In this document: positions 1 to 64,000 of the stretch, piece by piece | Layout of the letters: the number at the start of each line of letters is the position of its first letter | Position numbering within the stretch: position 1 is the stretch's first letter | NCBI GenBank assembly: GCA_002968845.1 | Contig: PVBG01000009.1 | Location: 1 to 64,000, forward strand | Length of the DNA: 64,000 nt | Origin: Neorhizobium tomejilense | GTDB lineage: Bacteria > Pseudomonadota > Alphaproteobacteria > Rhizobiales > Rhizobiaceae | Direction of reading: 5' to 3' | Program-made: the position numbers and the translations under genes | The notes under the pieces: model-generated | Told to the model about the DNA's origin: nothing | What the model saw: only the letters and a program-made list of their open reading frames with translations | Database searches by the model: none

Positions 1-628
1 GCCCGTGCCTACAATACCCCCGTTCCGTCGCGGATACACCGGCAGGCGTGCCGGCGAGGCGGGACCGGCGCGGACGTCAAGGGCAAGACGCAAAACCTTG
101 GCGTTCAGGTTCGCGGAAAATGGTCTCCCTCCGGCGACGCGGAACGGGTGAGAAGCTGTCGGACCGACCTCTCGTTTCGTTTTCCGTCATGGTGCGTCGG
201 GCGTGCCTGTGAGGCACACAGAGTGATGGGGCCGCGTCGCGCGGCGTCCGAGGGTTTTTCAAAAACCCGGATTGTGCGGCGCAGGTGGAAGACGATGCCG
301 GGCGGCAGTCATGGCCTGCGGCATCCTGGTCTGAGAGCGTGCATGACGCCCTCTTTCGGAGGGGCACGCAACCGTTCCCACAACCCCCGTCATCGCAGAG
401 GGACCGAAGTCGCGGGCATAAACCGCCGAACGGGGCGCTGAGAGGTGTCACTTATTACTTACATTACGAGGCAGCTTTCAGTGCCCCGTCCGATCCTCGG
501 GTCTCCCTCGGGTTAAACCTGAGGGCGAGGATGACGAGAGAACCTTCGCCCTCCTCGGGAGAGCGAAGCGAAAACCGAGGATCGCCAAGGGAGGAGTGTG
601 TCTTGTGGGAGTTCGAAAATCTCCGCCC
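1..628. other. Leading region without a recognisable gene
   Basis: Open frames here run on both strands, but none gives a protein I recognise and they overlap one another, as expected of GC-rich noncoding DNA. Several short hairpins are visible, for example GGGTTTTTC followed by AAAAACCC near 253-269 and the nested stem listed at 493-532. I looked for RNase P and tmRNA hallmarks and saw none. It may be an intergenic region downstream of dusA, or hold an unrecognised structured RNA. Confidence 0.5.
493..532. repeat. Nested stem-loop downstream of dusA
   Basis: An outer stem of ATCCTCG (493-499) with CGAGGAT (526-532) and an inner stem of CCCTC (505-509) with GAGGG (521-525) form one nested hairpin. 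It lies about 100 bases past the dusA stop codon. There is no clear T tract, so it could be a processing or terminator structure or one copy of a dispersed intergenic repeat. The pairing is seen; the role is inferred. Confidence 0.35.
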
Positions 629-1681
629 TCACCCAGCCAGCTTCTTCTCCTCGGATTGGACCCCAGGGCCGCCGTCGATATCCACCACCGCGAAAGCGGC
701 CGCGATGACCTCCGGTCCGGCACCCGGGCGGGTGGCGTCGGTGGAAAGGATCTGGCGAAACCGCCGTGCGCCGGCAAATCCCTGGAACAGCCCGACCATG
801 TGCCTTGTGACGTGATGCAGCCGCCCGCCCCGGCCGATCAGTTCCGCTGCATAGTCTGCCATCGTATCGCGGAGCGCTAGCCAGTCGAATTCGGAAGTTC
901 GAGTCTTCTCGACAGCACCAAAATTCAAGAACGCATCCACCTCGGCCAGAAGGCCGGTATTGTGATAGGCGGCGCGGCCGAGCATCACCCCGTCCATATG
1001 GGCGAGATGGTCTGCCGCCTGTTCCAGATCGGCGATACCGCCGTTGATGCCGATGAACACGTCCGGGTTTTTCCGCTTCATGGCATAGACCAGCTCGTAG
1101 TCGAGCGGCGGCACTTCGCGGTTTTCCTTCGGCGAAAGCCCCTGAAGCCAGGCCTTGCGGGCATGGATCCAGACGGCATCTGCCCCCACCCCGATTACCT
1201 GGGCGAGAAAATCCGGCAGCACGTCCGTCGGCTCCTGGTCGTCGACGCCGATCCGGCATTTGACGGTGACCGGCACGCTCGACACCCGCTTCATCGCGGT
1301 GACGAGGTCGGCCACATGCGCCGGATCCCGCATCAGGCAGGCGCCGAAAGTGCCCGACTGCACCCGGTCCGAAGGGCAGCCGACATTGAGGTTGATCTCG
1401 TCATAGCCGAAATCGGCAGCGATCCGCACCGCCTCGGCAAGCTTTGCCGGATCGGAACCGCCGAGCTGCAGCGCAACCGGATGTTCGGCCGGCGAAAAGG
1501 ACAAGAGCCGGTCGCGCGGCCCATGAATGATCGCATCGGCCACCACCATCTCGGTATAGAGCAGCGCGGATTTCGACAATTGCCGATGCAGGAAACGGCA
1601 ATGCCTGTCCGTCCAATCGATCATCGGCGCGACGGCGAAAACAGGGGCCTTGGAATATCCAGCCTTTTTAGCTGCTTGCAT
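629..1681 (-). CDS. dusA: tRNA-dihydrouridine synthase DusA
   Basis: This FMN enzyme reduces uridines of the tRNA D-loop (U20/U20a in DusA) with NADPH in the cytoplasm. The protein is about 350 residues, normal for DusA. It has the N-terminal VAPMIDWTDRHCR signature, the LNVGCPSDRVQ motif with the catalytic Cys, VKCRIGVDD for FMN phosphate and substrate contacts, and the IHARKAWLQGLSP segment typical of DusA rather than DusB or DusC. The chosen start is the ATG at 1681. An in-frame GTG at 1711 adds ten Lys/Val-rich residues and has a GAGGCGAAG upstream, so it cannot be excluded. The gene stands alone, transcribed away from the CBS gene region. Confidence 0.95.
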   Translation of the reverse strand: MQAAKKAGYSKAPVFAVAPMIDWTDRHCRFLHRQLSKSALLYTEMVVADAIIHGPRDRLLSFSPAEHPVALQLGGSDPAKLAEAVRIAADFGYDEINLNVGCPSDRVQSGTFGACLMRDPAHVADLVTAMKRVSSVPVTVKCRIGVDDQEPTDVLPDFLAQVIGVGADAVWIHARKAWLQGLSPKENREVPPLDYELVYAMKRKNPDVFIGINGGIADLEQAADHLAHMDGVMLGRAAYHNTGLLAEVDAFLNFGAVEKTRTSEFDWLALRDTMADYAAELIGRGGRLHHVTRHMVGLFQGFAGARRFRQILSTDATRPGAGPEVIAAAFAVVDIDGGPGVQSEEKKLAG

Positions 1682-2035
1682 CACTTTCTTCACCGTCTTC
1701 TTTACAATCACCTTCGCCTCGACCCGGTGTTTCGGGGCCGGACCGGGTGCAATCTAGCAAATGGAATTGCGATATACCAAACGAGCAGACGGCCATCGGC
1801 CCGATTGCCGATCCGCACGTACAGGGATGCCGCGTCGGCTTTCCCTACTCCATCGACCCTATCGGGGTCAATTTCAGAGCGGTCCGGGATTTGCGGGAGA
1901 GATCTGCGGAGAGCGTTCGCAGCCGGAATTAAAGCCGCGCTGGCAAAAAAAGCATTCGCCGCAGGAGATCGTGAAGAGAACCACGAGGCGATCCCCTACT
2001 TTCAGGTTGGCATTGCCCCGGCCGACGTCCTTTCG
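1682..2035. other. Intergenic region between the CBS gene and dusA
   Basis: About 350 bases with no frame that I recognise. The long plus-strand frame crossing it is mostly antisense to dusA and to the CBS gene. It probably holds the dusA promoter and the end of the CBS-gene transcript, but I see no clear promoter or terminator. Confidence 0.4.
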
Positions 2036-2461
2036 TCAGTGGGCGTGAGCGCCGCCCGGGCGGGAAACCTTCTTCAATCCGGCTCCCGCAGCGGCGGCGT
2101 CCGCAAGGGCGGCATCCCCGAGCGAAATGACGCCCGTCAGCCGTTTGTCGCGATTGACGACAGGAAGACGGCGGACCTGAACCTTGCCCATGTTGCGGGC
2201 CACGTCGTCGACATCATCGTCTTCGAAACAGTACTTTACGTCACGCGTCATCACTTCCCGGATCTTCGCATCGCCTCCGAGCCCGTCGGCAAGCCCGCGG
2301 ATGACCAGATCCCGGTCCGTGATCGTTCCGACGAGCTTGTCGTTGTCACCGACCGGCAAAAAGCCGATCTGCCTGTCGGCCATGCACTTGGCAATTTCGG
2401 TGATCGTCTGGTGGGGACTGGCGATCTCGATATCGCGCGACATGATCTCTGACACTTTCAT
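2036..2461 (-). CDS. CBS-domain pair protein
   Basis: A 141-residue protein made almost only of two CBS motifs, roughly residues 8-60 and 72-125. Each carries the usual LVGTITDRDLVIR / LTGVISLGDAAL type of C-terminal half. Stand-alone CBS pairs bind adenosyl nucleotides and sense energy or redox state; the partner is unknown here. The start is the ATG at 2461, which has a strong GGAGG seven bases upstream. The open frame extends further but that extension overlaps the upstream gene and has no protein character. It lies 17 bases behind the PEBP gene and is probably cotranscribed with it. Confidence 0.85.
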   Translation of the reverse strand: MKVSEIMSRDIEIASPHQTITEIAKCMADRQIGFLPVGDNDKLVGTITDRDLVIRGLADGLGGDAKIREVMTRDVKYCFEDDDVDDVARNMGKVQVRRLPVVNRDKRLTGVISLGDAALADAAAAGAGLKKVSRPGGAHAH

Positions 2462-2478
2462 GGTCTTTCCTCCTTCGT

Positions 2479-2943
2479 TCAGTGGACGTCGAATGTTCCG
2501 GTGAGACTGGTCTCCGAGAGGATGTGGCTGCGCGCCTCCTTCCACATCGCCTCCACGCCCGCGCTGTCCGGCACCTTGAGGTTTGGGACGTCGAGGGCGG
2601 CGAGACGGAACCGGTAATGGTGCAGGCCGTGGCCTTTCGGCGGTTGAGGCCCGTCGTAACGGGCGTTGCCGAAGTCGTTCGCGGAGAAACGCGGACCGCC
2701 GCCGGGCGCCGTATCCGCGCTCTGGCCCAACTGGTTCCAGTCCTTCGGGATATTGAAGACACCGCAGTGGCGGAAGGTCCCGCTCGGTGCATCCGGGTCC
2801 TCCACGATCAGTGCGAAGCTTTTGGCCTCCTCAGGCGCATCGCCCCATTTCAAAGGCGGCATCAGGTTTTCCCCGAGGCGGGTATACTTGTCCGGCATGC
2901 GTTCGCCATCGGCGAAAGCCGGGCTGGTGAGGGTCATTGTCAT
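2479..2943 (-). CDS. YbhB/YbcL family PEBP-like protein
   Basis: A 154-residue protein of the phosphatidylethanolamine-binding / Raf-kinase-inhibitor-like family. The ligand pocket motifs are visible: VEDPDAPSGTFRHCGVFNIP near residues 47-66 and the GHGLHHYRFRLAAL stretch near 104-117. Bacterial members are cytoplasmic or periplasmic; there is no signal peptide here. The function in bacteria is poorly defined. The start is the ATG at 2943 behind GGAAGGAGCGACC. It heads a close pair with the CBS gene. Confidence 0.88.
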   Translation of the reverse strand: MTMTLTSPAFADGERMPDKYTRLGENLMPPLKWGDAPEEAKSFALIVEDPDAPSGTFRHCGVFNIPKDWNQLGQSADTAPGGGPRFSANDFGNARYDGPQPPKGHGLHHYRFRLAALDVPNLKVPDSAGVEAMWKEARSHILSETSLTGTFDVH

Positions 2944-2964
2944 TGGTCGCTCCTTCCGAACCCT

Positions 2965-3405
2965 TCAGTGCGGTTTTTGCGGATCCGGCCAGAGCGCCTG
3001 GACTTCCAACGGCAGTCCCTCGCGCACTTTGCGCACCTCGCCGGGATCGATATAATGGGAAAGCACCCGGAAAACCGACCGCACCGCCTCCTTCGCGTCC
3101 ACCGGACGCGTCGATGAAAGCTCCGCCTTCACCGGCTCCAGGAATTCGTCCAGCGAGCGGGAACGGGTCGGCTGCCTGGAGGGATCGTAGCGGTCGTAAT
3201 AGGCGCCGCGTACGAGAAGCGGCAGTTGTGCCGAAAGATGTGCGGCCGTTTCGATCGGCAGGCGATCCCTCAGCGTGTGGAGAACCGCGCCCAGCACATG
3301 CCAGGCAAGCTGCCGGTCAGGTCCCTGATCGGCCATCAGATCGTCCAGCCATATGTTGGTGGTTTGCAGCGTCTTGTCGAAGACGGTGAGACCCGAAGCA
3401 CTCAT
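2965..3405 (-). CDS. DUF2267 domain protein
   Basis: A 146-residue protein that matches DUF2267 across its length: the N-terminal TLQTTNIWLDDLMADQGP helix, the HVLGAVLHTLRDRLPIETAAHLSAQLPLLVRGAYYDRYDP core, and a C-terminal helix ending DPGEVRKVREGLP. The family resembles tandem helical bundles found beside stress genes; its biochemical role is unknown. The start at 3405 has GGAGGTG upstream. The open frame runs on to 4596, but that part is antisense to the permease gene and is not coding. It is 21 bases upstream of the PEBP gene on the same strand. Confidence 0.85.
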   Translation of the reverse strand: MSASGLTVFDKTLQTTNIWLDDLMADQGPDRQLAWHVLGAVLHTLRDRLPIETAAHLSAQLPLLVRGAYYDRYDPSRQPTRSRSLDEFLEPVKAELSSTRPVDAKEAVRSVFRVLSHYIDPGEVRKVREGLPLEVQALWPDPQKPH

Positions 3406-3503
3406 GGCTTCACCTCCATGATGATGGTTCGAATCTTTCGAACCCCTCAGGGAGACGGAAGTTCCGAAGGCCGTCTTAAAAATGCACGGAGAGGTCGTTG
3501 CCC

Positions 3504-4556
3504 TCACTGGGTATCGGCAACGCCCTCCTCCTCGACGAATATTCCCCAGGCGGCGATGAACAGCGCGGCGACGAGCGGTCCGATGACGAACCCGTTGATA
3601 CCCATCAGAGAAATGCCGCCAATGGTGGAAATCAGGACGACATAGTCGGGAAGCTTGGTTTCTCTGCCGACCAGGCGCGGCCTCAGAAGATTGTCGACCA
3701 GACCGATGACAAGGGCGCCGACCGCAACCAGCACGATGGCCTTCACCCAAAAGCCGGCAAGCGCCAGGTAAACGGCAGTCGGCATCCAGATCAATGCAGC
3801 ACCGACCGCCGGCAACAGCGACAGGACGCTCATCAGAACGCCCCACAGCAAGGCCGGCTCGACGCCGAGTGCCCAGAAGGCGACGCCGCCGATCGAACCC
3901 TGGATGATGGCGATGATGATATTGCCCCGCACGGTCGCGTGGATGACGGCGGTGAATTTGGAGGTGAAACGACGGGTATGCGCGTCGCTGAGAGGCAGTG
4001 CCTTTCGGATCGTGCGGGCGAGCACCTGACCGTCGCGGAACATGAAGAACAGCAGATAGAGCATTACGCCGAAAGCGACCAAGAACTGCAAGGTGTTCTG
4101 GCCAAGGCTCAAGGCGCGCCCGGCAAAGAAACCGCCGCCCTGCATCAGCGCGGTGGAGATACGTTCCCGAAGCGTGTCGAAGCCCTCCAGCTCGATCCGC
4201 TCGATCCAGCCGCGGACGAACAGGGGCAGCGATGCCTGCATCTCCTGGAAAAACCTTCGGACATCGATCTCCCCGTTGTCGATGCGTCCATAAAGAAGGT
4301 TGCCCTGCTGGACGAGCGAGCTGAGGACGATCAGCCCCGGAATGATGACGACGCATAGGCAGATCAGGACGGAGAGCGCCGCGGCAACATTTCTGCGGCC
4401 GCCGAGCCGGGCCTCGATACGAGCGTGGAGAGGAAAGAAGATGATGGCGAGGACGATTGCCCAGAATATCGCTGAATAAAACGGCAGGACGACTGCGACG
4501 AACGCAATGGTCACCAGGACCAGAAGCACATAGAAACTGACACGCTGAAGGGGCAT
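3504..4556 (-). CDS. AI-2E family (PerM-type) membrane protein
   Basis: A 350-residue polytopic inner-membrane protein of the AI-2E transporter / UPF0118 family. Hydrophobic pairs lie at the N terminus (about residues 7-50), near 60-85, and as a cluster of helices from about 145 to 340. Family signatures include FMFRDGQ near residue 180 and the DNLLRPRLVG motif near 290. Members export small molecules or, in some species, Na+; the substrate cannot be read from sequence. The start chosen is the ATG at 4556 behind GGAAAGG. The longer frame adds a basic, non-homologous extension. Confidence 0.88.
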   Translation of the reverse strand: MPLQRVSFYVLLVLVTIAFVAVVLPFYSAIFWAIVLAIIFFPLHARIEARLGGRRNVAAALSVLICLCVVIIPGLIVLSSLVQQGNLLYGRIDNGEIDVRRFFQEMQASLPLFVRGWIERIELEGFDTLRERISTALMQGGGFFAGRALSLGQNTLQFLVAFGVMLYLLFFMFRDGQVLARTIRKALPLSDAHTRRFTSKFTAVIHATVRGNIIIAIIQGSIGGVAFWALGVEPALLWGVLMSVLSLLPAVGAALIWMPTAVYLALAGFWVKAIVLVAVGALVIGLVDNLLRPRLVGRETKLPDYVVLISTIGGISLMGINGFVIGPLVAALFIAAWGIFVEEEGVADTQ

Positions 4557-4707
4557 TCGACCTTTCCGCTTTGAGACCGCCGGGATGGTAACACAAATAC
4601 GGCTGCGGCGTGGCTCCGGTCTTTCCCCCACTGGCTCAGTTTTGCGCAGACACCTCGACGGCCGCCGCATAAGCGACAGCCGTCGGATGGAATCCCGCGA
4701 ACGGCGA

Positions 4708-5235
4708 TTACTTGTTCAAATCCTCGGCCATCTGCAGGTGATGTTCGAGCGCAGGGACAGTCTTTGCCGCCCACGCCTTCAGGTCGGCGTTTTCACCTTC
4801 CTTGCCATATCGCTTGAACAGGTCGACGGCATCTTCATGGGCGTCCTCCTGGTCGGAATGATATTGCTTCGTGAACTCTGCGCCCTTCAAGCCCTTGAGC
4901 TTGGCGATCGACTTCTCTTGCGCGTCGGTCATCGCCGTCGGCAACTTGACTTTCACTTTGCCGCTATCGACGAGCTGTTTCAGTTCGGTCGTGGTCTTCT
5001 GATGCTCCTGGATCATCTGCTGTGCGAACGTCTTCGTCGCCGCGTCGGCCCGTTCGGCGGCCAGCTTGCTGGATTCGATCTCGAACATGTCGCTCGTTGC
5101 AACTTCGGTCACGAAATCCTGGGTCTTCGGAGGGATGCCCGCAAGCGAATTGACGCCTGATTTTTCCGCCGCGGACTGCGCGAACGCCGACGTCGTAACC
5201 ATTGCCATGGCAGTCACTAGAATGATCTTGTTCAT
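4708..5235 (-). CDS. DUF4142 periplasmic protein
   Basis: A 175-residue exported protein with a clear Sec signal peptide (Lys, hydrophobic run, cleavage after SAFA near residue 19). The mature part is the ferritin-like DUF4142 four-helix domain: SDMFEIESSKLAAERA, FAQQMIQEHQKTTTEL, AKLKGLKGAEFTKQYHSDQEDAHEDAVDLF and a C-terminal TVPALEHHLQMAEDL helix. His/Glu pairs resemble metal ligands, but metal binding is not established for the family. The start at 5235 has AAGGAG upstream. Confidence 0.85.
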   Translation of the reverse strand: MNKIILVTAMAMVTTSAFAQSAAEKSGVNSLAGIPPKTQDFVTEVATSDMFEIESSKLAAERADAATKTFAQQMIQEHQKTTTELKQLVDSGKVKVKLPTAMTDAQEKSIAKLKGLKGAEFTKQYHSDQEDAHEDAVDLFKRYGKEGENADLKAWAAKTVPALEHHLQMAEDLNK

Positions 5236-5342
5236 GCAATTCTCCTTTCGCATCAGCGCGAACAATGCATTCCTCGGGTTGTTCCAGGACCAGCAGAAAA
5301 ACTCTTTTCGGCCTCCGGAGGGCCGCATGTGCGGCCGCACGC

Positions 5343-5675
5343 TCACCCAAAAGCGATTTCTTCGGCCGAGCGTTCGATATCCTGCCGGCGATGCCTCTTG
5401 GGACGCCCCTTCCCGGCCAGAATGAAATCGAGCTCCGCCGCGGAAGCTCCGAACCGGTCGATGAGACGCTGCGCTTCCTGCGCACTCAGGCCATAGTTCT
5501 TCACGAGATCCTGGGGCGTATATTTCGGCTTCGCGTCGTTCTGGTGCGGATTGGGACTGTGCTCCTCGTCCGGCAGACGATCTGACTGCGCTTCGGAGGC
5601 CGGGGGGACCGGATTGGGTTGCGGCGGCACGGGATGCTGCCGGTCGGTAACGGATTCTGTCGTTGGCTGCTGCAT
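5343..5675 (-). CDS. Small hypothetical protein, proline-rich N terminus
   Basis: A 110-residue protein I do not recognise with certainty. Residues 1-50 are Pro/Gln/Asp-rich and probably disordered. Residues about 55-85 (LVKNYGLSAQEAQRLIDRFGAS) look like a short helix-turn-helix resembling DUF3606-type proteins. The C terminus is basic (GRPKRHRRQD). The start at 5675 has GAAGGAAG upstream, which supports translation. It lies between the DUF4142 and SRPBCC genes on the same strand. No function is proposed. Confidence 0.6.
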   Translation of the reverse strand: MQQPTTESVTDRQHPVPPQPNPVPPASEAQSDRLPDEEHSPNPHQNDAKPKYTPQDLVKNYGLSAQEAQRLIDRFGASAAELDFILAGKGRPKRHRRQDIERSAEEIAFG

Positions 5676-5803
5676 GACTTCCTTCTCTTTCGGAAGGTCA
5701 ACAAGAGAGGCCCGCGATAGTTCCCGCAGGCAACTGCTTCCCGTGCCGGATCGCGAAAGTCACCAACGCGATCCGGTCCCACGGCTTGCGCCGTCATGAT
5801 AGG

Positions 5804-6247
5804 TTATTCGTTGATCTCAGGCTCGACCACCCTTGCCAGGTTTCGCAGCGACTCCTGCCAGCCGAGATAGCAGGCTTCGGGCGGGATGAGGTCCGGCACT
5901 CCTGCCTGCGTTATATTCACCTCGGTACCGACCGAAACCTTCTTCAACGTCACCGTGACTTCCATTTCGCCCGGCAGGTTGGGATCATCGAACTTGTCCG
6001 TGTAGCGGACAAGTTCGCCTGGGACGAGCTCAACAAATTCGCCGCCGAAGGCATGGCTGTTGCCGGTCGTGAAGTTCCGGAAGGACATTCTGAACTTGCC
6101 GCCGACCGTTGGTTCCAAGTGATGGACGGTGCACAAAAAGCCGTTGGGCGGAAGCCATTTGGCAAGCGCGTCAGCCTCGATGAACGCGCGATAGATCTTT
6201 TCCGGGCTGGTTGCCAGAACGCGATGCAGGCGTATGGTGTTCGGCAT
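5804..6247 (-). CDS. SRPBCC (AHSA1-like START) domain protein
   Basis: A 147-residue single-domain protein of the AHSA1/SRPBCC ligand-binding fold: the N-terminal RLHRVLATSPEKIYRAFIEADALAKWLPP segment, the central GGKFRMSFRNF and FVELVPGELVRYTDKF strands, and the C-terminal helix with GWQESLRNLARVVE. Such proteins bind hydrophobic ligands; the ligand is not predictable. The start is the ATG at 6247 behind AGGATCACGACC. It is divergent from the Na/Pi cotransporter gene. Confidence 0.87.
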   Translation of the reverse strand: MPNTIRLHRVLATSPEKIYRAFIEADALAKWLPPNGFLCTVHHLEPTVGGKFRMSFRNFTTGNSHAFGGEFVELVPGELVRYTDKFDDPNLPGEMEVTVTLKKVSVGTEVNITQAGVPDLIPPEACYLGWQESLRNLARVVEPEINE

Positions 6248-6423
6248 GGTCGTGATCCTTTTAAAATATGGAATGGACGACTCTAAGGACGAACCAGACT
6301 TTGCCAATCCGACATCCTCTCGTCTCAAAAAAATCTCCCGCCTTCCGGGCAATGCCGGATGGTAGCCCCCCAATACCTACCGGTCAGACCTCAGCCTTGA
6401 AAAAGCAATAGATCCCGGCAACT

Positions 6424-6441
6424 ATGTTAGCTGGCTAACAT
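6424..6441. promoter_or_regulatory. Perfect 18-bp palindrome upstream of the Na/Pi cotransporter
   Basis: ATGTTAGC (6424-6431), two bases, then GCTAACAT (6434-6441) form a perfect inverted repeat. It lies 51 bases before the chosen start of the cotransporter gene and about 180 bases before the divergent SRPBCC start. The position and symmetry suit an operator for a dimeric repressor. The regulator is unknown, and it does not resemble a Pho box. Confidence 0.5.
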
Positions 6442-6492
6442 CTTGCGCTGCCGGTGCGATTCTCCATCCGGCTGATTACTTACGGAAATGCC

Positions 6493-8172
6493 ATGCCCTT
6501 CATCATTGCAATCATCACCATTGCCGGACACATAGCCCTCCTTCTATGGGGGACGCGGATGGTGCAGACGGGCATCCAGCGCGCTTTCGGCCCCAATCTC
6601 AGGTCTTTTCTCGGCCGCGCGCTGAATAATCGGATAAAGGCGTTTTTTTCCGGATTGGGCGTCACGGCGATTCTCCAGAGCAGCACTGCGACCGGACTGA
6701 TGGCATCGGGGTTCGCGGCCGACGGCCTGGTCGATCTTGTCCCGGCGCTTGCCGTCATGCTGGGTGCCAATGTCGGCAGCACGCTCATCGTGCAAGTCCT
6801 GTCCTTCGACGTGGCCGCCGCCTCGCCGGCTCTCGTATTGCTCGGCGTCCTGATGTTCCGCCGTACGCAAAATCCGCAGGTCCATGACCTCGGTCGGGTG
6901 TTTATCGGGCTCGGCTTCATGCTGCTCGCCCTGCATCAACTGCTCGATGTGCTGACGGAATATGCCGATACACCGGCCTTCGGTGCGGTTCTTTCAGCCA
7001 TTTCGACCATGCCACTCCTCAGCCTTCTGCTCGCGGCCGCACTGACATGGGCGGCCCATTCCAGCGTCGCGGTGGTCCTGCTCGTCATGTCACTTGCGAG
7101 CCAGGGGCTGATCGATCCCTACCAGGCCTTCGCACTGACCCTCGGCGCCAACCTGGGAACGGCGATCAACCCGGTTGTCGAGGGGCAGTCCGGGAAGGAT
7201 CTTGCGGCCAGACGGCTTCCGATCGGCAATCTGGTTACCAGGATCCTCGGCGTTCTGGCAGCGTTTGCGCTTCTCTCCCCGATTACGGCACTGATGATCC
7301 AGATCGAGGGCGATGGTGCCCGGTTGGTCGCGAATTTCCACACGGCATTCAATCTCGTGGTCGCGGTCGTCTTCATGCCGTTCCTCTCGCCCTTCGCAAA
7401 CGTCCTCGTCAGGCTGCTGCCGCGGCGGATAGACGAGAGCGATCCCGGCCATCCGCGATATCTCGATCCGTCCGCCAAGGAAACGCCGGTCGTCGCGCTG
7501 CAGGGAGCGGCGCGGGAAGTCCTGCGGCTGGTCGATGTGCTGGAGGAAATGCTGGCGGGGACGAAGGCTGCCCTGACGAGCACCGATCGCCGCGCCCTGG
7601 CGGAACTGCGGCGGAAGGACAACGTCCTCGACCGCCTGAATACGGCGGTCAAACGATACCTCACGTCCATCGACCCGGAAGAACTCAGCGATGTCGACCG
7701 GAGACGCCTCGACGAGATTCTGCTGTTCTCGACCGGCCTGGAACACGCGGGCGACGTCGTCGACCAAAACGTGCTTCCCCACCTTGTCAAAAGACTGCGC
7801 CGAGGCATGACCTTTTCGAAGGAAGGGCAGCATGAGCTCAGCGGTCTGCTGGACCGCCTCTCGACCAATCTGCGCACCGCCGCTGCGCTTTTCATGTCGC
7901 AGGACGAGCGCGTCGCACGCATGCTCGCCGACGAAAAAATCGTCTTCCGGCGGGCGGAGCGCGACGGAACCAACGCTCATTTCCAGCGGCTGCGCGAGGG
8001 GGATTTCGATACGGCCGAAACCAGCTCTCTCCACCTGGACCTGTTGCGGGATTTCAAGCAGATCAATTCGCACCTCGTCGCAGCCACGGCCTATCCGGTT
8101 CTGGAACGGCAAGGTGAGCTGCTGCAGAGCAGGACCACCTACCAAAGCGCCGGCGATCAGGTTCAGAATTAG
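6493..8172 (+). CDS. Na/Pi cotransporter family protein
   Basis: A 559-residue inner-membrane protein. The N-terminal half is the NptA/PhoU-associated transporter domain with two inverted QSST-type motifs: AILQSSTATGLMASGF near residues 57-72 and the WAAHSSVAVVLLVM repeat near 185-198, each followed by a GANLG/GANVG motif. The C-terminal third (about 330-540) is a PhoU-like helical domain. It would import phosphate with Na+. The ATG at 6493 is chosen because homologues begin just before the IAGHIALLLWGTRMVQTG helix; an in-frame codon at 6454 is possible. Its stop overlaps that of the convergent Nudix gene. Confidence 0.9.
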   Translation: MPFIIAIITIAGHIALLLWGTRMVQTGIQRAFGPNLRSFLGRALNNRIKAFFSGLGVTAILQSSTATGLMASGFAADGLVDLVPALAVMLGANVGSTLIVQVLSFDVAAASPALVLLGVLMFRRTQNPQVHDLGRVFIGLGFMLLALHQLLDVLTEYADTPAFGAVLSAISTMPLLSLLLAAALTWAAHSSVAVVLLVMSLASQGLIDPYQAFALTLGANLGTAINPVVEGQSGKDLAARRLPIGNLVTRILGVLAAFALLSPITALMIQIEGDGARLVANFHTAFNLVVAVVFMPFLSPFANVLVRLLPRRIDESDPGHPRYLDPSAKETPVVALQGAAREVLRLVDVLEEMLAGTKAALTSTDRRALAELRRKDNVLDRLNTAVKRYLTSIDPEELSDVDRRRLDEILLFSTGLEHAGDVVDQNVLPHLVKRLRRGMTFSKEGQHELSGLLDRLSTNLRTAAALFMSQDERVARMLADEKIVFRRAERDGTNAHFQRLREGDFDTAETSSLHLDLLRDFKQINSHLVAATAYPVLERQGELLQSRTTYQSAGDQVQN

Positions 8173-8702
8173 CCGCGATTGCGCTTCTTGCGACCCTGCG
8201 GCTCAAATTCGACGAGCAGCGACTTGAGTTCGATCTCGCGAACGCGTCGTGCCGCTTCATCAGGGCTGACCCATTCGAGCATACGCTGCCCCTTTTCCTT
8301 GAAGCCACCCGTGACCTCCGTGACTTCGATCTGGAACACGTCGACGATACAAGGGACCACATCGCCGTTGTCGAGTTCTTTCAGGTAGGTATAGCGGCCG
8401 ACCGGCTTCTTCTTCACCGTACCGCTCACGCCTGCTTCTTCCCAGGCTTCGGTGGTCGCGGCCTCGAACGGCTTTTTTCCCTTCATCGGCCAGCCTTTCG
8501 GGATGACCCACCGCCCGGCCTCGCGCGAGGTGATCACCAGGATTTCAACCTGAGGGCCGTACTCCCGATATCGAAAGCACAAGGCGCCATATTGTTGGCG
8601 AAACGCGCCGGCGAATAGCCTTCCCGGAACTGCCGCAAGTTGCTTGAGCAGCGTCTGGGACCTGTCCGGTCGCAGCTTGCTGCGCTTTTTTGTGGATTTC
8701 AT
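8169..8702 (-). CDS. Nudix hydrolase (diphosphoinositol polyphosphate phosphohydrolase-like)
   Basis: A 177-residue protein with a Nudix fold from about residue 37 onward. The Nudix helix is GWPMKGKKPFEAATTEAWEE followed by AGV. The EE pair that binds metal is intact, but the first Glu and the Arg of the textbook motif are replaced, as is common in the alphaproteobacterial WVIPKGWPM subgroup. These hydrolyse diphosphate-linked substrates such as nucleotides or polyphosphorylated compounds. The start is the ATG at 8702. It is divergent from orfA–pit and shares the Pho-box intergenic region, so a phosphate link is plausible but inferred. Confidence 0.87.
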   Translation of the reverse strand: MKSTKKRSKLRPDRSQTLLKQLAAVPGRLFAGAFRQQYGALCFRYREYGPQVEILVITSREAGRWVIPKGWPMKGKKPFEAATTEAWEEAGVSGTVKKKPVGRYTYLKELDNGDVVPCIVDVFQIEVTEVTGGFKEKGQRMLEWVSPDEAARRVREIELKSLLVEFEPQGRKKRNRG

Positions 8703-8753
8703 GCGGATCAAACTGTCGATTTTGCGTGTTGCTTCAATTGCCCGAGCATGTTT

Positions 8754-8771
8754 ATGACACATTTATGACAG
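8754..8771 (-). promoter_or_regulatory. Pho box between the Nudix gene and orfA–pit
   Basis: Read on the minus strand, the site is CTGTCAT, four bases (AAAT), GTGTCAT. This is the rhizobial PhoB-binding pattern of two 7-base direct repeats 11 bases apart. It sits 25 bases before the orfA start and about 50 before the divergent Nudix start. In Sinorhizobium meliloti PhoB is known to repress orfA–pit when phosphate is scarce, so the position fits repression. The match is seen; PhoB control here is inferred from that precedent. Confidence 0.75.
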
Positions 8772-8796
8772 TCAGCCGCATGGGAGGTCGCACGGT

Positions 8797-9441
8797 ATGA
8801 TGAGTATTTTTCGGAAGCTGATGCCGCGTGAAGACAGTTTCTTTGAAATGTTTTCTCAGCACTCGAAAGCTGTCGTTGCAGCAGCCCACGCGCTTGACCA
8901 GCTCCTCAAGGGCAACGAGATCGAGAAGAACTGCGAGCTGATCGTCGCATTGGAGAACGAGGCCGACGACATCACGCGGGAGGTTCTTCTCGCCGTCCGG
9001 CGGAGCTTCATCACGCCCTTCGACCGCGGAGACATCAAGGACCTCATCCAGTCGATGGATGACGCGATCGACATGATGCATAAAACGGTCAAGACGATCC
9101 GGCTGTTCGAGCAGTCCGGCTTCGATCCGCTGATGCAGCAGATGGGTGGCGAAATCGTCAAGGCGGCGGACCTCATTTCGGAAGCAATCCCCCTCCTCAA
9201 CAAGGTTGGCTCCAATGCTCACCGCCTTGCAGCGATCGCCGAGGAGATTACCCGCGTGGAGGGCCGATCGGACGACCTTCATGACCAGGGCCTGAAAGAC
9301 CTGTACCGGCGTCACGGGGCGAGCGGCGACGCGATGGCCTACATGATCGGCAGCGAGATCTACGGCGAACTGGAAAAGGTCGTCGACCGTTTCGAGGATG
9401 TCGCCAACGAGATCAGCGGCATCGTTATCGAGAACGTTTGA
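8797..9441 (+). CDS. DUF47 (PhoU-like) Pit accessory protein, OrfA type
   Basis: A 214-residue all-helical cytoplasmic protein of the DUF47/PhoU-like family, encoded directly upstream of pit as in Sinorhizobium orfA–pit. Characteristic stretches are ELIVALENEADDITREVLLA near residues 48-67 and RGDIKDLIQSMDDAIDMM near 82-99, matching the metal-binding E(D)xxxD helices of PhoU-like proteins. It is thought to regulate or assist the low-affinity Pit transporter. The start at 8797 follows GGGAGGTCGCACGGT. Its TGA overlaps the pit ATG by one base, implying translational coupling. Confidence 0.92.
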   Translation: MMSIFRKLMPREDSFFEMFSQHSKAVVAAAHALDQLLKGNEIEKNCELIVALENEADDITREVLLAVRRSFITPFDRGDIKDLIQSMDDAIDMMHKTVKTIRLFEQSGFDPLMQQMGGEIVKAADLISEAIPLLNKVGSNAHRLAAIAEEITRVEGRSDDLHDQGLKDLYRRHGASGDAMAYMIGSEIYGELEKVVDRFEDVANEISGIVIENV

Positions 9442-10445
9442 TGGATATCTCTCTCGCCTTGCCACTTCTGTTCGGGTTGATCGCGCTCGCTCTGTTCTTC
9501 GACTTCCTGAACGGTCTTCATGATGCGGCCAATTCCATCGCGACGATCGTCTCGACCCGCGTCCTGCGGCCGCAATATGCGGTCGCCTGGGCGGCGTTCT
9601 TCAATTTCATCGCCTTCCTTTTCTTCGGCCTGCACGTGGCGGAAACGCTGGGCACAGGCATCATCGATCCGGGGATCGTTTCACCCCAGGTGATTTTCGC
9701 CGCCCTCATGGGGGCAATCATCTGGAATATTCTCACCTGGATTTTCGGAATTCCGTCCAGTTCCTCGCATGCGCTCGTCGGCGGGCTGGTGGGCGCCGGC
9801 CTGGCAAAGGTCGGCTTCAGTTCGATTGTCTGGAGCGGTCTCGGGAAGACGGTAGGTGCGATTTTCCTCTCGCCGGCCATCGGCTTCCTGCTTGCCCTGG
9901 TGCTCGTGCTCCTGGTTTCCTGGCTGTTCGTCCGGCAAACGCCGTTCGCGGTGGACCGGACATTCCGCGTGATGCAGTTTATCTCCGCCTCGCTTTATTC
10001 CCTCGGCCACGGCGGCAATGACGCGCAGAAAACGATGGGTATCATCGCGGTGCTTCTGTTCAGCCAGGGATATCTCGGCTCGACCTTCTACGTGCCCTTC
10101 TGGGTGGTGATCTCCTGCCAGTCCGCCATGGCTCTCGGCACGCTCTTCGGCGGATGGCGGATCGTCCATACCATGGGCTCGAAGATCACCAGGCTCAACC
10201 CGATGCAAGGCTTCTGCGCCGAGACGGGCGGAGCGTTGACCTTGTTCGGAGCGACCTGGCTCGGCATTCCCGTCTCGACGACCCACACGATCACAGGAGC
10301 GATCGTCGGCGTCGGCGCCGCAAGGCGGGTTTCGGCGGTACGCTGGGGTCTCGCCGGCAACATCGTGATCGCCTGGATCGTGACGATGCCGGCAACTGCC
10401 GCGATATCGGCGGCGTTTTACAGCCTGGCGGATCTGCTGCCATAA
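9441..10445 (+). CDS. pit: Low-affinity inorganic phosphate transporter Pit
   Basis: A 334-residue polytopic membrane protein of the Pit family that imports metal-phosphate with protons. Both inverted signature repeats are present: FDFLNGLHDAANSIATIVSTR near residues 20-40 (containing GLHDAANS) and LGHGGNDAQKTMGI near 191-204. The PSSSSHALVGG and VSTTHTITGAI loops are also typical. The ATG at 9441 is used: it overlaps the upstream stop codon. Together with orfA it forms a two-gene operon under the Pho box at 8754-8771. Confidence 0.95.
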   Translation: MDISLALPLLFGLIALALFFDFLNGLHDAANSIATIVSTRVLRPQYAVAWAAFFNFIAFLFFGLHVAETLGTGIIDPGIVSPQVIFAALMGAIIWNILTWIFGIPSSSSHALVGGLVGAGLAKVGFSSIVWSGLGKTVGAIFLSPAIGFLLALVLVLLVSWLFVRQTPFAVDRTFRVMQFISASLYSLGHGGNDAQKTMGIIAVLLFSQGYLGSTFYVPFWVVISCQSAMALGTLFGGWRIVHTMGSKITRLNPMQGFCAETGGALTLFGATWLGIPVSTTHTITGAIVGVGAARRVSAVRWGLAGNIVIAWIVTMPATAAISAAFYSLADLLP

Positions 10446-10468
10446 GTGCAACCTTGACCATAGGTCGA

Positions 10469-10496
10469 CTTGTCGCGGAGGGGCCCCCGCGGCAAG
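10469..10496. terminator. Hairpin between convergent pit and SDR genes
   Basis: CTTGTCGCGG (10469-10478) pairs with CCGCGGCAAG (10487-10496) across a GC-rich loop, with one wobble pair. It lies 24 bases past the pit stop and 46 from the stop of the convergent SDR gene, so it could end transcription from either side. There is no strong T tract. Confidence 0.5.
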
Positions 10497-10542
10497 CCAG
10501 TTCGTGGTGATTGAAAGATAGTTGGCCCAGTGTCAGCCGGCG

Positions 10543-11289
10543 TCAGCCAGCCAGTGCCACGGCATCGGCGCCGGCGGGAATGCGAGCCGGCGACGACGGA
10601 TCGGTTGCCGCAAGCCAGACTGCCTCGGCCACATCGAGCGGCCGGGTGACAGCTGACTGCTCCTGCTCCCATCCGGCGAACACCCTCTGCACCAGGCCGG
10701 CATATGCCTCGGGGAAGCCACCATGAGCCTGCATGCGGGACCGCGCGTTATCCCCGAAGCGGGTGTCGGGCGCCCTTCCCGGCTGTACCAGTCGCACCCG
10801 CACGTCGAACTCCTGGAGTTCCAGCGCCAGCACCTCGGTGAAAGCATCCACCGCAGCCTTGCTCGCCGTATAGACGGAAAGCAGCGGAATCGGCTTCAAC
10901 GTCACGCTCGACGCTACGTTCACCACGACGCCGGTTCTCCGTTGCCGGAATTGAGGCAGGACCGCCTGTGTCACGGCCATCGTCCCGAGAGTGTTCGTCT
11001 CGAAGATCTCGCGGACGATATCCATCGATGTCCCTTCAAGGGCATTCAGCCAGCCGATGCCTGCATTGTTGACCAGCACGTCGATTGGTCCGGCGGCATC
11101 GATGGCTTGGCGAATGCTTTCGGGATCGGTGACGTCGAGGGCGAGTATCTGGAGGTGCTCGGAGGAAGGCAGAATATTCTCGCGCGGCGAACGCATCGTC
11201 GCGATAACCTTCCAATTGCGGTCGAGGAAATACGTGGCGATCTCCAGACCGAATCCGGACGAGCAACCGGTGATGAGAACGGTTTTCAT
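10543..11289 (-). CDS. Short-chain dehydrogenase/reductase
   Basis: A 248-residue classical SDR. It has the cofactor motif TGCSSGFG at residues 7-14, NNAG near 80-83, and the catalytic Ser and YTASK near 130-150. It uses NAD(P)(H); the substrate is unknown. The start is the ATG at 11289 behind GAAGGAGCCGC. The open frame is much longer (to 12303) but that part is antisense to the AraC gene. The divergent AraC-type regulator 100 bases away probably controls it, a common arrangement in which the SDR acts on the inducer or a related aldehyde or ketone. Confidence 0.9.
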   Translation of the reverse strand: MKTVLITGCSSGFGLEIATYFLDRNWKVIATMRSPRENILPSSEHLQILALDVTDPESIRQAIDAAGPIDVLVNNAGIGWLNALEGTSMDIVREIFETNTLGTMAVTQAVLPQFRQRRTGVVVNVASSVTLKPIPLLSVYTASKAAVDAFTEVLALELQEFDVRVRLVQPGRAPDTRFGDNARSRMQAHGGFPEAYAGLVQRVFAGWEQEQSAVTRPLDVAEAVWLAATDPSSPARIPAGADAVALAG

Positions 11290-11388
11290 GGCGGCTCCTT
11301 CATGTGTTTTGCAGCACCTGAAACCTAGACCGCGGAGGTTGGACTGGCTACAATCAGAAGTCCGGTTGTCATTCGCGAGAGTCCTGAA

Positions 11389-12294
11389 ATGGTCGATCCA
11401 TTCGCCGAAGTGGTCACATTGCTCCAACCCAGCGTCCCCTCGACGAAACTTGTCAGTGGCGCCGGCGCCTGGTGTGTTCAGCGCCTGGAATCGGGACAGC
11501 CCTTCTACTGCGTGATCCTCGAAGGTTCGTCCCGCCTGACCGTCGACGGACGGGAACCGATCGACCTGCGGGAGGGCGACTTCGTTCTGATCCCGTCGGC
11601 CTATGGCTTCAGCATGTCGAACCTGGAACCGATGCCGTCGGAGGGCTTCGATCCCTTGACCGTCACCCAGTTCGCGGACGAAATAAGACATGGCAATCCG
11701 GATGGGCCGCCCGACGTCCGGCTGATGGTCGGCCGATTTGTCTTTGGGTCGCCGGACGCTGCCCTGCTGGTGTCGCTCCTGCCCCAACTCGTGCACGTTC
11801 GCGGCGAGAGACGGCTTGCGACCCTTGTAAAGCTGGTGCGCGAAGAGGCTCGCGAACAGCGGCCTGCGCGGGACATGATCCTGGCGCGCCTGTTGGAAGT
11901 TCTGCTCATCGAGGCGCTCCGATCCACGGCAGGCACCGCAGCGCCGCCCGGGCTTCTGCGCGGACTGGCCGATGGACGGCTGGCGGTCGCGATCCGTCGG
12001 ATGCACGAAGATCCGACCCAGGACTGGACGGTGGAGCAACTGGCCCAGGAAGCCGCCCTCTCCCGCTCCGCCTTCTTCGATCGATTCCGTCGCGCCATGG
12101 GCGTCACCCCGATGGAGTACCTGCTTTCGTGGCGCATGGCTCTGGCGAAGAACCTTCTGCGGCGTGGCGACGGTGGCATGAAGGAGATTGCCGAACGTGT
12201 CGGATACAGTTCCGCAAGCGCGTTCAGCGTCGCATTCACCCGCGTTGTCGGATTGCCACCGACGCGTTATGCGCGAGAAGCGAGCCAGACATGA
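11389..12294 (+). CDS. AraC family transcriptional regulator (cupin_6 type)
   Basis: A 301-residue regulator. Residues about 5-180 form the AraC-type cupin sensor domain (VILEGSSRLTVDGREPIDLREGDFVLIPS is the cupin core). Residues about 195-300 carry the two helix-turn-helix units: DWTVEQLAQEAALSRSAFFDRF and IAERVGYSSASAFSVAFTR. These regulators often control a neighbouring SDR or aldehyde reductase. It is divergent from the SDR gene with a 99-base shared promoter region. Confidence 0.9.
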   Translation: MVDPFAEVVTLLQPSVPSTKLVSGAGAWCVQRLESGQPFYCVILEGSSRLTVDGREPIDLREGDFVLIPSAYGFSMSNLEPMPSEGFDPLTVTQFADEIRHGNPDGPPDVRLMVGRFVFGSPDAALLVSLLPQLVHVRGERRLATLVKLVREEAREQRPARDMILARLLEVLLIEALRSTAGTAAPPGLLRGLADGRLAVAIRRMHEDPTQDWTVEQLAQEAALSRSAFFDRFRRAMGVTPMEYLLSWRMALAKNLLRRGDGGMKEIAERVGYSSASAFSVAFTRVVGLPPTRYAREASQT

Positions 12295-12487
12295 AGTCCG
12301 CACAACGGCGCTTCGATCGGCCCCCGGCAGTCGTCGGGGTGTCTACTCCCTGGCGTCCGGGATCGTTGCCCGGAGGGCGCAAGCTTTTCCTGCGGTCTTG
12401 AAAAAGTGCTAGGATTAACCGACGAATTGGGAGACAAAGGGCGCCGTCTTCATCGCCCCGTGCCCACAGTTTTCCAGGATATTTTCC

Positions 12488-13174
12488 ATGCTTGCGACCG
12501 TGATCCCCATGCCCGAAACCGTTCTTCTGCCGGTCGAGGGGGTGGCGGAGCGCTTTCCGGTTCGCCGGGTCTATTGCGTCGGCCGCAACTATGCCGACCA
12601 CGCGATCGAAATGGGCGGCGATCCGACCCGCGAGCCGCCGTTCTTTTTCCAGAAGAATGCCGACAACATCTATAACGGCGAGACCTTCCCCTACCCGCCG
12701 CTCTCCTCCAGCGTCCATCACGAAGTGGAACTGGTCGTGGCGCTCTCGGGCGGCGGCGCCGATATTTCGGTCGAGGACGCGCTGTCCAAGGTCTATGGTT
12801 ATGCGGTCGGCATCGACTTCACCCGCCGCGACCTGCAGGATGTTGCCAAGAAGATGAGCCGCCCGTGGGAAGCCGCCAAGGCCTTCGAGAAGTCGGCGCC
12901 CGTCTCGGCCCTCATCCCGGCCGAAAAAATCGGCCATCCCTCGGCGGGCAGCGTCTGGCTTGACGTCAACGGCGCGCGAAAACAGTCCGGCGACCTCAAT
13001 CAGCTGATCTGGAAACTGCCGGAGATCATCGCCGAACTGTCGAAACTGTTCGTCCTCGCCCCCGGTGACGTGATCATGACGGGCACGCCGGCCGGCGTTG
13101 GCGCTGTGGTGCGCGGCGACAAGGTCACCTGCGGCATCGATGGCGTCGGAGCGCTGTCGCTGACAATCGCCTGA
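12488..13174 (+). CDS. Fumarylacetoacetate hydrolase family protein
   Basis: A 228-residue protein of the FAH fold, with the length of fumarylpyruvate/acylpyruvate hydrolases rather than full FAH. It shows the CVGRNYADHAIEMG segment near residue 31, the metal-binding HHEVELVVAL near 77-86 with Glu ligands, and the DVIMTGTPAGVG motif near 195-206. It would cleave or decarboxylate a C-C bond of a 2-oxo acid with Mg2+ or Mn2+. No degradation pathway genes lie beside it, so the substrate is open. It is followed 24 bases later by the carbonic anhydrase gene. Confidence 0.88.
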   Translation: MLATVIPMPETVLLPVEGVAERFPVRRVYCVGRNYADHAIEMGGDPTREPPFFFQKNADNIYNGETFPYPPLSSSVHHEVELVVALSGGGADISVEDALSKVYGYAVGIDFTRRDLQDVAKKMSRPWEAAKAFEKSAPVSALIPAEKIGHPSAGSVWLDVNGARKQSGDLNQLIWKLPEIIAELSKLFVLAPGDVIMTGTPAGVGAVVRGDKVTCGIDGVGALSLTIA

Positions 13175-13198
13175 CGAAACCGCGACAGGGAGGAAACC

Positions 13199-13726
13199 AT
13201 GCCGATCTATGCACTCGGAGAATTCGAACCGAAAACGCCCGGTCCCGATCGTTTCTGGCTGGCGCCCGATGCGACCATCATCGGCAAGGTTGAACTCGGC
13301 GAGGATGTCGGCATCTGGTTCGGTTCGGTGCTTCGCGGCGACAACGAACCGATCGTCGTCGGCAAGGGTTCGAACATCCAGGAAGGCGTGATGATCCACA
13401 CCGATCCGCGCTATCCGGTAACGATCGGCGAAAACTGCACGATCGGCCACCATGCGATCATCCATGGCTGCGTGATCGGCGACAATTCGTTGATCGGCAT
13501 GGGCGCGACGATCCTGAATGGCGCGAAGATCGGCCGGAATTCACTGGTCGGTGCCAATGCCCTGGTCACCGAGGGCAAGGAATTTCCCGACAACTCCCTG
13601 ATCGTGGGTTCGCCGGCGAAAGTGATGCGGGTGCTGGACGACGAAGCGGTCGAGAAGCTGAAACAGTCGGCTGTCCGTTATGTCGCCAACTGGAAGCGCT
13701 TTGCGCGCGATCTCCGGCTTCTCTAG
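13199..13726 (+). CDS. Gamma-class carbonic anhydrase family protein
   Basis: A 175-residue left-handed beta-helix protein made of hexapeptide repeats from about residue 15 to 150. The three metal His positions of the family are visible in MIHTDP near 64-69 and in IGHHAIIHGC near 81-90. Many members of this Paa/CaiE-like group are of uncertain activity. The start at 13199 follows GGGAGGAAACC. The stop overlaps the stop of the convergent zur gene by four bases. Confidence 0.9.
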   Translation: MPIYALGEFEPKTPGPDRFWLAPDATIIGKVELGEDVGIWFGSVLRGDNEPIVVGKGSNIQEGVMIHTDPRYPVTIGENCTIGHHAIIHGCVIGDNSLIGMGATILNGAKIGRNSLVGANALVTEGKEFPDNSLIVGSPAKVMRVLDDEAVEKLKQSAVRYVANWKRFARDLRLL

Positions 13727-14166
13727 GCCGCGCAGGCGCCGCACAGCCCGCGGATTTCAATCGTCGTCTTTGCAGGCTTGAAGTTCTTGGCCTTCGCCCA
13801 GGCGCCGAGGCGGTGATCGACCTCGTGGTCGTGGAATTCCGAGACGTGGCCGCAACTCTCGCAGATCGCAAACGCGACCGTGCCGTGCCCGTGGCCATGC
13901 CCCTTGCCGCAGCATTCGCTTTCCGGATGGGCGCAGGCGACGAAGGCGTTGAGGCTTTCCAGCCTATGCACCATGCCGAATTCGAGGAGCTTGTCGAGCG
14001 CCCTGTAGACCTGCAGAGGTGCTCGAAACCCGTGGTCGCGCAGCCGGTCGAGGATCGTATAGGCGCTCATCGGCGCATCGGACCGGTCGAGAACGTCGAA
14101 GACGAGCGACTGGTTCTTGGTCAGCGCCGGAGCGGATGTCGGTGTCGAAACTGGTGCGTTCATCAT
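13723..14166 (-). CDS. zur: Zinc uptake regulator Zur (Fur family)
   Basis: A 147-residue Fur-family repressor. An N-terminal winged helix (residues about 17-85, with SAYTILDRLRDHGFRAPLQVYRALDKL) is followed by a dimerisation domain with two structural-zinc Cys pairs, CESCGH near 108 and CGACAA at the end, plus a HGHGHGH stretch. With Zn it represses zinc uptake genes. The start codon overlaps the znuB stop by four bases, so it is translationally coupled to znuB and would be autoregulated with znuCB. Confidence 0.93.
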   Translation of the reverse strand: MMNAPVSTPTSAPALTKNQSLVFDVLDRSDAPMSAYTILDRLRDHGFRAPLQVYRALDKLLEFGMVHRLESLNAFVACAHPESECCGKGHGHGHGTVAFAICESCGHVSEFHDHEVDHRLGAWAKAKNFKPAKTTIEIRGLCGACAA

Positions 14167-14987
14167 CGCACTCCTTGGTTGCCGGCCTTCTCGGCCGTGT
14201 TTTTACCCGCTGCGGGAAGCAGGCTTAAAATGAAAAATAAGAGCGCCGCGACCACAATGGAAGGGCCGGACGGCGTATCGTAGTGCAGCGAGCCGAACAG
14301 GCCGCCGACGACGGCCAGCGCGCCGATCAGCGAGGCGAGCACCGCCATCAGTTCCGGGCTTGCGGAAAACCGCCGGGCCGTCGCCGCAGGGATGATCAGA
14401 AGCGCGGTGATCAGCATGATGCCGACGATCTTCATCGCGATGGCGATGACGAGCGCCATCAGAAGCATGAAGAGCAGCCGCGTCCGCGCCGGCTTCATGC
14501 CCTCGGCTTCGGCCACATCCTCGCTGACCGTGGACGCGATCAGCGGCCGCCAGAGCCACACGAGCGCCGCCAGCACCAGCACGCCGCCGCCCCAGATCAG
14601 CGCAATATCGGTGCGCGTCACGGCGAGAATATCGCCGAACAGGAAGGCGATGAGGTCGATCCGCACCCAGGTCATGAAGGCGACGAGCACGAGGCCGATC
14701 GCCAAAGCCGAATGGGAGAGAATGCCGAGCAGCGCGTCCGCCGACAGCGACTGGCGCCGCTGCAGCGCCAGAAGCAGCAGCGACACGACGACCGCGACGC
14801 CGAAGACGGCGATCAGCAGGTTGATCTGGAAGAACAGCGACAGCGCCACGCCGAGCAGCGCCGAATGGGCCATCGTATCGCCGAAATAGGCCATCCGCCG
14901 CCAGACGACGAAACAGCCGAGCGGCCCGGCAGTTAATGCGACGCCGATGCCGGCGACGAGCGCGCGGGTGAAGAAGTCGTCAAACAC
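14163..14987 (-). CDS. znuB: Zinc ABC transporter permease ZnuB
   Basis: A 274-residue inner-membrane permease of the ABC-3 family with about eight hydrophobic segments. Family hallmarks are GCFVVWRRMAYFGDTMAHSALLGVAL near residues 24-49 and the C-terminal VGIMLITALLIIPAATAR. The start chosen is the GTG at 14987, preceded by AAGGAGAG; the longer frame only reads through the His-rich end of znuC in another phase. It overlaps znuC by eight bases and zur by four, so the three genes form one operon. Confidence 0.92.
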   Translation of the reverse strand: MFDDFFTRALVAGIGVALTAGPLGCFVVWRRMAYFGDTMAHSALLGVALSLFFQINLLIAVFGVAVVVSLLLLALQRRQSLSADALLGILSHSALAIGLVLVAFMTWVRIDLIAFLFGDILAVTRTDIALIWGGGVLVLAALVWLWRPLIASTVSEDVAEAEGMKPARTRLLFMLLMALVIAIAMKIVGIMLITALLIIPAATARRFSASPELMAVLASLIGALAVVGGLFGSLHYDTPSGPSIVVAALLFFILSLLPAAGKNTAEKAGNQGVR

Positions 14988-15888
14988 GGCCCTCTCCTTT
15001 CGCCTCGGCATGATCGCCGTGGTGGTGGCCGCCATGATGGTCATGGTCGGAATGGCCGTGATCATGCCCATCGTGATGATGATGCCCGTCATCAGGATGG
15101 CAGTGATCGGTCACCGAACCGTCGCCATGCATGACCCGGCCGTCCGGCAGATGGGTGTGATCGTGATGATGGTTGTAGACCGCCAGCGAACGAGAATTGC
15201 CGAAGAGTTTCAGGTAATCGGCGCTCTGGCTCACCACTTCCGGCGTGCCGCGGCAGCAGACGTGGCCGTTGAGGCAGATGACGGTGTCGGTGCCGGCCAT
15301 CACCATATGCAGGTCGTGCGAGATCATCAGGATGCCACAGCCGGTGGAATTGCGGATCGAGCGGATCAGGTCGTAAAGCGCACTCTCGCCGGCAAAGTCG
15401 ACACCCTGCACCGGCTCGTCGAGCACCATCAGGTCCGGCTTGCGGGCGATCGCCCGGGCCAACAGCGCCCGCTGGAATTCGCCGCCGGAGAGGTACCGGA
15501 CCTCGGCATCGATGAGATGGGAAATGCCGGTCGACGCCAGCGCCGCCAGAAGATCGGCGTCATTAAGCGGGCCGGTCAGCCGCATCAGCCGGCGCACGGA
15601 AAGCGGCATGGTCCAGTCGATCGACAGTTTCTGCGGGACATAGCCGACGCGCAGGCCGGATAATCTTGCGACCGATCCTTCGTCCGGGCGCAGCACGCCG
15701 ATGGCAAGCTTTGCGGTCGTCGACTTGCCTGCGCCGTTCGGGCCAATCAGCGTCACCACCTCGCCGCGGCGGATCGAGAAATCGACGCCCCGCACCAGCC
15801 ATCGGCCATCCCGGCGAATGCCGGCATTGGCAAGCGATACCAATTGGCTTTCGATTTTGGGGGCGCGAGCCCGATTGGACATCAGCAT
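14980..15888 (-). CDS. znuC: Zinc ABC transporter ATP-binding protein ZnuC, His-rich tail
   Basis: A 302-residue ATPase. Walker A is GPNGAGKST near 55-63, the signature is LSGGEFQRALLARAI near 143, and Walker B is LMVLDEP near 166. After the ATPase domain, at about residue 235, an extra tail of some 60 residues is packed with His and Asp (repeated HHHDGHDHGHSDHDHH-type runs). The tail is likely to bind zinc and may buffer it or sense it at the membrane. It is divergent from znuA across two palindromes. Confidence 0.93.
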   Translation of the reverse strand: MLMSNRARAPKIESQLVSLANAGIRRDGRWLVRGVDFSIRRGEVVTLIGPNGAGKSTTAKLAIGVLRPDEGSVARLSGLRVGYVPQKLSIDWTMPLSVRRLMRLTGPLNDADLLAALASTGISHLIDAEVRYLSGGEFQRALLARAIARKPDLMVLDEPVQGVDFAGESALYDLIRSIRNSTGCGILMISHDLHMVMAGTDTVICLNGHVCCRGTPEVVSQSADYLKLFGNSRSLAVYNHHHDHTHLPDGRVMHGDGSVTDHCHPDDGHHHHDGHDHGHSDHDHHGGHHHGDHAEAKGEGRV

Positions 15889-15926
15889 GTTTTTCCGAAT
15901 TCCCTGTTGTCAATGGCTATGACACA

Positions 15927-15941
15927 CGTTATAGCATAACG
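15927..15941. promoter_or_regulatory. Putative Zur box 1
   Basis: CGTTAT, three bases, ATAACG: a perfect inverted repeat about 40 bases upstream of znuC and about 45 from znuA. AT-rich palindromes at this place fit Zur operators, and the repressor gene is in the same locus. The site is seen; binding is inferred. Confidence 0.6.
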
Positions 15942-15949
15942 CAATTGAT

Positions 15950-15962
15950 GTAATAACATTAC
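15950..15962. promoter_or_regulatory. Putative Zur box 2
   Basis: GTAAT, three bases, ATTAC: a second inverted repeat, centred 22 bases from box 1 and so about two helical turns away. Both boxes are followed by CGC. It lies 21 bases before the chosen znuA start and could overlap its promoter. Confidence 0.6.
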
Positions 15963-15983
15963 GCTACAATGCAAGGACACAGC

Positions 15984-16973
15984 ATGAAACCGGCTTCGAT
16001 CTCCCTCCTCTCCGCCGCGGTGTTCTCCATCGGTGCCGGCCCCGGCGTTGCGGCCCCGGACGTGGTGGTTTCGATCAAACCGATCCATTCGCTCGTCGCC
16101 TCGATCATGAAGGGCGTCGGCGAGCCGAAACTGATCGTCGATGGCGCCGCTTCGCCGCACACTTTCGCACTGAAGCCCTCCAATGCAGCAGCCATCGAAG
16201 GCGCCGACGTGATCTTCTGGATCGGTCCCGGCATCGAGGCCTTCCTCGAAAAGCCGCTGGACGCTCTGGCGAGTTCGGCAACGGTGATCGAGCTGGAGGA
16301 TGCACCTGGACTGCAAAAACTGCCATTCCGCGAGAGCGGCGCCTTCGAGGCCCATAACGACGAGCATGAAGGGGAAGAAGCGGGGCATGACGACCATGCA
16401 AAGCCCGCCGACGACCATGCCGACCACGACGATGACCATCACGACCACGGCGGCTTCGATACGCATCTCTGGCTCGATGCGATGAATGCCAAGGCGATGG
16501 CGGCAGAAATCGAAAAGACGCTGGTCAGTGCCGACCCGGCGAATGCCGCGGCCTATCAGGCAAACGGCGCCAGGCTGATGAAGGATATCGACGCGCTCGA
16601 TACCGAAATCAAGGCGACGGTCGCGCCGGTCAAGGACAAGCCTTTCATCGTCTTCCACGATGCCTATCAATATTTCGAGCATCGTTATGGGGTGAGCGTC
16701 GCGGGTTCGATCACCGTCAGCCCGGAGACCATGCCCGGTGCAGAACGCGTCGACCAGATCCAGAAGAAGGTGAAGGAACTGGGCGCCACCTGCGTCTTCG
16801 CCGAACCGCAGTTCGAGCCGAAGCTGGTGGCGGTCGTGACCGAAGGCACGCCCGCCCGCTCAGGGACGCTCGATCCGGAAGCGGCGACGCTGAAATCGGG
16901 TTCCGGCCTTTATTTCGAGCTGATGCGCGGACTTGCCCGCTCGATGAAGGAATGCCTGTCCCAAAGGACCTGA
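15984..16973 (+). CDS. znuA: Zinc ABC transporter substrate-binding protein ZnuA
   Basis: A 329-residue periplasmic protein with a signal peptide (cleavage near GVAA, residues 22-25). The cluster A-I zinc ligands are visible: His in VSIKPIHSLVASIM, His in DTHLWLDAMNA and His in VFHDAYQYFEHRYG. Between them is the zinc-specific His/Asp-rich loop (HDDHAKPADDHADHDDDHHDHGG) that separates zinc from manganese binders. The ATG at 15984 is chosen because AAGGA precedes it; an upstream ATG at 15969 has no ribosome site. Divergent from znuCB–zur and probably Zur-controlled. Confidence 0.93.
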   Translation: MKPASISLLSAAVFSIGAGPGVAAPDVVVSIKPIHSLVASIMKGVGEPKLIVDGAASPHTFALKPSNAAAIEGADVIFWIGPGIEAFLEKPLDALASSATVIELEDAPGLQKLPFRESGAFEAHNDEHEGEEAGHDDHAKPADDHADHDDDHHDHGGFDTHLWLDAMNAKAMAAEIEKTLVSADPANAAAYQANGARLMKDIDALDTEIKATVAPVKDKPFIVFHDAYQYFEHRYGVSVAGSITVSPETMPGAERVDQIQKKVKELGATCVFAEPQFEPKLVAVVTEGTPARSGTLDPEAATLKSGSGLYFELMRGLARSMKECLSQRT

Positions 16974-17026
16974 GACCAGCCACCGAAAAGCACGATCACC
17001 GGTCGCATAGCGGCGAATATGTGAGA

Positions 17027-17059
17027 CCTGCGGGAGGGAAGGCGAAATACCCCCGCAGG
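17027..17059. terminator. Hairpin between znuA and the RcnB-like gene
   Basis: CCTGCGGG (17027-17034) pairs with CCCGCAGG (17052-17059), followed by a weak T-rich stretch (ATCTTTCT). It lies between two convergent genes, so it may terminate znuA transcription. Confidence 0.5.
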
Positions 17060-17069
17060 CCGATCTTTC

Positions 17070-17402
17070 TCAGCGAGCCGCCATGAAGCTCGAAATCACG
17101 CCGCTTGCGACGCCGACCAGCAGGAAATCGTTATCGACCTTCACCCAGTGATAACCGCGCGGCGGAGCCGACAGGCGGTAACGGCGGTAATCGCGGATTT
17201 CCGCCATGCGGCGACGTTCGGCAGCCGTCATGCGATGACCCTTGGACCAGCGCGGCTTCACCACCACGACCTTCTTTTGAACCGTCACCGTGCGGGTCAC
17301 GGTCCTGGTCCGATCCGGACCGGAATGACGATCTTGCGCCTGGGCGGCAAGCGGAGCGGCAAGCACGGTTGCGGAAAGAAGGATTGCAAAGAACTTTTTC
17401 AT
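17070..17402 (-). CDS. RcnB-like small periplasmic protein
   Basis: A 110-residue protein with a signal peptide (cleavage after AQA near residue 22), then a basic linker (RTVTRTVTVQKKVVVVKPRW) and the C-terminal RcnB-type motif: RDYRRYRLSAPPRGYHWVKVDNDFLLVGVASGVI. RcnB of E. coli affects Ni/Co homeostasis, but most alphaproteobacterial relatives are uncharacterised, so a metal role is only suggested. The start at 17402 is followed by the signal; the longer frame adds eight residues. Confidence 0.8.
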   Translation of the reverse strand: MKKFFAILLSATVLAAPLAAQAQDRHSGPDRTRTVTRTVTVQKKVVVVKPRWSKGHRMTAAERRRMAEIRDYRRYRLSAPPRGYHWVKVDNDFLLVGVASGVISSFMAAR

Positions 17403-17527
17403 CGGGTGTCTCCTCGTGTTGAGCACGCTCGGAACCTAGGCCCCGAATGATGAACCATATCTGAACCGACACATTACATTTTCGTAATTAAATTAATGCC
17501 TTCCGCTGATTTTCTGATATTTAGAAT

Positions 17528-19141
17528 TTACTGCATTAGCGCCTCATAAACGAAATAGCCGAAATCCGCCGTCTTCGCCCGTCCCGACGTGTCGAAGGCG
17601 AAGAGGCCAACAAATGCGCCGGTGAAGGAGCCGTGTTCGCCGCGGCCGCCCTCGTCCGAGATGACGCCGGCGTCGAGCGCCGGGCCAAGTTCCTGCCATT
17701 GGTTGGAGCCGCCGGTGCGCCAGAGGAACTGCAGGTCGTTGTCACGGATCTCCATCGCGAGATGCACCGGGCCATCGGGCACGGAAACGCCGCTTCCTGC
17801 CGGAAAGCTCATGCGCCCATGCGGGAAATCACCCGGGCAGGAGAAGATAGTCACCACGCGGCCGAGCTTTTCATGCAGGGTCACCACCAGCGAATGGAAC
17901 TTGTGGCGATTGTAATAGTGCGTCAGGCCCGCGACCTGCTGATACGTCTCGGGCGAGAAATCGACCACCGTCTCGGCGCGGAAGGAATGGTGTTCCTGCC
18001 GGCGGGCGACGAGCGATTGTTCGAACCAGGATCCGATGCTTTCGCGGCCGAAAAGGCGCAGGTGACCGGGGTGCTCTGTCAGGCTGAACAGGCGCTCCGG
18101 ATGGGGCGTGCGCAGCCACTGGAATTCCGGCGGCAGGGCCTTGTCGTCGAATGAACGCTCGATGCGGGCAGGCTGTTCGATATGCCTCGCGTCGCCCGGT
18201 GCGGGCACGTCGACATCCGGGACGACGCCGCCCTGGGCGAGATAGAGCCAGTCGTCCTCCCATATGCATTTCTGGATCGCGGTTTCGCGGCCGAGCGTGC
18301 AGCGACGTTGCGGGGCGAGCGGCCGGCCGCAGAGATGGGTGTGGTATGCTTCGCCTTCAGGCGTTTCGACGTACTGGCCATGGCCGGCGCGTTGCAGAAC
18401 GGCTTTCGGATGGTCCTTCGAGGTAATGAGGTGCGTCTGCGGATGCATCTCGTACGGGCCGTCGATCGAACGCGCGCGCGCCATTGTGACCGCATGGTCG
18501 TAACCCGTACCGCCCTCGGCAGTCGTCAGGTAATACCAGCCGTTACGCTTGAACACATGCGGTCCCTCGACCAGACCGAGCGAACTGCCCGCAAAGATGT
18601 TCCTGATCGGGCCTTTGAGCACCCTCGTCTCGAAATCCCATTCCTGCAGCAGGATGCCGTCGAAGGCCGGATGTTTCGGCGCGCCGCCATAACTTTCGGT
18701 GCGGTGGTTCCATTGCATGTTGAGGAACCATTTGCGTCCGTCGTTGTCATGGAAGAGCGAGGGGTCGAACCCGGAGGAATTGACATAGATCGGATCGGAC
18801 CATTCGCCCTCGATCGTCGGCGAGGTCACGATGTAGTTATGCGCGTCCTTGAAGTTGCCGTCGAAGCGTTTGACGTCCGTGTAGACCAGGAAAAACAATC
18901 CGTCGGAATAGGAAAGGCACGGCGCCCAGATGCCGCAGCTGTCGGGATTGCCGCGCATGTCGAGCTGGCTCGCGCGCTCCAGGGGCCGGCGTTTGAGCGT
19001 CCAGTTCACTAGATCGCGAGAATGATGGATCTGCACACCCGGATACCATTCGAAGGTCGAGGTGGCGATATAATAGTCCTCGCCGACGCGGCAGATGGAC
19101 GGATCGGGATTGAAGCCCGGCAGGATGGGGTTGTGGATCAT
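17528..19141 (-). CDS. Glycoside hydrolase family 43 (beta-xylosidase/arabinofuranosidase-like)
   Basis: A 537-residue protein without a signal peptide, so cytoplasmic. The five-bladed propeller domain spans about residues 1-310: GFNPDPSICRVGEDYYIATSTFEW gives the catalytic Asp near the N terminus, DPSLFHDNDGRKWF the pKa-modulating Asp, and EGPHVFKRNGWYYL the acid Glu. Residues about 325-535 form the beta-sandwich (GH43_C2/DUF1349-like) domain. It would trim imported xylo- or arabino-oligosaccharides. The start at 19141 follows GGGAGGAAGACAGGAC. It is the last gene of the glycan cluster. Confidence 0.92.
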   Translation of the reverse strand: MIHNPILPGFNPDPSICRVGEDYYIATSTFEWYPGVQIHHSRDLVNWTLKRRPLERASQLDMRGNPDSCGIWAPCLSYSDGLFFLVYTDVKRFDGNFKDAHNYIVTSPTIEGEWSDPIYVNSSGFDPSLFHDNDGRKWFLNMQWNHRTESYGGAPKHPAFDGILLQEWDFETRVLKGPIRNIFAGSSLGLVEGPHVFKRNGWYYLTTAEGGTGYDHAVTMARARSIDGPYEMHPQTHLITSKDHPKAVLQRAGHGQYVETPEGEAYHTHLCGRPLAPQRRCTLGRETAIQKCIWEDDWLYLAQGGVVPDVDVPAPGDARHIEQPARIERSFDDKALPPEFQWLRTPHPERLFSLTEHPGHLRLFGRESIGSWFEQSLVARRQEHHSFRAETVVDFSPETYQQVAGLTHYYNRHKFHSLVVTLHEKLGRVVTIFSCPGDFPHGRMSFPAGSGVSVPDGPVHLAMEIRDNDLQFLWRTGGSNQWQELGPALDAGVISDEGGRGEHGSFTGAFVGLFAFDTSGRAKTADFGYFVYEALMQ

Positions 19142-19204
19142 GTCCTGTCTTCCTCCCAATGACATATAAAAATGCCCGGCGGCCGGCGCCGCCGGGCAGC
19201 GGGA

Positions 19205-20248
19205 TCAGCGTTGCGGCCCTGCCCGCTCGGCCGACTTGGCCCAGAGGTTGATGTCCGCATCCTTGGCATAGGTGTCGATCTCGACGAGTTCGGCCGCCGT
19301 GAACTCCAGATTGTCGAGCGACCTGACGCAGTCCTCGACCTGTTCCGGACGGCTGGCGCCGATCAGCGCCGTGGTCACGCGGCCGCCGCGCAGAACCCAT
19401 GCGAGCGCCATCTGCGCCAGCGTCTGGCCGCGCTTTTCGGCGATTGCGTTGAGCGCCTTGAGGTTGGCGATGTTTCGGTCGTTCAGGAAGGCCGGCCGCA
19501 GCGACTTGCCCTGCGCGGCGCGGCTGTCTTCCGGAATGCCGCCGAGATATTTCGAGGTCAGCATGCCTTGCGCCAGCGGCGAAAAGACAATCGAGCCGAT
19601 GCCGAGATCTTCCAGCGTATCGAGCAGGCCATCTTCCTCGACCCAGCGGTTGATCATCGAATAGCTCGGCTGGTGGATGAGAACAGGCGTGCCGAGTTCC
19701 TTCAGGATCGCCGTTGCTTCCTGGGTGCGCTTCGAATTGTAGGACGAGATGCCGACGTAGAGCGCCCTGCCCGAGCGGACGATATGATCGAGCGCGCCAC
19801 AGGTCTCCTCGAGCGGCGTGTCGGGGTCGAAGCGGTGCGAATAGAAGATGTCGACATAATCGAGGCCCATCCGCTTCAGGCTCTGGTCGCAGGAGGAGAT
19901 CAGGTATTTGCGGCTGCCCCATTCGCCATAGGGACCCGGCCACATGTTGTAGCCGGCCTTCGACGAAATGATCAGTTCGTCGCGGTACCCCTTGAAATCC
20001 TCGCGGAGAATTTGGCCGAAGGCGGTCTCGGCGCTGCCGGGCAGCGGGCCATAGTTGTTGGCGAGATCGAAATGGGTGATGCCGAGATCGAAGGCCCTGC
20101 GGGCGATCGCGACCTTGCGTTCATGCGGTGTGTCGTCGCCGAAATTGTGCCAGAGGCCAAGCGAGATCGCCGGGAGCTTCAGTCCCGAACGGCCGCAGCG
20201 GTTGTACTTCATGGCTTCGTAGCGGTTGGACGCGGGTTGCCAGGTCAT
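19205..20248 (-). CDS. Aldo/keto reductase (L-glyceraldehyde-3-phosphate reductase-like)
   Basis: A 347-residue AKR of the YghZ/AKR14 type. The tetrad is visible: Asp and Tyr in THFDLANNYG, Lys in LIISSKAGY and His in FYSHRFDPDTP. The family reduces small sugar aldehydes such as L-glyceraldehyde 3-phosphate or methylglyoxal with NADPH. Within this locus it may handle a sugar or uronate intermediate. The start at 20248 follows GGAGGATTTCGATC. It lies 63 bases before GH43 on the same strand. Confidence 0.92.
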   Translation of the reverse strand: MTWQPASNRYEAMKYNRCGRSGLKLPAISLGLWHNFGDDTPHERKVAIARRAFDLGITHFDLANNYGPLPGSAETAFGQILREDFKGYRDELIISSKAGYNMWPGPYGEWGSRKYLISSCDQSLKRMGLDYVDIFYSHRFDPDTPLEETCGALDHIVRSGRALYVGISSYNSKRTQEATAILKELGTPVLIHQPSYSMINRWVEEDGLLDTLEDLGIGSIVFSPLAQGMLTSKYLGGIPEDSRAAQGKSLRPAFLNDRNIANLKALNAIAEKRGQTLAQMALAWVLRGGRVTTALIGASRPEQVEDCVRSLDNLEFTAAELVEIDTYAKDADINLWAKSAERAGPQR

Positions 20249-20317
20249 GATCGAAATCCTCCGAATGAAATGCGGCGCGCCGGTGTCTCAGGCGGTGCGC
20301 GCCGCATTCATAGCCCA

Positions 20318-21451
20318 TCAGCGCAGAAGCGCCAGCGCCTCGTCGATGCCGAGTGCGGCCGGCTGGGTGCAGGTGGTCGAAAGCTCGATGAACCGCCCTT
20401 CCTCGCCGGACTTCAGGATCGAGGTCATGACGTCGACGCCGTGGAGCGTGCGCTCCAGCGAGCAGCGGGCATCGCGACCCTCGATCAGCGCTATCGCCAT
20501 GTCCGCAAGACCGGCCGTGCGATAGTTGGCGCGCGGCCCCTGCGGATGTTCCTGGTTGTCGATGCCGAACGGGTGATCCCAGGGTTTCAGCGGCTGGATA
20601 TCCTTGTTGCGGCCGCTCGCCTCGACAGTGCCGCCGAAGAAGTTCGGGTCTGGCACGAAGATCGACCCTTCGGTGCCGTAGAGCTCCATATTGGCGTGGC
20701 GGTGCGACCAGACATCCCAGCTTGCCGACAGCGTGATCGTCGCGCCGTTGACGAATTCGAGCAGCGCGTGGATGTTGGTCGGCGTCTCGACCGGAATCAC
20801 CTGGCCCTTCAGCGGTTCGCTGGTGACGAGGCGCGTCGGGTTTGCCATCGACGTCAGTGCAGCGACCCGTTTCACCGGACCGAGGAAATTGATGAGGTTG
20901 GCGATGTAGTAAGGCCCGAGATCGAGGATCGGTCCGCCGCCTTCGAGAAAGAAGAAGCCGGGATTGGGATGCCACATTTCCATGCCCGGGCTCATCACGT
21001 GGCAGGTGCCGGACGTGATGCGCCCGACACCGCCCTCATCGATATATTTGCGCGCGAGCTGGTGCGCGCCGCCGAGGAAGGTGTCCGGCGCGCAACCCAC
21101 CGACAAGCCCTTCTCCTTGGCAAGCGCCTGCAGCGCCTTGCCTTCCTCCAGCGTGATCACGAGGGGCTTTTCCGAATAGACGTGCTTGCCGGCTTCGAGA
21201 ATTGCCTTCGAGACCGCGAAATGCGCCGCCGGGATAGTCAGGTTGACGATCACGTCGAGCTCGTCATTGGCGAGCATCTGCTCGATCGACTGTGCCTTGA
21301 CGCCGTATTCCTCGGCGCGCATTTGGGCCGCCTGCGCGTTGAGATCCGCGCAGGCGAGAACCTTCAGGCCTTTGAAGAGCGGCGACAGCTTGAAGTAGGT
21401 CGTGGAAATATTGCCGCATCCCATGATGCCGACGCCAAGTTCCTTGGGCAT
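20318..21451 (-). CDS. Gfo/Idh/MocA family oxidoreductase
   Basis: A 377-residue dehydrogenase. The Rossmann motif GVGIMGCGNIS starts at residue 6, the EKPL motif (catalytic Lys) is near residue 95, and the C-terminal alpha/beta substrate domain follows (TSGTCHVMSPGMEMWHPNPGFFFLEGGGP contains the conserved GG-x-DLG region). It oxidises or reduces a pyranose or polyol with NAD(P). The ATG at 21451 is chosen; the open frame continues upstream over the isomerase gene without homology. It is placed between the AKR and isomerase genes. Confidence 0.9.
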   Translation of the reverse strand: MPKELGVGIMGCGNISTTYFKLSPLFKGLKVLACADLNAQAAQMRAEEYGVKAQSIEQMLANDELDVIVNLTIPAAHFAVSKAILEAGKHVYSEKPLVITLEEGKALQALAKEKGLSVGCAPDTFLGGAHQLARKYIDEGGVGRITSGTCHVMSPGMEMWHPNPGFFFLEGGGPILDLGPYYIANLINFLGPVKRVAALTSMANPTRLVTSEPLKGQVIPVETPTNIHALLEFVNGATITLSASWDVWSHRHANMELYGTEGSIFVPDPNFFGGTVEASGRNKDIQPLKPWDHPFGIDNQEHPQGPRANYRTAGLADMAIALIEGRDARCSLERTLHGVDVMTSILKSGEEGRFIELSTTCTQPAALGIDEALALLR

Positions 21452-21474
21452 GGAAAACTCCGAAAAATCTGTGA

Positions 21475-22236
21475 TCAATAGGTCTTGAAGGAAGCGATCG
21501 AGCGCGTCAGCAGCCGGTCGAGGTCCTTCGGGTTGTCGTGTTCGAGGACGTAGTGTTTTGCGGACGTCTTCTTCAGCGCCGCCATCAGGTCCTTCCACGG
21601 AACGGTGCCGTGGCCGACATCGGCCCAGCCGTCCTCGTCCGCGTTTTCGCCGGCCGGCGCGATGTCCTTGACGTGAACGGCGGTGATCCGCTTGGCGTAG
21701 CTCTCGATCCAGGCGAACGGACCGGCGCCGCCGCGGATGACCCAGGCGATATCCGCTTCCCAGGCAAGGTCAGGGCCGCCGGCAAGGATCTGTTCCTGAG
21801 GCGTAGAGCCGTCCGGCAGGGTCTTGAACTCGAAGTCGTGGTTATGCCAGCCGAACGTGTAGCCGGCATCCCAATATCGCTTACCGACGTTCTGCAGCCG
21901 CTGGCCGAAGGCGAACCATCCGGCGGCATCGGTCGGCCGCTGGTCGGCAAGCAGGTGCGGGCAATAGATCGCCTCGACGCCGAGCGTCCTGGCGATCAGC
22001 AGCGCCTGTTCCGGCTCCTTTTCGAGCAGGTCGATGCCGAAATGACCGGTCGGCATGGTCAGGCCGTTAGCATCGAGATCACCTTTGAGCGTCTTCAGCG
22101 ACAACTCGTCAAGATTGGCGTAAATTCCGCCATATCCTTCCACCTCGGTATAACCCGCCTGCGCAACCTTCTTCAGGACATCTGCGAGCGGCGGAAAATT
22201 GCGGGCGCAATAAAGCTGAAAACCGAGTTTCGTCAT
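21475..22236 (-). CDS. Sugar phosphate isomerase/epimerase (TIM barrel)
   Basis: A 253-residue AP-endonuclease-2-like TIM barrel. Metal-site residues are visible: EVEGYGG, FGWHNHDFEF, the EADIAWV Asp, VHVKDI and LEHDNPKD. Relatives isomerise or epimerise 3-keto sugars or phosphosugars. Pairing with a Gfo/Idh/MocA enzyme suggests a redox-isomerisation route. The start at 22236 has AAGGGAGGATC upstream and overlaps the stop of the GH2 gene by four bases. Confidence 0.88.
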   Translation of the reverse strand: MTKLGFQLYCARNFPPLADVLKKVAQAGYTEVEGYGGIYANLDELSLKTLKGDLDANGLTMPTGHFGIDLLEKEPEQALLIARTLGVEAIYCPHLLADQRPTDAAGWFAFGQRLQNVGKRYWDAGYTFGWHNHDFEFKTLPDGSTPQEQILAGGPDLAWEADIAWVIRGGAGPFAWIESYAKRITAVHVKDIAPAGENADEDGWADVGHGTVPWKDLMAALKKTSAKHYVLEHDNPKDLDRLLTRSIASFKTY

Positions 22237-24689
22237 AGTGATCCTCCCTTGATAATACCCTCGCCTGCTGCGTGGCAGGAATAGAGGTCGTAGATGCGGA
22301 ATTGCGGGATCGCGTCCGTCGGCGCGGCGGGCGTGAAGCGGATGCTGCGGCTTTCGCCGCTGGCAAGATCGAAAGCATTGTCGGAATAACGGCCGGCCGT
22401 ACCACTCTCGATCAGCACGAAAAGCGCGAGGCCCTCGGCCTTGACGACGAGGTCAAAAGCTCCATCACCTGATGGAGACACGGCAAGCGCAAGCCTTGCC
22501 GGTTCGAGCTCCAGGGCCTTGTAGCTGCCCGGCACATGATGCCCCTCGCCGGCCATACCGTTCGACGCGGTAAAGCTCCAGGCAAGGATCGACCCGTCGG
22601 GAATATCCGCGCTCGGCAAGGTGAGCACGGTGACGGCTGCATCGTGTGTGCAGACGGCTTCGATGCCCCGAAGCGAGCTGCGTTCGCCCTGGAGCGTCAG
22701 GAGCGACAGGTTGAGGGCCACCATCACATCGACGGCTGTGTCATTGACGAGCGAGAAACGGATCTCCTGGCCGTCGTCTGACGGGATCGCCGCAACCGTG
22801 ACCGGCTGGAAAAAGCGCTTCGCCATGTAGTGCAGCACTTTCCAGCTGCCGCCATAGTCGAGGCTCGACCACGAAGCCACCGGCCAGGTGTCGTTGAGCT
22901 GCCAGTAGAGCGCACCCATCGTATGCGGCTTCAGCGACCTCCAGAAATCGACGGCCGTCTTGATCGCCAATCCCTGCTGTACCTGGCTCAGATAGACGAA
23001 ATTGGCGAAATCGGTCGGAAAGCGGAAGTTGCGGAACATCGTGCCGGCAATGCGCTCATTGCCGCCGGCATTCTTCTGGTGATGCTCCATGACCGGCGAG
23101 GCGATATTCATGTCCCTGGCGGCGGCATAGGTCTCGATGACCGGCAGCGACGTATAGGACTGGAAGCCGAATTCCGAGCAGAAGCGCGGGCGAACCGAGC
23201 GGTAGTCGGCGAACGGTTTGTTCTCGTGCCAGACGGACCAGTAATGCATGTCGCCCGAGCCATCCGCATGCCAGGCGTCGCCATAATCGAGATAGCCGGA
23301 TGCGGGGCTGGACGGCCACCAGATGGCGTCGGGCGCGGCCCTTTCGAGTGCCTGCTCGATGACGCGGTTCAAGCGGTCGTAGGAGACGAGGTAGCGGTCG
23401 CGGTTCTCACGGGATTCCGGAAACCATGTCAGCGCGCCGACCAGCTCGTTATCGCCGCACCAGAGCACGACGGAGGGGTGCGAGATCAGCCTGCGGGCCT
23501 GGTACTCGACTTCCGCCGCGACGTTTTCGAGGAAATCCGAGGTCGAGGGATAGAGGTTGCAGGCGAACTGAAAATCCTGCCAGACCATCAGGCCGAGTTG
23601 GTCGCAGAGATCGTAGAACCAGTCCGGCTCATAAAAGCCGCCGCCCCAGACCCGGATCATGTTCATGTTGGCATCGACGGCGGAGCGCAGCAGGTCCTCG
23701 GTTTTCTCCCGGCTAGAGAGAGAAAACAGCGCGTCGGCGGGAATCCAGTTCGCGCCGCGGCAGAAGATCTCGCGGCCGTTGATGCGGAAGGCGAAACGGC
23801 TGCCCGCTTCGTCCGGATCGGTCAGCAGTTCGGCCGTCCTGATGCCGATCTGGCGGGTGATGGCTTCGGTGGGGGTGCCGACCGTCAAATGGTAGAGCGC
23901 CTGCTCGCCGCTGCCGGACGGCCACCAGAATTCCGGCTCTTCGATATGAAAAACATGCGTTACCGCGATTTCACCGGCGCGCACGCCGCAATCGAGCCGA
24001 ACCCGTTCTTCGCCGAGCGAAAGGAAGACCGGCAGGACACCTTGCCCTTCAGCGTAAAGCGTCACCGTTACGATGAGATCGACCGCGCCCGCCTCATGTC
24101 TCTGGCTGGTGACGATGTGTTCGATACGGGCGGTTTCGAGCCGCTTCAGCGCGATTTCACCGTAGAGGCCGAGCGGCGCCAGCGCGACATTCCAGTCCCA
24201 GCCGAAATGGCATTGCGGTTTGCGCAGCATATTGCCGTTCGGGATCGGCGAATTGGTCGTGGAATAGGGAATGTAGAAGGGTTGCCGCGCCTGCCGCTCC
24301 GCACCTTCGGCGATGCTGGAATGGAAAAGGATGCGGATCGTGTTTTCGCCCGCCTTCAGCGCCTTCGACACGTCCGGCCGGTAGCGGCGGAAACAGTTGT
24401 CTGCCTGAAGCACCGGAACACCGTTGACGAACACGGTCGCGACCGTATCGAGATAGGTGATATCGAGATACCAGGAGCCCGTGGGATCATCGAGCGCGAA
24501 GCGCCTCTCGATCGTCCAGTCTGCATTTGCGACCCATTGCACGTCGTTCTCGTTGCGCCCGAAATACGGGTCGGGAATGATGCCGGTCGTCTTCAGCGCA
24601 GTGTGAACGTCGCCCGGGATCGGCATCTGCGTGCGATGCGTTCCGTCGGCAGATGCGAGCTGCCAGGGGCCGGATAGGTCGATATCCAC
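22233..24689 (-). CDS. Glycoside hydrolase family 2, beta-mannosidase-like
   Basis: An 818-residue cytoplasmic enzyme. Residues 1-165 form the sugar-binding jelly roll, then the Ig-like domain, then the TIM barrel. The acid/base Glu is in VVLWCGDNELVGA near residue 410 and the nucleophile in PRFCSEFGFQS near 505, both in the form used by beta-mannosidases. C-terminal beta domains follow. It releases mannose from beta-mannosides, for example manno-oligosaccharides. The start is a GTG at 24689 preceded by GGGCGGG. Coupled to the isomerase gene by a four-base overlap. Confidence 0.93.
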   Translation of the reverse strand: MDIDLSGPWQLASADGTHRTQMPIPGDVHTALKTTGIIPDPYFGRNENDVQWVANADWTIERRFALDDPTGSWYLDITYLDTVATVFVNGVPVLQADNCFRRYRPDVSKALKAGENTIRILFHSSIAEGAERQARQPFYIPYSTTNSPIPNGNMLRKPQCHFGWDWNVALAPLGLYGEIALKRLETARIEHIVTSQRHEAGAVDLIVTVTLYAEGQGVLPVFLSLGEERVRLDCGVRAGEIAVTHVFHIEEPEFWWPSGSGEQALYHLTVGTPTEAITRQIGIRTAELLTDPDEAGSRFAFRINGREIFCRGANWIPADALFSLSSREKTEDLLRSAVDANMNMIRVWGGGFYEPDWFYDLCDQLGLMVWQDFQFACNLYPSTSDFLENVAAEVEYQARRLISHPSVVLWCGDNELVGALTWFPESRENRDRYLVSYDRLNRVIEQALERAAPDAIWWPSSPASGYLDYGDAWHADGSGDMHYWSVWHENKPFADYRSVRPRFCSEFGFQSYTSLPVIETYAAARDMNIASPVMEHHQKNAGGNERIAGTMFRNFRFPTDFANFVYLSQVQQGLAIKTAVDFWRSLKPHTMGALYWQLNDTWPVASWSSLDYGGSWKVLHYMAKRFFQPVTVAAIPSDDGQEIRFSLVNDTAVDVMVALNLSLLTLQGERSSLRGIEAVCTHDAAVTVLTLPSADIPDGSILAWSFTASNGMAGEGHHVPGSYKALELEPARLALAVSPSGDGAFDLVVKAEGLALFVLIESGTAGRYSDNAFDLASGESRSIRFTPAAPTDAIPQFRIYDLYSCHAAGEGIIKGGSL

Positions 24690-24729
24690 TATGATGCCCG
24701 CCCAAAAAATTCATGGCGTGCCGTGCCAG

Positions 24730-24883
24730 CCCCCCTCTGTCCTGCCGGACATCTCCCCCACAGGTGGGGAGATTGGCTAGGGGCCTGCTCATCAGTCCCA
24801 CTATAAGCGCCGGGGACGGCGAGACGTTGCAGCGAGTCGATCTCCCCCCTTGTGGGGGAGATGGCCGGCAGGCCAGAGGGGGG
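24730..24883. repeat. RIME-like inverted intergenic repeat
   Basis: A 43-base element at 24730-24772 recurs inverted at 24841-24883 with only a few differences. Each copy begins CCCCCCTCTG and holds two smaller palindromes (CCTGCCGG and CTCCCCCACA...GGGGAGA). This fits the Rhizobium-specific intergenic mosaic element (RIME1) design. It separates the GH2 gene from the ABC ATPase gene. It may affect mRNA ends or be a mobile miniature repeat; no function is claimed. Confidence 0.75.
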
Positions 24884-24942
24884 GGCCTCCTGGCTCAGGC
24901 TCAAAGCGAATAGGCCCACCCGAAACTGGCTGCACGCAAACA

Positions 24943-26055
24943 TCAGATCCGCTCTTCCGTTCCCGCGTCGAACAGCGAAGCCATGGTCATGTCGAAGGCG
25001 AGGCGCACCTTGGCACCGACGGCATAACGCCGTGCGCCGCCGATGCGAACCGACATCACGTGGCCCGCATGTTTCAGCCAGAGCAGGTTGTCGGCGCCCA
25101 TCGGTTCCTCGATATCGACCACCGCCTCATGCACTTCGCCGCCGGCGATATCGCCGTCCACCTTGATGTGCTCCGGACGGACGCCGAGAATGACCTTGCG
25201 CCCGCCCTTCAGCGGCTCGTAAGCATCGTAACCGTCGAGCGAGAAGCTGACGCCATTGGTCTTGAAGACGGTATGGCCACCCTCATCCACGAGTTCGCCG
25301 GTCAGGAAATTCATGGATGGCGAACCGATGAAACCCGCAACGAAGCGGTTCTTCGGGCGATTGTAGATCGTCACCGGATCGTCGAGCTGCTGGATGACGC
25401 CGCTCTTCATGATGGCGATGCGGTCGGCCAGCGTCAGCGCCTCAATCTGGTCGTGGGTGACGTAGATCATCGTGTTCTTGAGCGCCTGATGAAGGCGCTT
25501 GATCTCGACGCGCAGTTCGGAGCGCAGTTTTGCGTCGAGGTTCGACAAGGGCTCGTCGAACAGGAAGACGTCGACATCGCGCACCAGCGCCCGGCCAATC
25601 GCGACGCGCTGGCGCTGGCCGCCGGAGAGTTCCGAGGGCTTGCGCTTCAAGAGCGGTTCGATCTGCAGGATGCCTGATGCGCGTGCCACGCGGCGATCGA
25701 TCTCGTCCTTCGGAACCTTGGCGACGCGAAGGCCGAACGAGAGGTTCTTCTCGACCGTCATCTGCGGATAGAGCGCGTAGGACTGGAACACCATGCCGAT
25801 GCCGCGGTCCTTAGGTTCCTCCCAGGTGACGTTCTTGTCCTTGATGAAGATCTGGCCTTCGGTCGGCTCGAGAAGTCCTGCGATGCAGTTCAAGAGCGTG
25901 GACTTGCCGCAGCCGGACGAGCCGAGAAGGACCAGGAATTCGCCATCATGGATGTCGAGGTTGAGATTTTCGAGCACCGTCACCGAGCCGAAGGACAGCG
26001 ACAGTTCGCGGATGGAAACGCTGCTCTGAGTGCGCGCGGAAACATTGTTGAGCAT
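24943..26055 (-). CDS. Sugar ABC transporter ATP-binding protein (UgpC/MalK type)
   Basis: A 370-residue ATPase with the MalK layout. Walker A is GSSGCGKST, the Q-loop lies in GMVFQSYALYPQMTV, the signature is LSGGQRQRVAIGRALVRD and Walker B is VFLFDEPLSNLD. The C-terminal TOBE/OB regulatory domain (residues about 240-360) has GVRPEHIKVDG. It powers the importer made by the two permeases and the binding protein just upstream. It follows the MalG-type permease by five bases. Confidence 0.95.
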   Translation of the reverse strand: MLNNVSARTQSSVSIRELSLSFGSVTVLENLNLDIHDGEFLVLLGSSGCGKSTLLNCIAGLLEPTEGQIFIKDKNVTWEEPKDRGIGMVFQSYALYPQMTVEKNLSFGLRVAKVPKDEIDRRVARASGILQIEPLLKRKPSELSGGQRQRVAIGRALVRDVDVFLFDEPLSNLDAKLRSELRVEIKRLHQALKNTMIYVTHDQIEALTLADRIAIMKSGVIQQLDDPVTIYNRPKNRFVAGFIGSPSMNFLTGELVDEGGHTVFKTNGVSFSLDGYDAYEPLKGGRKVILGVRPEHIKVDGDIAGGEVHEAVVDIEEPMGADNLLWLKHAGHVMSVRIGGARRYAVGAKVRLAFDMTMASLFDAGTEERI

Positions 26056-26060
26056 CAGGC

Positions 26061-27020
26061 TTACCCTTTGACTGCGCCGGCCGCGATACCGCGGACGAAA
26101 AGCCGGCCGGAAACGAAATAGACGATCAGCGGAACCGCACCCGTCAACAGCGTCGCCGCCATGTTGACGTTGTATTCCTTCACGCCTTGGACGGAATTGA
26201 CGATGTTGTTGAGCTGAACGGTCATCGGATAGGTATCCGGCCGGGTGAACACCACGCCGAACAGGAAGTCGTTCCAGATGCCGGTGGTCTGCAGGATCAT
26301 CGAGACGACGAAGATCGGCAGCGACATGGGCAGCATGATCCGGAAGTAGATCTGCCAGAACCCCGCCCCGTCAATGCGGGCGGCCTTGAACAGTTCCTCC
26401 GGCAGCGAGACGAAATAGTTGCGGAACAGCAGTGTCTGGATCGGCATGCCGAAAATCGAATGCACCAGGATAAGGCCATAGAGCGTGCCGTAGAGGCCCA
26501 TTTCGCGCAGTATGATGACGATCGGATAGATCATCACCTGATAGGGGATGAAGGCACCGACGATCAGGATCGTGAAGAAGATCTCCGAGCCCTTGAACCG
26601 CCAGTTGGCGAGCGCATAACCGTTCACCGAAGCGATCGCGATCGACACGATCACCGACGGCACGGTGATGCGGACCGAATTCCAGAAGCCGCGCGAAAGG
26701 CCGTCGCAGTTGAGGCCCGTGCAGGCCTGCGCCCAGGCCTTCACCCAAGGCTCGAAGGTGATCTCCATCGGCGGCGAAAAGATATTGCCGAGACGGATTT
26801 CCGGCATGCCCTTCAGCGAGGTGACGACCATCACATAGAGAGGAATAAGGTAATAAATTGCCGCAAGGCCGAGCGCGCCGTAGACGATGATATTGCGCGA
26901 CGAGAGCACCTTGCGAGGGCGTTTTCCCTGCGGCCCGGTTTCCAGCCGGGAACCGGCCGGAGCGGAAATGCCGGGCCTAGAAACGGGCCCAGAAGCGGGC
27001 ATCGTGAGCGATTTATCCAC
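26061..27020 (-). CDS. Sugar ABC transporter permease (MalG type)
   Basis: A 319-residue inner-membrane permease with about six helices after a disordered, Pro/Arg-rich N terminus of some 40 residues. The EAA loop is EELFKAARIDGAGFWQIYFRIMLPMSLP near residues 200-228. The GTG at 27020, which overlaps the upstream permease by eight bases, is taken as the start; an ATG at 27002 is an alternative. It forms the channel with the MalF-type permease. Confidence 0.93.
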   Translation of the reverse strand: MDKSLTMPASGPVSRPGISAPAGSRLETGPQGKRPRKVLSSRNIIVYGALGLAAIYYLIPLYVMVVTSLKGMPEIRLGNIFSPPMEITFEPWVKAWAQACTGLNCDGLSRGFWNSVRITVPSVIVSIAIASVNGYALANWRFKGSEIFFTILIVGAFIPYQVMIYPIVIILREMGLYGTLYGLILVHSIFGMPIQTLLFRNYFVSLPEELFKAARIDGAGFWQIYFRIMLPMSLPIFVVSMILQTTGIWNDFLFGVVFTRPDTYPMTVQLNNIVNSVQGVKEYNVNMAATLLTGAVPLIVYFVSGRLFVRGIAAGAVKG

Positions 27021-27915
27021 GCTTGCGTCCTCCGAATTCGAGATAGGCCCAGGGAACGATGATGATGGCTACGGCGAGCAGCATCATGGTGGATGCCGCA
27101 AAGCCCTGGCCGAGGTTCTGGGCGAAGAACATGTAGTCGTAGACGTATTTGGCAGGCACATCGGAGGCGATGCCGGGGCCGCCGCTCGTCTGCGCCACGA
27201 CAAGGTCGTAGATCCTGACGATGCCGCTGGCGATGATGACGAGCGTGGTGACGAAGACCGGCCGCATCATCGGGATGATGATGAAGAGATAGGTCTTCCA
27301 CATCGGGATGCCGTCGACGCGCGCGGCCTTCCAGATGTCCTCGTCGATGCCGCGAAGGCCGGCGAGCATCAGGCACATGACGAGCCCCGTCCCCTGCCAG
27401 AGCGCGGCGATCAGGATGCCGTAGATGACGATGTCGGAATTGTAGAGTGGATCGAAGGTGAAGCTCGTCCAGCCGAGCGAGCGGACGACGGACTGCACGC
27501 CGAATTCGGGATTCAGGATCCATTGCCAGACAAGGCCGGTGACGATGAAGGACAGCGCGAACGGATAGAGGAAGATCGTCCGGAACGTGTTTTCGAAACG
27601 GATCTTCTGGTCCATCAGGGCCGCCAGCAGGAAACCGATCGTCAGGCTGAAAATCAGCGACAGGCATCCGTAGGTCGCCAGATTCTGGATCGAGACGATC
27701 CAGCGCGGCGTATCCCAGAGCCGCTCATACTGTTCCAGACCGACGAAGGACAGGCGCGGCAGGAGCTTGGAATTGGTGAAGGAATAAACGACGGTCCAGA
27801 TCGTGCCGCCGAGGAAAATCACCACGGCTGTCAGCATCATCGGGATCGAAGCAATCTTCGAATTGAGATTGCGGAATAATTGATTGGGTCGGCCGGGCTG
27901 AGTGTGCGCCGCCAT
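27013..27915 (-). CDS. Sugar ABC transporter permease (MalF type)
   Basis: A 300-residue inner-membrane permease with six helices and the EAA loop DIWKAARVDGIPMWKTYLFIIIPMMRP near residues 187-213. The ATG at 27915 is chosen because GAGGAG sits eight bases before it. It follows the binding-protein gene after a 99-base gap with a stem-loop and overlaps the MalG-type gene by eight bases. Confidence 0.93.
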   Translation of the reverse strand: MAAHTQPGRPNQLFRNLNSKIASIPMMLTAVVIFLGGTIWTVVYSFTNSKLLPRLSFVGLEQYERLWDTPRWIVSIQNLATYGCLSLIFSLTIGFLLAALMDQKIRFENTFRTIFLYPFALSFIVTGLVWQWILNPEFGVQSVVRSLGWTSFTFDPLYNSDIVIYGILIAALWQGTGLVMCLMLAGLRGIDEDIWKAARVDGIPMWKTYLFIIIPMMRPVFVTTLVIIASGIVRIYDLVVAQTSGGPGIASDVPAKYVYDYMFFAQNLGQGFAASTMMLLAVAIIIVPWAYLEFGGRKRG

Positions 27916-27960
27916 GGTCAACTCCTCTGGATAGCAAAGGCTGCAGGAAGCAAGCCACCA

Positions 27961-27991
27961 CCGGCCCCGCCCCTCTCGGACGCGGAGCCGG
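27961..27991 (-). promoter_or_regulatory. Stem-loop between binding-protein and permease genes
   Basis: CCGGCCCCGC (27961-27970) pairs with GCGGAGCCGG (27982-27991); read as minus-strand RNA the single mismatch is a G-U pair. Hairpins at this place in ABC operons commonly stabilise the binding-protein mRNA or partly terminate transcription, giving more binding protein than permease. This role is inferred. Confidence 0.5.
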
Positions 27992-28014
27992 CTGTTGGGT
28001 CGCTGTCTGTCGGA

Positions 28015-29250
28015 TCAACCGGCCTTGGAGAAAATAGCCACGAAGCGCTTCTGGGCTTCCTCGGCAGTGATCGACGTGTTGGCGAAGAACTGCGACATCA
28101 GGTCTTCCAGCTGCTTCTGCGTATCCTGCGTGATGAGCTGGTCGGTGCTGGTGACGACATTGCCCTTGGCAAGGATCTCAAGACCCTTCTTCATGCAGTC
28201 GTTGGCGGCCGCAAGATCGACGTCGCCACGCACCGGCAGCGAGCCCTTCTTGAGGTTGAAGGCAACCTGGGTCTTGGCGTCGAGAAGCGTCGAGGCGAGC
28301 GCTTCCTGTGCCTTCGTCTTCGCCGCATCCTTGAGGACCGGGAAGTAGAAGGCGTCGCCGGCCGTCGAGATCACCTCGTTCACGCCGAGGCCAGGCAGGC
28401 AGGTATAGTCGACGCCGGCCTTTTTGCCGGCCAGCTGGAATTCGCCCTGCGCCCAGTCACCCATGATCTGACCGCCGGCCTTGCCGGTGATCACCATGTT
28501 GGTCGCCTGGTTCCAGTCCTGGACGTTGGTGCCCTTCGACATCTTGCGGGCATCATCGGCTGCCTTGAAGACCTTGGCCATTTCCGGACCGGCCGCGACC
28601 TTTGCGTCCTTGTCGCCATAGACCTTCTGGTAGATGTCCTTGCCGCCGATCGCGACCGTCAGAACGGCGAACAAGCCGGTCGACTGCCAGGCCTGGCCGC
28701 CGACGGCGAGCGGCACGATGCCAGCCTTTTCAAGCGCCGGAGCCGCTGCGACATATTCGTCCCAGTTCTTCGGAACCGCTACGCCCGCCTTCTTGAAGGC
28801 ATCGTTGGAAAGCCACAGCCACTGCCAGGAATGGATGTTGAGCGGCACGCAGTAGATCTTGCCCTCGAAAGTGCAGGATTTCAGCAGGCCGGCGGGGCGA
28901 ACGATCTTGTCCCAGCCTTCCTTTTTGGCGAGATCGGTGAAATCGCGCATCAGGCCTGCCTGGACCAGTTCCTCGGCCTGACGGCCATGGTTGAACTGGG
29001 TGGCCGACATCGGATCGCCGCCGGTGATACGGCTGATCATGATCGGACGGGCGGTGCCGCCGGAACCTGCAATCGCGCCGTCAACCCACTTGTTGCCGGT
29101 GGCGTTGAAAGCCTTGGCGAGTTCCGCGACTGCGGCAGCTTCGCCTCCGGACGTCCACCAATGGGTGACTTCGAGATCTGTGGCATGAGCCGCGCCTAAC
29201 GGCAGCATCACGGTTGCGGCAAGAACAGCCGCCATAGAACGAATATTCAT
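28015..29250 (-). CDS. Sugar ABC transporter substrate-binding protein
   Basis: A 411-residue family-1 binding protein with a signal peptide cleaved after AHA near residue 23. The mature part begins DLEVTHWWTSGGEAAAVAELAKAF, typical of glucose/mannose and oligosaccharide binders (GtsA-like). The only Cys residues form the likely pairs CTFEGKIYC, CLPG and NDC. It delivers a sugar to the two permeases. The start at 29250 follows GGGAGGAGACTC. First gene of the glycan operon, divergent from the LacI regulator. Confidence 0.93.
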   Translation of the reverse strand: MNIRSMAAVLAATVMLPLGAAHATDLEVTHWWTSGGEAAAVAELAKAFNATGNKWVDGAIAGSGGTARPIMISRITGGDPMSATQFNHGRQAEELVQAGLMRDFTDLAKKEGWDKIVRPAGLLKSCTFEGKIYCVPLNIHSWQWLWLSNDAFKKAGVAVPKNWDEYVAAAPALEKAGIVPLAVGGQAWQSTGLFAVLTVAIGGKDIYQKVYGDKDAKVAAGPEMAKVFKAADDARKMSKGTNVQDWNQATNMVITGKAGGQIMGDWAQGEFQLAGKKAGVDYTCLPGLGVNEVISTAGDAFYFPVLKDAAKTKAQEALASTLLDAKTQVAFNLKKGSLPVRGDVDLAAANDCMKKGLEILAKGNVVTSTDQLITQDTQKQLEDLMSQFFANTSITAEEAQKRFVAIFSKAG

Positions 29251-29667
29251 GAGTCTCCTCCCTCACTGAAACGTTGCCGTAAAAACGTAAGGCAATCACC
29301 GATATGACGCAACCGGTTTTGTCCGAAAAAATTCGCAAGTCGAGAAAATACAACCATAAGAGGAATTTTGGAAAATCTGCTGGCTCGTTCAGCCACCCCT
29401 CAAGAAGGATCAGAAGCCAGTATATCGGCATCTAATGGGCAATATCAGGAAGTCTGATTTTCGCATCTGCAAAAAATCATTTCGCACCTGCGTTGTGCAA
29501 CTCTGAGGAATAGAGGTTTCCCCTTTGGCAAAATTCCTCTCGACATTTTACCTGTATCGTTTCAGTTATTAATTTCGTATCGGAGGACAGGGAGGTGTCG
29601 CGACGTTTCCGGGCAAGCTTCGGCCCTTTATAGTGGCCATCTGACTCGGGGGCAGCGACGGCAAATC
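29251..29667. promoter_or_regulatory. Divergent promoter region of the glycan locus with LacI-type sites
   Basis: A 417-base gene-free region between the binding-protein and LacI genes. CTGAAACG (29266-29273) near the importer start recurs inverted as CGTTTCAG (29558-29565) near the regulator start, and AACCGGTT (29311-29318) is a CG-centred palindrome of the kind LacI proteins bind. The central part is AT-rich. These are candidates for operators of the adjacent regulator. Confidence 0.45.
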
Positions 29668-30720
29668 ATGGATGACAGCGGAAGACCAAGGACGGGCGGA
29701 ACGCAGACGGCGGTCCGTGAACGTCCTACCTTGAAAACGATCGCCTATATGACGGGCCTCGGCATCACTACCGTTTCGCGGGCGCTGAAGGATGCGCCGG
29801 ATATCGGGGCCGACACCAAGGAGCGCGTTCGCCTCGTCGCCAACCAGCTCGGCTACCAGCCGAACCGCGCCGGCGTGCGCCTCAGAACCGGCAAGACCAA
29901 TGTCATCGCCCTGGTGCTCAGCATCGACGAGGAGCTGATGGGCTTCACCAGCCAGATGGTGCATGGCATTTCGGAGGTGCTGGGCGGCACGCAATATCAC
30001 CTCGTGGTGACGCCGCATTCCTTCCAGAAGGACCCGATGGTGCCGGTACGCTATATCCTCGACACCGGCTCGGCGGACGGAGTGATCATCTCGCGGATCG
30101 AGCCCGACGACGCGCGGGTACGGCTGATGACGGAGCGGAACCTGCCCTTCGTCACCCACGGCCGCACCGACATGGGAATAATCCATCCCTACCACGACTA
30201 TGACAACGAGGCTTATGCCTATAAGGCCGTTCAGAAACTGGTCGAAAAAGGCCGCCGGAGGATCGCGTTCCTGTCGCCGGGAGGCCGCTTCTCGTTCTAC
30301 GTCCACAGCCGCGTGGGCTTCGAACGCGGGCTTGCCGATTTCGGTGCAACCGAAGTGCCTATGGGCCGGGTGACCAGCGAGACGCCGCTTGAAGAAACCC
30401 GCGCCTATGCGGAACGCATGATGCGCGCTGCCGAGCCTCCGGACGGCATCATCTCGATCAGCGGATCGGCGACGATCGCGCTGGTGGCCGGCCTCGAGGC
30501 CGCCGGCAAGAAACTGGGCCACGACGTCGACATGGTATCGAAGCAGTCAGCCGATTTCCTCAACTGGATTCGGCCGGAGATCTATACGGTGAGCGAGGAT
30601 ATCCGCCAGGCCGGGCGGGAACTCGCCAAGGCCCTGATGGCGCGCATCGACGGCGTCGGGCCGGAACTGCTGCAGAGCGTCGCCAGCCCCGTCTGGTCGA
30701 AGATGGCGCCCAAGGACTAA
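29668..30720 (+). CDS. LacI family transcriptional regulator
   Basis: A 350-residue regulator. The helix-turn-helix and hinge ([21 protein letters not shown], then [19 protein letters not shown]) occupy residues about 22-80. The rest is the periplasmic-binding-protein-like sensor domain ([49 protein letters not shown]). It has an N-terminal extension of about 20 residues. It is divergent from the glycan importer and probably represses the locus until a sugar is bound. Confidence 0.93.
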
Positions 30721-30737
30721 GCACCAGGGACTGAAAC

Positions 30738-30769
30738 AAAAACGCCCGCCGGATCCGGCGGGCGTTTTT
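30738..30769. terminator. Bidirectional rho-independent terminator
   Basis: A perfect 32-base palindrome: A5, then CGCCCGCC, GGATCC in the centre, GGCGGGCG, then T5. With A and T tracts on both sides it can terminate transcription from lacI on the plus strand and from gnd on the minus strand. It sits 17 bases past the lacI stop and 18 from the gnd stop. Confidence 0.92.
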
Positions 30770-30787
30770 CGTCATTCCGACAAAAGA

Positions 30788-32221
30788 TCAGGCAAATTCG
30801 CTAAGGCCGCTGCCCCACGGGCCGTGATGCTTGTCGACGCCGTCGAGGCGGTCGAAGCCATGAGCGCCGAAGAAGTCGCGCTGCGCCTGGATGAGGTTCG
30901 CCGTGCCACGGCCACGCCGATAGGCGTCGAAATAGGAGAGCGCCGAGGAAAGCGCCGGAACCGGCAGGCCGGAGAGAGCGGCGTAGGAAACGACGCGACG
31001 CAGCGGGGCGTCGGTATCCTTGACCATCTGCGCGAAGGCCGGCGTGACGATCAGGTTCGCCACATGCGGATCCTTGGTGAAGGCCGACGTGATCTCGTCG
31101 AGGAAGGCCGAGCGGATGATGCAGCCGGCACGCCAGATCTTGGCGATCGTCGGCATCGGCAGGTTCCAGTTATATTCGGCGGACGCTGCAGACATGACGG
31201 CAAAACCCTGCGCATAGGCGGCGATCTTGGCGGCGAGCAGCGCGCTTTCGAGGTCGGCGATGAAGGCAGCCTTATCCTTCGGCGCTTCCGCGACCTTCGG
31301 GAGGCCAAAGATCTTTTCGGCAGCCAGGCGTTCCGTTCTCTGGGACGACAGGACACGGCCGGCGACGGCAGCTTCGATGGCGGTCGCGGCAACGCCCATG
31401 TTCTGGGCCTCGATGACCGACCACTTGCCGGTGCCCTTCTGGCCGGCGGCATCGACGATGACATCGACCATCGGCTTGCCGGAAATCGGATCGGCGGCGG
31501 TCAGGACCGTCTGGCTGATCTCGATCAGGTACGAGTTGAGGCGACCCTCGTTCCACTTGCCGAACACGTCGCCGATTTCGGTCGCGCTCATACCGAGGCC
31601 GTCGCGCAGGATGCCGTAGATTTCGGCGATCATCTGCATGTCGGCATATTCGATGCCGTTATGGATGGTCTTGACGAAATGGCCGGCGCCGTTTTCGCCG
31701 AGCCAGGCGACGCAGGGCTCGTCGTTGAATTTTGCCGAGATCGAGGTCAGCACCTTCTCGACGCGCTTCCAGCTGTCCTCGGTGCCGCCGACCATGATCG
31801 ACGGTCCGTGGCGCGCACCTTCTTCACCGCCGGAGACGCCCATGCCGATGAAGGTCAGCCCGCTGTCCTTCAGATTGTCGAAGCGGCGCATCGTGTCGCG
31901 GAAATTGGCATTGCCGGCATCGATCATGATGTCGCCGGCCGAAAGGTAAGGCTTCAGGAGTTCCATCTGCTGATCGACCGGGTCACCGGCCTTGATCATG
32001 ATGATGATCGGCCGCGGCGGGCGGATGGCGGCGACGAATTCCTCGAGCGTCTCGCAGGGGACAAGCTGGCCCTGCAGTTCGCCGGCCTCGGCGTAGAACT
32101 TGCGGGTCGCTTCCGGAGACCGGTTGAAGACGGCGATCTTGTTGCCTTTTTCGGCAATGTTGAGCGAGAGGTTAGAGCCCATGACGCCGAGCCCGATAAG
32201 GCCGATTTCTGCCTGTTCCAC
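30788..32221 (-). CDS. gnd: 6-phosphogluconate dehydrogenase (decarboxylating)
   Basis: A 477-residue homodimer-type enzyme, the full family length. It oxidises 6-phosphogluconate to ribulose 5-phosphate and CO2 with NADP+ in the oxidative pentose phosphate pathway. It has the dinucleotide motif GLGVMGSNLSLNIA with FNRS after the second strand, the signature GVSGGEEGARHGPSIMVGG, and the catalytic Lys in HFVKTIHNGIEYADMQ. The start is a GTG at 32221 with GGAGG eight bases upstream. It stands alone, with its own terminator. Confidence 0.96.
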   Translation of the reverse strand: MEQAEIGLIGLGVMGSNLSLNIAEKGNKIAVFNRSPEATRKFYAEAGELQGQLVPCETLEEFVAAIRPPRPIIIMIKAGDPVDQQMELLKPYLSAGDIMIDAGNANFRDTMRRFDNLKDSGLTFIGMGVSGGEEGARHGPSIMVGGTEDSWKRVEKVLTSISAKFNDEPCVAWLGENGAGHFVKTIHNGIEYADMQMIAEIYGILRDGLGMSATEIGDVFGKWNEGRLNSYLIEISQTVLTAADPISGKPMVDVIVDAAGQKGTGKWSVIEAQNMGVAATAIEAAVAGRVLSSQRTERLAAEKIFGLPKVAEAPKDKAAFIADLESALLAAKIAAYAQGFAVMSAASAEYNWNLPMPTIAKIWRAGCIIRSAFLDEITSAFTKDPHVANLIVTPAFAQMVKDTDAPLRRVVSYAALSGLPVPALSSALSYFDAYRRGRGTANLIQAQRDFFGAHGFDRLDGVDKHHGPWGSGLSEFA

Positions 32222-32406
32222 GGATGTGCCTCCATATTGAGATTCGAGGTTGTTGTCGCATTCATATAGGGAAACGGCAAGGCGATGGCGACGCTAAACG
32301 ATTAAATTTCCATGACACTCTGTCTTCGTCACGGCGACGCAGCGACCTGTTTTCTCCGAGGCGGAGGGCGTCTTGCGGCTGCCAAATTCGGATGCCACAA
32401 GGAGCT

Positions 32407-33183
32407 ATGAATACGGCCAAAGATACGCGCAAGGATACGCCGATACTGGCAATGCGCGCCGGCACTTACCGAGAGCGACCGGCGCACGGGCCGCTTTCGA
32501 GGCTGTTTTGCCGTGTCTGGTCGCACCGCCTGCCGCAGGACTTCGAGGGCCAGATTGCAGTGGTGCCGGACGGCTGTGCGGACCTGATCTGGGCCGGCGG
32601 TCAACTGATGGTGATCGGCCCCGACCGCACCGCCGCCTTCCCTGCCCTCGTCCCTGGTGAAACCATCCTCGGCCTGCGCTTCAGGCCGGGCGCGGCCCTG
32701 CACTGGCTCGACGTGCCGCTCCGGGAGCTGGTCGGACGAGCCGTGCCGCTCCGCGAGCTCCGGGACGACGTCCGGACGATGGAAGAACGGCTGGCCGAAG
32801 AGGACTGTGCGTTGGAAAGGCGGCGACTGTTCGAGGTTTGGGCGGCAGGAGAGGCATCGCTGGCTGCCGACCCCCAGAACTTGATGGGAACGCTCTTCGA
32901 TGAGCTCGGCAGCGGCGCGCTGCAGGGCATGTCGGCGACGCAGGCGCTCGGCGAACGCACCTTGCGCCGCCGGAGCCACGATCACTTCGGGTATGGGCCG
33001 AAAACGCTTGAACGCATCCTTCGCCTCCAGCGCTTTCTTCGCATCGTTCACCAGCGCGCATCCGGGAACCTCGCTCTTCTCGCGCTTGAAGCCGGCTATT
33101 CCGATCAGGCGCATATGACGCGGGACGTGAAGGAGCTGACGACTTTGACGCCGAGAAAAATTCGCGGGCAACTTTGCAGCTGA
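32407..33183 (+). CDS. AraC family regulator with DUF6597-type sensor
   Basis: A 258-residue regulator. Residues 12-110 resemble the DUF6597 N-terminal domain (CRVWSHRLPQDFEGQIAVVPDGCADLIWAGGQ, then GLRFRPGAALHWLDVPLRELVGR). The C-terminal part carries AraC-type HTH units (GYGPKTLERILRLQRFL and LALLALEAGYSDQAHMTRDVKELTTLTPRK). The ATG at 32407 is set by AAGGAGCT upstream. Regulators of this type are often followed by SRPBCC and VOC genes, as here. Confidence 0.87.
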   Translation: MNTAKDTRKDTPILAMRAGTYRERPAHGPLSRLFCRVWSHRLPQDFEGQIAVVPDGCADLIWAGGQLMVIGPDRTAAFPALVPGETILGLRFRPGAALHWLDVPLRELVGRAVPLRELRDDVRTMEERLAEEDCALERRRLFEVWAAGEASLAADPQNLMGTLFDELGSGALQGMSATQALGERTLRRRSHDHFGYGPKTLERILRLQRFLRIVHQRASGNLALLALEAGYSDQAHMTRDVKELTTLTPRKIRGQLCS

Positions 33184-33251
33184 TTGTCCGTTTTGTTCAA
33201 GAACCGCTGTTTCTCATCGACTAGACCGAGGGAGAAAACGAGGATTCCACC

Positions 33252-33659
33252 ATGACCACCCTGCCCGCCCGTATAATTCATATCGGCATCGAGAGACCTT
33301 GGCAGCACGTTTACGCCTTCGCGAGCCGGCCTGAAAACATGCCACTCTGGGCATCCGGCCTTGCCGCCGGGCTTACCCAGGACGGTGACGACTGGATCGG
33401 CGACGGCGGACCGGTCGGCCTGGTGCGCGTGCGGTTCTCGCCCGACAATCCATTCGGCATCCTCGACCACACGGTGACGATGGAAGACGGCCTCGTCGTC
33501 GAAAACCCCCTACGCGTGGTGGCGAACGGCGATGGCGCGGAAGTCATGTTCACGCTGTTCCAGCGCCCGGACCTTGACGACTCGGCTTTCGAGGCAGATG
33601 CCGCCCATGTGCGGAAGGATCTCAGGACGCTGAAGAACCTGCTGGAAGAAAGGAAATAG
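33252..33659 (+). CDS. SRPBCC/polyketide-cyclase-like protein
   Basis: A 135-residue protein with the SRPBCC layout: the N-terminal ERPWQHVYAFASRPENMPLWASGL segment, central strands (GPVGLVRVRFSPDNPFGILDHTVTM), and the C-terminal helix FEADAAHVRKDLRTLKNLLEE. The ligand is unknown. It lies between the AraC regulator and the VOC gene, nine bases before the latter, probably an operon. Confidence 0.82.
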   Translation: MTTLPARIIHIGIERPWQHVYAFASRPENMPLWASGLAAGLTQDGDDWIGDGGPVGLVRVRFSPDNPFGILDHTVTMEDGLVVENPLRVVANGDGAEVMFTLFQRPDLDDSAFEADAAHVRKDLRTLKNLLEERK

Positions 33660-33668
33660 GAGGATCCC

Positions 33669-34025
33669 ATGGGAACCAAGGGAGCGGATCGCAAGATCGA
33701 CTATATCGAATTCAATGTGAAGGACGTCGAAGCTGCCAAGGCCTTTTACGGCTCGGCCTTCGGCTGGACTTTCACGGACTACGGACCGGATTACTGCGAG
33801 TTCCAGGACGGAAGGCTGACGGGTGGATTTGCGAAATCGGCGGATGTAACAGCCAAGGGCGGCCCACTCGTCATTCTCTTCGCGGACGATCTGGAAGACG
33901 CCCTTCGGCGGACCGAAAAAGCCGGCGGCAGCATCGTCAAGCCGATCTTCTCATTTCCTGGCGGACGGCGTTTCCACTTTGCCGATCCGGAAGGCTACGA
34001 GTTGGCCATCTGGTCGGACAAGTAA
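33669..34025 (+). CDS. VOC family (glyoxalase-like) protein
   Basis: A 118-residue single VOC domain: DYIEFNVKDVEAAKAFYGSAFGWTFTDYGPDYCEF in the first half and GRRFHFADPEGYELAIWS in the second. The C-terminal Glu metal ligand is in PEGYELA. Such proteins act on or bind small electrophiles or aromatic compounds. The start at 33669 follows AGGAGGATCCC. It is the last gene of the AraC–SRPBCC–VOC set. Confidence 0.87.
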   Translation: MGTKGADRKIDYIEFNVKDVEAAKAFYGSAFGWTFTDYGPDYCEFQDGRLTGGFAKSADVTAKGGPLVILFADDLEDALRRTEKAGGSIVKPIFSFPGGRRFHFADPEGYELAIWSDK

Positions 34026-34028
34026 AGG

Positions 34029-34742
34029 TCAGGCGGCGGGGCGCCGGCGTCGGTCGGCAGTTTCCTGCATCACCAGAAGCGCGCCGATCAGCTGTGACGA
34101 TCCTGAAACGCAGGGCGACATGCGGCAACGGACGACGACCGTCTGGCCGTCGGTCTGATCGGCGTAAGTCAATGATATGCTCTCGCCCGCAAAGCAGCGA
34201 TCGAGGTTCGGCTTGAAATCGTTCTTGAAACGGTGGAGGCCGACGAATTCAGCAAAATGCCGGCCGATCAGCGCATCGCGCGCCAGATCGAGACGGCGTG
34301 CGTTGGTCTCGTTGGAATAGAAAATCCGATAGCCCGGCGCGATCACCACGATACGGTCGGAAATCCGGTTGAGCAGAGCGTCGTCGAGAAAACCGTCTGC
34401 CGTCGCATCGGCGATCACCGCGTGCTCGTGCGGTTCCGGCTCCGGACGGCGATTGGCCGACAGGCCGGTCTCAGGAACGACGTAGCGTTCCACCAGCATC
34501 TGCAGCAGATGTCCGTTGCGACGGACGCAGCCGCGATCGTCGGCCTCTTCGTTCAGGAGATCGAGTGCGAAGCGGAACTGCGCCTGGATGCTGGCCGGAT
34601 CCTTGCTCTGGCTTGAAAACACAGCGAGCAGAAGCGGATCGAGGTCACGATCGAGGGAGGCGGTTGCATCGTCGTCGTTGCGTTCGACGGCCTGCCGCAG
34701 ATCGGCGTATTTTGACCAGAACAGATCGATCAATGCTTCCAA
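34029..34742 (-). CDS. PAS domain protein
   Basis: A 237-residue protein. Residues about 1-120 are helical and unrecognised; residues about 125-230 form a PAS domain (ALLNRISDRIVVIAPGYRIFYSNETNARRLDLARDALIGRHFAEFVG). No output domain follows, so it may be a sensor acting through a partner. The start is taken as the TTG at 34742, which has GAGGGGGAGGGC close upstream; the next candidate, also TTG, at 34811 has a poorer context. It is convergent with the VOC gene, three bases apart. Confidence 0.7.
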   Translation of the reverse strand: MEALIDLFWSKYADLRQAVERNDDDATASLDRDLDPLLLAVFSSQSKDPASIQAQFRFALDLLNEEADDRGCVRRNGHLLQMLVERYVVPETGLSANRRPEPEPHEHAVIADATADGFLDDALLNRISDRIVVIAPGYRIFYSNETNARRLDLARDALIGRHFAEFVGLHRFKNDFKPNLDRCFAGESISLTYADQTDGQTVVVRCRMSPCVSGSSQLIGALLVMQETADRRRRPAA

Positions 34743-34913
34743 AATGCCCTCCCCCTCGTGCCGGAGATTATCGCCGATTCTTCCCCAAGATCGGCGCCTC
34801 CCAATATTCAATGCGATTCAGATTAATTTATCCCTCAAAAGCAAACCCAATTTTTGGCCGGTGACTTAAAGCAGAAACCGCAGCAACGCGGCCCGAAAAG
34901 TCTCAAAATCTGC

Positions 34914-35843
34914 TTACAGATAGCGCTTGATATGCCACCGGTCGTGGTACCAGAGCCACTGTTCGGGATATTCGCGAACCCAGCTTTCCACCTTGTCGTT
35001 GAGCAGCTGCCCGGTCGCCTGGAGATCGAGTTTGCCGTTCGCGTCCCGCGGCAGTTCGATTTTCGGCTCGATCTCGAGCCGGAAGCGGTTGCCCGGCAGC
35101 CGGATGCAGCGAGCCGGATAAACTTCGGCATCGAACTGCCGAACCAGCTTTGCGAGCAACGGGCTCGTCTGGACGGGCTGGCCGAAAAAGCTGGTCTTGA
35201 GGCCCTTGCGGAATTTCTGATCCACCAGAACGCCAACGCCGCCGCCCGTTTCGAGCTTGCGCGCCAGAGCAAAGGACGAGCCGGCATGCGACGGCACGAG
35301 CTGGCCCATGCGGGCGCTGCGGAAGGCGAAGACCTTGTCGGCGATATAAGGATTGTTCGGCGGCCGGAAGAGAACCGTCACTTCGAGGCCGAACGCATTG
35401 CCGGCGACCGGCAGCAGTTCGAAATTGCCCGTGTGGGCCGTGAAGACGATGAACGGCCGCGGATTGTCGCGCAGGTCGGCGAAGATCGGAATGCCGGAGA
35501 CTTCCACCCTGCCCGGCTTGTCCTGTTCCGGATCGAAATCAAACAGCCGGTCTAGGAAGACGTACTCGGCGGCGAGCCGGCCCATATGGCCCCAGCTCGC
35601 TATGGCGATCTCCTCAAGTTCCTCGTCGGTCTTTTCCGGATAGGCGTTGCGCAGGTTAACGAGCATCAGCTTGTGGCGGCCGAGCTTCGGCCCGATGCGA
35701 CGCGCCATCCGGTCGGCGAACCGGATGCCCGGATCCGCCGGAAAGATCTTCAGGAAATTCAGGAGCCCGAACGCGCTCTGCGCCACCAGCCATTGCTGGA
35801 AGTGGATAAGCGCCAGAGCGATCCGGGTAAGGAACATTTTCAC
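34914..35843 (-). CDS. lpxXL: Lipid A very-long-chain acyltransferase LpxXL
   Basis: A 309-residue LpxL/LpxM-family acyltransferase with an N-terminal membrane anchor (residues 3-35). The HX4E catalytic motif is in FTAHTGNFELLPV near residue 130. FRPPNNPYI and GVLVDQKFRKGLKTSFFG are also conserved in the family. Placed at the end of the acpXL cluster, it would transfer the 27-hydroxyoctacosanoate chain from AcpXL to lipid A at the inner membrane. The GTG at 35843 is used; an ATG at 35837 is possible. Ten bases after adh. Confidence 0.92.
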   Translation of the reverse strand: MKMFLTRIALALIHFQQWLVAQSAFGLLNFLKIFPADPGIRFADRMARRIGPKLGRHKLMLVNLRNAYPEKTDEELEEIAIASWGHMGRLAAEYVFLDRLFDFDPEQDKPGRVEVSGIPIFADLRDNPRPFIVFTAHTGNFELLPVAGNAFGLEVTVLFRPPNNPYIADKVFAFRSARMGQLVPSHAGSSFALARKLETGGGVGVLVDQKFRKGLKTSFFGQPVQTSPLLAKLVRQFDAEVYPARCIRLPGNRFRLEIEPKIELPRDANGKLDLQATGQLLNDKVESWVREYPEQWLWYHDRWHIKRYL

Positions 35844-35853
35844 GGGGGACGCC

Positions 35854-36882
35854 TCAGTCCATCCGGAGCACGATCTTGCCGAACACCTGGCGGGTTTCCA
35901 TCCGCTCCAGCGCCTTGTCGATCTCGGCGAAGGTGACTTCCGTGTCGATGACCGGATGAACGATGCCCTGGGCCATCTTCTGCATGGCATTCGCCATGTT
36001 CTCCATGCGGCAGCCGAAGGAGCCGAACAGCTTCAGCTGCTGCTGGAACAGCATCATCAGGTTCATGTCGGTCGAAACGCCTGACGTGGAGCCGCAGGTG
36101 ACGAGACGGCCGCCGCGCTTCATACACAGCATCGAGCCGGCCCATGTGTCCTTGCCGACATGTTCGAAGACGACGTCGACGCCCTTCTTCTTGGTGAGCT
36201 TGCGCACCACGCCTTCAAATCGGTCGGTGCGGTAGTTGATGACGTGATCGGCGCCGAGCGCCTTGGCCCGTTCGATCTTGTCGTCCGAACCGACCGTGGT
36301 GATCACCGTGCAGCCGATCTTCTTGGCGAGTTGGATTGCCGCCGTGCCGATGCCCGAGCCGCCGGCATGGACCAGAATGGTTTCGCCCGGCTGCAGCTTG
36401 GCATTGTCAAACAGCATGTGTTCGACGGTCCCGAAGGTGACTGGTGCGAGCGCTGCGGCGACCGCATCGACGCCTGGAGGTGCAGGCACCAGCAGGCGAG
36501 CAGGCAGGTTGGCTTTTTCCTGCGCGAAACCGTCGAGGTGGAAGCCGTGCACGCCGGACACATGTTCGCAGAGATTGTCGCGCTTCTCGCGGCAGGGCTT
36601 GCAAAGGCCGCAGGTGCGCGCGCCGTAGATCGACACGAGCTGGCCCGGCAGGACGTTCGAAACGCCCGGCCCGATCGCCTCGACGACGCCGGAGGCTTCC
36701 GCTCCGATCGTCAGCGGCATCTTACGCTTGGCGAACGCCATGCCGCGCCAGCCCCAGACGTCGATATGGTTGAGCGCGACGGCCTTGACCCGCAGCGTTA
36801 CCTCGCCTGGGCCGGGGGCCTCGGGCTCGGGAATGTCCACCGCTTCGAGCTTCCGGTCATCGATCAGTTGCAGAGCGCGCAT
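35854..36882 (-). CDS. Zinc-type alcohol dehydrogenase of the AcpXL cluster
   Basis: A 342-residue MDR enzyme. It has the GroES-like N-terminal domain, a structural-zinc Cys set (CGLCKPCREKRDNLC near residues 96-110), and the Rossmann motif HAGGSGIGTAAIQLAKK near 174. In rhizobial VLCFA clusters this dehydrogenase (often adh2) is always between fabF and lpxXL. It probably acts as an enoyl reductase or oxidoreductase in long-chain elongation, but its exact step is unsettled. The start at 36882 follows GGAAGACC. Confidence 0.9.
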   Translation of the reverse strand: MRALQLIDDRKLEAVDIPEPEAPGPGEVTLRVKAVALNHIDVWGWRGMAFAKRKMPLTIGAEASGVVEAIGPGVSNVLPGQLVSIYGARTCGLCKPCREKRDNLCEHVSGVHGFHLDGFAQEKANLPARLLVPAPPGVDAVAAALAPVTFGTVEHMLFDNAKLQPGETILVHAGGSGIGTAAIQLAKKIGCTVITTVGSDDKIERAKALGADHVINYRTDRFEGVVRKLTKKKGVDVVFEHVGKDTWAGSMLCMKRGGRLVTCGSTSGVSTDMNLMMLFQQQLKLFGSFGCRMENMANAMQKMAQGIVHPVIDTEVTFAEIDKALERMETRQVFGKIVLRMD

Positions 36883-36941
36883 AATAGGTCTTCCTTCGCC
36901 CGGAGGCGTCCCAATTCGTCAAACGTGATTGGCGACGGTCT

Positions 36942-38228
36942 CTAAGCCGGTTCCAGCGCCATGACAAGGCTGGCGTTCTGTCCGCCGAAGCCGAATGAGT
37001 TGGAAAGGACCGCTGTCGGCTGTCCATTCCGCTTTTTGTTCGGCACGACATCGAGCACGATCGTCGGATCGGGGTTGGTGTAGTTGATGGTCGGCGGCAG
37101 CGTACCGGTCAGCATCGTCTGGATCGAGAAGACGGCTTCGACGGCGCCGGCCGCAGTCAACGTATGGCCGATCATCGACTTGTTGGAGGAAACCGGGATT
37201 TCCTTCAGCCGATCGCCGAAGACGGCGAGCATCGCGCCATATTCCATCTTGTCGTTTTCAGGCGTCGAGGTGCCGTGCGCATTGATATAGCCGATGCTGC
37301 CCTCATCCATGCCGGCGTCTGCCAGCGCCGCGCGGATCGTCGCAATCGCCGGGCCGCCGTCCGGCGAGGAACGGGTGCGGTGGAAATGGTCGGCCTTTTC
37401 CCCGCAGCCCTTCATGATGCCGAGCACCTTGGCACCGCGGGCGATTGCCGATTCGAGCGATTCGAGCACCAGCGTCGCCGCCCCTTCGGCGATGACGAAC
37501 CCGTCGCGATCCTTGCTGAACGGCTTGGAAGCCTTTTCCGGCGGGTCGTTCTGGGTGGAGAGTGCGGAAAGGAGCGAGAAACGGATCAGCGCCTCGGCGC
37601 TGACCGAGCCGTCGGTCGCGACAACCAACGAACGGTCGGTACGGCCCTGGCGGATCGCTTCGACGCCGAGCTGGATGGCCGTGACGCCGGAGGCGCAGGC
37701 CGTCGAGAGGGTCACGGGCAGTCCGCGGGTGCCGAACTTGTCGGCAAGGCGTTCGGAGATCGAGCCGAACTGCACGGCTTCGAGGAAGACCGGGTCGGCA
37801 CGTTCGCGCATTGCGGCGAGGAACCGGTCATAGGCGTCGCCTTCGGCCTTCGACGGCGGAGCGCGATCGGCAAGCGCGAAACGATCGCTCCATTCCGGCT
37901 CGACCGGCGGTGCTGCAAGAAAGAGCGGCCCATCGAAATCGCCGGAAAGACCCGACTGGGCGAGCGCCTCGGTGGTGGTCTCGCGGGCGAAGGCGAAGGA
38001 ACGCTCGACAGAGTTTTCGGCCGGAACGGCGATGAAATCCACGGTGCCGCTGATCCGGGTGGACAGGCCCTCGGTCGGGAAGCGGGTCACCTTGTGGATG
38101 CCGGAGGTGCCAGACGTCAGCGCCGCCCAGTTATCGGCAAGTCCCTGCCCAAGCGAGGTGATGACGCCCATGCCGGTGATCGCGATGATCGGGCGGCCGA
38201 GATGATCCTTGAAGCGGTTGTCGCTCAT
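36942..38228 (-). CDS. Beta-ketoacyl-ACP synthase, FabF1 type (AcpXL cluster)
   Basis: A 428-residue KAS II-like condensing enzyme. The Cys-His-His triad is intact: Cys in STACASGVTAIQLG near residue 180, His in INAHGTSTPENDKMEYGA near 318, and His in MIGHTLTAAGAVEAVFS near 355. It would extend acyl chains on AcpXL to C28. The ATG at 38228 with AAGGAG upstream is chosen. It lies 11 bases after the FabF2 gene; the two are probably made as a pair. Confidence 0.93.
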   Translation of the reverse strand: MSDNRFKDHLGRPIIAITGMGVITSLGQGLADNWAALTSGTSGIHKVTRFPTEGLSTRISGTVDFIAVPAENSVERSFAFARETTTEALAQSGLSGDFDGPLFLAAPPVEPEWSDRFALADRAPPSKAEGDAYDRFLAAMRERADPVFLEAVQFGSISERLADKFGTRGLPVTLSTACASGVTAIQLGVEAIRQGRTDRSLVVATDGSVSAEALIRFSLLSALSTQNDPPEKASKPFSKDRDGFVIAEGAATLVLESLESAIARGAKVLGIMKGCGEKADHFHRTRSSPDGGPAIATIRAALADAGMDEGSIGYINAHGTSTPENDKMEYGAMLAVFGDRLKEIPVSSNKSMIGHTLTAAGAVEAVFSIQTMLTGTLPPTINYTNPDPTIVLDVVPNKKRNGQPTAVLSNSFGFGGQNASLVMALEPA

Positions 38229-38239
38229 CAAAATCTCCT

Positions 38240-39439
38240 TTACGCGGCCGAGAGGACTGCAAGGCCCTCGCCGCGCGTATAACCGACGGTCGTCACCACG
38301 GCATGTTTCGCAGGCCCAGCCATCGGCTTCTCGTTCTCGGCGTCGAATGTGGGTACTGTGGCTGCGCCGTCCAAGGTCAGTGCCGCAAGCGCCAGACCCA
38401 ATGGGAACTGCGCCTCCATGCCGTGGCCGGTGATACCGCCAAATCCGCGGATCGCGGCGCCGGGGAATTCGGTCTCCAGTAGCGCTTTCTCCCGCGTCGA
38501 GAGATCGACGACGCCGCTTGCGCCCGAAAACACGATCGTATCGGCCTTCGAAATACCCGAAGCGTGGCCGGCGAGACGGGTGATGCGCTTTTCGAGCCTG
38601 CCTTCATCGCGATTGCCGCGATCGCCCTCGATCGCGTCGATGACGGCGTAGATATGGGCGCCGCGCGCTTGCGCATGGGCGCGCGATTCGAGCACCAGGA
38701 AGGCCCCGACCGTACCCATGATCATGCCGCCGCCATTGTCGGCCGAGCGTGACCAGAGCGGATGCCAGCCGCCCGTCGCATGCGCCTGGATGCCTTCGAC
38801 CAGAAGAATGATGTCGGCCCGTTCGGCGACGAAGGCGCCGCCGACGAGGCTGTGGGTCGATTGGCCCGCCTTGATGCGGTGGAAGGCGGTCTCGACGGCC
38901 GAAATGCCGGCCGCTTCTTCGCCCATGAACGTACGCGAGGAACCGGTGACCTTGTGGACGATCGAGATATTGCCGGCGACCAGGTTGGAAAGCTGGGCCA
39001 GAAACAGCGTCGGGCGGAGCTCGGTGGTCAGCTTCTCGTTCAAGAGCATTTCGCGGTCGTTGCGCTTCAGCGCTTCGTCGACGATCAGCGAATCGACCTT
39101 GATGTCGCGCTCGCCGCCACCGGCGGCCACGATCATGTCCATGGAGGCGCAGGCGTCCGCATCGGTCTTCAGGCCGGCGTCGTCGAGCGCAAGGCCTGCG
39201 GAAAACACGCCGAGCCGCTGCCAGTTCTCCATCTGGCGCTGGTCGCCGCGCTTGGCGATCTGCGCCGACCAGTCGATCTCCGGCATCGGATGCACCGGAT
39301 ACGGCGCGAAACGATCGGTCTCGACTTTCGGGGCACCCGCTTCCGGCGACGACAGGAGCGCGATATGCGGCTCCTTGCCCACGCCCTGGCTGGTGACGAT
39401 CCCGATACCAGTGATCACGACATCATTGTCAGACTTCAT
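38240..39439 (-). CDS. KAS-like protein, FabF2 type, lacking the catalytic Cys
   Basis: A 399-residue thiolase-fold protein related to FabF1. At the place of the nucleophile (STACASG in FabF1) it reads FMGEEAAGISAVETA, so Cys is replaced, apparently by Glu. The first active-site His region (HGTST) is IVFSGASG, and the second is not clearly conserved. It therefore resembles the chain-length-factor subunit (KS-beta) of type II polyketide synthases more than an active KAS. Annotated in rhizobia simply as fabF2. It is between fabZ and fabF1 in the operon. The alignment is by eye. Confidence 0.88.
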   Translation of the reverse strand: MKSDNDVVITGIGIVTSQGVGKEPHIALLSSPEAGAPKVETDRFAPYPVHPMPEIDWSAQIAKRGDQRQMENWQRLGVFSAGLALDDAGLKTDADACASMDMIVAAGGGERDIKVDSLIVDEALKRNDREMLLNEKLTTELRPTLFLAQLSNLVAGNISIVHKVTGSSRTFMGEEAAGISAVETAFHRIKAGQSTHSLVGGAFVAERADIILLVEGIQAHATGGWHPLWSRSADNGGGMIMGTVGAFLVLESRAHAQARGAHIYAVIDAIEGDRGNRDEGRLEKRITRLAGHASGISKADTIVFSGASGVVDLSTREKALLETEFPGAAIRGFGGITGHGMEAQFPLGLALAALTLDGAATVPTFDAENEKPMAGPAKHAVVTTVGYTRGEGLAVLSAA

Positions 39440-39478
39440 AATGTCCTCTTTGACCCACCGGACTGAACGGGCGGGCTT

Positions 39479-39952
39479 TTATGCGCTTGCGGCAATCGCA
39501 TCCATCAGGCCGACCTCTTCCGCACGCTTGCGGATGACCGGCGCCAGCGGGATTTCGCTGAACGGCATGGTGCGCAGTTTGAGCTGTGCATCGCAGACCT
39601 TCTTGCCGTTACACGTGATCTTTGCCTTGGTCACCGCGTAACCGGACCCCTCATGCTCCAGAAACGCCTCGATGTCGAGAACCGCGTCGGGCTCCACAAA
39701 AGCACGCATCTTGGCGCCGTCGACCGACATCAGGAACGGCATGGCGGCGAAATCGGTGGCGGCAAGCACCAGGAAACCGGAGGCCTGCGCCATAGTCTCG
39801 ATCAAGAGCACGCCCGGCACCAGCGGCATTCCGGGAAAATGGCCTTCGAAGACAGGGCTTTTGGAAGGCACGACAGATCGCGCCTTCAACACTTTGGCCC
39901 CAAGATCGACCGCTTCGACGCGGTCGATCATCTGGAAATATTCGAGCAGCAT
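39479..39952 (-). CDS. Beta-hydroxyacyl-ACP dehydratase, FabZ type (AcpXL cluster)
   Basis: A 157-residue hot-dog protein. The catalytic motif FEGHFPGMPLVPGVLLIETMAQASG near residues 35-59 carries both the His and the Glu. It would dehydrate 3-hydroxyacyl-AcpXL during very-long-chain synthesis. It follows acpXL by 31 bases and precedes fabF2 by 39 on the same strand. Confidence 0.93.
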   Translation of the reverse strand: MLLEYFQMIDRVEAVDLGAKVLKARSVVPSKSPVFEGHFPGMPLVPGVLLIETMAQASGFLVLAATDFAAMPFLMSVDGAKMRAFVEPDAVLDIEAFLEHEGSGYAVTKAKITCNGKKVCDAQLKLRTMPFSEIPLAPVIRKRAEEVGLMDAIAASA

Positions 39953-39983
39953 GAGTTTGCCGGCCCGGGATGATCAGTGACGA

Positions 39984-40268
39984 TCAGCCCTTGGCCGCCT
40001 TCAGCTCGTCGATCTTGGCACACAGGTTCTTCAGCACGAAGTACTCTTCGGTCGAAACCTTGCCCTCGTTGACTTCCTGCGTCCACTGTTCCAGCGGAAT
40101 CTTGATCCCGAATTCCTTGTCGATGGCGAACACGATATCCAGGAAATCCAGGCTATCGATGCCCAGGTCGTCGATCGTGTGGCTTTCCGGCGTGATCGTC
40201 TCGCGATCGATTTCGCTGGTCTCAGCGATGATGTCGGCAACTTTATCGAATGTAGCTGTCACGCCCAT
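39984..40268 (-). CDS. acpXL: Acyl carrier protein AcpXL
   Basis: A 94-residue carrier protein that holds the 27-hydroxyoctacosanoyl chain for lipid A. The phosphopantetheine Ser is in [16 protein letters not shown] near residue 38. The sequence ([24 protein letters not shown] near the N terminus, [20 protein letters not shown] at the end) is longer than a housekeeping ACP and closely matches my memory of rhizobial AcpXL. First gene of the cluster; the start at 40268 follows AAAGGAC. Confidence 0.97.
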
Positions 40269-40385
40269 GTCCTTTGTCGAATATCCAAATCAAGGTTCCA
40301 CATAGGGAAATCGATCACAAATGCCAATGGCTTCGTCTTCCCGCATGAAAATTTGCACCGGAACTGTTGCCTAAACAGCAATCGC

Positions 40386-41357
40386 CTAGGCGCCGGAGGC
40401 CCGGCTGTCGACCAGCGCAGCCCGGATCACCTCCAGAACCTCGCCCGATCGGACGTCGGTGCACACCCACTGGCTCGGCTGGCCGTCCCAGGCCGTACCG
40501 ACGAACTTGCGGCCGCTGTCGGGCGCCTGGATCGTTTCGCCGTCGGCAATGCCGCCGCAGACGACTCGCACCGCGCCGCTGCGGAGAATGAAGAGGTCCG
40601 GCCGTACCAGATAGACGCAGGCCGTGCTGTCATGCACCGCCATGCCGGCGATGCCGACCCGGCTCTTGTAGAACTCGATGTAATATTGCGACAGGTCGGA
40701 TAGCAGCTGCACAGCCTTTTCGCCCGACTTGGCCATGTCGGCAAGATACTCCCCGGTCATGATCGTCTTCAGCGTCACGTCGAGCCCGACGATGGTGACC
40801 TTCCAGGGCGTGGTGAAGATGATGTCGGCGGCTTCCGGATCGCCATGGATGTTGGCTTCCGCTGCCGGCGTGACGTTGCCGTTCACATCGAAGGCGCCGC
40901 CCATGACGACGACTTCCTTGACGAGACCGGCGAAATCCGGATCGGCCTGCAGCGCCAGCGCCAGGTTTGTCATGCGGCCGACGGCGATCAGCGTCACCTC
41001 GCCCGGATTGTCGCGGACGGTATCGATGATGAACTGGTAGGCGGGACGCGGATCGAGCGGCCAGTCGATCGTCTCAGGCAGGCCGATATTGCCGAGACCG
41101 TCGAGCCCGTGCACGACGGAAGCGGCGCGATCGTCGCTGCGCAGCGGATCGATCGTCCTGTCGGCGCCTTTGGCGATGGGGGCTGAAATTCCCCATTCCT
41201 GATGCAGGAACTGCGCATTACGGGTGGTGAGATCGAGCGACACATTGCCGAAAACGGTCGTCACGCCGAGAAGATCGATTTCCGGGTGCCGGTGCAGAAA
41301 GAGCAGCGCCATCGCATCGTCAACGCCGGGGTCCGTATCGAAAATGACCTTGTGCAT
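40386..41357 (-). CDS. Nucleoside hydrolase
   Basis: A 323-residue inosine/uridine-preferring nucleoside hydrolase-like enzyme. The Ca2+-binding N-terminal motif DTDPGVDDAMALLFL starts at residue 6, and VVMGGAFDVNGNVTPAAEANIHGDPEAAD (near 150-178) gives further metal and ribose contacts. It splits N-ribosides in the cytoplasm. The start at 41357 has GAGGAAAAGC upstream; the frame extends to 41690 without homology. Confidence 0.92.
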   Translation of the reverse strand: MHKVIFDTDPGVDDAMALLFLHRHPEIDLLGVTTVFGNVSLDLTTRNAQFLHQEWGISAPIAKGADRTIDPLRSDDRAASVVHGLDGLGNIGLPETIDWPLDPRPAYQFIIDTVRDNPGEVTLIAVGRMTNLALALQADPDFAGLVKEVVVMGGAFDVNGNVTPAAEANIHGDPEAADIIFTTPWKVTIVGLDVTLKTIMTGEYLADMAKSGEKAVQLLSDLSQYYIEFYKSRVGIAGMAVHDSTACVYLVRPDLFILRSGAVRVVCGGIADGETIQAPDSGRKFVGTAWDGQPSQWVCTDVRSGEVLEVIRAALVDSRASGA

Positions 41358-41505
41358 AAGCTTTTCCTCGTTCGGCTCTTCGAAAGCCGCGCACAATAAC
41401 GCCAAACCGATGATGCGCAATCCCGGAAGCAACATGGCTGGGGTCCCGCTGGAGGCGGTTGCAGTCGCGACGGTTCGATGCGAGAAGCACGCCGCACCCG
41501 TCCGG

Positions 41506-42321
41506 ATGCGCTTCCGCCGACAGAGTCTCCTTCCCTTGACCGACCTTGCATTCCAACTCCTCTTCCTGCTGTTTCTTGCTGCGATTTTTGCCGGTTTCGT
41601 CGATTCGATCGCCGGCGGTGGCGGGCTCATCACCATTCCGGTCATGCTGATCGCCGGCATCCCGCCGCTCGAATCGCTTGCTACGAACAAACTGCAGTCG
41701 CAGTTCGGGTCGGCATCCGCGACGATCGCCTATGCGCGCCGTGGCCATGTGAACTTGAAAAGCCAGTTGCCAATGGCGGCCATGTCGATGGTCGGCGGGG
41801 CCGTCGGTGCCGTGCTCGCGTCGCTGGTGCCGGCGGGCTGGCTTGCCGCGGCAATCCCGTTCCTGCTGATCGCCATCGCGCTGTTCTTCGCCATCAAGCC
41901 CAATCTCAACGATATCGACAGTCACCGTCGGGTGACGCCCTTCGTGTTCGGGGTGACGATCGTCCCGTTGGTCGGCCTGTATGACGGCATATTCGGGCCT
42001 GGCGCCGGCTCGTTCTACATGCTGGGTTTCGTGCTGCTCGCCGGCTTTGGCATGCTAAAGGCGACCGCCCATACCAAGCTCATCAATCTCGGCTCGAATT
42101 TCGGCTCGTTCCTGGTCTTTGCGGCAACCGGGTCCGTGCTTTGGAAGATTGGCCTGATCATGGGCGTCGGCCAGTTCCTCGGCGCCCAGGTCGGCTCACG
42201 GCTGGCCATGAAGAACGGTGCGAAGCTGATCAAGCCGCTGCTCGTCATCTCCTGCCTGGCGCTCGCCCTGAAACTGCTCGCCGACCCGACCCATCCCGTC
42301 CGCGTCTGGCTCGGCTTCTAG
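41506..42321 (+). CDS. TSUP (TauE/SafE) family transporter
   Basis: A 271-residue membrane protein with about eight helices. Both halves carry the TSUP pattern: [19 protein letters not shown] with [12 protein letters not shown] in the first, and [20 protein letters not shown] with [15 protein letters not shown] in the second. These proteins export or import sulfur-containing anions; the substrate is unknown. The ATG at 41506 is used; a TTG at 41536 would remove ten basic residues. Its stop overlaps the stop of the convergent cobU gene. Confidence 0.87.
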
Positions 42322-42839
42322 CCCTTCATCCTCAGCGGCAGACCGGCGGCGACGAAGAAGACCTCGTCGGCAGATGCCGCGATCCGCTGATGCAGCCTTC
42401 CGGCATGGTCCCTGAACTCCCGCGCCATTCTGTTGTCCGGCACGATGCCGAGGCCGACCTCGTTGGAGACGACGATCAGTTTCGCCGAGAGGCTTTCGAA
42501 CCGGCGCACGAATGCGGCGGCGGCAGTGTCGATATCGCGCTCGTCCATCATCAGGTTGGTGAGCCAGAGCGTCAGGCAATCGACAAGGATGACCCTCCCC
42601 CGCGCATCGATGTCGGTCAGTCTCTCCACCAGGTCGAGCGGCACTTCATGCGTGGTCCAGCCGTCTCCGCGATCGACACGATGCCGGGCGATGCGCTCGC
42701 GCATCTCGTCGTCATAGGCACGACCGGTGGCAACGTAGTGCCGTTCCAGGCCGCTCTCCCGGGCAAGCCTTTCCGAAAACCCGGATTTGCCCGAGCGGGC
42801 GCCGCCGAGGACAAGGGTGACGTGACCGATGCGTGTCAT
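42318..42839 (-). CDS. cobP: Adenosylcobinamide kinase/guanylyltransferase (CobP/CobU)
   Basis: A 173-residue bifunctional enzyme of nucleotide-loop assembly in cobalamin synthesis. The P-loop is GGARSGKS at residues 12-19, the guanylylated His lies in [14 protein letters not shown] near 49-62, and [14 protein letters not shown] is the conserved Asp motif. The C-terminal [10 protein letters not shown] is typical. Its presence fits the cobalamin-dependent enzymes encoded downstream, though the loci are not adjacent. I see no cobalamin riboswitch upstream and no good ribosome site before the ATG. Confidence 0.92.
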
Positions 42840-43581
42840 GGAGAAAAGGGCCTGAACCAGAGGGGACCGGACGATTCGTAGACAGGAGGCGTCCGGTCCT
42901 GTTGGTGATGATGTCTCTGGATTCGCATTACGGTCAAATGGTGCAGCTATATACGCGAAGTGTCAACCAACACCCGCTTGCCGTTGCTCGGCTTCATCGC
43001 CGCAGGCAGCCACGGCTGGCCGCGTCCGGCCAGCCGTTTTCGGCCACAAATCCGCACATTTGGCAAAGGAGGCCGTGGCCCCGTATTTGACAATCGCGAA
43101 TTCGACAACGATCGGAAGATGAAGTATCCGCGGGCCAACAAAACGGGGCCTGCCATCGGACGGCAAGGGCGACCGGTACGCACTACCTGATCCGGCGCCA
43201 AGCGCGAGCTAACCGCCCGCATGAAAAGCAATAACGCGACATTCTTACCGGATGGTTAGTGAACTCCGTAAGTCGCGCGTTTTTCTCAATTTTCTGTTCT
43301 TTCCGCAAGAATGACGACGTGAATAGCGGCGGCTACTGGAAAAAGGCCCAGCCTGACACGACACTGTTTCGCGCTCGCGGGTCTGCGAATCTTGATTTCT
43401 GAGGAGGAAGACGTACCGTGATTTGAACTGACATAATAAATGCACAGTATCCGTGGAAAGCTGTCGCAGATGCGAACGAGACCTATACTCTCATCGGCCT
43501 GCTCGGACTGAATCCAACAGTGTGCACCACCTCGCGCTCGATTGAAGTGAACAGTGAAAGGAAAGACCGGGAGGTCCCAAA
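42840..43581. other. Gene-free region between cobP and the ProX-like gene
   Basis: About 740 bases. The short frames here overlap on opposite strands and resemble no protein. The only clear structure is the hairpin at 42864-42899, listed separately. The part from about 43240 to 43581 is more AT-rich and should hold the promoter of the ProX-like gene. No cobalamin-riboswitch box or tRNA was found by eye. Confidence 0.45.
42864..42899. other. Perfect 10-bp stem-loop upstream of cobP
   Basis: GGACCGGACG (42864-42873) pairs exactly with CGTCCGGTCC (42890-42899) around a 16-base loop. It lies 24 bases before the cobP start, within its likely 5' leader. There is no T tract. It could be a regulatory leader structure or the end of an unknown transcript. 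Confidence 0.4.
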
Positions 43582-44577
43582 ATGAAAAAAATCCTCGCTT
43601 CCATGGTCTTCGCCGGCGGTCTCTATGCTTTTGCAGGTTCGGCACAAGCTGATTGTGGTTCAGTCTCGATCGCCGAAATGAACTGGGCTTCGGCCGGCAT
43701 TGCGGCCAATCTCGACAAGATCATCCTCGAACAAGGTTTCGGCTGCACGGTCCAGCTCGTCCCGGGCGACACGCTTCCGACCTTCACTTCCATGAACGAA
43801 AGAGGCCAGCCGGATCTGGCACCGGAGTTCTGGATCAACTCGGTGCGCACCACACTCGACAAGGCCGTTGCCGAGGGCCGCATGATCGTCGGAGCGGAGA
43901 TCCTCTCCGACGGGGCCGTCGAAGGCTGGTGGATCCCGAAATTCCTCGCCGACGCCCATCCCGATATCAAGACCGTGCAGCAGGCACTGATGCATCCGGA
44001 TCTTTTCCCGGCACAGCAGAAGCCCGGAAGGGGTGCCATCTATAACTGCCCGTCCGGCTGGAGCTGCCAGGTTTCGACCGCCAACCTTTTCCGGGCGCTT
44101 GGCGCCGAGGAAAAGAAGTTCGATCTGATCGATACCGGCACTGCCGCCGGCCTTGACGGTTCGATCACCAACGCCTTCGAGAAAAAGACCGGCTGGCTCG
44201 GCTACTACTGGGCGCCGACCGCCTTCCTCGGCAAATACGAGATGGTGAAGCTCTCCTTCAACGTCCCGCACGACAAGGCCGATTGGGACGCCTGCACCGC
44301 CGTGCCGAACTGCCCGAACCCGAAGGTCAACTCCTATCCGACCTCCCAGGCCTTCACTCTGGTCACCAAACAGTTCGCCCAGAAGGCCGAGGTGGCGATG
44401 GACTATATCAAGAGGCGCAAGTGGACCAATACGACGGTCAACAGCGCGCTCGCCTGGCAGGAAGCGAACAAGAGCACCAACGAAGCCGCCGCCAAACATT
44501 TCCTGCAAAGCAGTCCGGACATCTGGACCAAGTGGGTCGCTCCCGACGTCGCCGACAAGATCAAGGCAGCGCTCTGA
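43582..44577 (+). CDS. ProX/OpuAC-type quaternary-amine binding protein (orphan)
   Basis: A 331-residue periplasmic protein with a signal peptide cleaved near AQA (residue 23). It belongs to the OpuAC fold for betaine, choline and similar ligands: SIAEMNWASAGIAANLDKIILEQGFGCTVQLVPGDTLPTFTSM near the N terminus, with many Trp residues (WW at about 112, WLGYYW, WTKW) that could form an aromatic box. No permease or ATPase gene is adjacent, so it must use distant partners. It precedes the bmt gene by 118 bases on the same strand, suggesting a betaine-type ligand. Confidence 0.88.
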   Translation: MKKILASMVFAGGLYAFAGSAQADCGSVSIAEMNWASAGIAANLDKIILEQGFGCTVQLVPGDTLPTFTSMNERGQPDLAPEFWINSVRTTLDKAVAEGRMIVGAEILSDGAVEGWWIPKFLADAHPDIKTVQQALMHPDLFPAQQKPGRGAIYNCPSGWSCQVSTANLFRALGAEEKKFDLIDTGTAAGLDGSITNAFEKKTGWLGYYWAPTAFLGKYEMVKLSFNVPHDKADWDACTAVPNCPNPKVNSYPTSQAFTLVTKQFAQKAEVAMDYIKRRKWTNTTVNSALAWQEANKSTNEAAAKHFLQSSPDIWTKWVAPDVADKIKAAL

Positions 44578-44647
44578 GGCGATTGTTTGAACCGGCGCTG
44601 CTGAAGCCGCCAGCGTCGCGAAGAGGCATGCGGCAGCGAGTTGCAAT

Positions 44648-44669
44648 CATATAAAGGATTCTTTATATG
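44648..44669. promoter_or_regulatory. Perfect SahR-like palindrome before the homocysteine methyltransferase gene
   Basis: CATATAAAG (44648-44656), four bases, CTTTATATG (44661-44669) is a perfect inverted repeat ending 26 bases before the start codon. This AT-rich form resembles, from memory, operators of SahR, an ArsR-family repressor of methionine-cycle genes that responds to S-adenosylhomocysteine. I found no second copy in the window. The site is seen; its regulator is inferred. Confidence 0.65.
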
Positions 44670-44695
44670 ATATTTCCATTGCAAGGAGCGCCGCC

Positions 44696-45709
44696 ATGCC
44701 GACCGCCAACGCACTGACCGAACTTCTGGCCGAAAAGGGCGTGCTGCTGGCCGACGGCGCGACCGGCACCAATCTCTTCGCCATGGGCCTGGACGCCGGC
44801 GAAGCGCCGGAACTGTGGAATGAGGCCGCGCCTGAAAAGATCGAGAAGCTGCATCAGGATTTCGTCGATGCGGGCGCCGACATCATCCTCACCAATTCCT
44901 TCGGCGGCACGCGCCAGCGGCTGAAGCTGCACAAGGCTGAAGGCCGGGTGCACGAACTCAACCGGCTTGCGGCCGAGATTGCCCGCAAGGTGGCAGACGG
45001 AGCGGGCCGCAAGGTGATCGTCGCGGGTTCGGTCGGACCGACCGGCGAATTGTTCGTTCCGCTCGGAGCCCTGACCTACGAGGATGCGGTCGCCGCCTTC
45101 GCGGAACAGATCGAGGGCCTGAAGGCCGGCGGCGCCGATATCGCCTGGATCGAGACGATGTCCGCGCCGGAAGAAATCCGCGCGGCGGCCGAAGCTGCCG
45201 TCAGGGCCGGGTTGCCCTATACCTACACCGGCTCTTTCGACACGGCCGGCAGGACGATGATGGGCCTCGATCCCAAGCAGATCCACGGCGTGGCGAAGGA
45301 TGTCGGCGAAGGCCCGGTCGCGGCCGGTGCCAATTGCGGCGTCGGCGCCTCCGATATCCTGTCGAGCCTGCTCGACATCACCGCCGCCGATCCTGACGCC
45401 GTCACCATCGTCAAGGGCAATTGCGGCATTCCGGAATTTCGCGGCGCCGAGATCTTCTATTCCGGCACGCCGCCGCTGATGGCCGAATATGCGAGGCTCG
45501 CCCGCGATGCCGGCGCAAGGATCATCGGCGGATGCTGCGGCACGTCCTGCGAACACCTGGCCGCCATGCGCGCCGCACTCGACGATTATACCCCTCGGCC
45601 GCGACCGACGATCGAGGAAATCGTCGACAAGATCGGCCCGCTGCGCAATAAGACAGCCAGTGAATCGGGCGGAGATTCCGGCCGGGAAAGACGCCGCCGC
45701 CGCGGCTGA
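44696..45709 (+). CDS. bmt: Homocysteine S-methyltransferase domain protein (betaine–homocysteine methyltransferase type)
   Basis: A 337-residue protein of the homocysteine methyltransferase barrel. Zinc-binding Cys are visible in VKGNCGIPEF near residue 243 and IIGGCCGTS near 278. It also has GATGTNLFAMGL near the N terminus and TNSFGGTRQRL near 65. Rhizobial relatives are called Bmt and use glycine betaine or a methyl-corrinoid donor to make methionine. It could alternatively be the homocysteine module of a split methionine synthase. The C terminus is an unusual Arg run (GRERRRRRG). A SahR-like operator precedes it. Confidence 0.85.
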   Translation: MPTANALTELLAEKGVLLADGATGTNLFAMGLDAGEAPELWNEAAPEKIEKLHQDFVDAGADIILTNSFGGTRQRLKLHKAEGRVHELNRLAAEIARKVADGAGRKVIVAGSVGPTGELFVPLGALTYEDAVAAFAEQIEGLKAGGADIAWIETMSAPEEIRAAAEAAVRAGLPYTYTGSFDTAGRTMMGLDPKQIHGVAKDVGEGPVAAGANCGVGASDILSSLLDITAADPDAVTIVKGNCGIPEFRGAEIFYSGTPPLMAEYARLARDAGARIIGGCCGTSCEHLAAMRAALDDYTPRPRPTIEEIVDKIGPLRNKTASESGGDSGRERRRRRG

Positions 45710-45732
45710 CCGTTGGGCTGAAGGACACAGAC

Positions 45733-46077
45733 ATGGCAAACATATCCCCGATCGGCAGCCGGGAAACGGTAGCGGAGAGCCTTTCCACTTTCTCGACCGA
45801 AAATCAGTCCTGGCTGATGCTGTTGATGGACAATCCGACGTCCGACGACCTGCTGCTCGATGGTTTGCACCTCTACCTGCATAACGCGTCGGAAGCGAAG
45901 TTCCTGAATTCGCTGAAGCTGCAGAAGTGCGGCGAGTGGATCGGCGACATCGCCCCTGCCCGGCTGCAGATCCGGCTGATGGAGGCGGCGAAATCCAGCC
46001 AGCACCCGGCCTATTCAGCGTTTCGCGACGGGCTCGCCCGCTCCGGTGGGCTGGAGCGGGCATACCCCAAGGTTTGA
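45733..46077 (+). CDS. Hypothetical 114-residue protein after bmt
   Basis: I do not recognise this protein. It starts 23 bases after bmt with GAAGGACA upstream, so it is probably cotranscribed. It is acidic in the first half, with a Leu-rich helix (MLLMDNPTSDDLLLDGLHLYLH), then a basic stretch (LNSLKLQKCGEWIGD, single Cys), and no signal or membrane segment. The family link to methyl transfer is only positional. Its end is seven bases from the convergent VWA gene. Confidence 0.65.
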   Translation: MANISPIGSRETVAESLSTFSTENQSWLMLLMDNPTSDDLLLDGLHLYLHNASEAKFLNSLKLQKCGEWIGDIAPARLQIRLMEAAKSSQHPAYSAFRDGLARSGGLERAYPKV

Positions 46078-46084
46078 GTGCCGC

Positions 46085-48142
46085 CTAACGACGGTCCAGG
46101 GTTTCGGCGAGCCGCACCAGGTCGAGGAACCCGCCCCGATATCCGAACGCATCCTCGCCGCGGGCATTGCGCGCCATGTCGAGGATCAGGCGGTAGGGAT
46201 AGGCGTCGAGCGCATCGGTGCCGCGCAGTTTCTGACCGAAGGCGGCGACGGCCGTGGCGAAACGCACGTCCTGAGGCGCCGTCGAGAAGTCGCGCACCGC
46301 ATTCATTTCGGTGACGACAGTGGTGATCAGCTTGCTGGTGTCGCCATCCGGCTGCTTGTAGCGGATCTTGACGAAGGCCATTTCATCGGAGACCGGGATT
46401 GGCGCCGACGCCGCGGCCGGGCCGTAACGGAGCGGGTCGTTGAGCGCCGAGGCACTGCCTTTCGGCGTCACCTCGTAGATCGCCGTCACCGCATGGCCGG
46501 AGCCGATATCGCCGGCATCCACCCGGTCGTTGTTGAAATCCTCACGCTTCAGCGCCCGGGTCTCGTAGCCGACCAGACGATATTCGCCGATCTGTTGCGG
46601 ATTGAACTCCACCTGGATCTTGACGTCCTTGGCGATCGGGAAAAGCGTCGAGCCGGCCTCGTCGACAAGCGCCTTCTGCGCCTCGGCGAGCGTATCGATA
46701 TAGGCGGCCGTGCCGTTGCCGTTCTGAGCGAGCATCTGCATCAGGCTGTCGTTGAGATTGCCCTTTCCGAAACCGAGAACCGACAGGAAGATGCCGTCCT
46801 TGCGGCGCTGCTCGATGATCCGCTTGAGCTCTTCGTCGCTCGAAACGCCCACGTTGAAATCGCCGTCGGTGGCCAGCATCACCCGGTTGACGCCGCCCTG
46901 GATAAAGGCCTGGCGGGCCAGGCGATAGGCCGCATCGATGCCTTCGGCGCCGGCCGTCGAGCCGCCGGGCCGCAGATTGTCGATTGCAGCGAGAATCTTG
47001 TCCCGCTCACGGGCGGACGTCGGCTCAAGCACCGTCCCGGCATTGCCTGCATAGGTGACGATCGAGACCTTGTCCTCCGGCTTCAGCTTGCCGACCAGCA
47101 GCCGGAAAGCGCTTTTCAGCAAAGGCAGCCTGTCCGGCGCGTTCATCGAGCCTGAGACGTCGATCAGGAAAACGAGATTGGCGGCAGGCTGCGCGGCCGG
47201 CGCGGTCTCGAAACCCTTGATCGCCACATGCATCAGCCGCGTGCCGCTATTCCACGGCGTCGGCGTGACGGTGACGGTGGTGCGGAACGGTTCGTCGACC
47301 GTCTGCGGCCGTGGCCAGTCATAGGGGAAATAATTGATCATCTCCTCGACACGCACACTGTCGGGATCAGGCAGATGTCCCTCCAGCAGCGAGCGTCGGA
47401 CGAAGGCGTAGGACGCGGTATCGACGTCGACGGAGAAGGTCGAGACAGGATCGGTCGCGACGCTCTTTACCGGATTGGTGTTCGCATTGGCGAAACGGTC
47501 GCGGCTTTCTTCGAGTGTCGGCAGGATTTCGCGCTCGGTTGGCGCATAACGGGGAGCGGCGGCCAATGGTACCGCGCGCTCAGCCATGACCGGCGGCGGT
47601 GCCACGGGAGCGGGCGCCACGCTTCCTTTGGCCGCGCCGCCGCTGGCCTCCCGCTTGTTCAGCAGCCGGGCAACATCCGAGGCGTCAAAATCGCTTTGCC
47701 TGGGTTGAGCCGATGGTGCAGCGTCACTCCCCCGTACCGCTTCCTGCTGCCGCGGTTCAGCCGGCTTCGCGACTGACGGCACCGGACCTCTTTCCACAGT
47801 GGGCTTCGGCGCGTCCAGGACTTGCGGCAGGGCGACCTGGCCTGAGTTCGGCAGGTTTCCGCGCGTCAGTTCGAATGTCAGCAGTGCGGCTGTGGGAATG
47901 ATCAGCATCGTCGCAAGCGCAGAGCCGGCGAGATAACGGTGTTGGGTGACCATGCGAGTGCTCCAGATCCGGTTGAGAACGGAGCTTTGACGCTGCCACC
48001 AGGAACTTCCTTTGCCGGGTGCGGCATTTTTTTCCGTCTCGTCGAACGCCTGCATGGCGGCGGCAAGCGCACGGGCGCGTGCCGCATCGGAAGCGCGGGG
48101 CGCCGGCGCAAGGTTGCCGAGCTGGTCGAATTCGTCCGTCAT
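46085..48142 (-). CDS. Membrane-anchored von Willebrand factor A domain protein (YfbK-like)
   Basis: A 685-residue protein. Residues 1-65 are likely cytoplasmic, one membrane helix follows at about 66-95 (YLAGSALATMLIIPTAALLTF), then a Pro/Ala-rich linker to about 200, a YfbK N-terminal domain (TDPVSTFSVDVDTASYAFVRRSLLEG), the VWA domain near 310-500 with the MIDAS motif DVSGSMN and later ATDGDFNVG, and a DUF3520-like C terminus. The start at 48142 has GGAGG upstream, two bases past the sigma stop codon. It may be the sigma factor's membrane partner. Confidence 0.88.
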   Translation of the reverse strand: MTDEFDQLGNLAPAPRASDAARARALAAAMQAFDETEKNAAPGKGSSWWQRQSSVLNRIWSTRMVTQHRYLAGSALATMLIIPTAALLTFELTRGNLPNSGQVALPQVLDAPKPTVERGPVPSVAKPAEPRQQEAVRGSDAAPSAQPRQSDFDASDVARLLNKREASGGAAKGSVAPAPVAPPPVMAERAVPLAAAPRYAPTEREILPTLEESRDRFANANTNPVKSVATDPVSTFSVDVDTASYAFVRRSLLEGHLPDPDSVRVEEMINYFPYDWPRPQTVDEPFRTTVTVTPTPWNSGTRLMHVAIKGFETAPAAQPAANLVFLIDVSGSMNAPDRLPLLKSAFRLLVGKLKPEDKVSIVTYAGNAGTVLEPTSARERDKILAAIDNLRPGGSTAGAEGIDAAYRLARQAFIQGGVNRVMLATDGDFNVGVSSDEELKRIIEQRRKDGIFLSVLGFGKGNLNDSLMQMLAQNGNGTAAYIDTLAEAQKALVDEAGSTLFPIAKDVKIQVEFNPQQIGEYRLVGYETRALKREDFNNDRVDAGDIGSGHAVTAIYEVTPKGSASALNDPLRYGPAAASAPIPVSDEMAFVKIRYKQPDGDTSKLITTVVTEMNAVRDFSTAPQDVRFATAVAAFGQKLRGTDALDAYPYRLILDMARNARGEDAFGYRGGFLDLVRLAETLDRR

Positions 48143-48144
48143 GG

Positions 48145-48672
48145 TCAAACCGCCTCCTTCTTCAGAAGGTCCTTCAATCGTTTGCGAGCCTCGTGCAGAT
48201 GCCAGGAGACCGTGTTTTCGCTGCAGTCGAGAACGCCCGCCGCAGCCGCATGGGAGAGCCCTTCGCTATGGACCAGCAGGACCGCATCCCGCTGCTTTTC
48301 CGGCAGGCGGCGCACCGCGGCCCACAGCCAGTTGCCGCGATCATCCTCCTCCGGCTCCAGATGCGAAAAGAAGATCGGGTCGTTTGCAAGCCGGTCCTGG
48401 TCCCGTCGCCGGCGGGAGGACTGGCGCTGATGGTCGCGCACCGCATTCAGTGTCAGCGTGTAGAGCCAGGTGCGGAACGCCGACTGCCCCTTGAAGCTGC
48501 GGATCGCCTTGCCCAGGCGGATGCAGACGTCCTGGGCGATGTCTTCCGCATCGCTTTGCGAGCCGCACCAGCGCCAGGCGACGGCATGAATGAAATCGTA
48601 ATGCGCCGCGACGAGCGCTGAAAACGCATTGCGGTCGCCCTGGCATGCCTTATCGAGGATTTCCGCGCTCAC
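48145..48672 (-). CDS. ECF-type RNA polymerase sigma factor
   Basis: A 175-residue sigma factor with region 2 at about residues 10-80 (YDFIHAVAWRWCGSQSDAEDIAQDVCIRLGKAIRSFKGQSAFRTWLYTLTLNAVRDHQR) and region 4 at about 115-170 (LPEKQRDAVLLVHSEGLSHAAAAGVLDCSENTVSWHLHEARKRL). The GTG at 48672 is the start, with AGGCGGATAA upstream. It is followed directly by the VWA membrane protein gene, a pairing common in alphaproteobacteria. No separate anti-sigma gene is seen. Confidence 0.92.
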   Translation of the reverse strand: MSAEILDKACQGDRNAFSALVAAHYDFIHAVAWRWCGSQSDAEDIAQDVCIRLGKAIRSFKGQSAFRTWLYTLTLNAVRDHQRQSSRRRRDQDRLANDPIFFSHLEPEEDDRGNWLWAAVRRLPEKQRDAVLLVHSEGLSHAAAAGVLDCSENTVSWHLHEARKRLKDLLKKEAV

Positions 48673-48756
48673 TTATCCGCCTGCTTTTCCGTCGCTTGAG
48701 AGCTTAGACGTTTCGCTCCGGAAATTCCTTGGGTACCCAGGAAAAACTTTTTTCGC

Positions 48757-49434
48757 TCACCGCACCAGCGCTTCCATATGGAACCGGAGCTGCCCCAGCG
48801 GGTAGCGATATTGTACACCCACCGGACAGGAATTACGGGCAACGCAGCCGGAGACCATGCAGGTCACCTTGCTTGCATCGCTTGCAAGATAGGCGCTGCA
48901 TCGGGGAATGTCGAAGCCCGACAGGCTGACCGCATTGACGGGACAGGCCGACAGGCAGGGCTTTTCGGCGCAGCTCTCGCAAGGATGCTTGGCCTCACCC
49001 GGCGAACTCTCTATCGCGAAAGGAAAACCCAGAGCGCCGCGATAACCGTGCCAGAGCCCGAACTGCGGATGGATGAGGATGCCGAGCGGCGACGACTTCA
49101 GACCTTCGGCCTTCATCGCCCATTGCTGGAACGGCTGCCAGGGCGGATCGGAGGGGAAATAGGCAGCGGCTCCGAGCTGCTCGGCGAGCGGCCGGATCAG
49201 GGACTTCGACCACGTATCGAGGGGATCGGGACCGTCATGGTCTTTTCGCCATTCCGTGAACGACGGCCAGATCGAACCGCCGACATTGCCGAGCAATACG
49301 ACGGACCTGGCAAGTGCGCCGTCACCCAGCAACGGCCCCTCGCCCGTTCCGAAATTCACCACCCCGCGGATCAGGATGCCGTGGGGTTCGAGCCCCGCGG
49401 CAATCTCGTCGAGAACTGGTGAAGGCGGCCTCAC
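48757..49434 (-). CDS. Small 4Fe-4S protein, QueG-like C-terminal part
   Basis: A protein of about 225 residues with two iron-sulfur Cys clusters near its end: CESCAEKPCLSACPVNA (C-x2-C-x4-C-x3-CP) and CSAYLASDASKVTCMVSGCVARNSCPVG. They resemble the ferredoxin region of epoxyqueuosine reductase-like corrinoid proteins, but the protein is far shorter than QueG (over 350 residues). The start is uncertain; a GTG at 49434 with AGGGG upstream is chosen. It follows the MttB-family gene on the same strand, so it may supply electrons to corrinoid reactivation. Confidence 0.65.
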   Translation of the reverse strand: MRPPSPVLDEIAAGLEPHGILIRGVVNFGTGEGPLLGDGALARSVVLLGNVGGSIWPSFTEWRKDHDGPDPLDTWSKSLIRPLAEQLGAAAYFPSDPPWQPFQQWAMKAEGLKSSPLGILIHPQFGLWHGYRGALGFPFAIESSPGEAKHPCESCAEKPCLSACPVNAVSLSGFDIPRCSAYLASDASKVTCMVSGCVARNSCPVGVQYRYPLGQLRFHMEALVR

Positions 49435-49535
49435 CGAGGCCCCTGGTATTTGTAGTGAGGGCGCCAAACCCCTTCCTGGACGAAATCGGCGACCAGCCTG
49501 GCACCGCCTTGCTCCCTGGCGGCATCGGGCTCTCT

Positions 49536-51110
49536 TCAGGTGAAGGCGTCGGGCATCGAATCCTTGCGATCCTTGATGAACGCCAGCAGCGCTTCGTCGA
49601 TCGCGGGATCGAGCGGCGGTGCTTCGTAGCTGTCGAGCCAGGAGCGGCAGAGCGCATTGGCGCGCTGCTCGATCCGCTTCTCGCCCTCGATTTCCCACTG
49701 TTCGAAGGAATTGTTGTCCATCAGCGCCGAACGGTAGAAGGCCGTCTGGAAATGCGCCTGGGTATGGGCGCAGCCGAGATAATGGCTTCCGGGGCCGACT
49801 TCGCGGATCGCGTCGAGAGCCTGGCCCTCTTCGGACAAATCGACGCCCTGCGCCATCTTCTGCATCATGCCGAGCTGATCCTGGTCGATCATGAATTTCT
49901 CGTAGGACGACACCAGGCCGCCTTCCAGCCAGCCGGCGGCATGCAGCACGAAGTTTGTGCCGGCGAGCAGCGTCGTGTTCAGCGTATTGGCCGATTCGTG
50001 CGCCGCCTGGGCATCGGGCACTTTCGAGCCGCAGAGCGAACCGCCTGTGCGGAACGGCAGGCCGAGGCGGCGGGCAAGCTGGGCGGCACCGTAAGAGACC
50101 AGCGACGGCTCCGGGGTCCCGAAAGTCGGCGCACCGGACTGCATCGAGATCGAGGCCGCGAACGTTCCGAACAGCACCGGCGAGCCCTTGCGGATCAGTT
50201 GCGTCAGCGCAGCACCGGCCAGCACCTCGGCAAGGATCTGCGTCAGCGTGCCGGTCACCGTTACCGGGCTCATCGCGCCCGAGAGAATGAACGGCGACAC
50301 GACCGAGGCCTGGTTATGCCGCGCATACACCTTCAGTGCGCCGAGCATGGTCCCGTCGAACACCATCGGAGAGTTGGCGTTGATAAGGTTCAGGGTGACG
50401 CAATTGTTCTCGACGAACTCGTCGCCGAAGACCAGCTTCGCCATGGCGACGGTGTCCTCGGCGCGTTCCGGTGCGGTGACCGATCCCATGAACGGCTTGT
50501 CGGAATATTTGATATGGCTGTAGATCATATCGAGATGCCGCTTGTTGACCGGCACGTCGACCGGCTCGCAGACAGTGCCGCCCGACGAATGCATCGACGG
50601 CGCCATATAGGCGAGCTTCACGAAATTGCGGAAATCCTCGATCGTCGCATAACGGCGCTTGCCGTCGAGGTCGCGCACGAAGGGAGGTCCGTAGACCGGT
50701 GCGAACACGGTCGCCTTGCCGCCGATCTGGACATTGCGCTCCGGGTTGCGCGCATGCCAGGTGATTTCGCTCGGTGCGGTCTTCAGGAGTTCGCGGCAGA
50801 GGCCCTTGGGGAAATGCACCCGGTGGCCCCGGACGTCGGCACCCGCCTGCGCCCAGAGTTCGAGCGCTTCCTCGTCTTCGCGGAATTCGATGCCGATCTC
50901 TTCGAGGATCAGATCCGCATTACGCTCGATGAGAGCGAGACCCTCCTCGTCCAGCACCTCGTAGACACCGATCTTGCGGGTGATATAGGGCAAGGAGAGG
51001 CCTGGACCGTTACCTGCGCGGGCTGCGCGACGGCCTGCCGCTCCCCGCTCGCCGCGGCCACGTCTGGCCCCGCTGCCTGCCGGTTCCGTCTCTGGGGTCA
51101 AATCGTCCAT
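49536..51110 (-). CDS. MttB superfamily corrinoid methyltransferase, non-pyrrolysine
   Basis: A 524-residue protein of the trimethylamine methyltransferase superfamily, reading through without an internal TAG, so no pyrrolysine. Relatives include MtgB, which moves a methyl from glycine betaine to a corrinoid protein. The barrel spans about residues 50-510: IYSHIKYSDKPFMGSVTAPERAED and LCGSKVPDAQAAHESANTL are family stretches. The N-terminal 33 residues are odd: ARRGRGERGAAGRRAARAG at 15-33 is Arg/Gly/Ala-rich. The start at 51110 has GAGGAAC upstream. It is divergent from the corrinoid protein gene. Confidence 0.9.
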   Translation of the reverse strand: MDDLTPETEPAGSGARRGRGERGAAGRRAARAGNGPGLSLPYITRKIGVYEVLDEEGLALIERNADLILEEIGIEFREDEEALELWAQAGADVRGHRVHFPKGLCRELLKTAPSEITWHARNPERNVQIGGKATVFAPVYGPPFVRDLDGKRRYATIEDFRNFVKLAYMAPSMHSSGGTVCEPVDVPVNKRHLDMIYSHIKYSDKPFMGSVTAPERAEDTVAMAKLVFGDEFVENNCVTLNLINANSPMVFDGTMLGALKVYARHNQASVVSPFILSGAMSPVTVTGTLTQILAEVLAGAALTQLIRKGSPVLFGTFAASISMQSGAPTFGTPEPSLVSYGAAQLARRLGLPFRTGGSLCGSKVPDAQAAHESANTLNTTLLAGTNFVLHAAGWLEGGLVSSYEKFMIDQDQLGMMQKMAQGVDLSEEGQALDAIREVGPGSHYLGCAHTQAHFQTAFYRSALMDNNSFEQWEIEGEKRIEQRANALCRSWLDSYEAPPLDPAIDEALLAFIKDRKDSMPDAFT

Positions 51111-51374
51111 GATGTTCCTCGCCTCCGCTTTGAAAAGCGCCTCAAGCCTTTTTGATGCGCCATGCTAGGCTCATGCGCAAGCCGAGCCCCGCCTTTCTGC
51201 GTCACGGGTTTGTACAGGACAGACATCACGCCGTGATCTTCCGTCGTTTTTCCGACGCGCCGCTGTCGCATACGAAAGAAATTGCCAAGCAAATTAAAGG
51301 TACAGATAGTCGGGACGGTAAACGTCTGATTTGCCGGCCTTCGAGCCGGCCCCTCGAACGAAGGGAAGCATTGC

Positions 51375-52076
51375 ATGTCCGACGACGAAATCATCCTGGC
51401 GGAACTTTCAGACGAGGAACTCGTGCAGCAGATGCACGACGATCTTTACGACGGCTTGAAGGAGGAGATCGAGGAGGCGACCAACATCCTGCTCGCCCGC
51501 GGCTGGACGCCCTATGACGTCCTCACCAAGGCCCTGGTCGAGGGCATGCGCATCGTCGGCATCGACTTCCGCGACGGCATTCTTTTCGTGCCGGAAGTGC
51601 TGCTCTCGGCGAGTGCCATGAAGGCGGGCATGTTCATCCTGCGGCCGCTTCTGGTCGAGACCGGCGCTCCCAAACTCGGCAAGATGGTGATCGGCACCGT
51701 CAAGGGCGACATCCACGACATCGGCAAGAACCTCGTCGGCATGATGATGGAGGGAGCGGGCTTCGACGTGGTCGATCTTGGCATCAACAACCCCGTCGAG
51801 AACTATCTCGATGCGATTGAGCGGGAGCAGCCGGATATTCTCGGAATGTCGGCGCTTTTGACTACGACCATGCCCTATATGAAGGTCGTCATCGATACGC
51901 TGAAGGAAAAGGGTATGCGCGACGACTATATCGTGCTTGTCGGCGGCGCGCCGCTCAACGAGGAATTCGGCAAGGCGGTCGGCGCCGATGCCTATTGCCG
52001 CGATGCGGCGGTCGCTGTCGAAACGGCAAAGGAATACATCCGCCGCAAGCACAACAGCCTTGCCGCCGGCGCCTGA
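51375..52076 (+). CDS. Corrinoid (B12-binding) protein, MtbC/MtgC type
   Basis: A 233-residue protein with the B12-binding cap (residues about 12-95: DLYDGLKEEIEEATNILLARGWTPYDVLTKALVEGM) and the Rossmann cobalamin domain. The base-off ligand His is in VKGDIHDIGKNLVGMM near residues 113-128, with later LLTTTMPYMK and VLVGGAPLNEEFG motifs. It shuttles the methyl group between methyltransferases. The start at 51375 follows GAAGGGAAG. It is divergent from the MttB gene and upstream of DUF1638 and the pterin methyltransferase. Confidence 0.95.
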   Translation: MSDDEIILAELSDEELVQQMHDDLYDGLKEEIEEATNILLARGWTPYDVLTKALVEGMRIVGIDFRDGILFVPEVLLSASAMKAGMFILRPLLVETGAPKLGKMVIGTVKGDIHDIGKNLVGMMMEGAGFDVVDLGINNPVENYLDAIEREQPDILGMSALLTTTMPYMKVVIDTLKEKGMRDDYIVLVGGAPLNEEFGKAVGADAYCRDAAVAVETAKEYIRRKHNSLAAGA

Positions 52077-52106
52077 GGCGCCGAACGGCTTGCTGACGGC
52101 GACGCC

Positions 52107-52265
52107 TTAGCGCGCAGCGCGATCGACCCGGCGTCCCGCATCCTGCGTGGCATTGACGGTATTGGCCGCATCCTGGCCCATGCCGCGAATGGTATTGCCG
52201 CAGGACGTGAGAGAAACCATCGTCGCGAAAAGAGCGGCGATCACCGTGACTGTCTTGGCCGTCAT
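52107..52265 (-). CDS. Entericidin-like small lipoprotein
   Basis: A 52-residue lipoprotein: basic start, hydrophobic signal and the lipobox LTSC at about residues 19-22, then NTIRGMGQDAANTVNATQDAGRRVDRAAR, typical of the EcnA/EcnB family. The family is small membrane-interacting lipoproteins of unclear role outside enterobacteria. It is on the minus strand, between the corrinoid and DUF1638 genes, an unrelated insertion. Confidence 0.85.
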   Translation of the reverse strand: MTAKTVTVIAALFATMVSLTSCGNTIRGMGQDAANTVNATQDAGRRVDRAAR

Positions 52266-52279
52266 GTTAGAATACTCCG

Positions 52280-52921
52280 ATGGAGAGAGATGAAATCGTG
52301 GCGGAAATGGAATTTCCGGCAAAGGAACGTTCAACTCGCGAAAAAGTTCACGTGATCGCGTGCGGAGCGATCGCGCGGGAAATCCTTGCTGTTTCCAGGC
52401 AGCAGGGCCTCGGTCACATCGACCTCAACTGCCTGCCGGCGATCTGGCACGCCTATCCGCAGAAGATCGTTCCGGGTCTCGAAAAAGCCGTCGCCGAGGC
52501 GAGGGAAGCGGGTTTCGAAAAAATCTTTTTCGCCTATGCGGATTGCGGAACCGGCGGCGACATCGACCGTCTCTGTGAGCGCGAGGGCATCGCCCGCATC
52601 GAAGGCCCGCACTGTTATTCCTTCTTCGCCGGAAACGACGCTTTTGCCGCAAAAGCGGACGAAGACCTGTTCTCGTTCTTCCTGACAGACTTCCTCGCCC
52701 GCCAGTTCGAGGCCTTCGTCATCGAACCGCTCGGCCTCGACCGCCACCCGCAGCTCAAGGACATGTATTTCGGCAATTACCGAAAACTCGTCTATCTCAG
52801 CCAGGAGGAAGACACGGTCCTTCAGGACAAGGCGCGTGGAGCCGCCGAGTACCTCGGCCTGGAATACGAATACCGCTTCACCGGCTACGGCGACCTCACG
52901 CAGGCGTTACGCTCGGTTTAA
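52280..52921 (+). CDS. DUF1638 protein of the corrinoid island
   Basis: A 213-residue protein of DUF1638. It has VHVIACGAIAREILAV near residues 23-38, many conserved Cys/His (CLPAIWHAYP, YADCGTGGDIDRLCE, GPHCYSFFAGND) and YFGNYRKLVYL near the end. DUF1638 genes recur beside corrinoid methyltransferases but have no known biochemistry; the Cys/His pairs suggest metal binding. The start is unsure: ATGs lie at 52280 and 52307. Confidence 0.82.
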   Translation: MERDEIVAEMEFPAKERSTREKVHVIACGAIAREILAVSRQQGLGHIDLNCLPAIWHAYPQKIVPGLEKAVAEAREAGFEKIFFAYADCGTGGDIDRLCEREGIARIEGPHCYSFFAGNDAFAAKADEDLFSFFLTDFLARQFEAFVIEPLGLDRHPQLKDMYFGNYRKLVYLSQEEDTVLQDKARGAAEYLGLEYEYRFTGYGDLTQALRSV

Positions 52922-52979
52922 CCGTTTCTTCGGGCCTTCGGCGGAAGAGTGCGGCCCTGCGCTTTTTGCGGGGGGATCG

Positions 52980-53753
52980 ATGCAGGACGAGAATTCTCGG
53001 ATCGTGGTGATGACATCGGGCGGGCTGAACCCACAGGTGATGATCAACGCATTGGCAAAACATTTTCCCGACCTGCATGTCGTCGAAGAACAGCCGGAAT
53101 CGAAGGGCACGCTGCTGAAACGCCGCGCCCGGCGGTTCGGCTGGTTCACAGCGCTTGGCCAACTGGCGACGATGATCGCCTCGAGGCTGACCAAGAGCGT
53201 GGCGGCAAGGCGCTCCGCCGAAATCATCCGCGACTACGGCCATTCCGCCGAACCGAACCCGGCAATCCCCCTGACGCACGTGCCCTCCCTCAACGATCCG
53301 GCCTGTCACGCAGCGGTGACAGCCCTGAAACCCGCTGCGATCTTCACCATATCCTGCCGCATCCTGTCGCCGCAGACGCTTGCCGCTGTCCCCTGCCCGG
53401 TGATCAACTTCCACGCCGGCATCAACCCGATGTACCGCGGCCAGATGGGCGGTTACTGGTCGCGCGTCGAAGGCGACGAGAAGAACTTTGGCGCCACCGT
53501 GCATCTGGTCGACAAGGGCATCGATACCGGTGGGACGCTCTACGAGAAGCGGGTGGAGCCGGCGCGCTCGGATTCGCTCGCCACCTATCCGCTGCTGATG
53601 ACCGCCTCTTCCGTCGACATCAGCGTCCGCGCGCTTCAGGATGCCATCGACGGAACGCTGAAGCCGTACCAGCCGCAAGGCCTCTCCGCGCTACGTTTCC
53701 CACCGCCGATCTGGACCTGGCTCTATCACGGGCTGACCCGGAAGATCTGGTAA
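52980..53753 (+). CDS. Formyltransferase-like protein
   Basis: A 257-residue protein whose second half resembles formyltransferase catalytic domains: VINFHAGINPMYRGQMGGYWSRVEGDEKNFGATVHLVDKGIDTGGTL (residues about 140-187). This has the HAGxxPxYRG and DxGxDTG motifs of Fmt and GART. The N-terminal half (VVMTSGGLNPQVMINALAKHFPD) is a Rossmann-like half. It probably uses 10-formyl-tetrahydrofolate, linking it to one-carbon metabolism. It lies 59 bases after DUF1638 and is preceded by GGGGGGATCG. Confidence 0.82.
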   Translation: MQDENSRIVVMTSGGLNPQVMINALAKHFPDLHVVEEQPESKGTLLKRRARRFGWFTALGQLATMIASRLTKSVAARRSAEIIRDYGHSAEPNPAIPLTHVPSLNDPACHAAVTALKPAAIFTISCRILSPQTLAAVPCPVINFHAGINPMYRGQMGGYWSRVEGDEKNFGATVHLVDKGIDTGGTLYEKRVEPARSDSLATYPLLMTASSVDISVRALQDAIDGTLKPYQPQGLSALRFPPPIWTWLYHGLTRKIW

Positions 53754-53882
53754 CCGGCATCCGGCCCGGCATCCCGCAAGGCAATCCCATCGCCGCGTCG
53801 TATTTTGCTGGGTGCGACGTCGTCGCAAGCGCAGTCTTGTCGCCCGCACCCGTGCATGCTGCACCTTAACACGGAGGAATTC

Positions 53883-54185
53883 ATGGCCGACCGCATCGTC
53901 GTCTTCTGGCGGGATATTCCGGCGCAGGTGATCATCAAGAAGGGCCGCCAGACCGCCAAGCGGGAACTGTCGCTGCGCTTCACCGAGGCGATCGACATGT
54001 GCGCGATGCGCAGCGGCGCCGCCGGCACCGACGACTATCTCGCAGAATGGCGCAAGGCCGAACCGATCGCCGTTTCCGACGATCTTGAGGCCGAAGCCGA
54101 CAGGGCTGCAGCCGAGCTCGAAGCAGCCTATGACAGGGAAAAACTCGTCGCGCTGGTGAAGACCGGCGGCCGCGAAACCGCCTGA
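53883..54185 (+). CDS. PF13769-type 'virulence factor' protein
   Basis: A 100-residue protein of the small family called 'virulence factor' in Pfam: MADRIVVFWRDIPAQVIIKKGR at the start and SLRFTEAIDMCAMRSGAAGTDDYLAEWRKAEP in the middle. The name reflects a Brucella screen; the biochemistry is unknown. In this locus the Cys at about residue 40 and its place before the folate methyltransferase suggest a one-carbon role. The start at 53883 follows GGAGGAATTC. Confidence 0.85.
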   Translation: MADRIVVFWRDIPAQVIIKKGRQTAKRELSLRFTEAIDMCAMRSGAAGTDDYLAEWRKAEPIAVSDDLEAEADRAAAELEAAYDREKLVALVKTGGRETA

Positions 54186-54237
54186 CGTTCAGACAATCAC
54201 ATCGTTTCTGCGCCGCATCGCGCGCCTGGAGGAAGAA

Positions 54238-55200
54238 ATGACCCGCACCATCGTCGCATCCGCAACCCGGGAGATCGTGATCGGCTTCGACCAGCCCTTT
54301 TGCGTGATCGGCGAACGCATCAACCCGACGGGCCGCAAGAAGCTCGCGGCCGAGATGATCGAGGGCAATTTCGACACGGTCATCAGGGACGCGCTGGAAC
54401 AGGTGGCGGCGGGTGCCACCATGCTCGATGTCAATGCCGGGGTCACCTCGGTCAATCCCAACGAGACCGAACCTGGCCTGCTCGTCCGGACGCTGGAGAT
54501 CGTCCAGGGCCTCGTCGACGTGCCGCTGTCGATCGACAGTTCGGTGACAGCGGCCATCGAAGCAGCGCTGAAAGTCGCCAAAGGCCGGCCACTGGTCAAT
54601 TCGGTGACCGGCGAGGAGGAAAAGCTCGAGGCCATCCTGCCGCTCTGCAAGAAATACGACGTACCGGTGGTAGCGATCTCCAACGACGAGACCGGCATTT
54701 CAATGGATCCGGACGTCCGATTCGCGGTCGCCAAGAAGATCGTCGAACGGGCCGCCGACTACGGCATCAAGCCGCATGACATCGTCGTCGATCCGCTGGT
54801 CATGCCGATCGGCGCATTGGGCGATGCCGGACGCCAGGTCTTCGCGCTACTGTATCGCCTGCGCAACGAACTCAAGGTCAACACGACCTGCGGGCTTTCC
54901 AACATCTCCTTCGGCCTGCCGCACCGCCACGGCATCAATGCCGGCTTCATTCCGATGGTGATCGGCGCCGGAATGACGTCGGCGATCATGAACCCCTGCC
55001 GGCCGCAGGAAATGGAAGCGGTGCGCGCCGCCAACGTGCTGAACGGCACGGATCAGAACTGCGGTAACTGGATCATGACCTATCGGGACTATAAGCCGGT
55101 CGAAGGCGGTGGAACTGCTGCGACGGCTGCACCTTCGGCTGCCAGCGGCCGACGCGGCGGCCGGGCCGCACGGGCTGGCGCCGGAGCGCGGACGGAGTAA
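54238..55200 (+). CDS. Methyltetrahydrofolate:corrinoid methyltransferase (pterin-binding domain)
   Basis: A 320-residue pterin-binding barrel: GERINPTGRKKLA near residues 23-35, MLDVNAG near 62, VPLSIDSS near 94, VNSVTGEEEKLEAIL near 120, and GLSNISFGLPHRHGINAGF near 218. It exchanges methyl between methyl-THF and the corrinoid protein, as in MtvA/AcsE-type enzymes and the folate module of MetH. The C terminus from residue 304 is Arg/Gly/Ala-rich (GRRGGRAARAGAG), not part of the barrel. It is followed 11 bases later by the reactivator gene. Confidence 0.93.
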   Translation: MTRTIVASATREIVIGFDQPFCVIGERINPTGRKKLAAEMIEGNFDTVIRDALEQVAAGATMLDVNAGVTSVNPNETEPGLLVRTLEIVQGLVDVPLSIDSSVTAAIEAALKVAKGRPLVNSVTGEEEKLEAILPLCKKYDVPVVAISNDETGISMDPDVRFAVAKKIVERAADYGIKPHDIVVDPLVMPIGALGDAGRQVFALLYRLRNELKVNTTCGLSNISFGLPHRHGINAGFIPMVIGAGMTSAIMNPCRPQEMEAVRAANVLNGTDQNCGNWIMTYRDYKPVEGGGTAATAAPSAASGRRGGRAARAGAGARTE

Positions 55201-55211
55201 GTACAGGTATC

Positions 55212-57248
55212 ATGGCGGATATTTCCAAGAGAGATCCCCTCGTCCTCTTCATGCCGTCTGGCAAGCGCGGCCGGTTTCCGGTCGGCACGCCGGTGCTCGA
55301 TGCCGCGCGCCAGCTTGGCGTCTACGTGGAGAGCGTCTGCGGCGGGCGGGCGACCTGCGGGCGCTGCCAGGTCTCGGTCCAGGAGGGACATTTCGCCAAG
55401 CACGGCATTACCTCGGCGAACGACCACCTGTCGCCGATCGGCCCGAAGGAGGAGCGCTACGACCGCGTGCGGGGGCTTCCCGAAGGACGCCGCCTCTCCT
55501 GCTCGACCCAGATCCTCGGCGATCTCGTCGTCGACGTGCCGCAGGATACGGTGATCAATGCGCAGGTGGTCCGCAAGGCCGCCGATGAGCGTGTCTTCGA
55601 CCGCAATCCGGCGATCCGCATGTGTTATGTCGAGGTGGAAGAGCCCGACATGGAAAAACCGCTCGGCGATCTCGACCGCCTGAAGGCGGCGCTTGCCGCC
55701 GAGTGGCATTTCGACGATCTGGATGTCGATTTCCACCTGGTTCCCAAGGTCCAGCAGATCCTGCGCAAGGGCGAATGGAAGGTCACGGCGGCAATTCACA
55801 AGGACCGGGACGACGATCGCGCCCGCCTCGTCGCGCTCTATCCCGGCCTGAAGAACGAGGCCTACGGGATTGCCTGCGATATCGGCTCGACGACGATCGC
55901 CATGCATCTGTCGTCGCTGCTGTCGGGCCGTACCGTGGCGTCGGCAGGCACATCGAACCCGCAGATCCGCTTTGGCGAGGATCTGATGAGCCGCGTTTCC
56001 TATGTGATGATGAACCCGGACGGGCGCGAGGCGATGACATTAGCCGTGCGCGAGGCGCTGAACGGGTTGATCGACAGGGTCTGCGCCGATGGCGGCGTGT
56101 CCCGCGCCGACATTCTCGACAGCGTCTTCGTCGGCAACCCGATCATGCACCATCTGTTCCTCGGGATCGATCCGACCGAGCTTGGCGGAGCCCCCTTTGC
56201 GCTTGCCGTTTCCGGAGCGGTAAAGGTCAGATCCTCCGAGATCGGCCTGCCGATGAACGACGGTACCCGCACTTATCTCCTGCCCTGCATCGCCGGCCAT
56301 GTCGGCGCCGATGCCGCCGCGGCAACCCTGTCGGAAGGTCCGCACCGGCAGGAGGAGATGATGCTGCTGGTCGATATCGGCACCAATGCGGAAATCGTGC
56401 TCGGCAATTCGACCCGCGTCGTCGCGGCCTCCTCGCCGACCGGTCCGGCCTTCGAAGGTGCCGAAATCTCTTCGGGCCAGCGGGCAGCACCCGGCGCCAT
56501 CGAGCGGATCCGCATCGACGCCGAAACGCTCGAGCCGCGCTTCCGGGTGATCGGTATCGAACCCTGGTCGGACGAGCCGGGTTTCGCCGATGCAGCCGCT
56601 GCGACCGGCATCACCGGCATTTGCGGTTCGGCGATCATCGAAGTGATTGCCGAAATGTATCTCGCCGGACTGATCTCGGAAGACGGCGTGGTGGACGGGA
56701 CCATGGCGGAGCGCAGCCCGCGCATCCTCCAGAACGGCCGGACCTTCTCCTATCTCGTGCATGACGGCGAGCAGCGCATCACCGTGACCCAGAACGACGT
56801 GCGCGCCATCCAGCTCGCCAAGGCGGCGCTTTATGCCGGCGTCAAGCTGTTGATGGACAAGCAGGGCGTCGACCATGTCGACCGCATCGGCCTTGCCGGC
56901 GCCTTCGGCACGTTCATCGATCCGAAATACGCGATGGTGCTGGGTCTTATCCCGGATTGCGATCTGGGCCGCGTCAAATCGGTCGGCAATGCCGCCGGCA
57001 CGGGCGCGCGGATGTGCCTGCTGAACCGCGGCTACCGCCGCGAGATCGAGGAAACCGTGAGCAGGATCGAGAAGATCGAGACGGCGCTGGAGCCGAAATT
57101 CCAGGAGCATTTCGTCTATGCCATGGCCCTGCCGAACAAGGTCGATGCCTTCCCGCACCTGGCGGCAGTCATCACCCTGCCGGAGCGAAAGGTACCAGCC
57201 GAGGCTTCGGGAGAAGGCGGCCGCAGACGTCGCCGCGGCCGCGAGTAG
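55212..57248 (+). CDS. RACo-type corrinoid reactivator (2Fe-2S plus ASKHA domains)
   Basis: A 678-residue protein. Residues about 10-95 form a [2Fe-2S] ferredoxin domain with CGGRATCGRC (Cys-x5-Cys-x2-Cys) and a distal Cys in LSCSTQ. After a linker, residues about 215-640 are the DUF4445/ASKHA ATPase fold: ACDIGSTTIAMHLSS, GEDLMSRVSYVM, VDIGTNAEIVL and GLAGAFGTF. It reduces inactive Co(II) corrinoid to Co(I) at the cost of ATP. Same layout as RACo and RamA-like activators. The C-terminal end is GRRRRRGRE. Its stop is two bases from that of the convergent LysR gene. Confidence 0.93.
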   Translation: MADISKRDPLVLFMPSGKRGRFPVGTPVLDAARQLGVYVESVCGGRATCGRCQVSVQEGHFAKHGITSANDHLSPIGPKEERYDRVRGLPEGRRLSCSTQILGDLVVDVPQDTVINAQVVRKAADERVFDRNPAIRMCYVEVEEPDMEKPLGDLDRLKAALAAEWHFDDLDVDFHLVPKVQQILRKGEWKVTAAIHKDRDDDRARLVALYPGLKNEAYGIACDIGSTTIAMHLSSLLSGRTVASAGTSNPQIRFGEDLMSRVSYVMMNPDGREAMTLAVREALNGLIDRVCADGGVSRADILDSVFVGNPIMHHLFLGIDPTELGGAPFALAVSGAVKVRSSEIGLPMNDGTRTYLLPCIAGHVGADAAAATLSEGPHRQEEMMLLVDIGTNAEIVLGNSTRVVAASSPTGPAFEGAEISSGQRAAPGAIERIRIDAETLEPRFRVIGIEPWSDEPGFADAAAATGITGICGSAIIEVIAEMYLAGLISEDGVVDGTMAERSPRILQNGRTFSYLVHDGEQRITVTQNDVRAIQLAKAALYAGVKLLMDKQGVDHVDRIGLAGAFGTFIDPKYAMVLGLIPDCDLGRVKSVGNAAGTGARMCLLNRGYRREIEETVSRIEKIETALEPKFQEHFVYAMALPNKVDAFPHLAAVITLPERKVPAEASGEGGRRRRRGRE

Positions 57249-57250
57249 GA

Positions 57251-58147
57251 TCAGGCAGCAGCGGCGACCAGCGAGCCGAAAGCCTCGCGGATACTCTCGG
57301 CCACGGCCTTGCCGGGCACGGAAAGCTGCGGTGCCGTCAACAGGCGAATATCGAAGTTGATGAGCTCCGGCAGGCCCTCTTTCGCCCCGAGTATCTGCAT
57401 GTCGTCGGTGACATAGGAGCGCGGGAACGGCGCGATCGCCAGATCGGACAGCACGGCGGCGCGCTGCGCCATCGTATGGGCGCTGGCATAGGCGATGCGA
57501 TAGCTCCGCTTGTGCTTCTCGAGCTGGGAAATTGCATCATGTCGCCATACGCATCCATCTTCCCAGACGGAGATCGGCAGCGGATCGCGCAGATACGCCG
57601 TGCCGCATTTGGCGCCGGCCCAGACCAGTCGTTCCGTGTGAATCATCTCGCCGGCCGTTGAGAAAGGCCGGGTGGCACAGTTGATCAGCGCCAGGTCCAG
57701 CCGCTGCTCGTCCATGCGCTTCTTGAGCGCAACGCTCATATCGACCGTGACATCGACCATGATGCCGGGAAAGCTTTCGCCGAAATCCTTGAGCACCTTC
57801 GGCAGAAGGCGTTCGGCGATATCGTCCGGCGCGCCGAGACGCACCACGCCGGAGAGTTCCGGCATGACGAAACGTGACACTGCCTCGTTGGAGAGCGCCA
57901 GCATGCGCCGCGCATAGGAAAGCAGCATCTCGCCATGCTGCGTCAGCGATACCGAACGGGCGTCGCGCAGGAAGAGCGTCGTCTTCAACTGCTCTTCCAG
58001 TTTCTTGATCTGCATCGAGACCGCTGACGGCGTACGCAGAACTGCGTCGGCCGCGGTCGAGAAATTGCCGGTTTCGGCAATCGCCACGAACGTGCGCAAT
58101 ACGTCATTATCGAGCAGCGGAAGCGGCGGGCGGAATGGAACAGTCAT
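57251..58147 (-). CDS. LysR family transcriptional regulator
   Basis: A 298-residue LTTR. The winged helix-turn-helix is at residues about 10-70 (LLDNDVLRTFVAIAETGNFSTAADAVLRTPSAVSMQIKKLEEQLKTTLF). The effector domain follows (PELSGVVRLGAPDDIAERLLPKVLKDFG, WAGAKCGTAYLRDPLPISVWEDGC). The start at 58147 follows the ATG-proximal AGAGGCTGAC. Nothing in its place proves control of the corrinoid genes, although it ends against the last of them. Confidence 0.92.
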   Translation of the reverse strand: MTVPFRPPLPLLDNDVLRTFVAIAETGNFSTAADAVLRTPSAVSMQIKKLEEQLKTTLFLRDARSVSLTQHGEMLLSYARRMLALSNEAVSRFVMPELSGVVRLGAPDDIAERLLPKVLKDFGESFPGIMVDVTVDMSVALKKRMDEQRLDLALINCATRPFSTAGEMIHTERLVWAGAKCGTAYLRDPLPISVWEDGCVWRHDAISQLEKHKRSYRIAYASAHTMAQRAAVLSDLAIAPFPRSYVTDDMQILGAKEGLPELINFDIRLLTAPQLSVPGKAVAESIREAFGSLVAAAA

Positions 58148-58360
58148 GTCAGCCTCTATCAATAATTCTGAACTTAAGCACCATATCATTTCGTTTGATT
58201 GAATGTCAAACCGGCGGCATACTCAAAAACATCGGAAGCGAGCGTCGATACAAAACAGAATTTCATGAGACGCATAACTTGCATCCGATTGATTGATGGA
58301 TTGATGGCGCTCATTATCCCGACTGAGCGTTGTCCCATGAGACACCCAAGGAGAACTGAC

Positions 58361-58570
58361 ATGACTATGATCATCTATCAGGAGAGCGATCGCTCCCGGT
58401 CCCGGCCGTCATCGTTCGCCTCGCTCATCCGCCCTGCCCTGGACGCGGTTATCAGCCTTCGCGATCAATGGCGTCGTCGCCAGACCGAAAGAATGCTGGA
58501 AGGTCTGCCGGCAGAAATCCGCAAGGACATCGGATGGCCGACGACCAATGCCGCACCGCATCGCCGATAA
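58361..58570 (+). CDS. Small DUF1127 protein
   Basis: A 69-residue protein with the DUF1127 C-terminal motif ERMLEGLPAEIRKDIGW preceded by a basic helix (LRDQWRRRQT). DUF1127 proteins in alphaproteobacteria are small, Arg-rich and linked to phosphate, carbon and RNA metabolism. The start at 58361 follows AAGGAGAACTGAC. It is alone between LysR and the GlxA-type regulator. Confidence 0.85.
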   Translation: MTMIIYQESDRSRSRPSSFASLIRPALDAVISLRDQWRRRQTERMLEGLPAEIRKDIGWPTTNAAPHRR

Positions 58571-58581
58571 CCCTCCCGCTC

Positions 58582-58617
58582 CATGGCCCGCCGACGCGAA
58601 CAGCGAAGCGGGCCATG
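58582..58617 (+). terminator. Stem-loop after the DUF1127 gene
   Basis: CATGGCCCGC (58582-58591) pairs with GCGGGCCATG (58608-58617) around a 16-base loop, 11 bases past the stop codon. There is no T tract, so it could be a terminator or an mRNA-stabilising 3' stem. Confidence 0.5.
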
Positions 58618-58797
58618 TAGTCTGAGACACGCTTTGAGCCTATCGCCTTTGGCAATTACGTCTGCGACCCGCTTATGTCGCAAAAATGTTATCAGCCTGT
58701 CGTCCAAAGCCCTTCTCCGCCGCCTTTCCCCGTGCCAATGTCGCTTTTGAAGAAAAGCGGGCCGCAATGTACGGCCACGAACAAGGGGAATGACGGC

Positions 58798-59826
58798 ATG
58801 AATGTGATGACCAAAAACCCGGCAGCAAAGCGCTCTCTCGTCTTTTTTCTTGTTCCCCATTTCACCATGCTGCCTTTTGCTGCAGCGGTGGAGACGCTGC
58901 GAATCGCCAATCGCATGCTCGGATACTCGGCCTATACTTGGCGGCTCTGTTCCGCCGACGGCGAAAAGGTCTATTCCTCGAGCGGCATCGGGATCGAAGT
59001 AAACTCTTCTCTCGCCGACGAACGTCGCAACCTCTCCGGTGAAAACCGTCCAAACATGGTTCTGGTCTGCTCGGGCGTCTACGTGGAGGAATTCAACAAC
59101 AAGTCGGTCAACGCCTGGCTGCGCGAGACCTATAACCGCGGCATTGCCGTTGGAAGCCTCTGCACCGGAGCGCATGTCCTCGCCCAGGCCGGGCTGCTGA
59201 ACGGCAAGCGCTGTGCGATCCATTGGGAGAACCTGCCAGGCTTTGCCGAGGCATTCCCGCAGGCGGAAGTCTATGCGGATCTCTACGAGGTCGATTCGAA
59301 CCTCTATACCTGCGCCGGCGGCACCGCCTCGCTCGATATGATGCTGAACTTGATCAGCCAGGATTTCGGCGAGAACCTCGTCAACCGCGTCTGCGAGCAG
59401 CAGTTGACGGACCGTGTCCGCAACCCGCACGACCGCCAGCGCCTGCCGCTGCGGGCGCGCCTCGGCGTCCAGAACGCCAAGGTTCTGACGATCATCGAGG
59501 TCATGGAAAACAACCTCTCCGAGCCGCTGTCTCTGGTCGAGATCGCCGACGACGCCGGCCTCTCCCGGCGCCAGATCGAACGCCTGTTCCGTCAGGAAAT
59601 GGGCCGCTCGCCGGCGCGCTATTATCTGGAGATCCGGCTCGACCGGGCAAGGCACCTGCTCGTGCAATCCTCGATGCCCGTGGTCGAGGTGGCGGTTGCC
59701 TGCGGGTTCGTGTCCGCCTCGCATTTCTCGAAATGTTATCGGGAGGTCTATAATCGTTCGCCGCAGCAGGAACGGGCCGAGCGCAAGCTCAACATGAATA
59801 CGTCGCGCACCGGGGTCGTGGCCTGA
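58798..59826 (+). CDS. GlxA/GbdR-type transcriptional regulator
   Basis: A 342-residue regulator. Residues about 10-190 form a DJ-1/PfpI-like domain with GSLCTGAHVLAQAGLLNGKRCAIHWEN near 118-144, and residues about 225-330 the AraC HTH pair (LSLVEIADDAGLSRRQIERLFRQEMGRSPARYYLEIRLDRARHLL). GbdR and related GlxA-type proteins activate glycine betaine and dimethylglycine catabolism. The dimethylglycine dehydrogenase-like gene downstream makes that role likely. The start at 58798 follows AAGGGGAATGACGGC. Confidence 0.88.
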   Translation: MNVMTKNPAAKRSLVFFLVPHFTMLPFAAAVETLRIANRMLGYSAYTWRLCSADGEKVYSSSGIGIEVNSSLADERRNLSGENRPNMVLVCSGVYVEEFNNKSVNAWLRETYNRGIAVGSLCTGAHVLAQAGLLNGKRCAIHWENLPGFAEAFPQAEVYADLYEVDSNLYTCAGGTASLDMMLNLISQDFGENLVNRVCEQQLTDRVRNPHDRQRLPLRARLGVQNAKVLTIIEVMENNLSEPLSLVEIADDAGLSRRQIERLFRQEMGRSPARYYLEIRLDRARHLLVQSSMPVVEVAVACGFVSASHFSKCYREVYNRSPQQERAERKLNMNTSRTGVVA

Positions 59827-59846
59827 GCCCTCGGGATTGCGGCGGG

Positions 59847-60455
59847 TCAGTCCGCCGCCTGCAGCGCGATCGTATAGTCGGAAAACACTCTGTTGCGGCC
59901 ATGGCTTTTCGCCATGAACAGGAATTGTTCTGCGGCGTTGAGGTAATTGTCGAACGTTTCCGGACCGCAGACCTCCGCCAGCCCGATCGAAACGGTCATC
60001 GAAAAATCGATATCGCCGGACATGATCCTGATGCCGGCGACCTCAAGCCTCAGATTTTCGCAGAATTCCGTCGCAGCGGCTACGTCGAGACCGACCAGCA
60101 GCATGCCGAATTCCTCGTCACCCAGCCGCGCAAGAAAATGACGGCTGCCGCGACACGCGGAACCAAGCCTGGCGGCGGTGGTCTTGACGACTTGGGCGAC
60201 GGTTTCTTCGCAATGGACAGCGTTCAACCGCCGGAAATGGTCGATGCTCACGATCGCGACGGCGCAGGATATCCCCTCGGAAAGACATTCCCTCACCACC
60301 GGTTCGCCAAGCCGGTAAAATTCCTTCAGGTTGGCAAAACCGGTCAACGGATCGGCAATCGGACGGGCCGCCTCCATCTGGATCGGCAACGGCGCCGCCA
60401 AACCGTGGGTCAAGCGCTCCTTCTCCCGGAAATGCTGGCTTAGAAGGTACGGCAT
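59847..60455 (-). CDS. GGDEF-domain protein with altered motif
   Basis: A 202-residue protein that is almost only a GGDEF domain (residues about 33-190): DPLTGFANLKEFY at its start and RLGDEEFGMLLVG near residue 110. The signature is GDEEF, in which the second Gly is replaced by Asp, so diguanylate cyclase activity is uncertain. It lies 17 bases after the dual-receiver gene with AGAGGAA upstream of the start at 60455. Together they rebuild a PleD-like layout on two chains. Confidence 0.87.
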   Translation of the reverse strand: MPYLLSQHFREKERLTHGLAAPLPIQMEAARPIADPLTGFANLKEFYRLGEPVVRECLSEGISCAVAIVSIDHFRRLNAVHCEETVAQVVKTTAARLGSACRGSRHFLARLGDEEFGMLLVGLDVAAATEFCENLRLEVAGIRIMSGDIDFSMTVSIGLAEVCGPETFDNYLNAAEQFLFMAKSHGRNRVFSDYTIALQAAD

Positions 60456-60472
60456 ACGGAGTTCCTCTGGGA

Positions 60473-61321
60473 TCAGGCGACGTTCTTCACCGCCGTTTCC
60501 TGACGTCTTGCCTGCATCGACCGGATCTGGATGAGCGTATCCAGGTTCTGGTTGACGCGGCAGTAAAATTCCTCGTCGATGAAGGGGCGCAGCATGAAGT
60601 CATTGCCGCCGGCCTTCAGGAAGCGGGCCGAAAGCAGCCGGTTCGAAGAGGACGACACGCCGATGATCCTGAGCTCGTGCGAGCCGCGCACCGAACGGAT
60701 GCGTCGGGTGAGTTCGAAGCCATCGATATCGGGCATGTTGTAGTCGGTGACCACGAGGCCGATATCCGGGTTCTTCTTGAGAATATCCAAGGCCTTGGCA
60801 CCGTTCTCCGCAACGCTGACCCGAAAATTGTAGCGCTTCAGGCGGCTTGAGAGCAGCGCTCTTGCGGTCGGGCTGTCGTCGACGATCAGGACGTGGTGGC
60901 GATGATTGGTAAGGAACCGGCAGACCGATTCGGCCAGCATTTCAACCGCGAAGACATTGTCCTTGAGGATATAGTCGACGATATCCTTGGTCAGCAGCTT
61001 GTCGCGGGTTTCTTCATGGAAGGTCCCGGTAAAGACGATGGTTGGGATCGACAGATCGACGAGATACTCCAGCGCTTCCCCGTTTTCCGCGCCTGGCAGA
61101 TTGATATTGGAAATCGCCAGCATCACCGGCTCGGCGGAGCGGTCATAGGCGAACTGCAATTCCTCGAAGTTGCGGCAGATCTCGACCTCGATGCCGAACA
61201 GCTCCCTGAGCCGGGTCCCTATCATCGACGTAAAGACGTTCGAATCCTCCGCAAGCAGGATGCGGGAGTTTGCCAGTGATTGGCCGGAATACTGCATCCC
61301 GGAGATGCCGAGGAATGTCAT
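60473..61321 (-). CDS. Dual-receiver response regulator
   Basis: A 282-residue protein with two receiver domains. The first (residues about 18-140) begins SRILLAEDSNVFTSM but has LAISNINLPG where the phosphorylated Asp should be, so Asp appears to be Asn. The second (about 142-265) has LIVDDSPTARALL, LVVTDYNMPDIDG with the Asp, and RIIGVSSSSNR. No output domain is fused. It is the upstream gene of a pair with the GGDEF protein. Confidence 0.9.
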   Translation of the reverse strand: MTFLGISGMQYSGQSLANSRILLAEDSNVFTSMIGTRLRELFGIEVEICRNFEELQFAYDRSAEPVMLAISNINLPGAENGEALEYLVDLSIPTIVFTGTFHEETRDKLLTKDIVDYILKDNVFAVEMLAESVCRFLTNHRHHVLIVDDSPTARALLSSRLKRYNFRVSVAENGAKALDILKKNPDIGLVVTDYNMPDIDGFELTRRIRSVRGSHELRIIGVSSSSNRLLSARFLKAGGNDFMLRPFIDEEFYCRVNQNLDTLIQIRSMQARRQETAVKNVA

Positions 61322-61424
61322 GGTGCCCCTATCGAATAAGATATTATCCCCTCTGATAACATCCCTAGTGGAAACGCTTTGCAGAACCGTTAATCAGGGC
61401 AGCACTACGGTATCAAAACGGTAC

Positions 61425-61444
61425 GGGCGGCCCGAAGACCGCCC
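61425..61444 (-). terminator. Probable terminator of the dehydrogenase gene
   Basis: GGGCGG (61425-61430) pairs with CCGCCC (61439-61444) across an 8-base loop (minus strand: stem, TCTTCGGG, stem, then GTACCGTTTTG). It lies 36 bases past the stop of the minus-strand dehydrogenase gene. Confidence 0.6.
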
Positions 61445-61479
61445 GCTAACGTCAATGACTTCTTACTTTTAGCCGGTTT

Positions 61480-63993
61480 TCAGGCCCGCAGCGCAGTGTT
61501 GTCCATGTCGAACGGACTTTCCGGCACAACACTGGCATTGTAGAGGCTGCCGAGAATCTTGATCTTGAGCCTGGTGCCGGTCTCTGCATAACCCGGTTTG
61601 ACCATCGCAAGCGCCAACGACTTGCCGATACGCCAGCCGTAGGCGCCGTTGGTGGCGCGGCCGATCAATTCGCCGTCCTCGTTGTAGATCGCCTCCGAAC
61701 CGCGGGCATCGACATCATTGGCACCTTCGATGACCAGCGTGCAGAAATTCCACTTCAGCCCCTTTTCCTTGTAGGAAAGCAGGCCCTCTTTACCGAGGAA
61801 TTCCTTGTCGGTCTTGATGAAACGGTCGAGACCGGACTCGTAGGCATTGTACTCGATCGACATTTCGCGCGGGATGAGCCGGTAAGATTTCTCGACCGAC
61901 ATCGAAAGCATGGCTCGGATGCCGAAAGGCTTGATGCCGAATTCGGCACCGGCTTCCATCAGCTTGTCGAAGATATAGTTCTGCATCTCGATCGGGTGAT
62001 GCAGTTCCCAGCCAAGCTCGCCGACGAAATTGACGCGAAGCGCATGGGCAGAAGCAATGCCGACCGAAATCTCCTTGCCGGACAGCCAGGGGAAATCCTT
62101 GTTGTCGAGACTGGTGCGGGTGAGCTTCTTCAGAACCTGGCGGGACTTCGGGCCTGCCAGAACCAGCACGCCGAGCCTCTGGGTGATCTGGGTCAGTTTG
62201 ACCGAGCCATCCGTCGGGGCGAGCTTACGCAGGTAATCCTGGTCATGCGCCTCATAGGCGCCCGCCGACACGAGATAGAAACGATCCGGTGCCCATTCGT
62301 AGACGGTGAACTCGGAACGCACCCCACCCTGTTTGGTCAGAAGGTGGCAGAGCGCGATGCGGCCGCGCTTCTTCGGGATCGCATTGGCAAAGATAGAGTC
62401 GAGGAAAGCGCGCGCACCCGGGCCGGACACTTCCATCTTGGCGAAGGCCGACATGTCGAGCACGCCGACATTCTCGTGGACATTCTTGACCTCGTTGCCA
62501 ACGTGGTCGAAATAGTTCGAGCGGCGGAAGGACCATTTCTCGACGATCCGGCCATCTTCCAGTGCCGGCGCATGATTGTGGCCGGTCAGCACGTCGACGC
62601 CGACGCCGAGGTCTTCCGCAGGCACTTCATAACCTTCAGGCGCGAACCAGTTGGCGCGCTCCCAGCCGTAGACGGAGCCGAACACGGCACCCATCTTCTT
62701 CAGCCGGTCATAGACCGGCGTCGTCTTCAACGGACGCGCGGCAGAACGCTCTTCGTCAGGATAATGCATCGTGAAAACATTGGCATAGGCCTCTTCGTTC
62801 TTCTCGATGAGGTAGCCTTCCGTTGCGTAAGGGCCGAAGCGGCGCGGATCGACGCCCATCATGTCGACGGTGGGTTCGCCATCGACGATCCATTCCGCCA
62901 GCTGCCAGCCGGCGCCGCCAGCGGCGGTGATGCCGAAGGAATGGCCCTCGTTCAGCCAGAAGTTCTTGAGCCCGGGCGCGGGACCGACGATCGGCGAGCC
63001 GTCCGGCGTATAGGCGATCGCGCCATTGTAGACCTTCTTGATGCCCACTTCGCCGAAGGCCGGCACGCGCACGATGGCGGTCTCGATATAGGGCATCAGC
63101 CGGTCGAGTTCCTCGTTGAAGAGCTCGTATTCGCTCTCGTCGGACGGACCGTCGACGTAACAGACAGGTGCTCCGACCTCGTAAGGCCCGAGCAGCAGGC
63201 CGCCATTCTCCTCGCGCATGTACCAGGAGGAGTCCGATTCGCGCAGGACCCCCATTTCCGGCAGGCCCTTGGCCTTGCGCTCCTGGATCGCCGGATGCGG
63301 TTCGGTGACGATGTACTGGTGTTCGACCGGTATGACCGGAATGTTGATGCCAACCATCTCGCCGGTCTTGCGGGCGAAGTTGCCGGTGCAGGAAATGACG
63401 TGTTCGGCGGTGATCTCGCCCTTGTCAGTCGTCACTTTCCAGAGCCCGTCCGGCTGTTGTTCGATGGCGGTGACGGTCGTGTTGCGATAGATCGCGGCGC
63501 CGAGGTCGCGCGCGCCCTTGGCAAGCGCCTGGGTGAGGTCCGCCGGCTGAATATAACCGTCGTCAGGATGCTGGATGGCGCCGAGGATTCCATCCATCTC
63601 GCAGAGCGGCCAGATTTCCTTCACCTGTTCGGGCGTCAGGACGTTGACCGTGACGCCGATCGTCTCGGCGATCCCGGCATAATACATGTACTCTTCCCAG
63701 CGGTCCCTGGTGCGGGCGAGACGGATGTTCGAGACTTTCGAGAAACCGACATTCATGCCGGTCTCTTCCTGCAGTTCCTGATAGAAACGCACCGAATATT
63801 TGTGCAGCTGGCCAACCGAATAGGAGAGGTTGAAAAGCGGCAGAAGGCCCGCCGCATGCCAGGTCGAACCGGAGGTCAATTCCTTGCGTTCGATCAGGAC
63901 GGCATCGCTCCAGCCCTTTTTCGCCAGATGATAAAGCGTCGAAACACCGACCACGCCGCCGCCGATCACCACCGCCCGTGCATGTGTCTTCAT
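61480..63993 (-). CDS. Dimethylglycine/sarcosine dehydrogenase-like flavoprotein
   Basis: An 837-residue protein, normal for the family, complete within the window. Residues 1-400 form the FAD-dependent amine oxidase domain: GGGVVGVSTLYHLAKKGW, and SGSTWHAAGL near residues 41-50, whose His carries covalent FAD in related enzymes. Residues about 430-830 are GcvT-like folate-binding domains (FDHVGNEVKNVHENVGVLDMSAFAKMEVSGPGAR). It would demethylate dimethylglycine or sarcosine with transfer of the one-carbon unit to tetrahydrofolate. The start is the ATG at 63993. Confidence 0.9.
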   Translation of the reverse strand: MKTHARAVVIGGGVVGVSTLYHLAKKGWSDAVLIERKELTSGSTWHAAGLLPLFNLSYSVGQLHKYSVRFYQELQEETGMNVGFSKVSNIRLARTRDRWEEYMYYAGIAETIGVTVNVLTPEQVKEIWPLCEMDGILGAIQHPDDGYIQPADLTQALAKGARDLGAAIYRNTTVTAIEQQPDGLWKVTTDKGEITAEHVISCTGNFARKTGEMVGINIPVIPVEHQYIVTEPHPAIQERKAKGLPEMGVLRESDSSWYMREENGGLLLGPYEVGAPVCYVDGPSDESEYELFNEELDRLMPYIETAIVRVPAFGEVGIKKVYNGAIAYTPDGSPIVGPAPGLKNFWLNEGHSFGITAAGGAGWQLAEWIVDGEPTVDMMGVDPRRFGPYATEGYLIEKNEEAYANVFTMHYPDEERSAARPLKTTPVYDRLKKMGAVFGSVYGWERANWFAPEGYEVPAEDLGVGVDVLTGHNHAPALEDGRIVEKWSFRRSNYFDHVGNEVKNVHENVGVLDMSAFAKMEVSGPGARAFLDSIFANAIPKKRGRIALCHLLTKQGGVRSEFTVYEWAPDRFYLVSAGAYEAHDQDYLRKLAPTDGSVKLTQITQRLGVLVLAGPKSRQVLKKLTRTSLDNKDFPWLSGKEISVGIASAHALRVNFVGELGWELHHPIEMQNYIFDKLMEAGAEFGIKPFGIRAMLSMSVEKSYRLIPREMSIEYNAYESGLDRFIKTDKEFLGKEGLLSYKEKGLKWNFCTLVIEGANDVDARGSEAIYNEDGELIGRATNGAYGWRIGKSLALAMVKPGYAETGTRLKIKILGSLYNASVVPESPFDMDNTALRA

Positions 63994-64000
63994 GGAATGA

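Follow-up and report, generated by a model that had tools for sequence, protein, structure and literature searches.

Do the separate corrinoid-related genes of Neorhizobium tomejilense contig PVBG01000009.1 (GCA_002968845.1) form a split methionine synthase with an MttB-family input, as an earlier note on this DNA had proposed, and is methionine synthesis in this bacterium dependent on them? The window analysed is the whole 64,000-nucleotide stretch at positions 1-64,000 of that contig, and the island occupies the interval 43582-57248 within it.

Gene content and recurrence of the island

Every gene named in the earlier note is present, at or near its proposed place (Table 1). The functional block is likely wider than the island interval, and includes the CobU-type, GbdR-like, and dimethylglycine/sarcosine-dehydrogenase-like genes. 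At Rfam gathering scores, neither the window nor the metH region gave a match; one match at gathering score, the sRNA Atu_C9, lies near metF.

Table 1. Features of the island and its neighbours (window positions)
Feature	Position	Strand	Evidence and remarks
CobU-type adenosylcobinamide kinase/guanylyltransferase	42318..42839	-	PF02283 205.7 bits; NCBIfam PRK05800 above cut-off; corrinoid supply, neighbour
OpuAC glycine betaine-type ABC substrate-binding protein	43582..44577	+	PF04069 E 7.7e-55
MtgE / Bmt, stand-alone homocysteine S-methyltransferase module	44696..45709	+	PF02574 E 7.1e-61; PRK07534
VWA/YfbK-like and sigma-70/ECF-type proteins	46085-48672	-	Within interval, no evident island role
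4Fe-4S protein: CblC/MMACHC-like and two-[4Fe-4S]-like modules	48757..49434	-	GTG start inferred; downstream of mtgB, same strand
MtgB, MttB-superfamily methyltransferase	49536..51110	-	PF06253 766.5 bits; no in-frame stop codon
MtgC, stand-alone corrinoid protein, 233 aa	51375..52076	+	PF02607 and PF02310
DUF1638 protein	52280..52921	+	PF07796 E 1.6e-25
Formyl_trans_N-like accessory protein	52983..53753 (start inferred)	+	PF00551 E 6.9e-12, partial match, 45.9 bits; full frame 52836-53753 (+)
PF13769 small accessory protein	53805..54185 (true start probably further in)	+	PF13769 E 1.3e-25
MtgD, stand-alone methyl-THF:corrinoid methyltransferase	54238..55200	+	PF00809 E 2.8e-28; PRK07535
RACo/RamA-like ATP-dependent corrinoid reductive activase	55212..57248	+	PF14574, PF17651, PF17650, PF00111; N-terminal 2Fe-2S (Fer2)
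GbdR-like AraC-family regulator	58675..59826	+	NF052371 357.2 bits, below cut-off 480; Pfam DJ-1_PfpI and HTH_18
Dimethylglycine/sarcosine-type FAD/THF dehydrogenase	61480..63993	-	DAO, FAO_M, GCV_T and GCV_T_C

The island very probably encodes an MtgBCDE-type modular corrinoid methyltransferase. It carries a stand-alone MtgC with cap and B12 domains, MtgD, MtgE, a pfam06253 MtgB, a RamA-like activase, and a DUF1638 protein. MtgD scored 391.9 bits against NCBIfam PRK07535 (cut-off 259), and the best NCBIfam match of MtgC was the MtgC model, at a score under the model cut-off. This assignment is backed by homology, and the system itself is already published: genetic work in Ruegeria pomeroyi demonstrated MtgBCDE, which was also mapped in Sinorhizobium meliloti (Mausz 2025, PMC12478193). 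The island adds a Rhizobiaceae case to this system of 2025.

We observed the gene content and gene order of the island directly, as well as its conservation. The latter was assessed in a set of 81 loci, consisting of 80 loci retrieved with MtgC plus the window, with 10-kb flanks. Matches were found to mtgC in all 81 loci, to DUF1638 in 78, mtgB in 73, mtgD in 67, RACo in 65, and mtgE in 57. Because the same set recurs across MtgC-retrieved loci, the grouping of the island genes is not due to chance. The core order is the same in S. meliloti Ak57, with additional inserted genes, and mtgE is absent from the stretch shown for Paracoccus cores. The PF13769 and Formyl_trans_N-like accessory genes recur as well (67/81 and 47/81 loci, respectively). 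As for DUF1638, the Phaeobacter family member is required for methionine synthesis (Price 2018, PMC5764234). A confident structural model built from 46 of the 78 matches (pLDDT 89.6) gave no convincing structural match in the PDB.

Methyl donor and fate of the methyl group

Each reaction step of the island is proposed by analogy with homologues. MtgB would demethylate a quaternary amine, most probably glycine betaine, and methylate the cob(I)alamin of MtgC, MtgD would exchange methyl groups between MtgC and tetrahydrofolate in both directions, and MtgE would pass the methyl group to homocysteine to form methionine. RACo, with the DUF1638 protein, would re-reduce MtgC after loss of Co(I) to oxygen, and the dimethylglycine product would enter the adjoining dehydrogenase under control of the GbdR-like regulator.

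Sequence comparison makes glycine betaine the likely substrate of MtgB, which matched PDB 4yyc (1036.9 bits). One of its five PDB relatives, 9yce (414.1 bits, E 6.7e-123), bears the name 'Glycine betaine methyltransferase'. Mausz (PMC12478193) cites MttB homologues that use proline betaine, carnitine, or gamma-butyrobetaine. However, the presence of 9yce among the relatives, the betaine-type neighbours (OpuAC, GbdR-like, and dimethylglycine-dehydrogenase-like), and the finding that MtgB is the sole MTTB match in the genome make one of these other amines an unlikely substrate.

The earlier note had called for a search for metH elsewhere in the genome, and had named an intact copy as one half of what would count against its reading. 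We found an intact MetH of 1271 aa, activation domain included, on a different contig. Methionine synthesis therefore need not depend on the island, and the methionine role of the island is dispensable in principle. What stands of the proposal is the combination, in an aerobe, of split MetH modules and an MttB-family betaine input on one corrinoid, which fits the homologues of Mausz 2025 and Price 2018; as a needed methionine route, it is weakened by the intact MetH. The precedent invoked for it, a split MetH with a RamA-like reactivator in Phaeobacter, agrees with Price 2018 (PMC5764234).

The intact MetH, together with MetF on contig C11, also favours a purely catabolic island, in which MtgBCD would demethylate betaine to methyl-THF, methionine would come from MetH, and MtgE would be a backup. 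Consistent with this possibility, mtgE was found in fewer loci than mtgC (57 against 81), although 10-kb flanks may miss a remoter mtgE. On the other hand, mtgE adjoins the island in this genome, metV-metF2 is absent from the island, and in S. meliloti metH is down-regulated by betaine and a bhmt mutant is inhibited (Mausz, PMC12478193, citing Barra 2006). We regard a catabolic-only role as possible, at somewhat less than even chances.

The metV-metF2 pair was found in 55 of the 81 loci. In the island locus, neither metF2 nor metV gave a match, and the linkage of metF2 to mtgD, which is common and not defining, was not found. PF12225, the metV family, had no match in the whole genome and was absent from 33 of 40 MTTB-bearing genomes of the same genus. 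Methyl-THF oxidation must therefore use another enzyme. In a genome search with PF02219, MetF on contig C11 was the only match, and a protein search of the genome added another MTHFR-like gene, which lies on contig C71 (44% identity). Given this second gene, no block in methyl-THF oxidation can be claimed, and the idea that loss of metV-metF2 causes one was dropped. A LigM-type O-demethylase adjoins the MTHFR-like gene on C71.

Finally, one reading treats the corrinoid genes as a separate system and MtgE as a betaine-homocysteine methyltransferase of the classical, one-step kind (Bmt). It is highly improbable: MtgE exceeds the cut-off of the NCBIfam equivalog PRK07534 (betaine--homocysteine S-methyltransferase; 567 bits, cut-off 338) and the S. 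meliloti gene is annotated bmt, but the S. meliloti homologue lacks residues needed to bind betaine and the mutant still uses betaine when given methionine (Mausz, PMC12478193).

The 4Fe-4S protein encoded behind mtgB

The gene for a 4Fe-4S protein is the best new lead of the island and the part that looks new. It is present, as the earlier note had said, although that note gave it no interpretation; it has no Pfam match at E<=0.01, and the start at 49698 is probably wrong. A frame from 49698 overlaps mtgB, and the additional part matched the mtgB shadow in relatives; thus, the start is probably the GTG at 49434. The resulting chain of 225 aa ends right after the cluster region.

The gene was found in 65 of the 81 loci (an over-long query had given an inflated 68/81), in every case on the mtgB strand and following mtgB, and at most 300 bp away in 57 of them. 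The motif HxxxGxWxxxR is present in all 65 locus members, and 64 have an eight-Cys pattern resembling that of the two [4Fe-4S] clusters of QueG. Eight of the 73 loci with an mtgB match have no 4Fe-4S gene, and the annotation of Paracoccus methylovorus shows none after mtgB. Among 199 genomes of the order, we counted 57 carriers (64 positive genomes minus 7 with short, weak matches, E 1e-5 to 7e-4). MTTB is encoded in 52 of these carriers, compared to 77 of the 199 genomes overall, and is absent from the other 5; P-values for this co-occurrence are descriptive and ignore kinship. Measured match to match, the 4Fe-4S gene lies within 300 bp of an MTTB gene in at least 16 and within 10 kb in at least 24 of the 57 carriers, which are lower bounds computed against 60 of the listed MTTB places. 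No description of the protein was found in the literature searched. The reactivation genes named in Price 2018 (PMC5764234) are limited to those for RamA-like and DUF1638 proteins, and the terms 4Fe-4S, ferredoxin, formyltransferase, and PF13769 are absent from the main text of Mausz (PMC12478193).

Structural modelling provides moderate evidence for a CblC-like fold. CblC/MMACHC chains from five human and C. elegans entries filled the top 13 Foldseek places for the model (probability 0.99-1.00, query TM 0.42-0.49, E no lower than 2.7e-3). QueG and reductive dehalogenases followed, and no match reached E<=0.001. The mean pLDDT was 74.8, with values below 50 at the conserved motif (116-126) and in places within the cluster region. 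Of 37 family members, 21 matched Pfam MMACHC (PF16690) at E<=5 (best E 0.0014), and the protein of the window itself had no match to this model even at E<=5. In a PDB profile search, plain iron-sulfur proteins outscored MMACHC.

The 4Fe-4S family aligned with 16 QueG proteins over the motif and clusters (hhalign 77.4%, E 2e-5), and with only two QueG proteins at 53.3%. Control values were 3.6% for a PreA-like two-cluster iron-sulfur protein and, against QueG, 0.3% for DUF1638 and 0.4% for MtgC. The N-terminal module of the family by itself gave 0.4% against QueG. At the level of these alignments, the PreA-like control would favour a QueG link, and the N-terminal-module comparison does not support one.

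This overlooked protein may be related to the human B12-processing protein. We tentatively propose, as a reading somewhat short of even odds, that it reduces or processes corrinoid for MtgC. A CblC/MMACHC-like base-off corrinoid pocket would be wired to two [4Fe-4S] clusters, and would strip or reduce oxidised or otherwise capped corrinoid for delivery to MtgC or RACo; this step would lie outside the reach of RACo, which acts on Co(II). With similar reserve, the protein can be pictured as a minimal B12 redox partner of aerobic MttB-type methyltransferases that rescues over-oxidised corrinoid beyond RACo/RamA. It might instead be a mere ferredoxin for RACo or another enzyme, with a CblC-like module that binds no corrinoid, a possibility that we also place below an even chance. 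'Ferredoxin' is the S. meliloti annotation, the motif and cluster region are modelled at low confidence, RACo is present in 53 of the 57 carriers, and no other queried island gene was found near the 4Fe-4S gene in 16 of the 20 regions retrieved from other genomes. Against a ferredoxin stand the CblC chains at the top of the fold search, the poor alignment of the PreA-like control, and H122, G126, W128, and R132, which are invariant among the 37 members and lie in a segment that aligns with both MMACHC and QueG.

If the protein is a corrinoid reductase, it would make testable how a Co(I)-dependent methyltransferase stays functional in aerobic bacteria despite oxygen, and would help to explain how oxygen-sensitive, anaerobe-style methyl transfer works in them. 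A connection would then also exist between methyl transfer in bacteria and the human protein for B12 processing that is defective in cblC disease, and the 4Fe-4S protein would be a third architecture besides QueG and reductive dehalogenases.

Comparison with known systems

The 4Fe-4S protein may resemble CblC/MMACHC in its predicted fold and QueG/RdhA in a motif and putative two-cluster layout that can be aligned with QueG. Unlike these proteins, it would join the clusters to a CblC-like module in 225 aa, compared to 347-448 aa for QueG frames; the C-terminal HEAT domain of QueG was not found, and there is no room for it or for other RdhA parts.

The island resembles MtgB/MtgC/MtgA of Desulfitobacterium hafniense in having an MttB-family betaine methyltransferase, a corrinoid protein, and a methyl-THF methyltransferase (via Mausz). 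D. hafniense is an anaerobe, unlike the island host, and roseobacter MtgC falls on a different branch from D. hafniense MtgC (Mausz, PMC12478193). With the split methionine synthase of Phaeobacter inhibens (PMC5764234), the island shares three separate modules, a RamA-like protein, and DUF1638. Whereas MetH of the present genome contains the PF02965 reactivation domain, none was found in P. inhibens (PMC5764234).

The island is essentially like MtgBCDE of R. pomeroyi and S. meliloti, with MtgB, MtgC, MtgD, MtgE, a RamA-like protein, and DUF1638, collocated as in S. meliloti. By contrast with that system, in which metF2 is linked to mtgD in R. pomeroyi (Mausz 2025, PMC12478193), the island lacks metV-metF2, and the genome encodes one MttB and an intact MetH in addition. 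S. meliloti 1021 likewise has an intact MetH.

Gene content and conservation of the island

Price et al. (2018; PMC5764234) showed that Phaeobacter makes methionine by three separate modules, with a RamA-like activase and a DUF1638 protein; this is the split methionine synthase cited in an earlier note on this DNA. Mausz et al. (2025; PMC12478193) showed that loss of mtgC or mtgD in Ruegeria pomeroyi causes methionine auxotrophy and prevents growth on glycine betaine, even when methionine is supplied, and stated that MtgBCDE, both reactivation genes and the cobalamin operon are collocated in S. meliloti. The window (bases 1-64000 of contig C72; genome 6.56 Mb, 99.99% complete) contained all genes that the earlier note had named. 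Given the published split system, including its S. meliloti collocation, the island is therefore a member of the MtgBCDE-type system.

In NCBIfam, the homocysteine module matched betaine--homocysteine S-methyltransferase and the pterin protein matched methyltetrahydrofolate:corrinoid/iron-sulfur protein methyltransferase, both above cut-off; MtgC was the top model for the corrinoid protein, with a score under that model's cut-off. MTTB is a single gene in the whole genome.

Features of the island, its surroundings and contig C71
Feature	Position	Strand	Remarks
Two beta-ketoacyl-ACP synthases and lipid A lauroyl-type acyltransferase	36942-39439 and 34914-35990	(-)	Upstream; may supply lipid A with a long-chain fatty acid
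YfbK-like VWA protein and sigma-70/ECF-type protein	46085-48672	(-)	Between mtgE and mtgB
4Fe-4S protein gene	48757-49434	(-)	Follows mtgB
DUF1638	52280-52921		Pfam match
S-methyl_trans, MTTB, PF13769, Pterin_bind			Pfam matches in the window
Corrinoid protein			B12-binding cap and B12-binding domain (Pfam)
Formyl_trans_N			Partial Pfam match
RACo-type protein			Three RACo regions and N-terminal 2Fe-2S domain (Pfam)
OpuAC			Near island; Pfam match; fits betaine use
GbdR-like regulator			Near island; below its model's cut-off; fits betaine use
Dimethylglycine/sarcosine-dehydrogenase-like protein			Near island; fits betaine use
CobU			Near island; counted among neighbours fitting betaine use
Second MTHFR-like gene, adjoining LigM-type gene	L140:6961-9446 (contig C71)		LigM type: vanillate/3-O-methylgallate O-demethylase

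Conservation was assessed in 81 loci, comprising the window and the best 80 of 583 relatives from an MtgC alignment scan (69 loci longer than 20 kb; closest species-named locus, Neorhizobium huautlense, 94%). On the strength of that relative, the window is taken to come from a member of the Rhizobiaceae. By tblastn (E ≤ 1e-8), which missed genes more than 10 kb away or past contig ends, core matches were found for mtgC in 81, DUF1638 in 78, mtgB in 73, mtgD in 67, RACo in 65 and mtgE in 57 loci, and accessory matches for PF13769 in 67 and the formyltransferase-like gene in 47. Neighbours matched in fewer of these loci (sigma factor, 41; VWA, 40; LysR, 33; GbdR-like, 19; OpuAC, 17); the VWA and sigma-70/ECF-type genes have no evident tie to methyl transfer despite this recurrence. 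DUF1638 has seven invariant Cys/His residues across 46 aligned members, a pattern that might be that of a metal-binding protein; its fold search gave no informative match.

A possibly CblC-like iron-sulfur protein beside mtgB

The type of system is already known, and the part for which we found no description is the putatively CblC-like iron-sulfur protein (225 aa). This absence is weak evidence, since the literature was searched by titles, abstract starts and term counts, with most subscription journals and the figures and supplements of Mausz et al. (2025) outside its coverage; the terms 4Fe-4S and formyltransferase are absent from the main text of that paper. The 4Fe-4S gene occurred in 65 of the 81 loci, always on the strand of mtgB and within 300 bp of it in 57 (median gap, 101 bp). 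Eight of the 73 mtgB-positive loci lacked it, one of which lies on a 3.97-kb contig. Eight cysteines, H122, G126, W128 and R132 were invariant in 37 aligned members of the 65; one short copy (locus L061) is without the eight-Cys pattern.

Sequence signals linking this protein to CblC/MMACHC are weak. In a PDB profile search, plain iron-sulfur proteins came top (best E 0.036); QueG followed at E 0.11, and MMACHC entries at E 0.27-0.44 over the motif IHPxxGxWxxxRG. Pfam MMACHC matched 21 of the 37 members (best E 0.0014) and did not match the window's own sequence. The AlphaFold model had a mean pLDDT of 74.8; most of residues 11-110 exceeded 85, but values fell below 50 in the motif (116-126) and in parts of the cluster region. 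Its top 13 Foldseek matches were exclusively CblC/MMACHC chains, belonging to five entries, with E between 2.7e-3 and 2.3e-2 and query TM 0.42-0.49. QueG and reductive dehalogenases came next, and no match reached E 0.001. With hhalign, the family aligned to 16 QueG proteins at 77.4% (E 2e-5), from the motif through both clusters, and to two QueG proteins at 53.3%. Controls against QueG gave 0.3% (DUF1638) and 0.4% (MtgC), and a PreA-like double-cluster protein (two sequences, named by eye) gave 3.6% against the 4Fe-4S family. The N-terminal module alone scored 0.4% against QueG; it is therefore the motif-and-cluster half that supports a link to QueG, whereas the link to CblC depends on the model. 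The protein looks like the QueG redox core minus the HEAT domain that QueG carries. That it is a plain ferredoxin is possible, though less likely than not.

Among 199 genomes of the order, 57 had a strong 4Fe-4S match; 52 of these carried MTTB (77 of 199 overall) and 53 carried RACo (81 of 199 overall). Within the 81 RACo-positive genomes, the protein was present in 52 of the 73 that carry MTTB and in 1 of the 8 that do not (P 0.002, with no correction for relatedness). The match lay within 300 bp of MTTB in at least 16 of the 57 carriers, spanning 8 families. In named records, the gene follows mtgB in S. meliloti and Paracoccus aminovorans; none is annotated after mtgB in Paracoccus methylovorus, a species also absent among the matches listed. 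Phylum-wide, 59 of 398 genomes matched. Twenty regions were retrieved, including four picked for MTTB absence, and 16 of the 20 had no match to any other island query; an mtgB-like gene occurred in one, a gbdR-like match in two (including that one) and a sigma-factor match in two. These phylum matches and regions count against an exclusive tie. In family f60, an amino-acid-kinase gene adjoined the 4Fe-4S gene or lay one gene off in 3 of 3 regions scanned, and YidC was nearby in 2 of 2. Such genes away from the island, with other neighbours in f60, imply that the family may have a wider role and may have been recruited to the mtg island.

We tentatively infer a division of work in corrinoid repair. 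In air, the Co(I) state would give way to Co(II) and Co(III), of which RACo would deal with the former. Co(III) or capped forms could be taken by a CblC-like protein that has an electron chain of its own, and this protein could then load MtgC.

MetH and methyl-THF oxidation

The earlier note proposed looking for metH elsewhere in the genome, and an intact one is present on contig C11 (1271-aa frame with PF02574, PF00809, PF02607, PF02310 and activation domain PF02965). A metV-metF2 pair occurred in 55 of the 81 loci and was not found in the window's island. In seven loci (L023, L041, L059, L061, L064, L066 and L073), another MTHFR-like frame (289-379 aa), mostly recognized by eye and scanned in L023 only (a weak fadh2 match), replaces the pair between PF13769 and mtgD. 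This replacement suggests that the island's methyl-THF oxidising enzyme is exchangeable. Within the genus, MTTB was present in 40 of 57 genomes and PF12225 in 7, all among those 40.

On contig C71, a 4-oxalomesaconate tautomerase gene and an extradiol-dioxygenase-like gene near the LigM-type gene imply that the group is probably an aromatic-degradation cluster. The MTHFR-like enzyme there might oxidise methyl-THF, and the pair would be a second methyl-THF source and sink.

Comparison with known MtgBCDE loci

The earlier reading of the island as a split MetH with an MttB input stands in that its gene set is that of the published system, and is qualified by the intact MetH. Core order is alike in S. 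meliloti Ak57, where extra genes are inserted. Two Paracoccus plasmids share the core, with mtgE missing from the stretch shown. The island most likely works as in the published MtgBCDE model.
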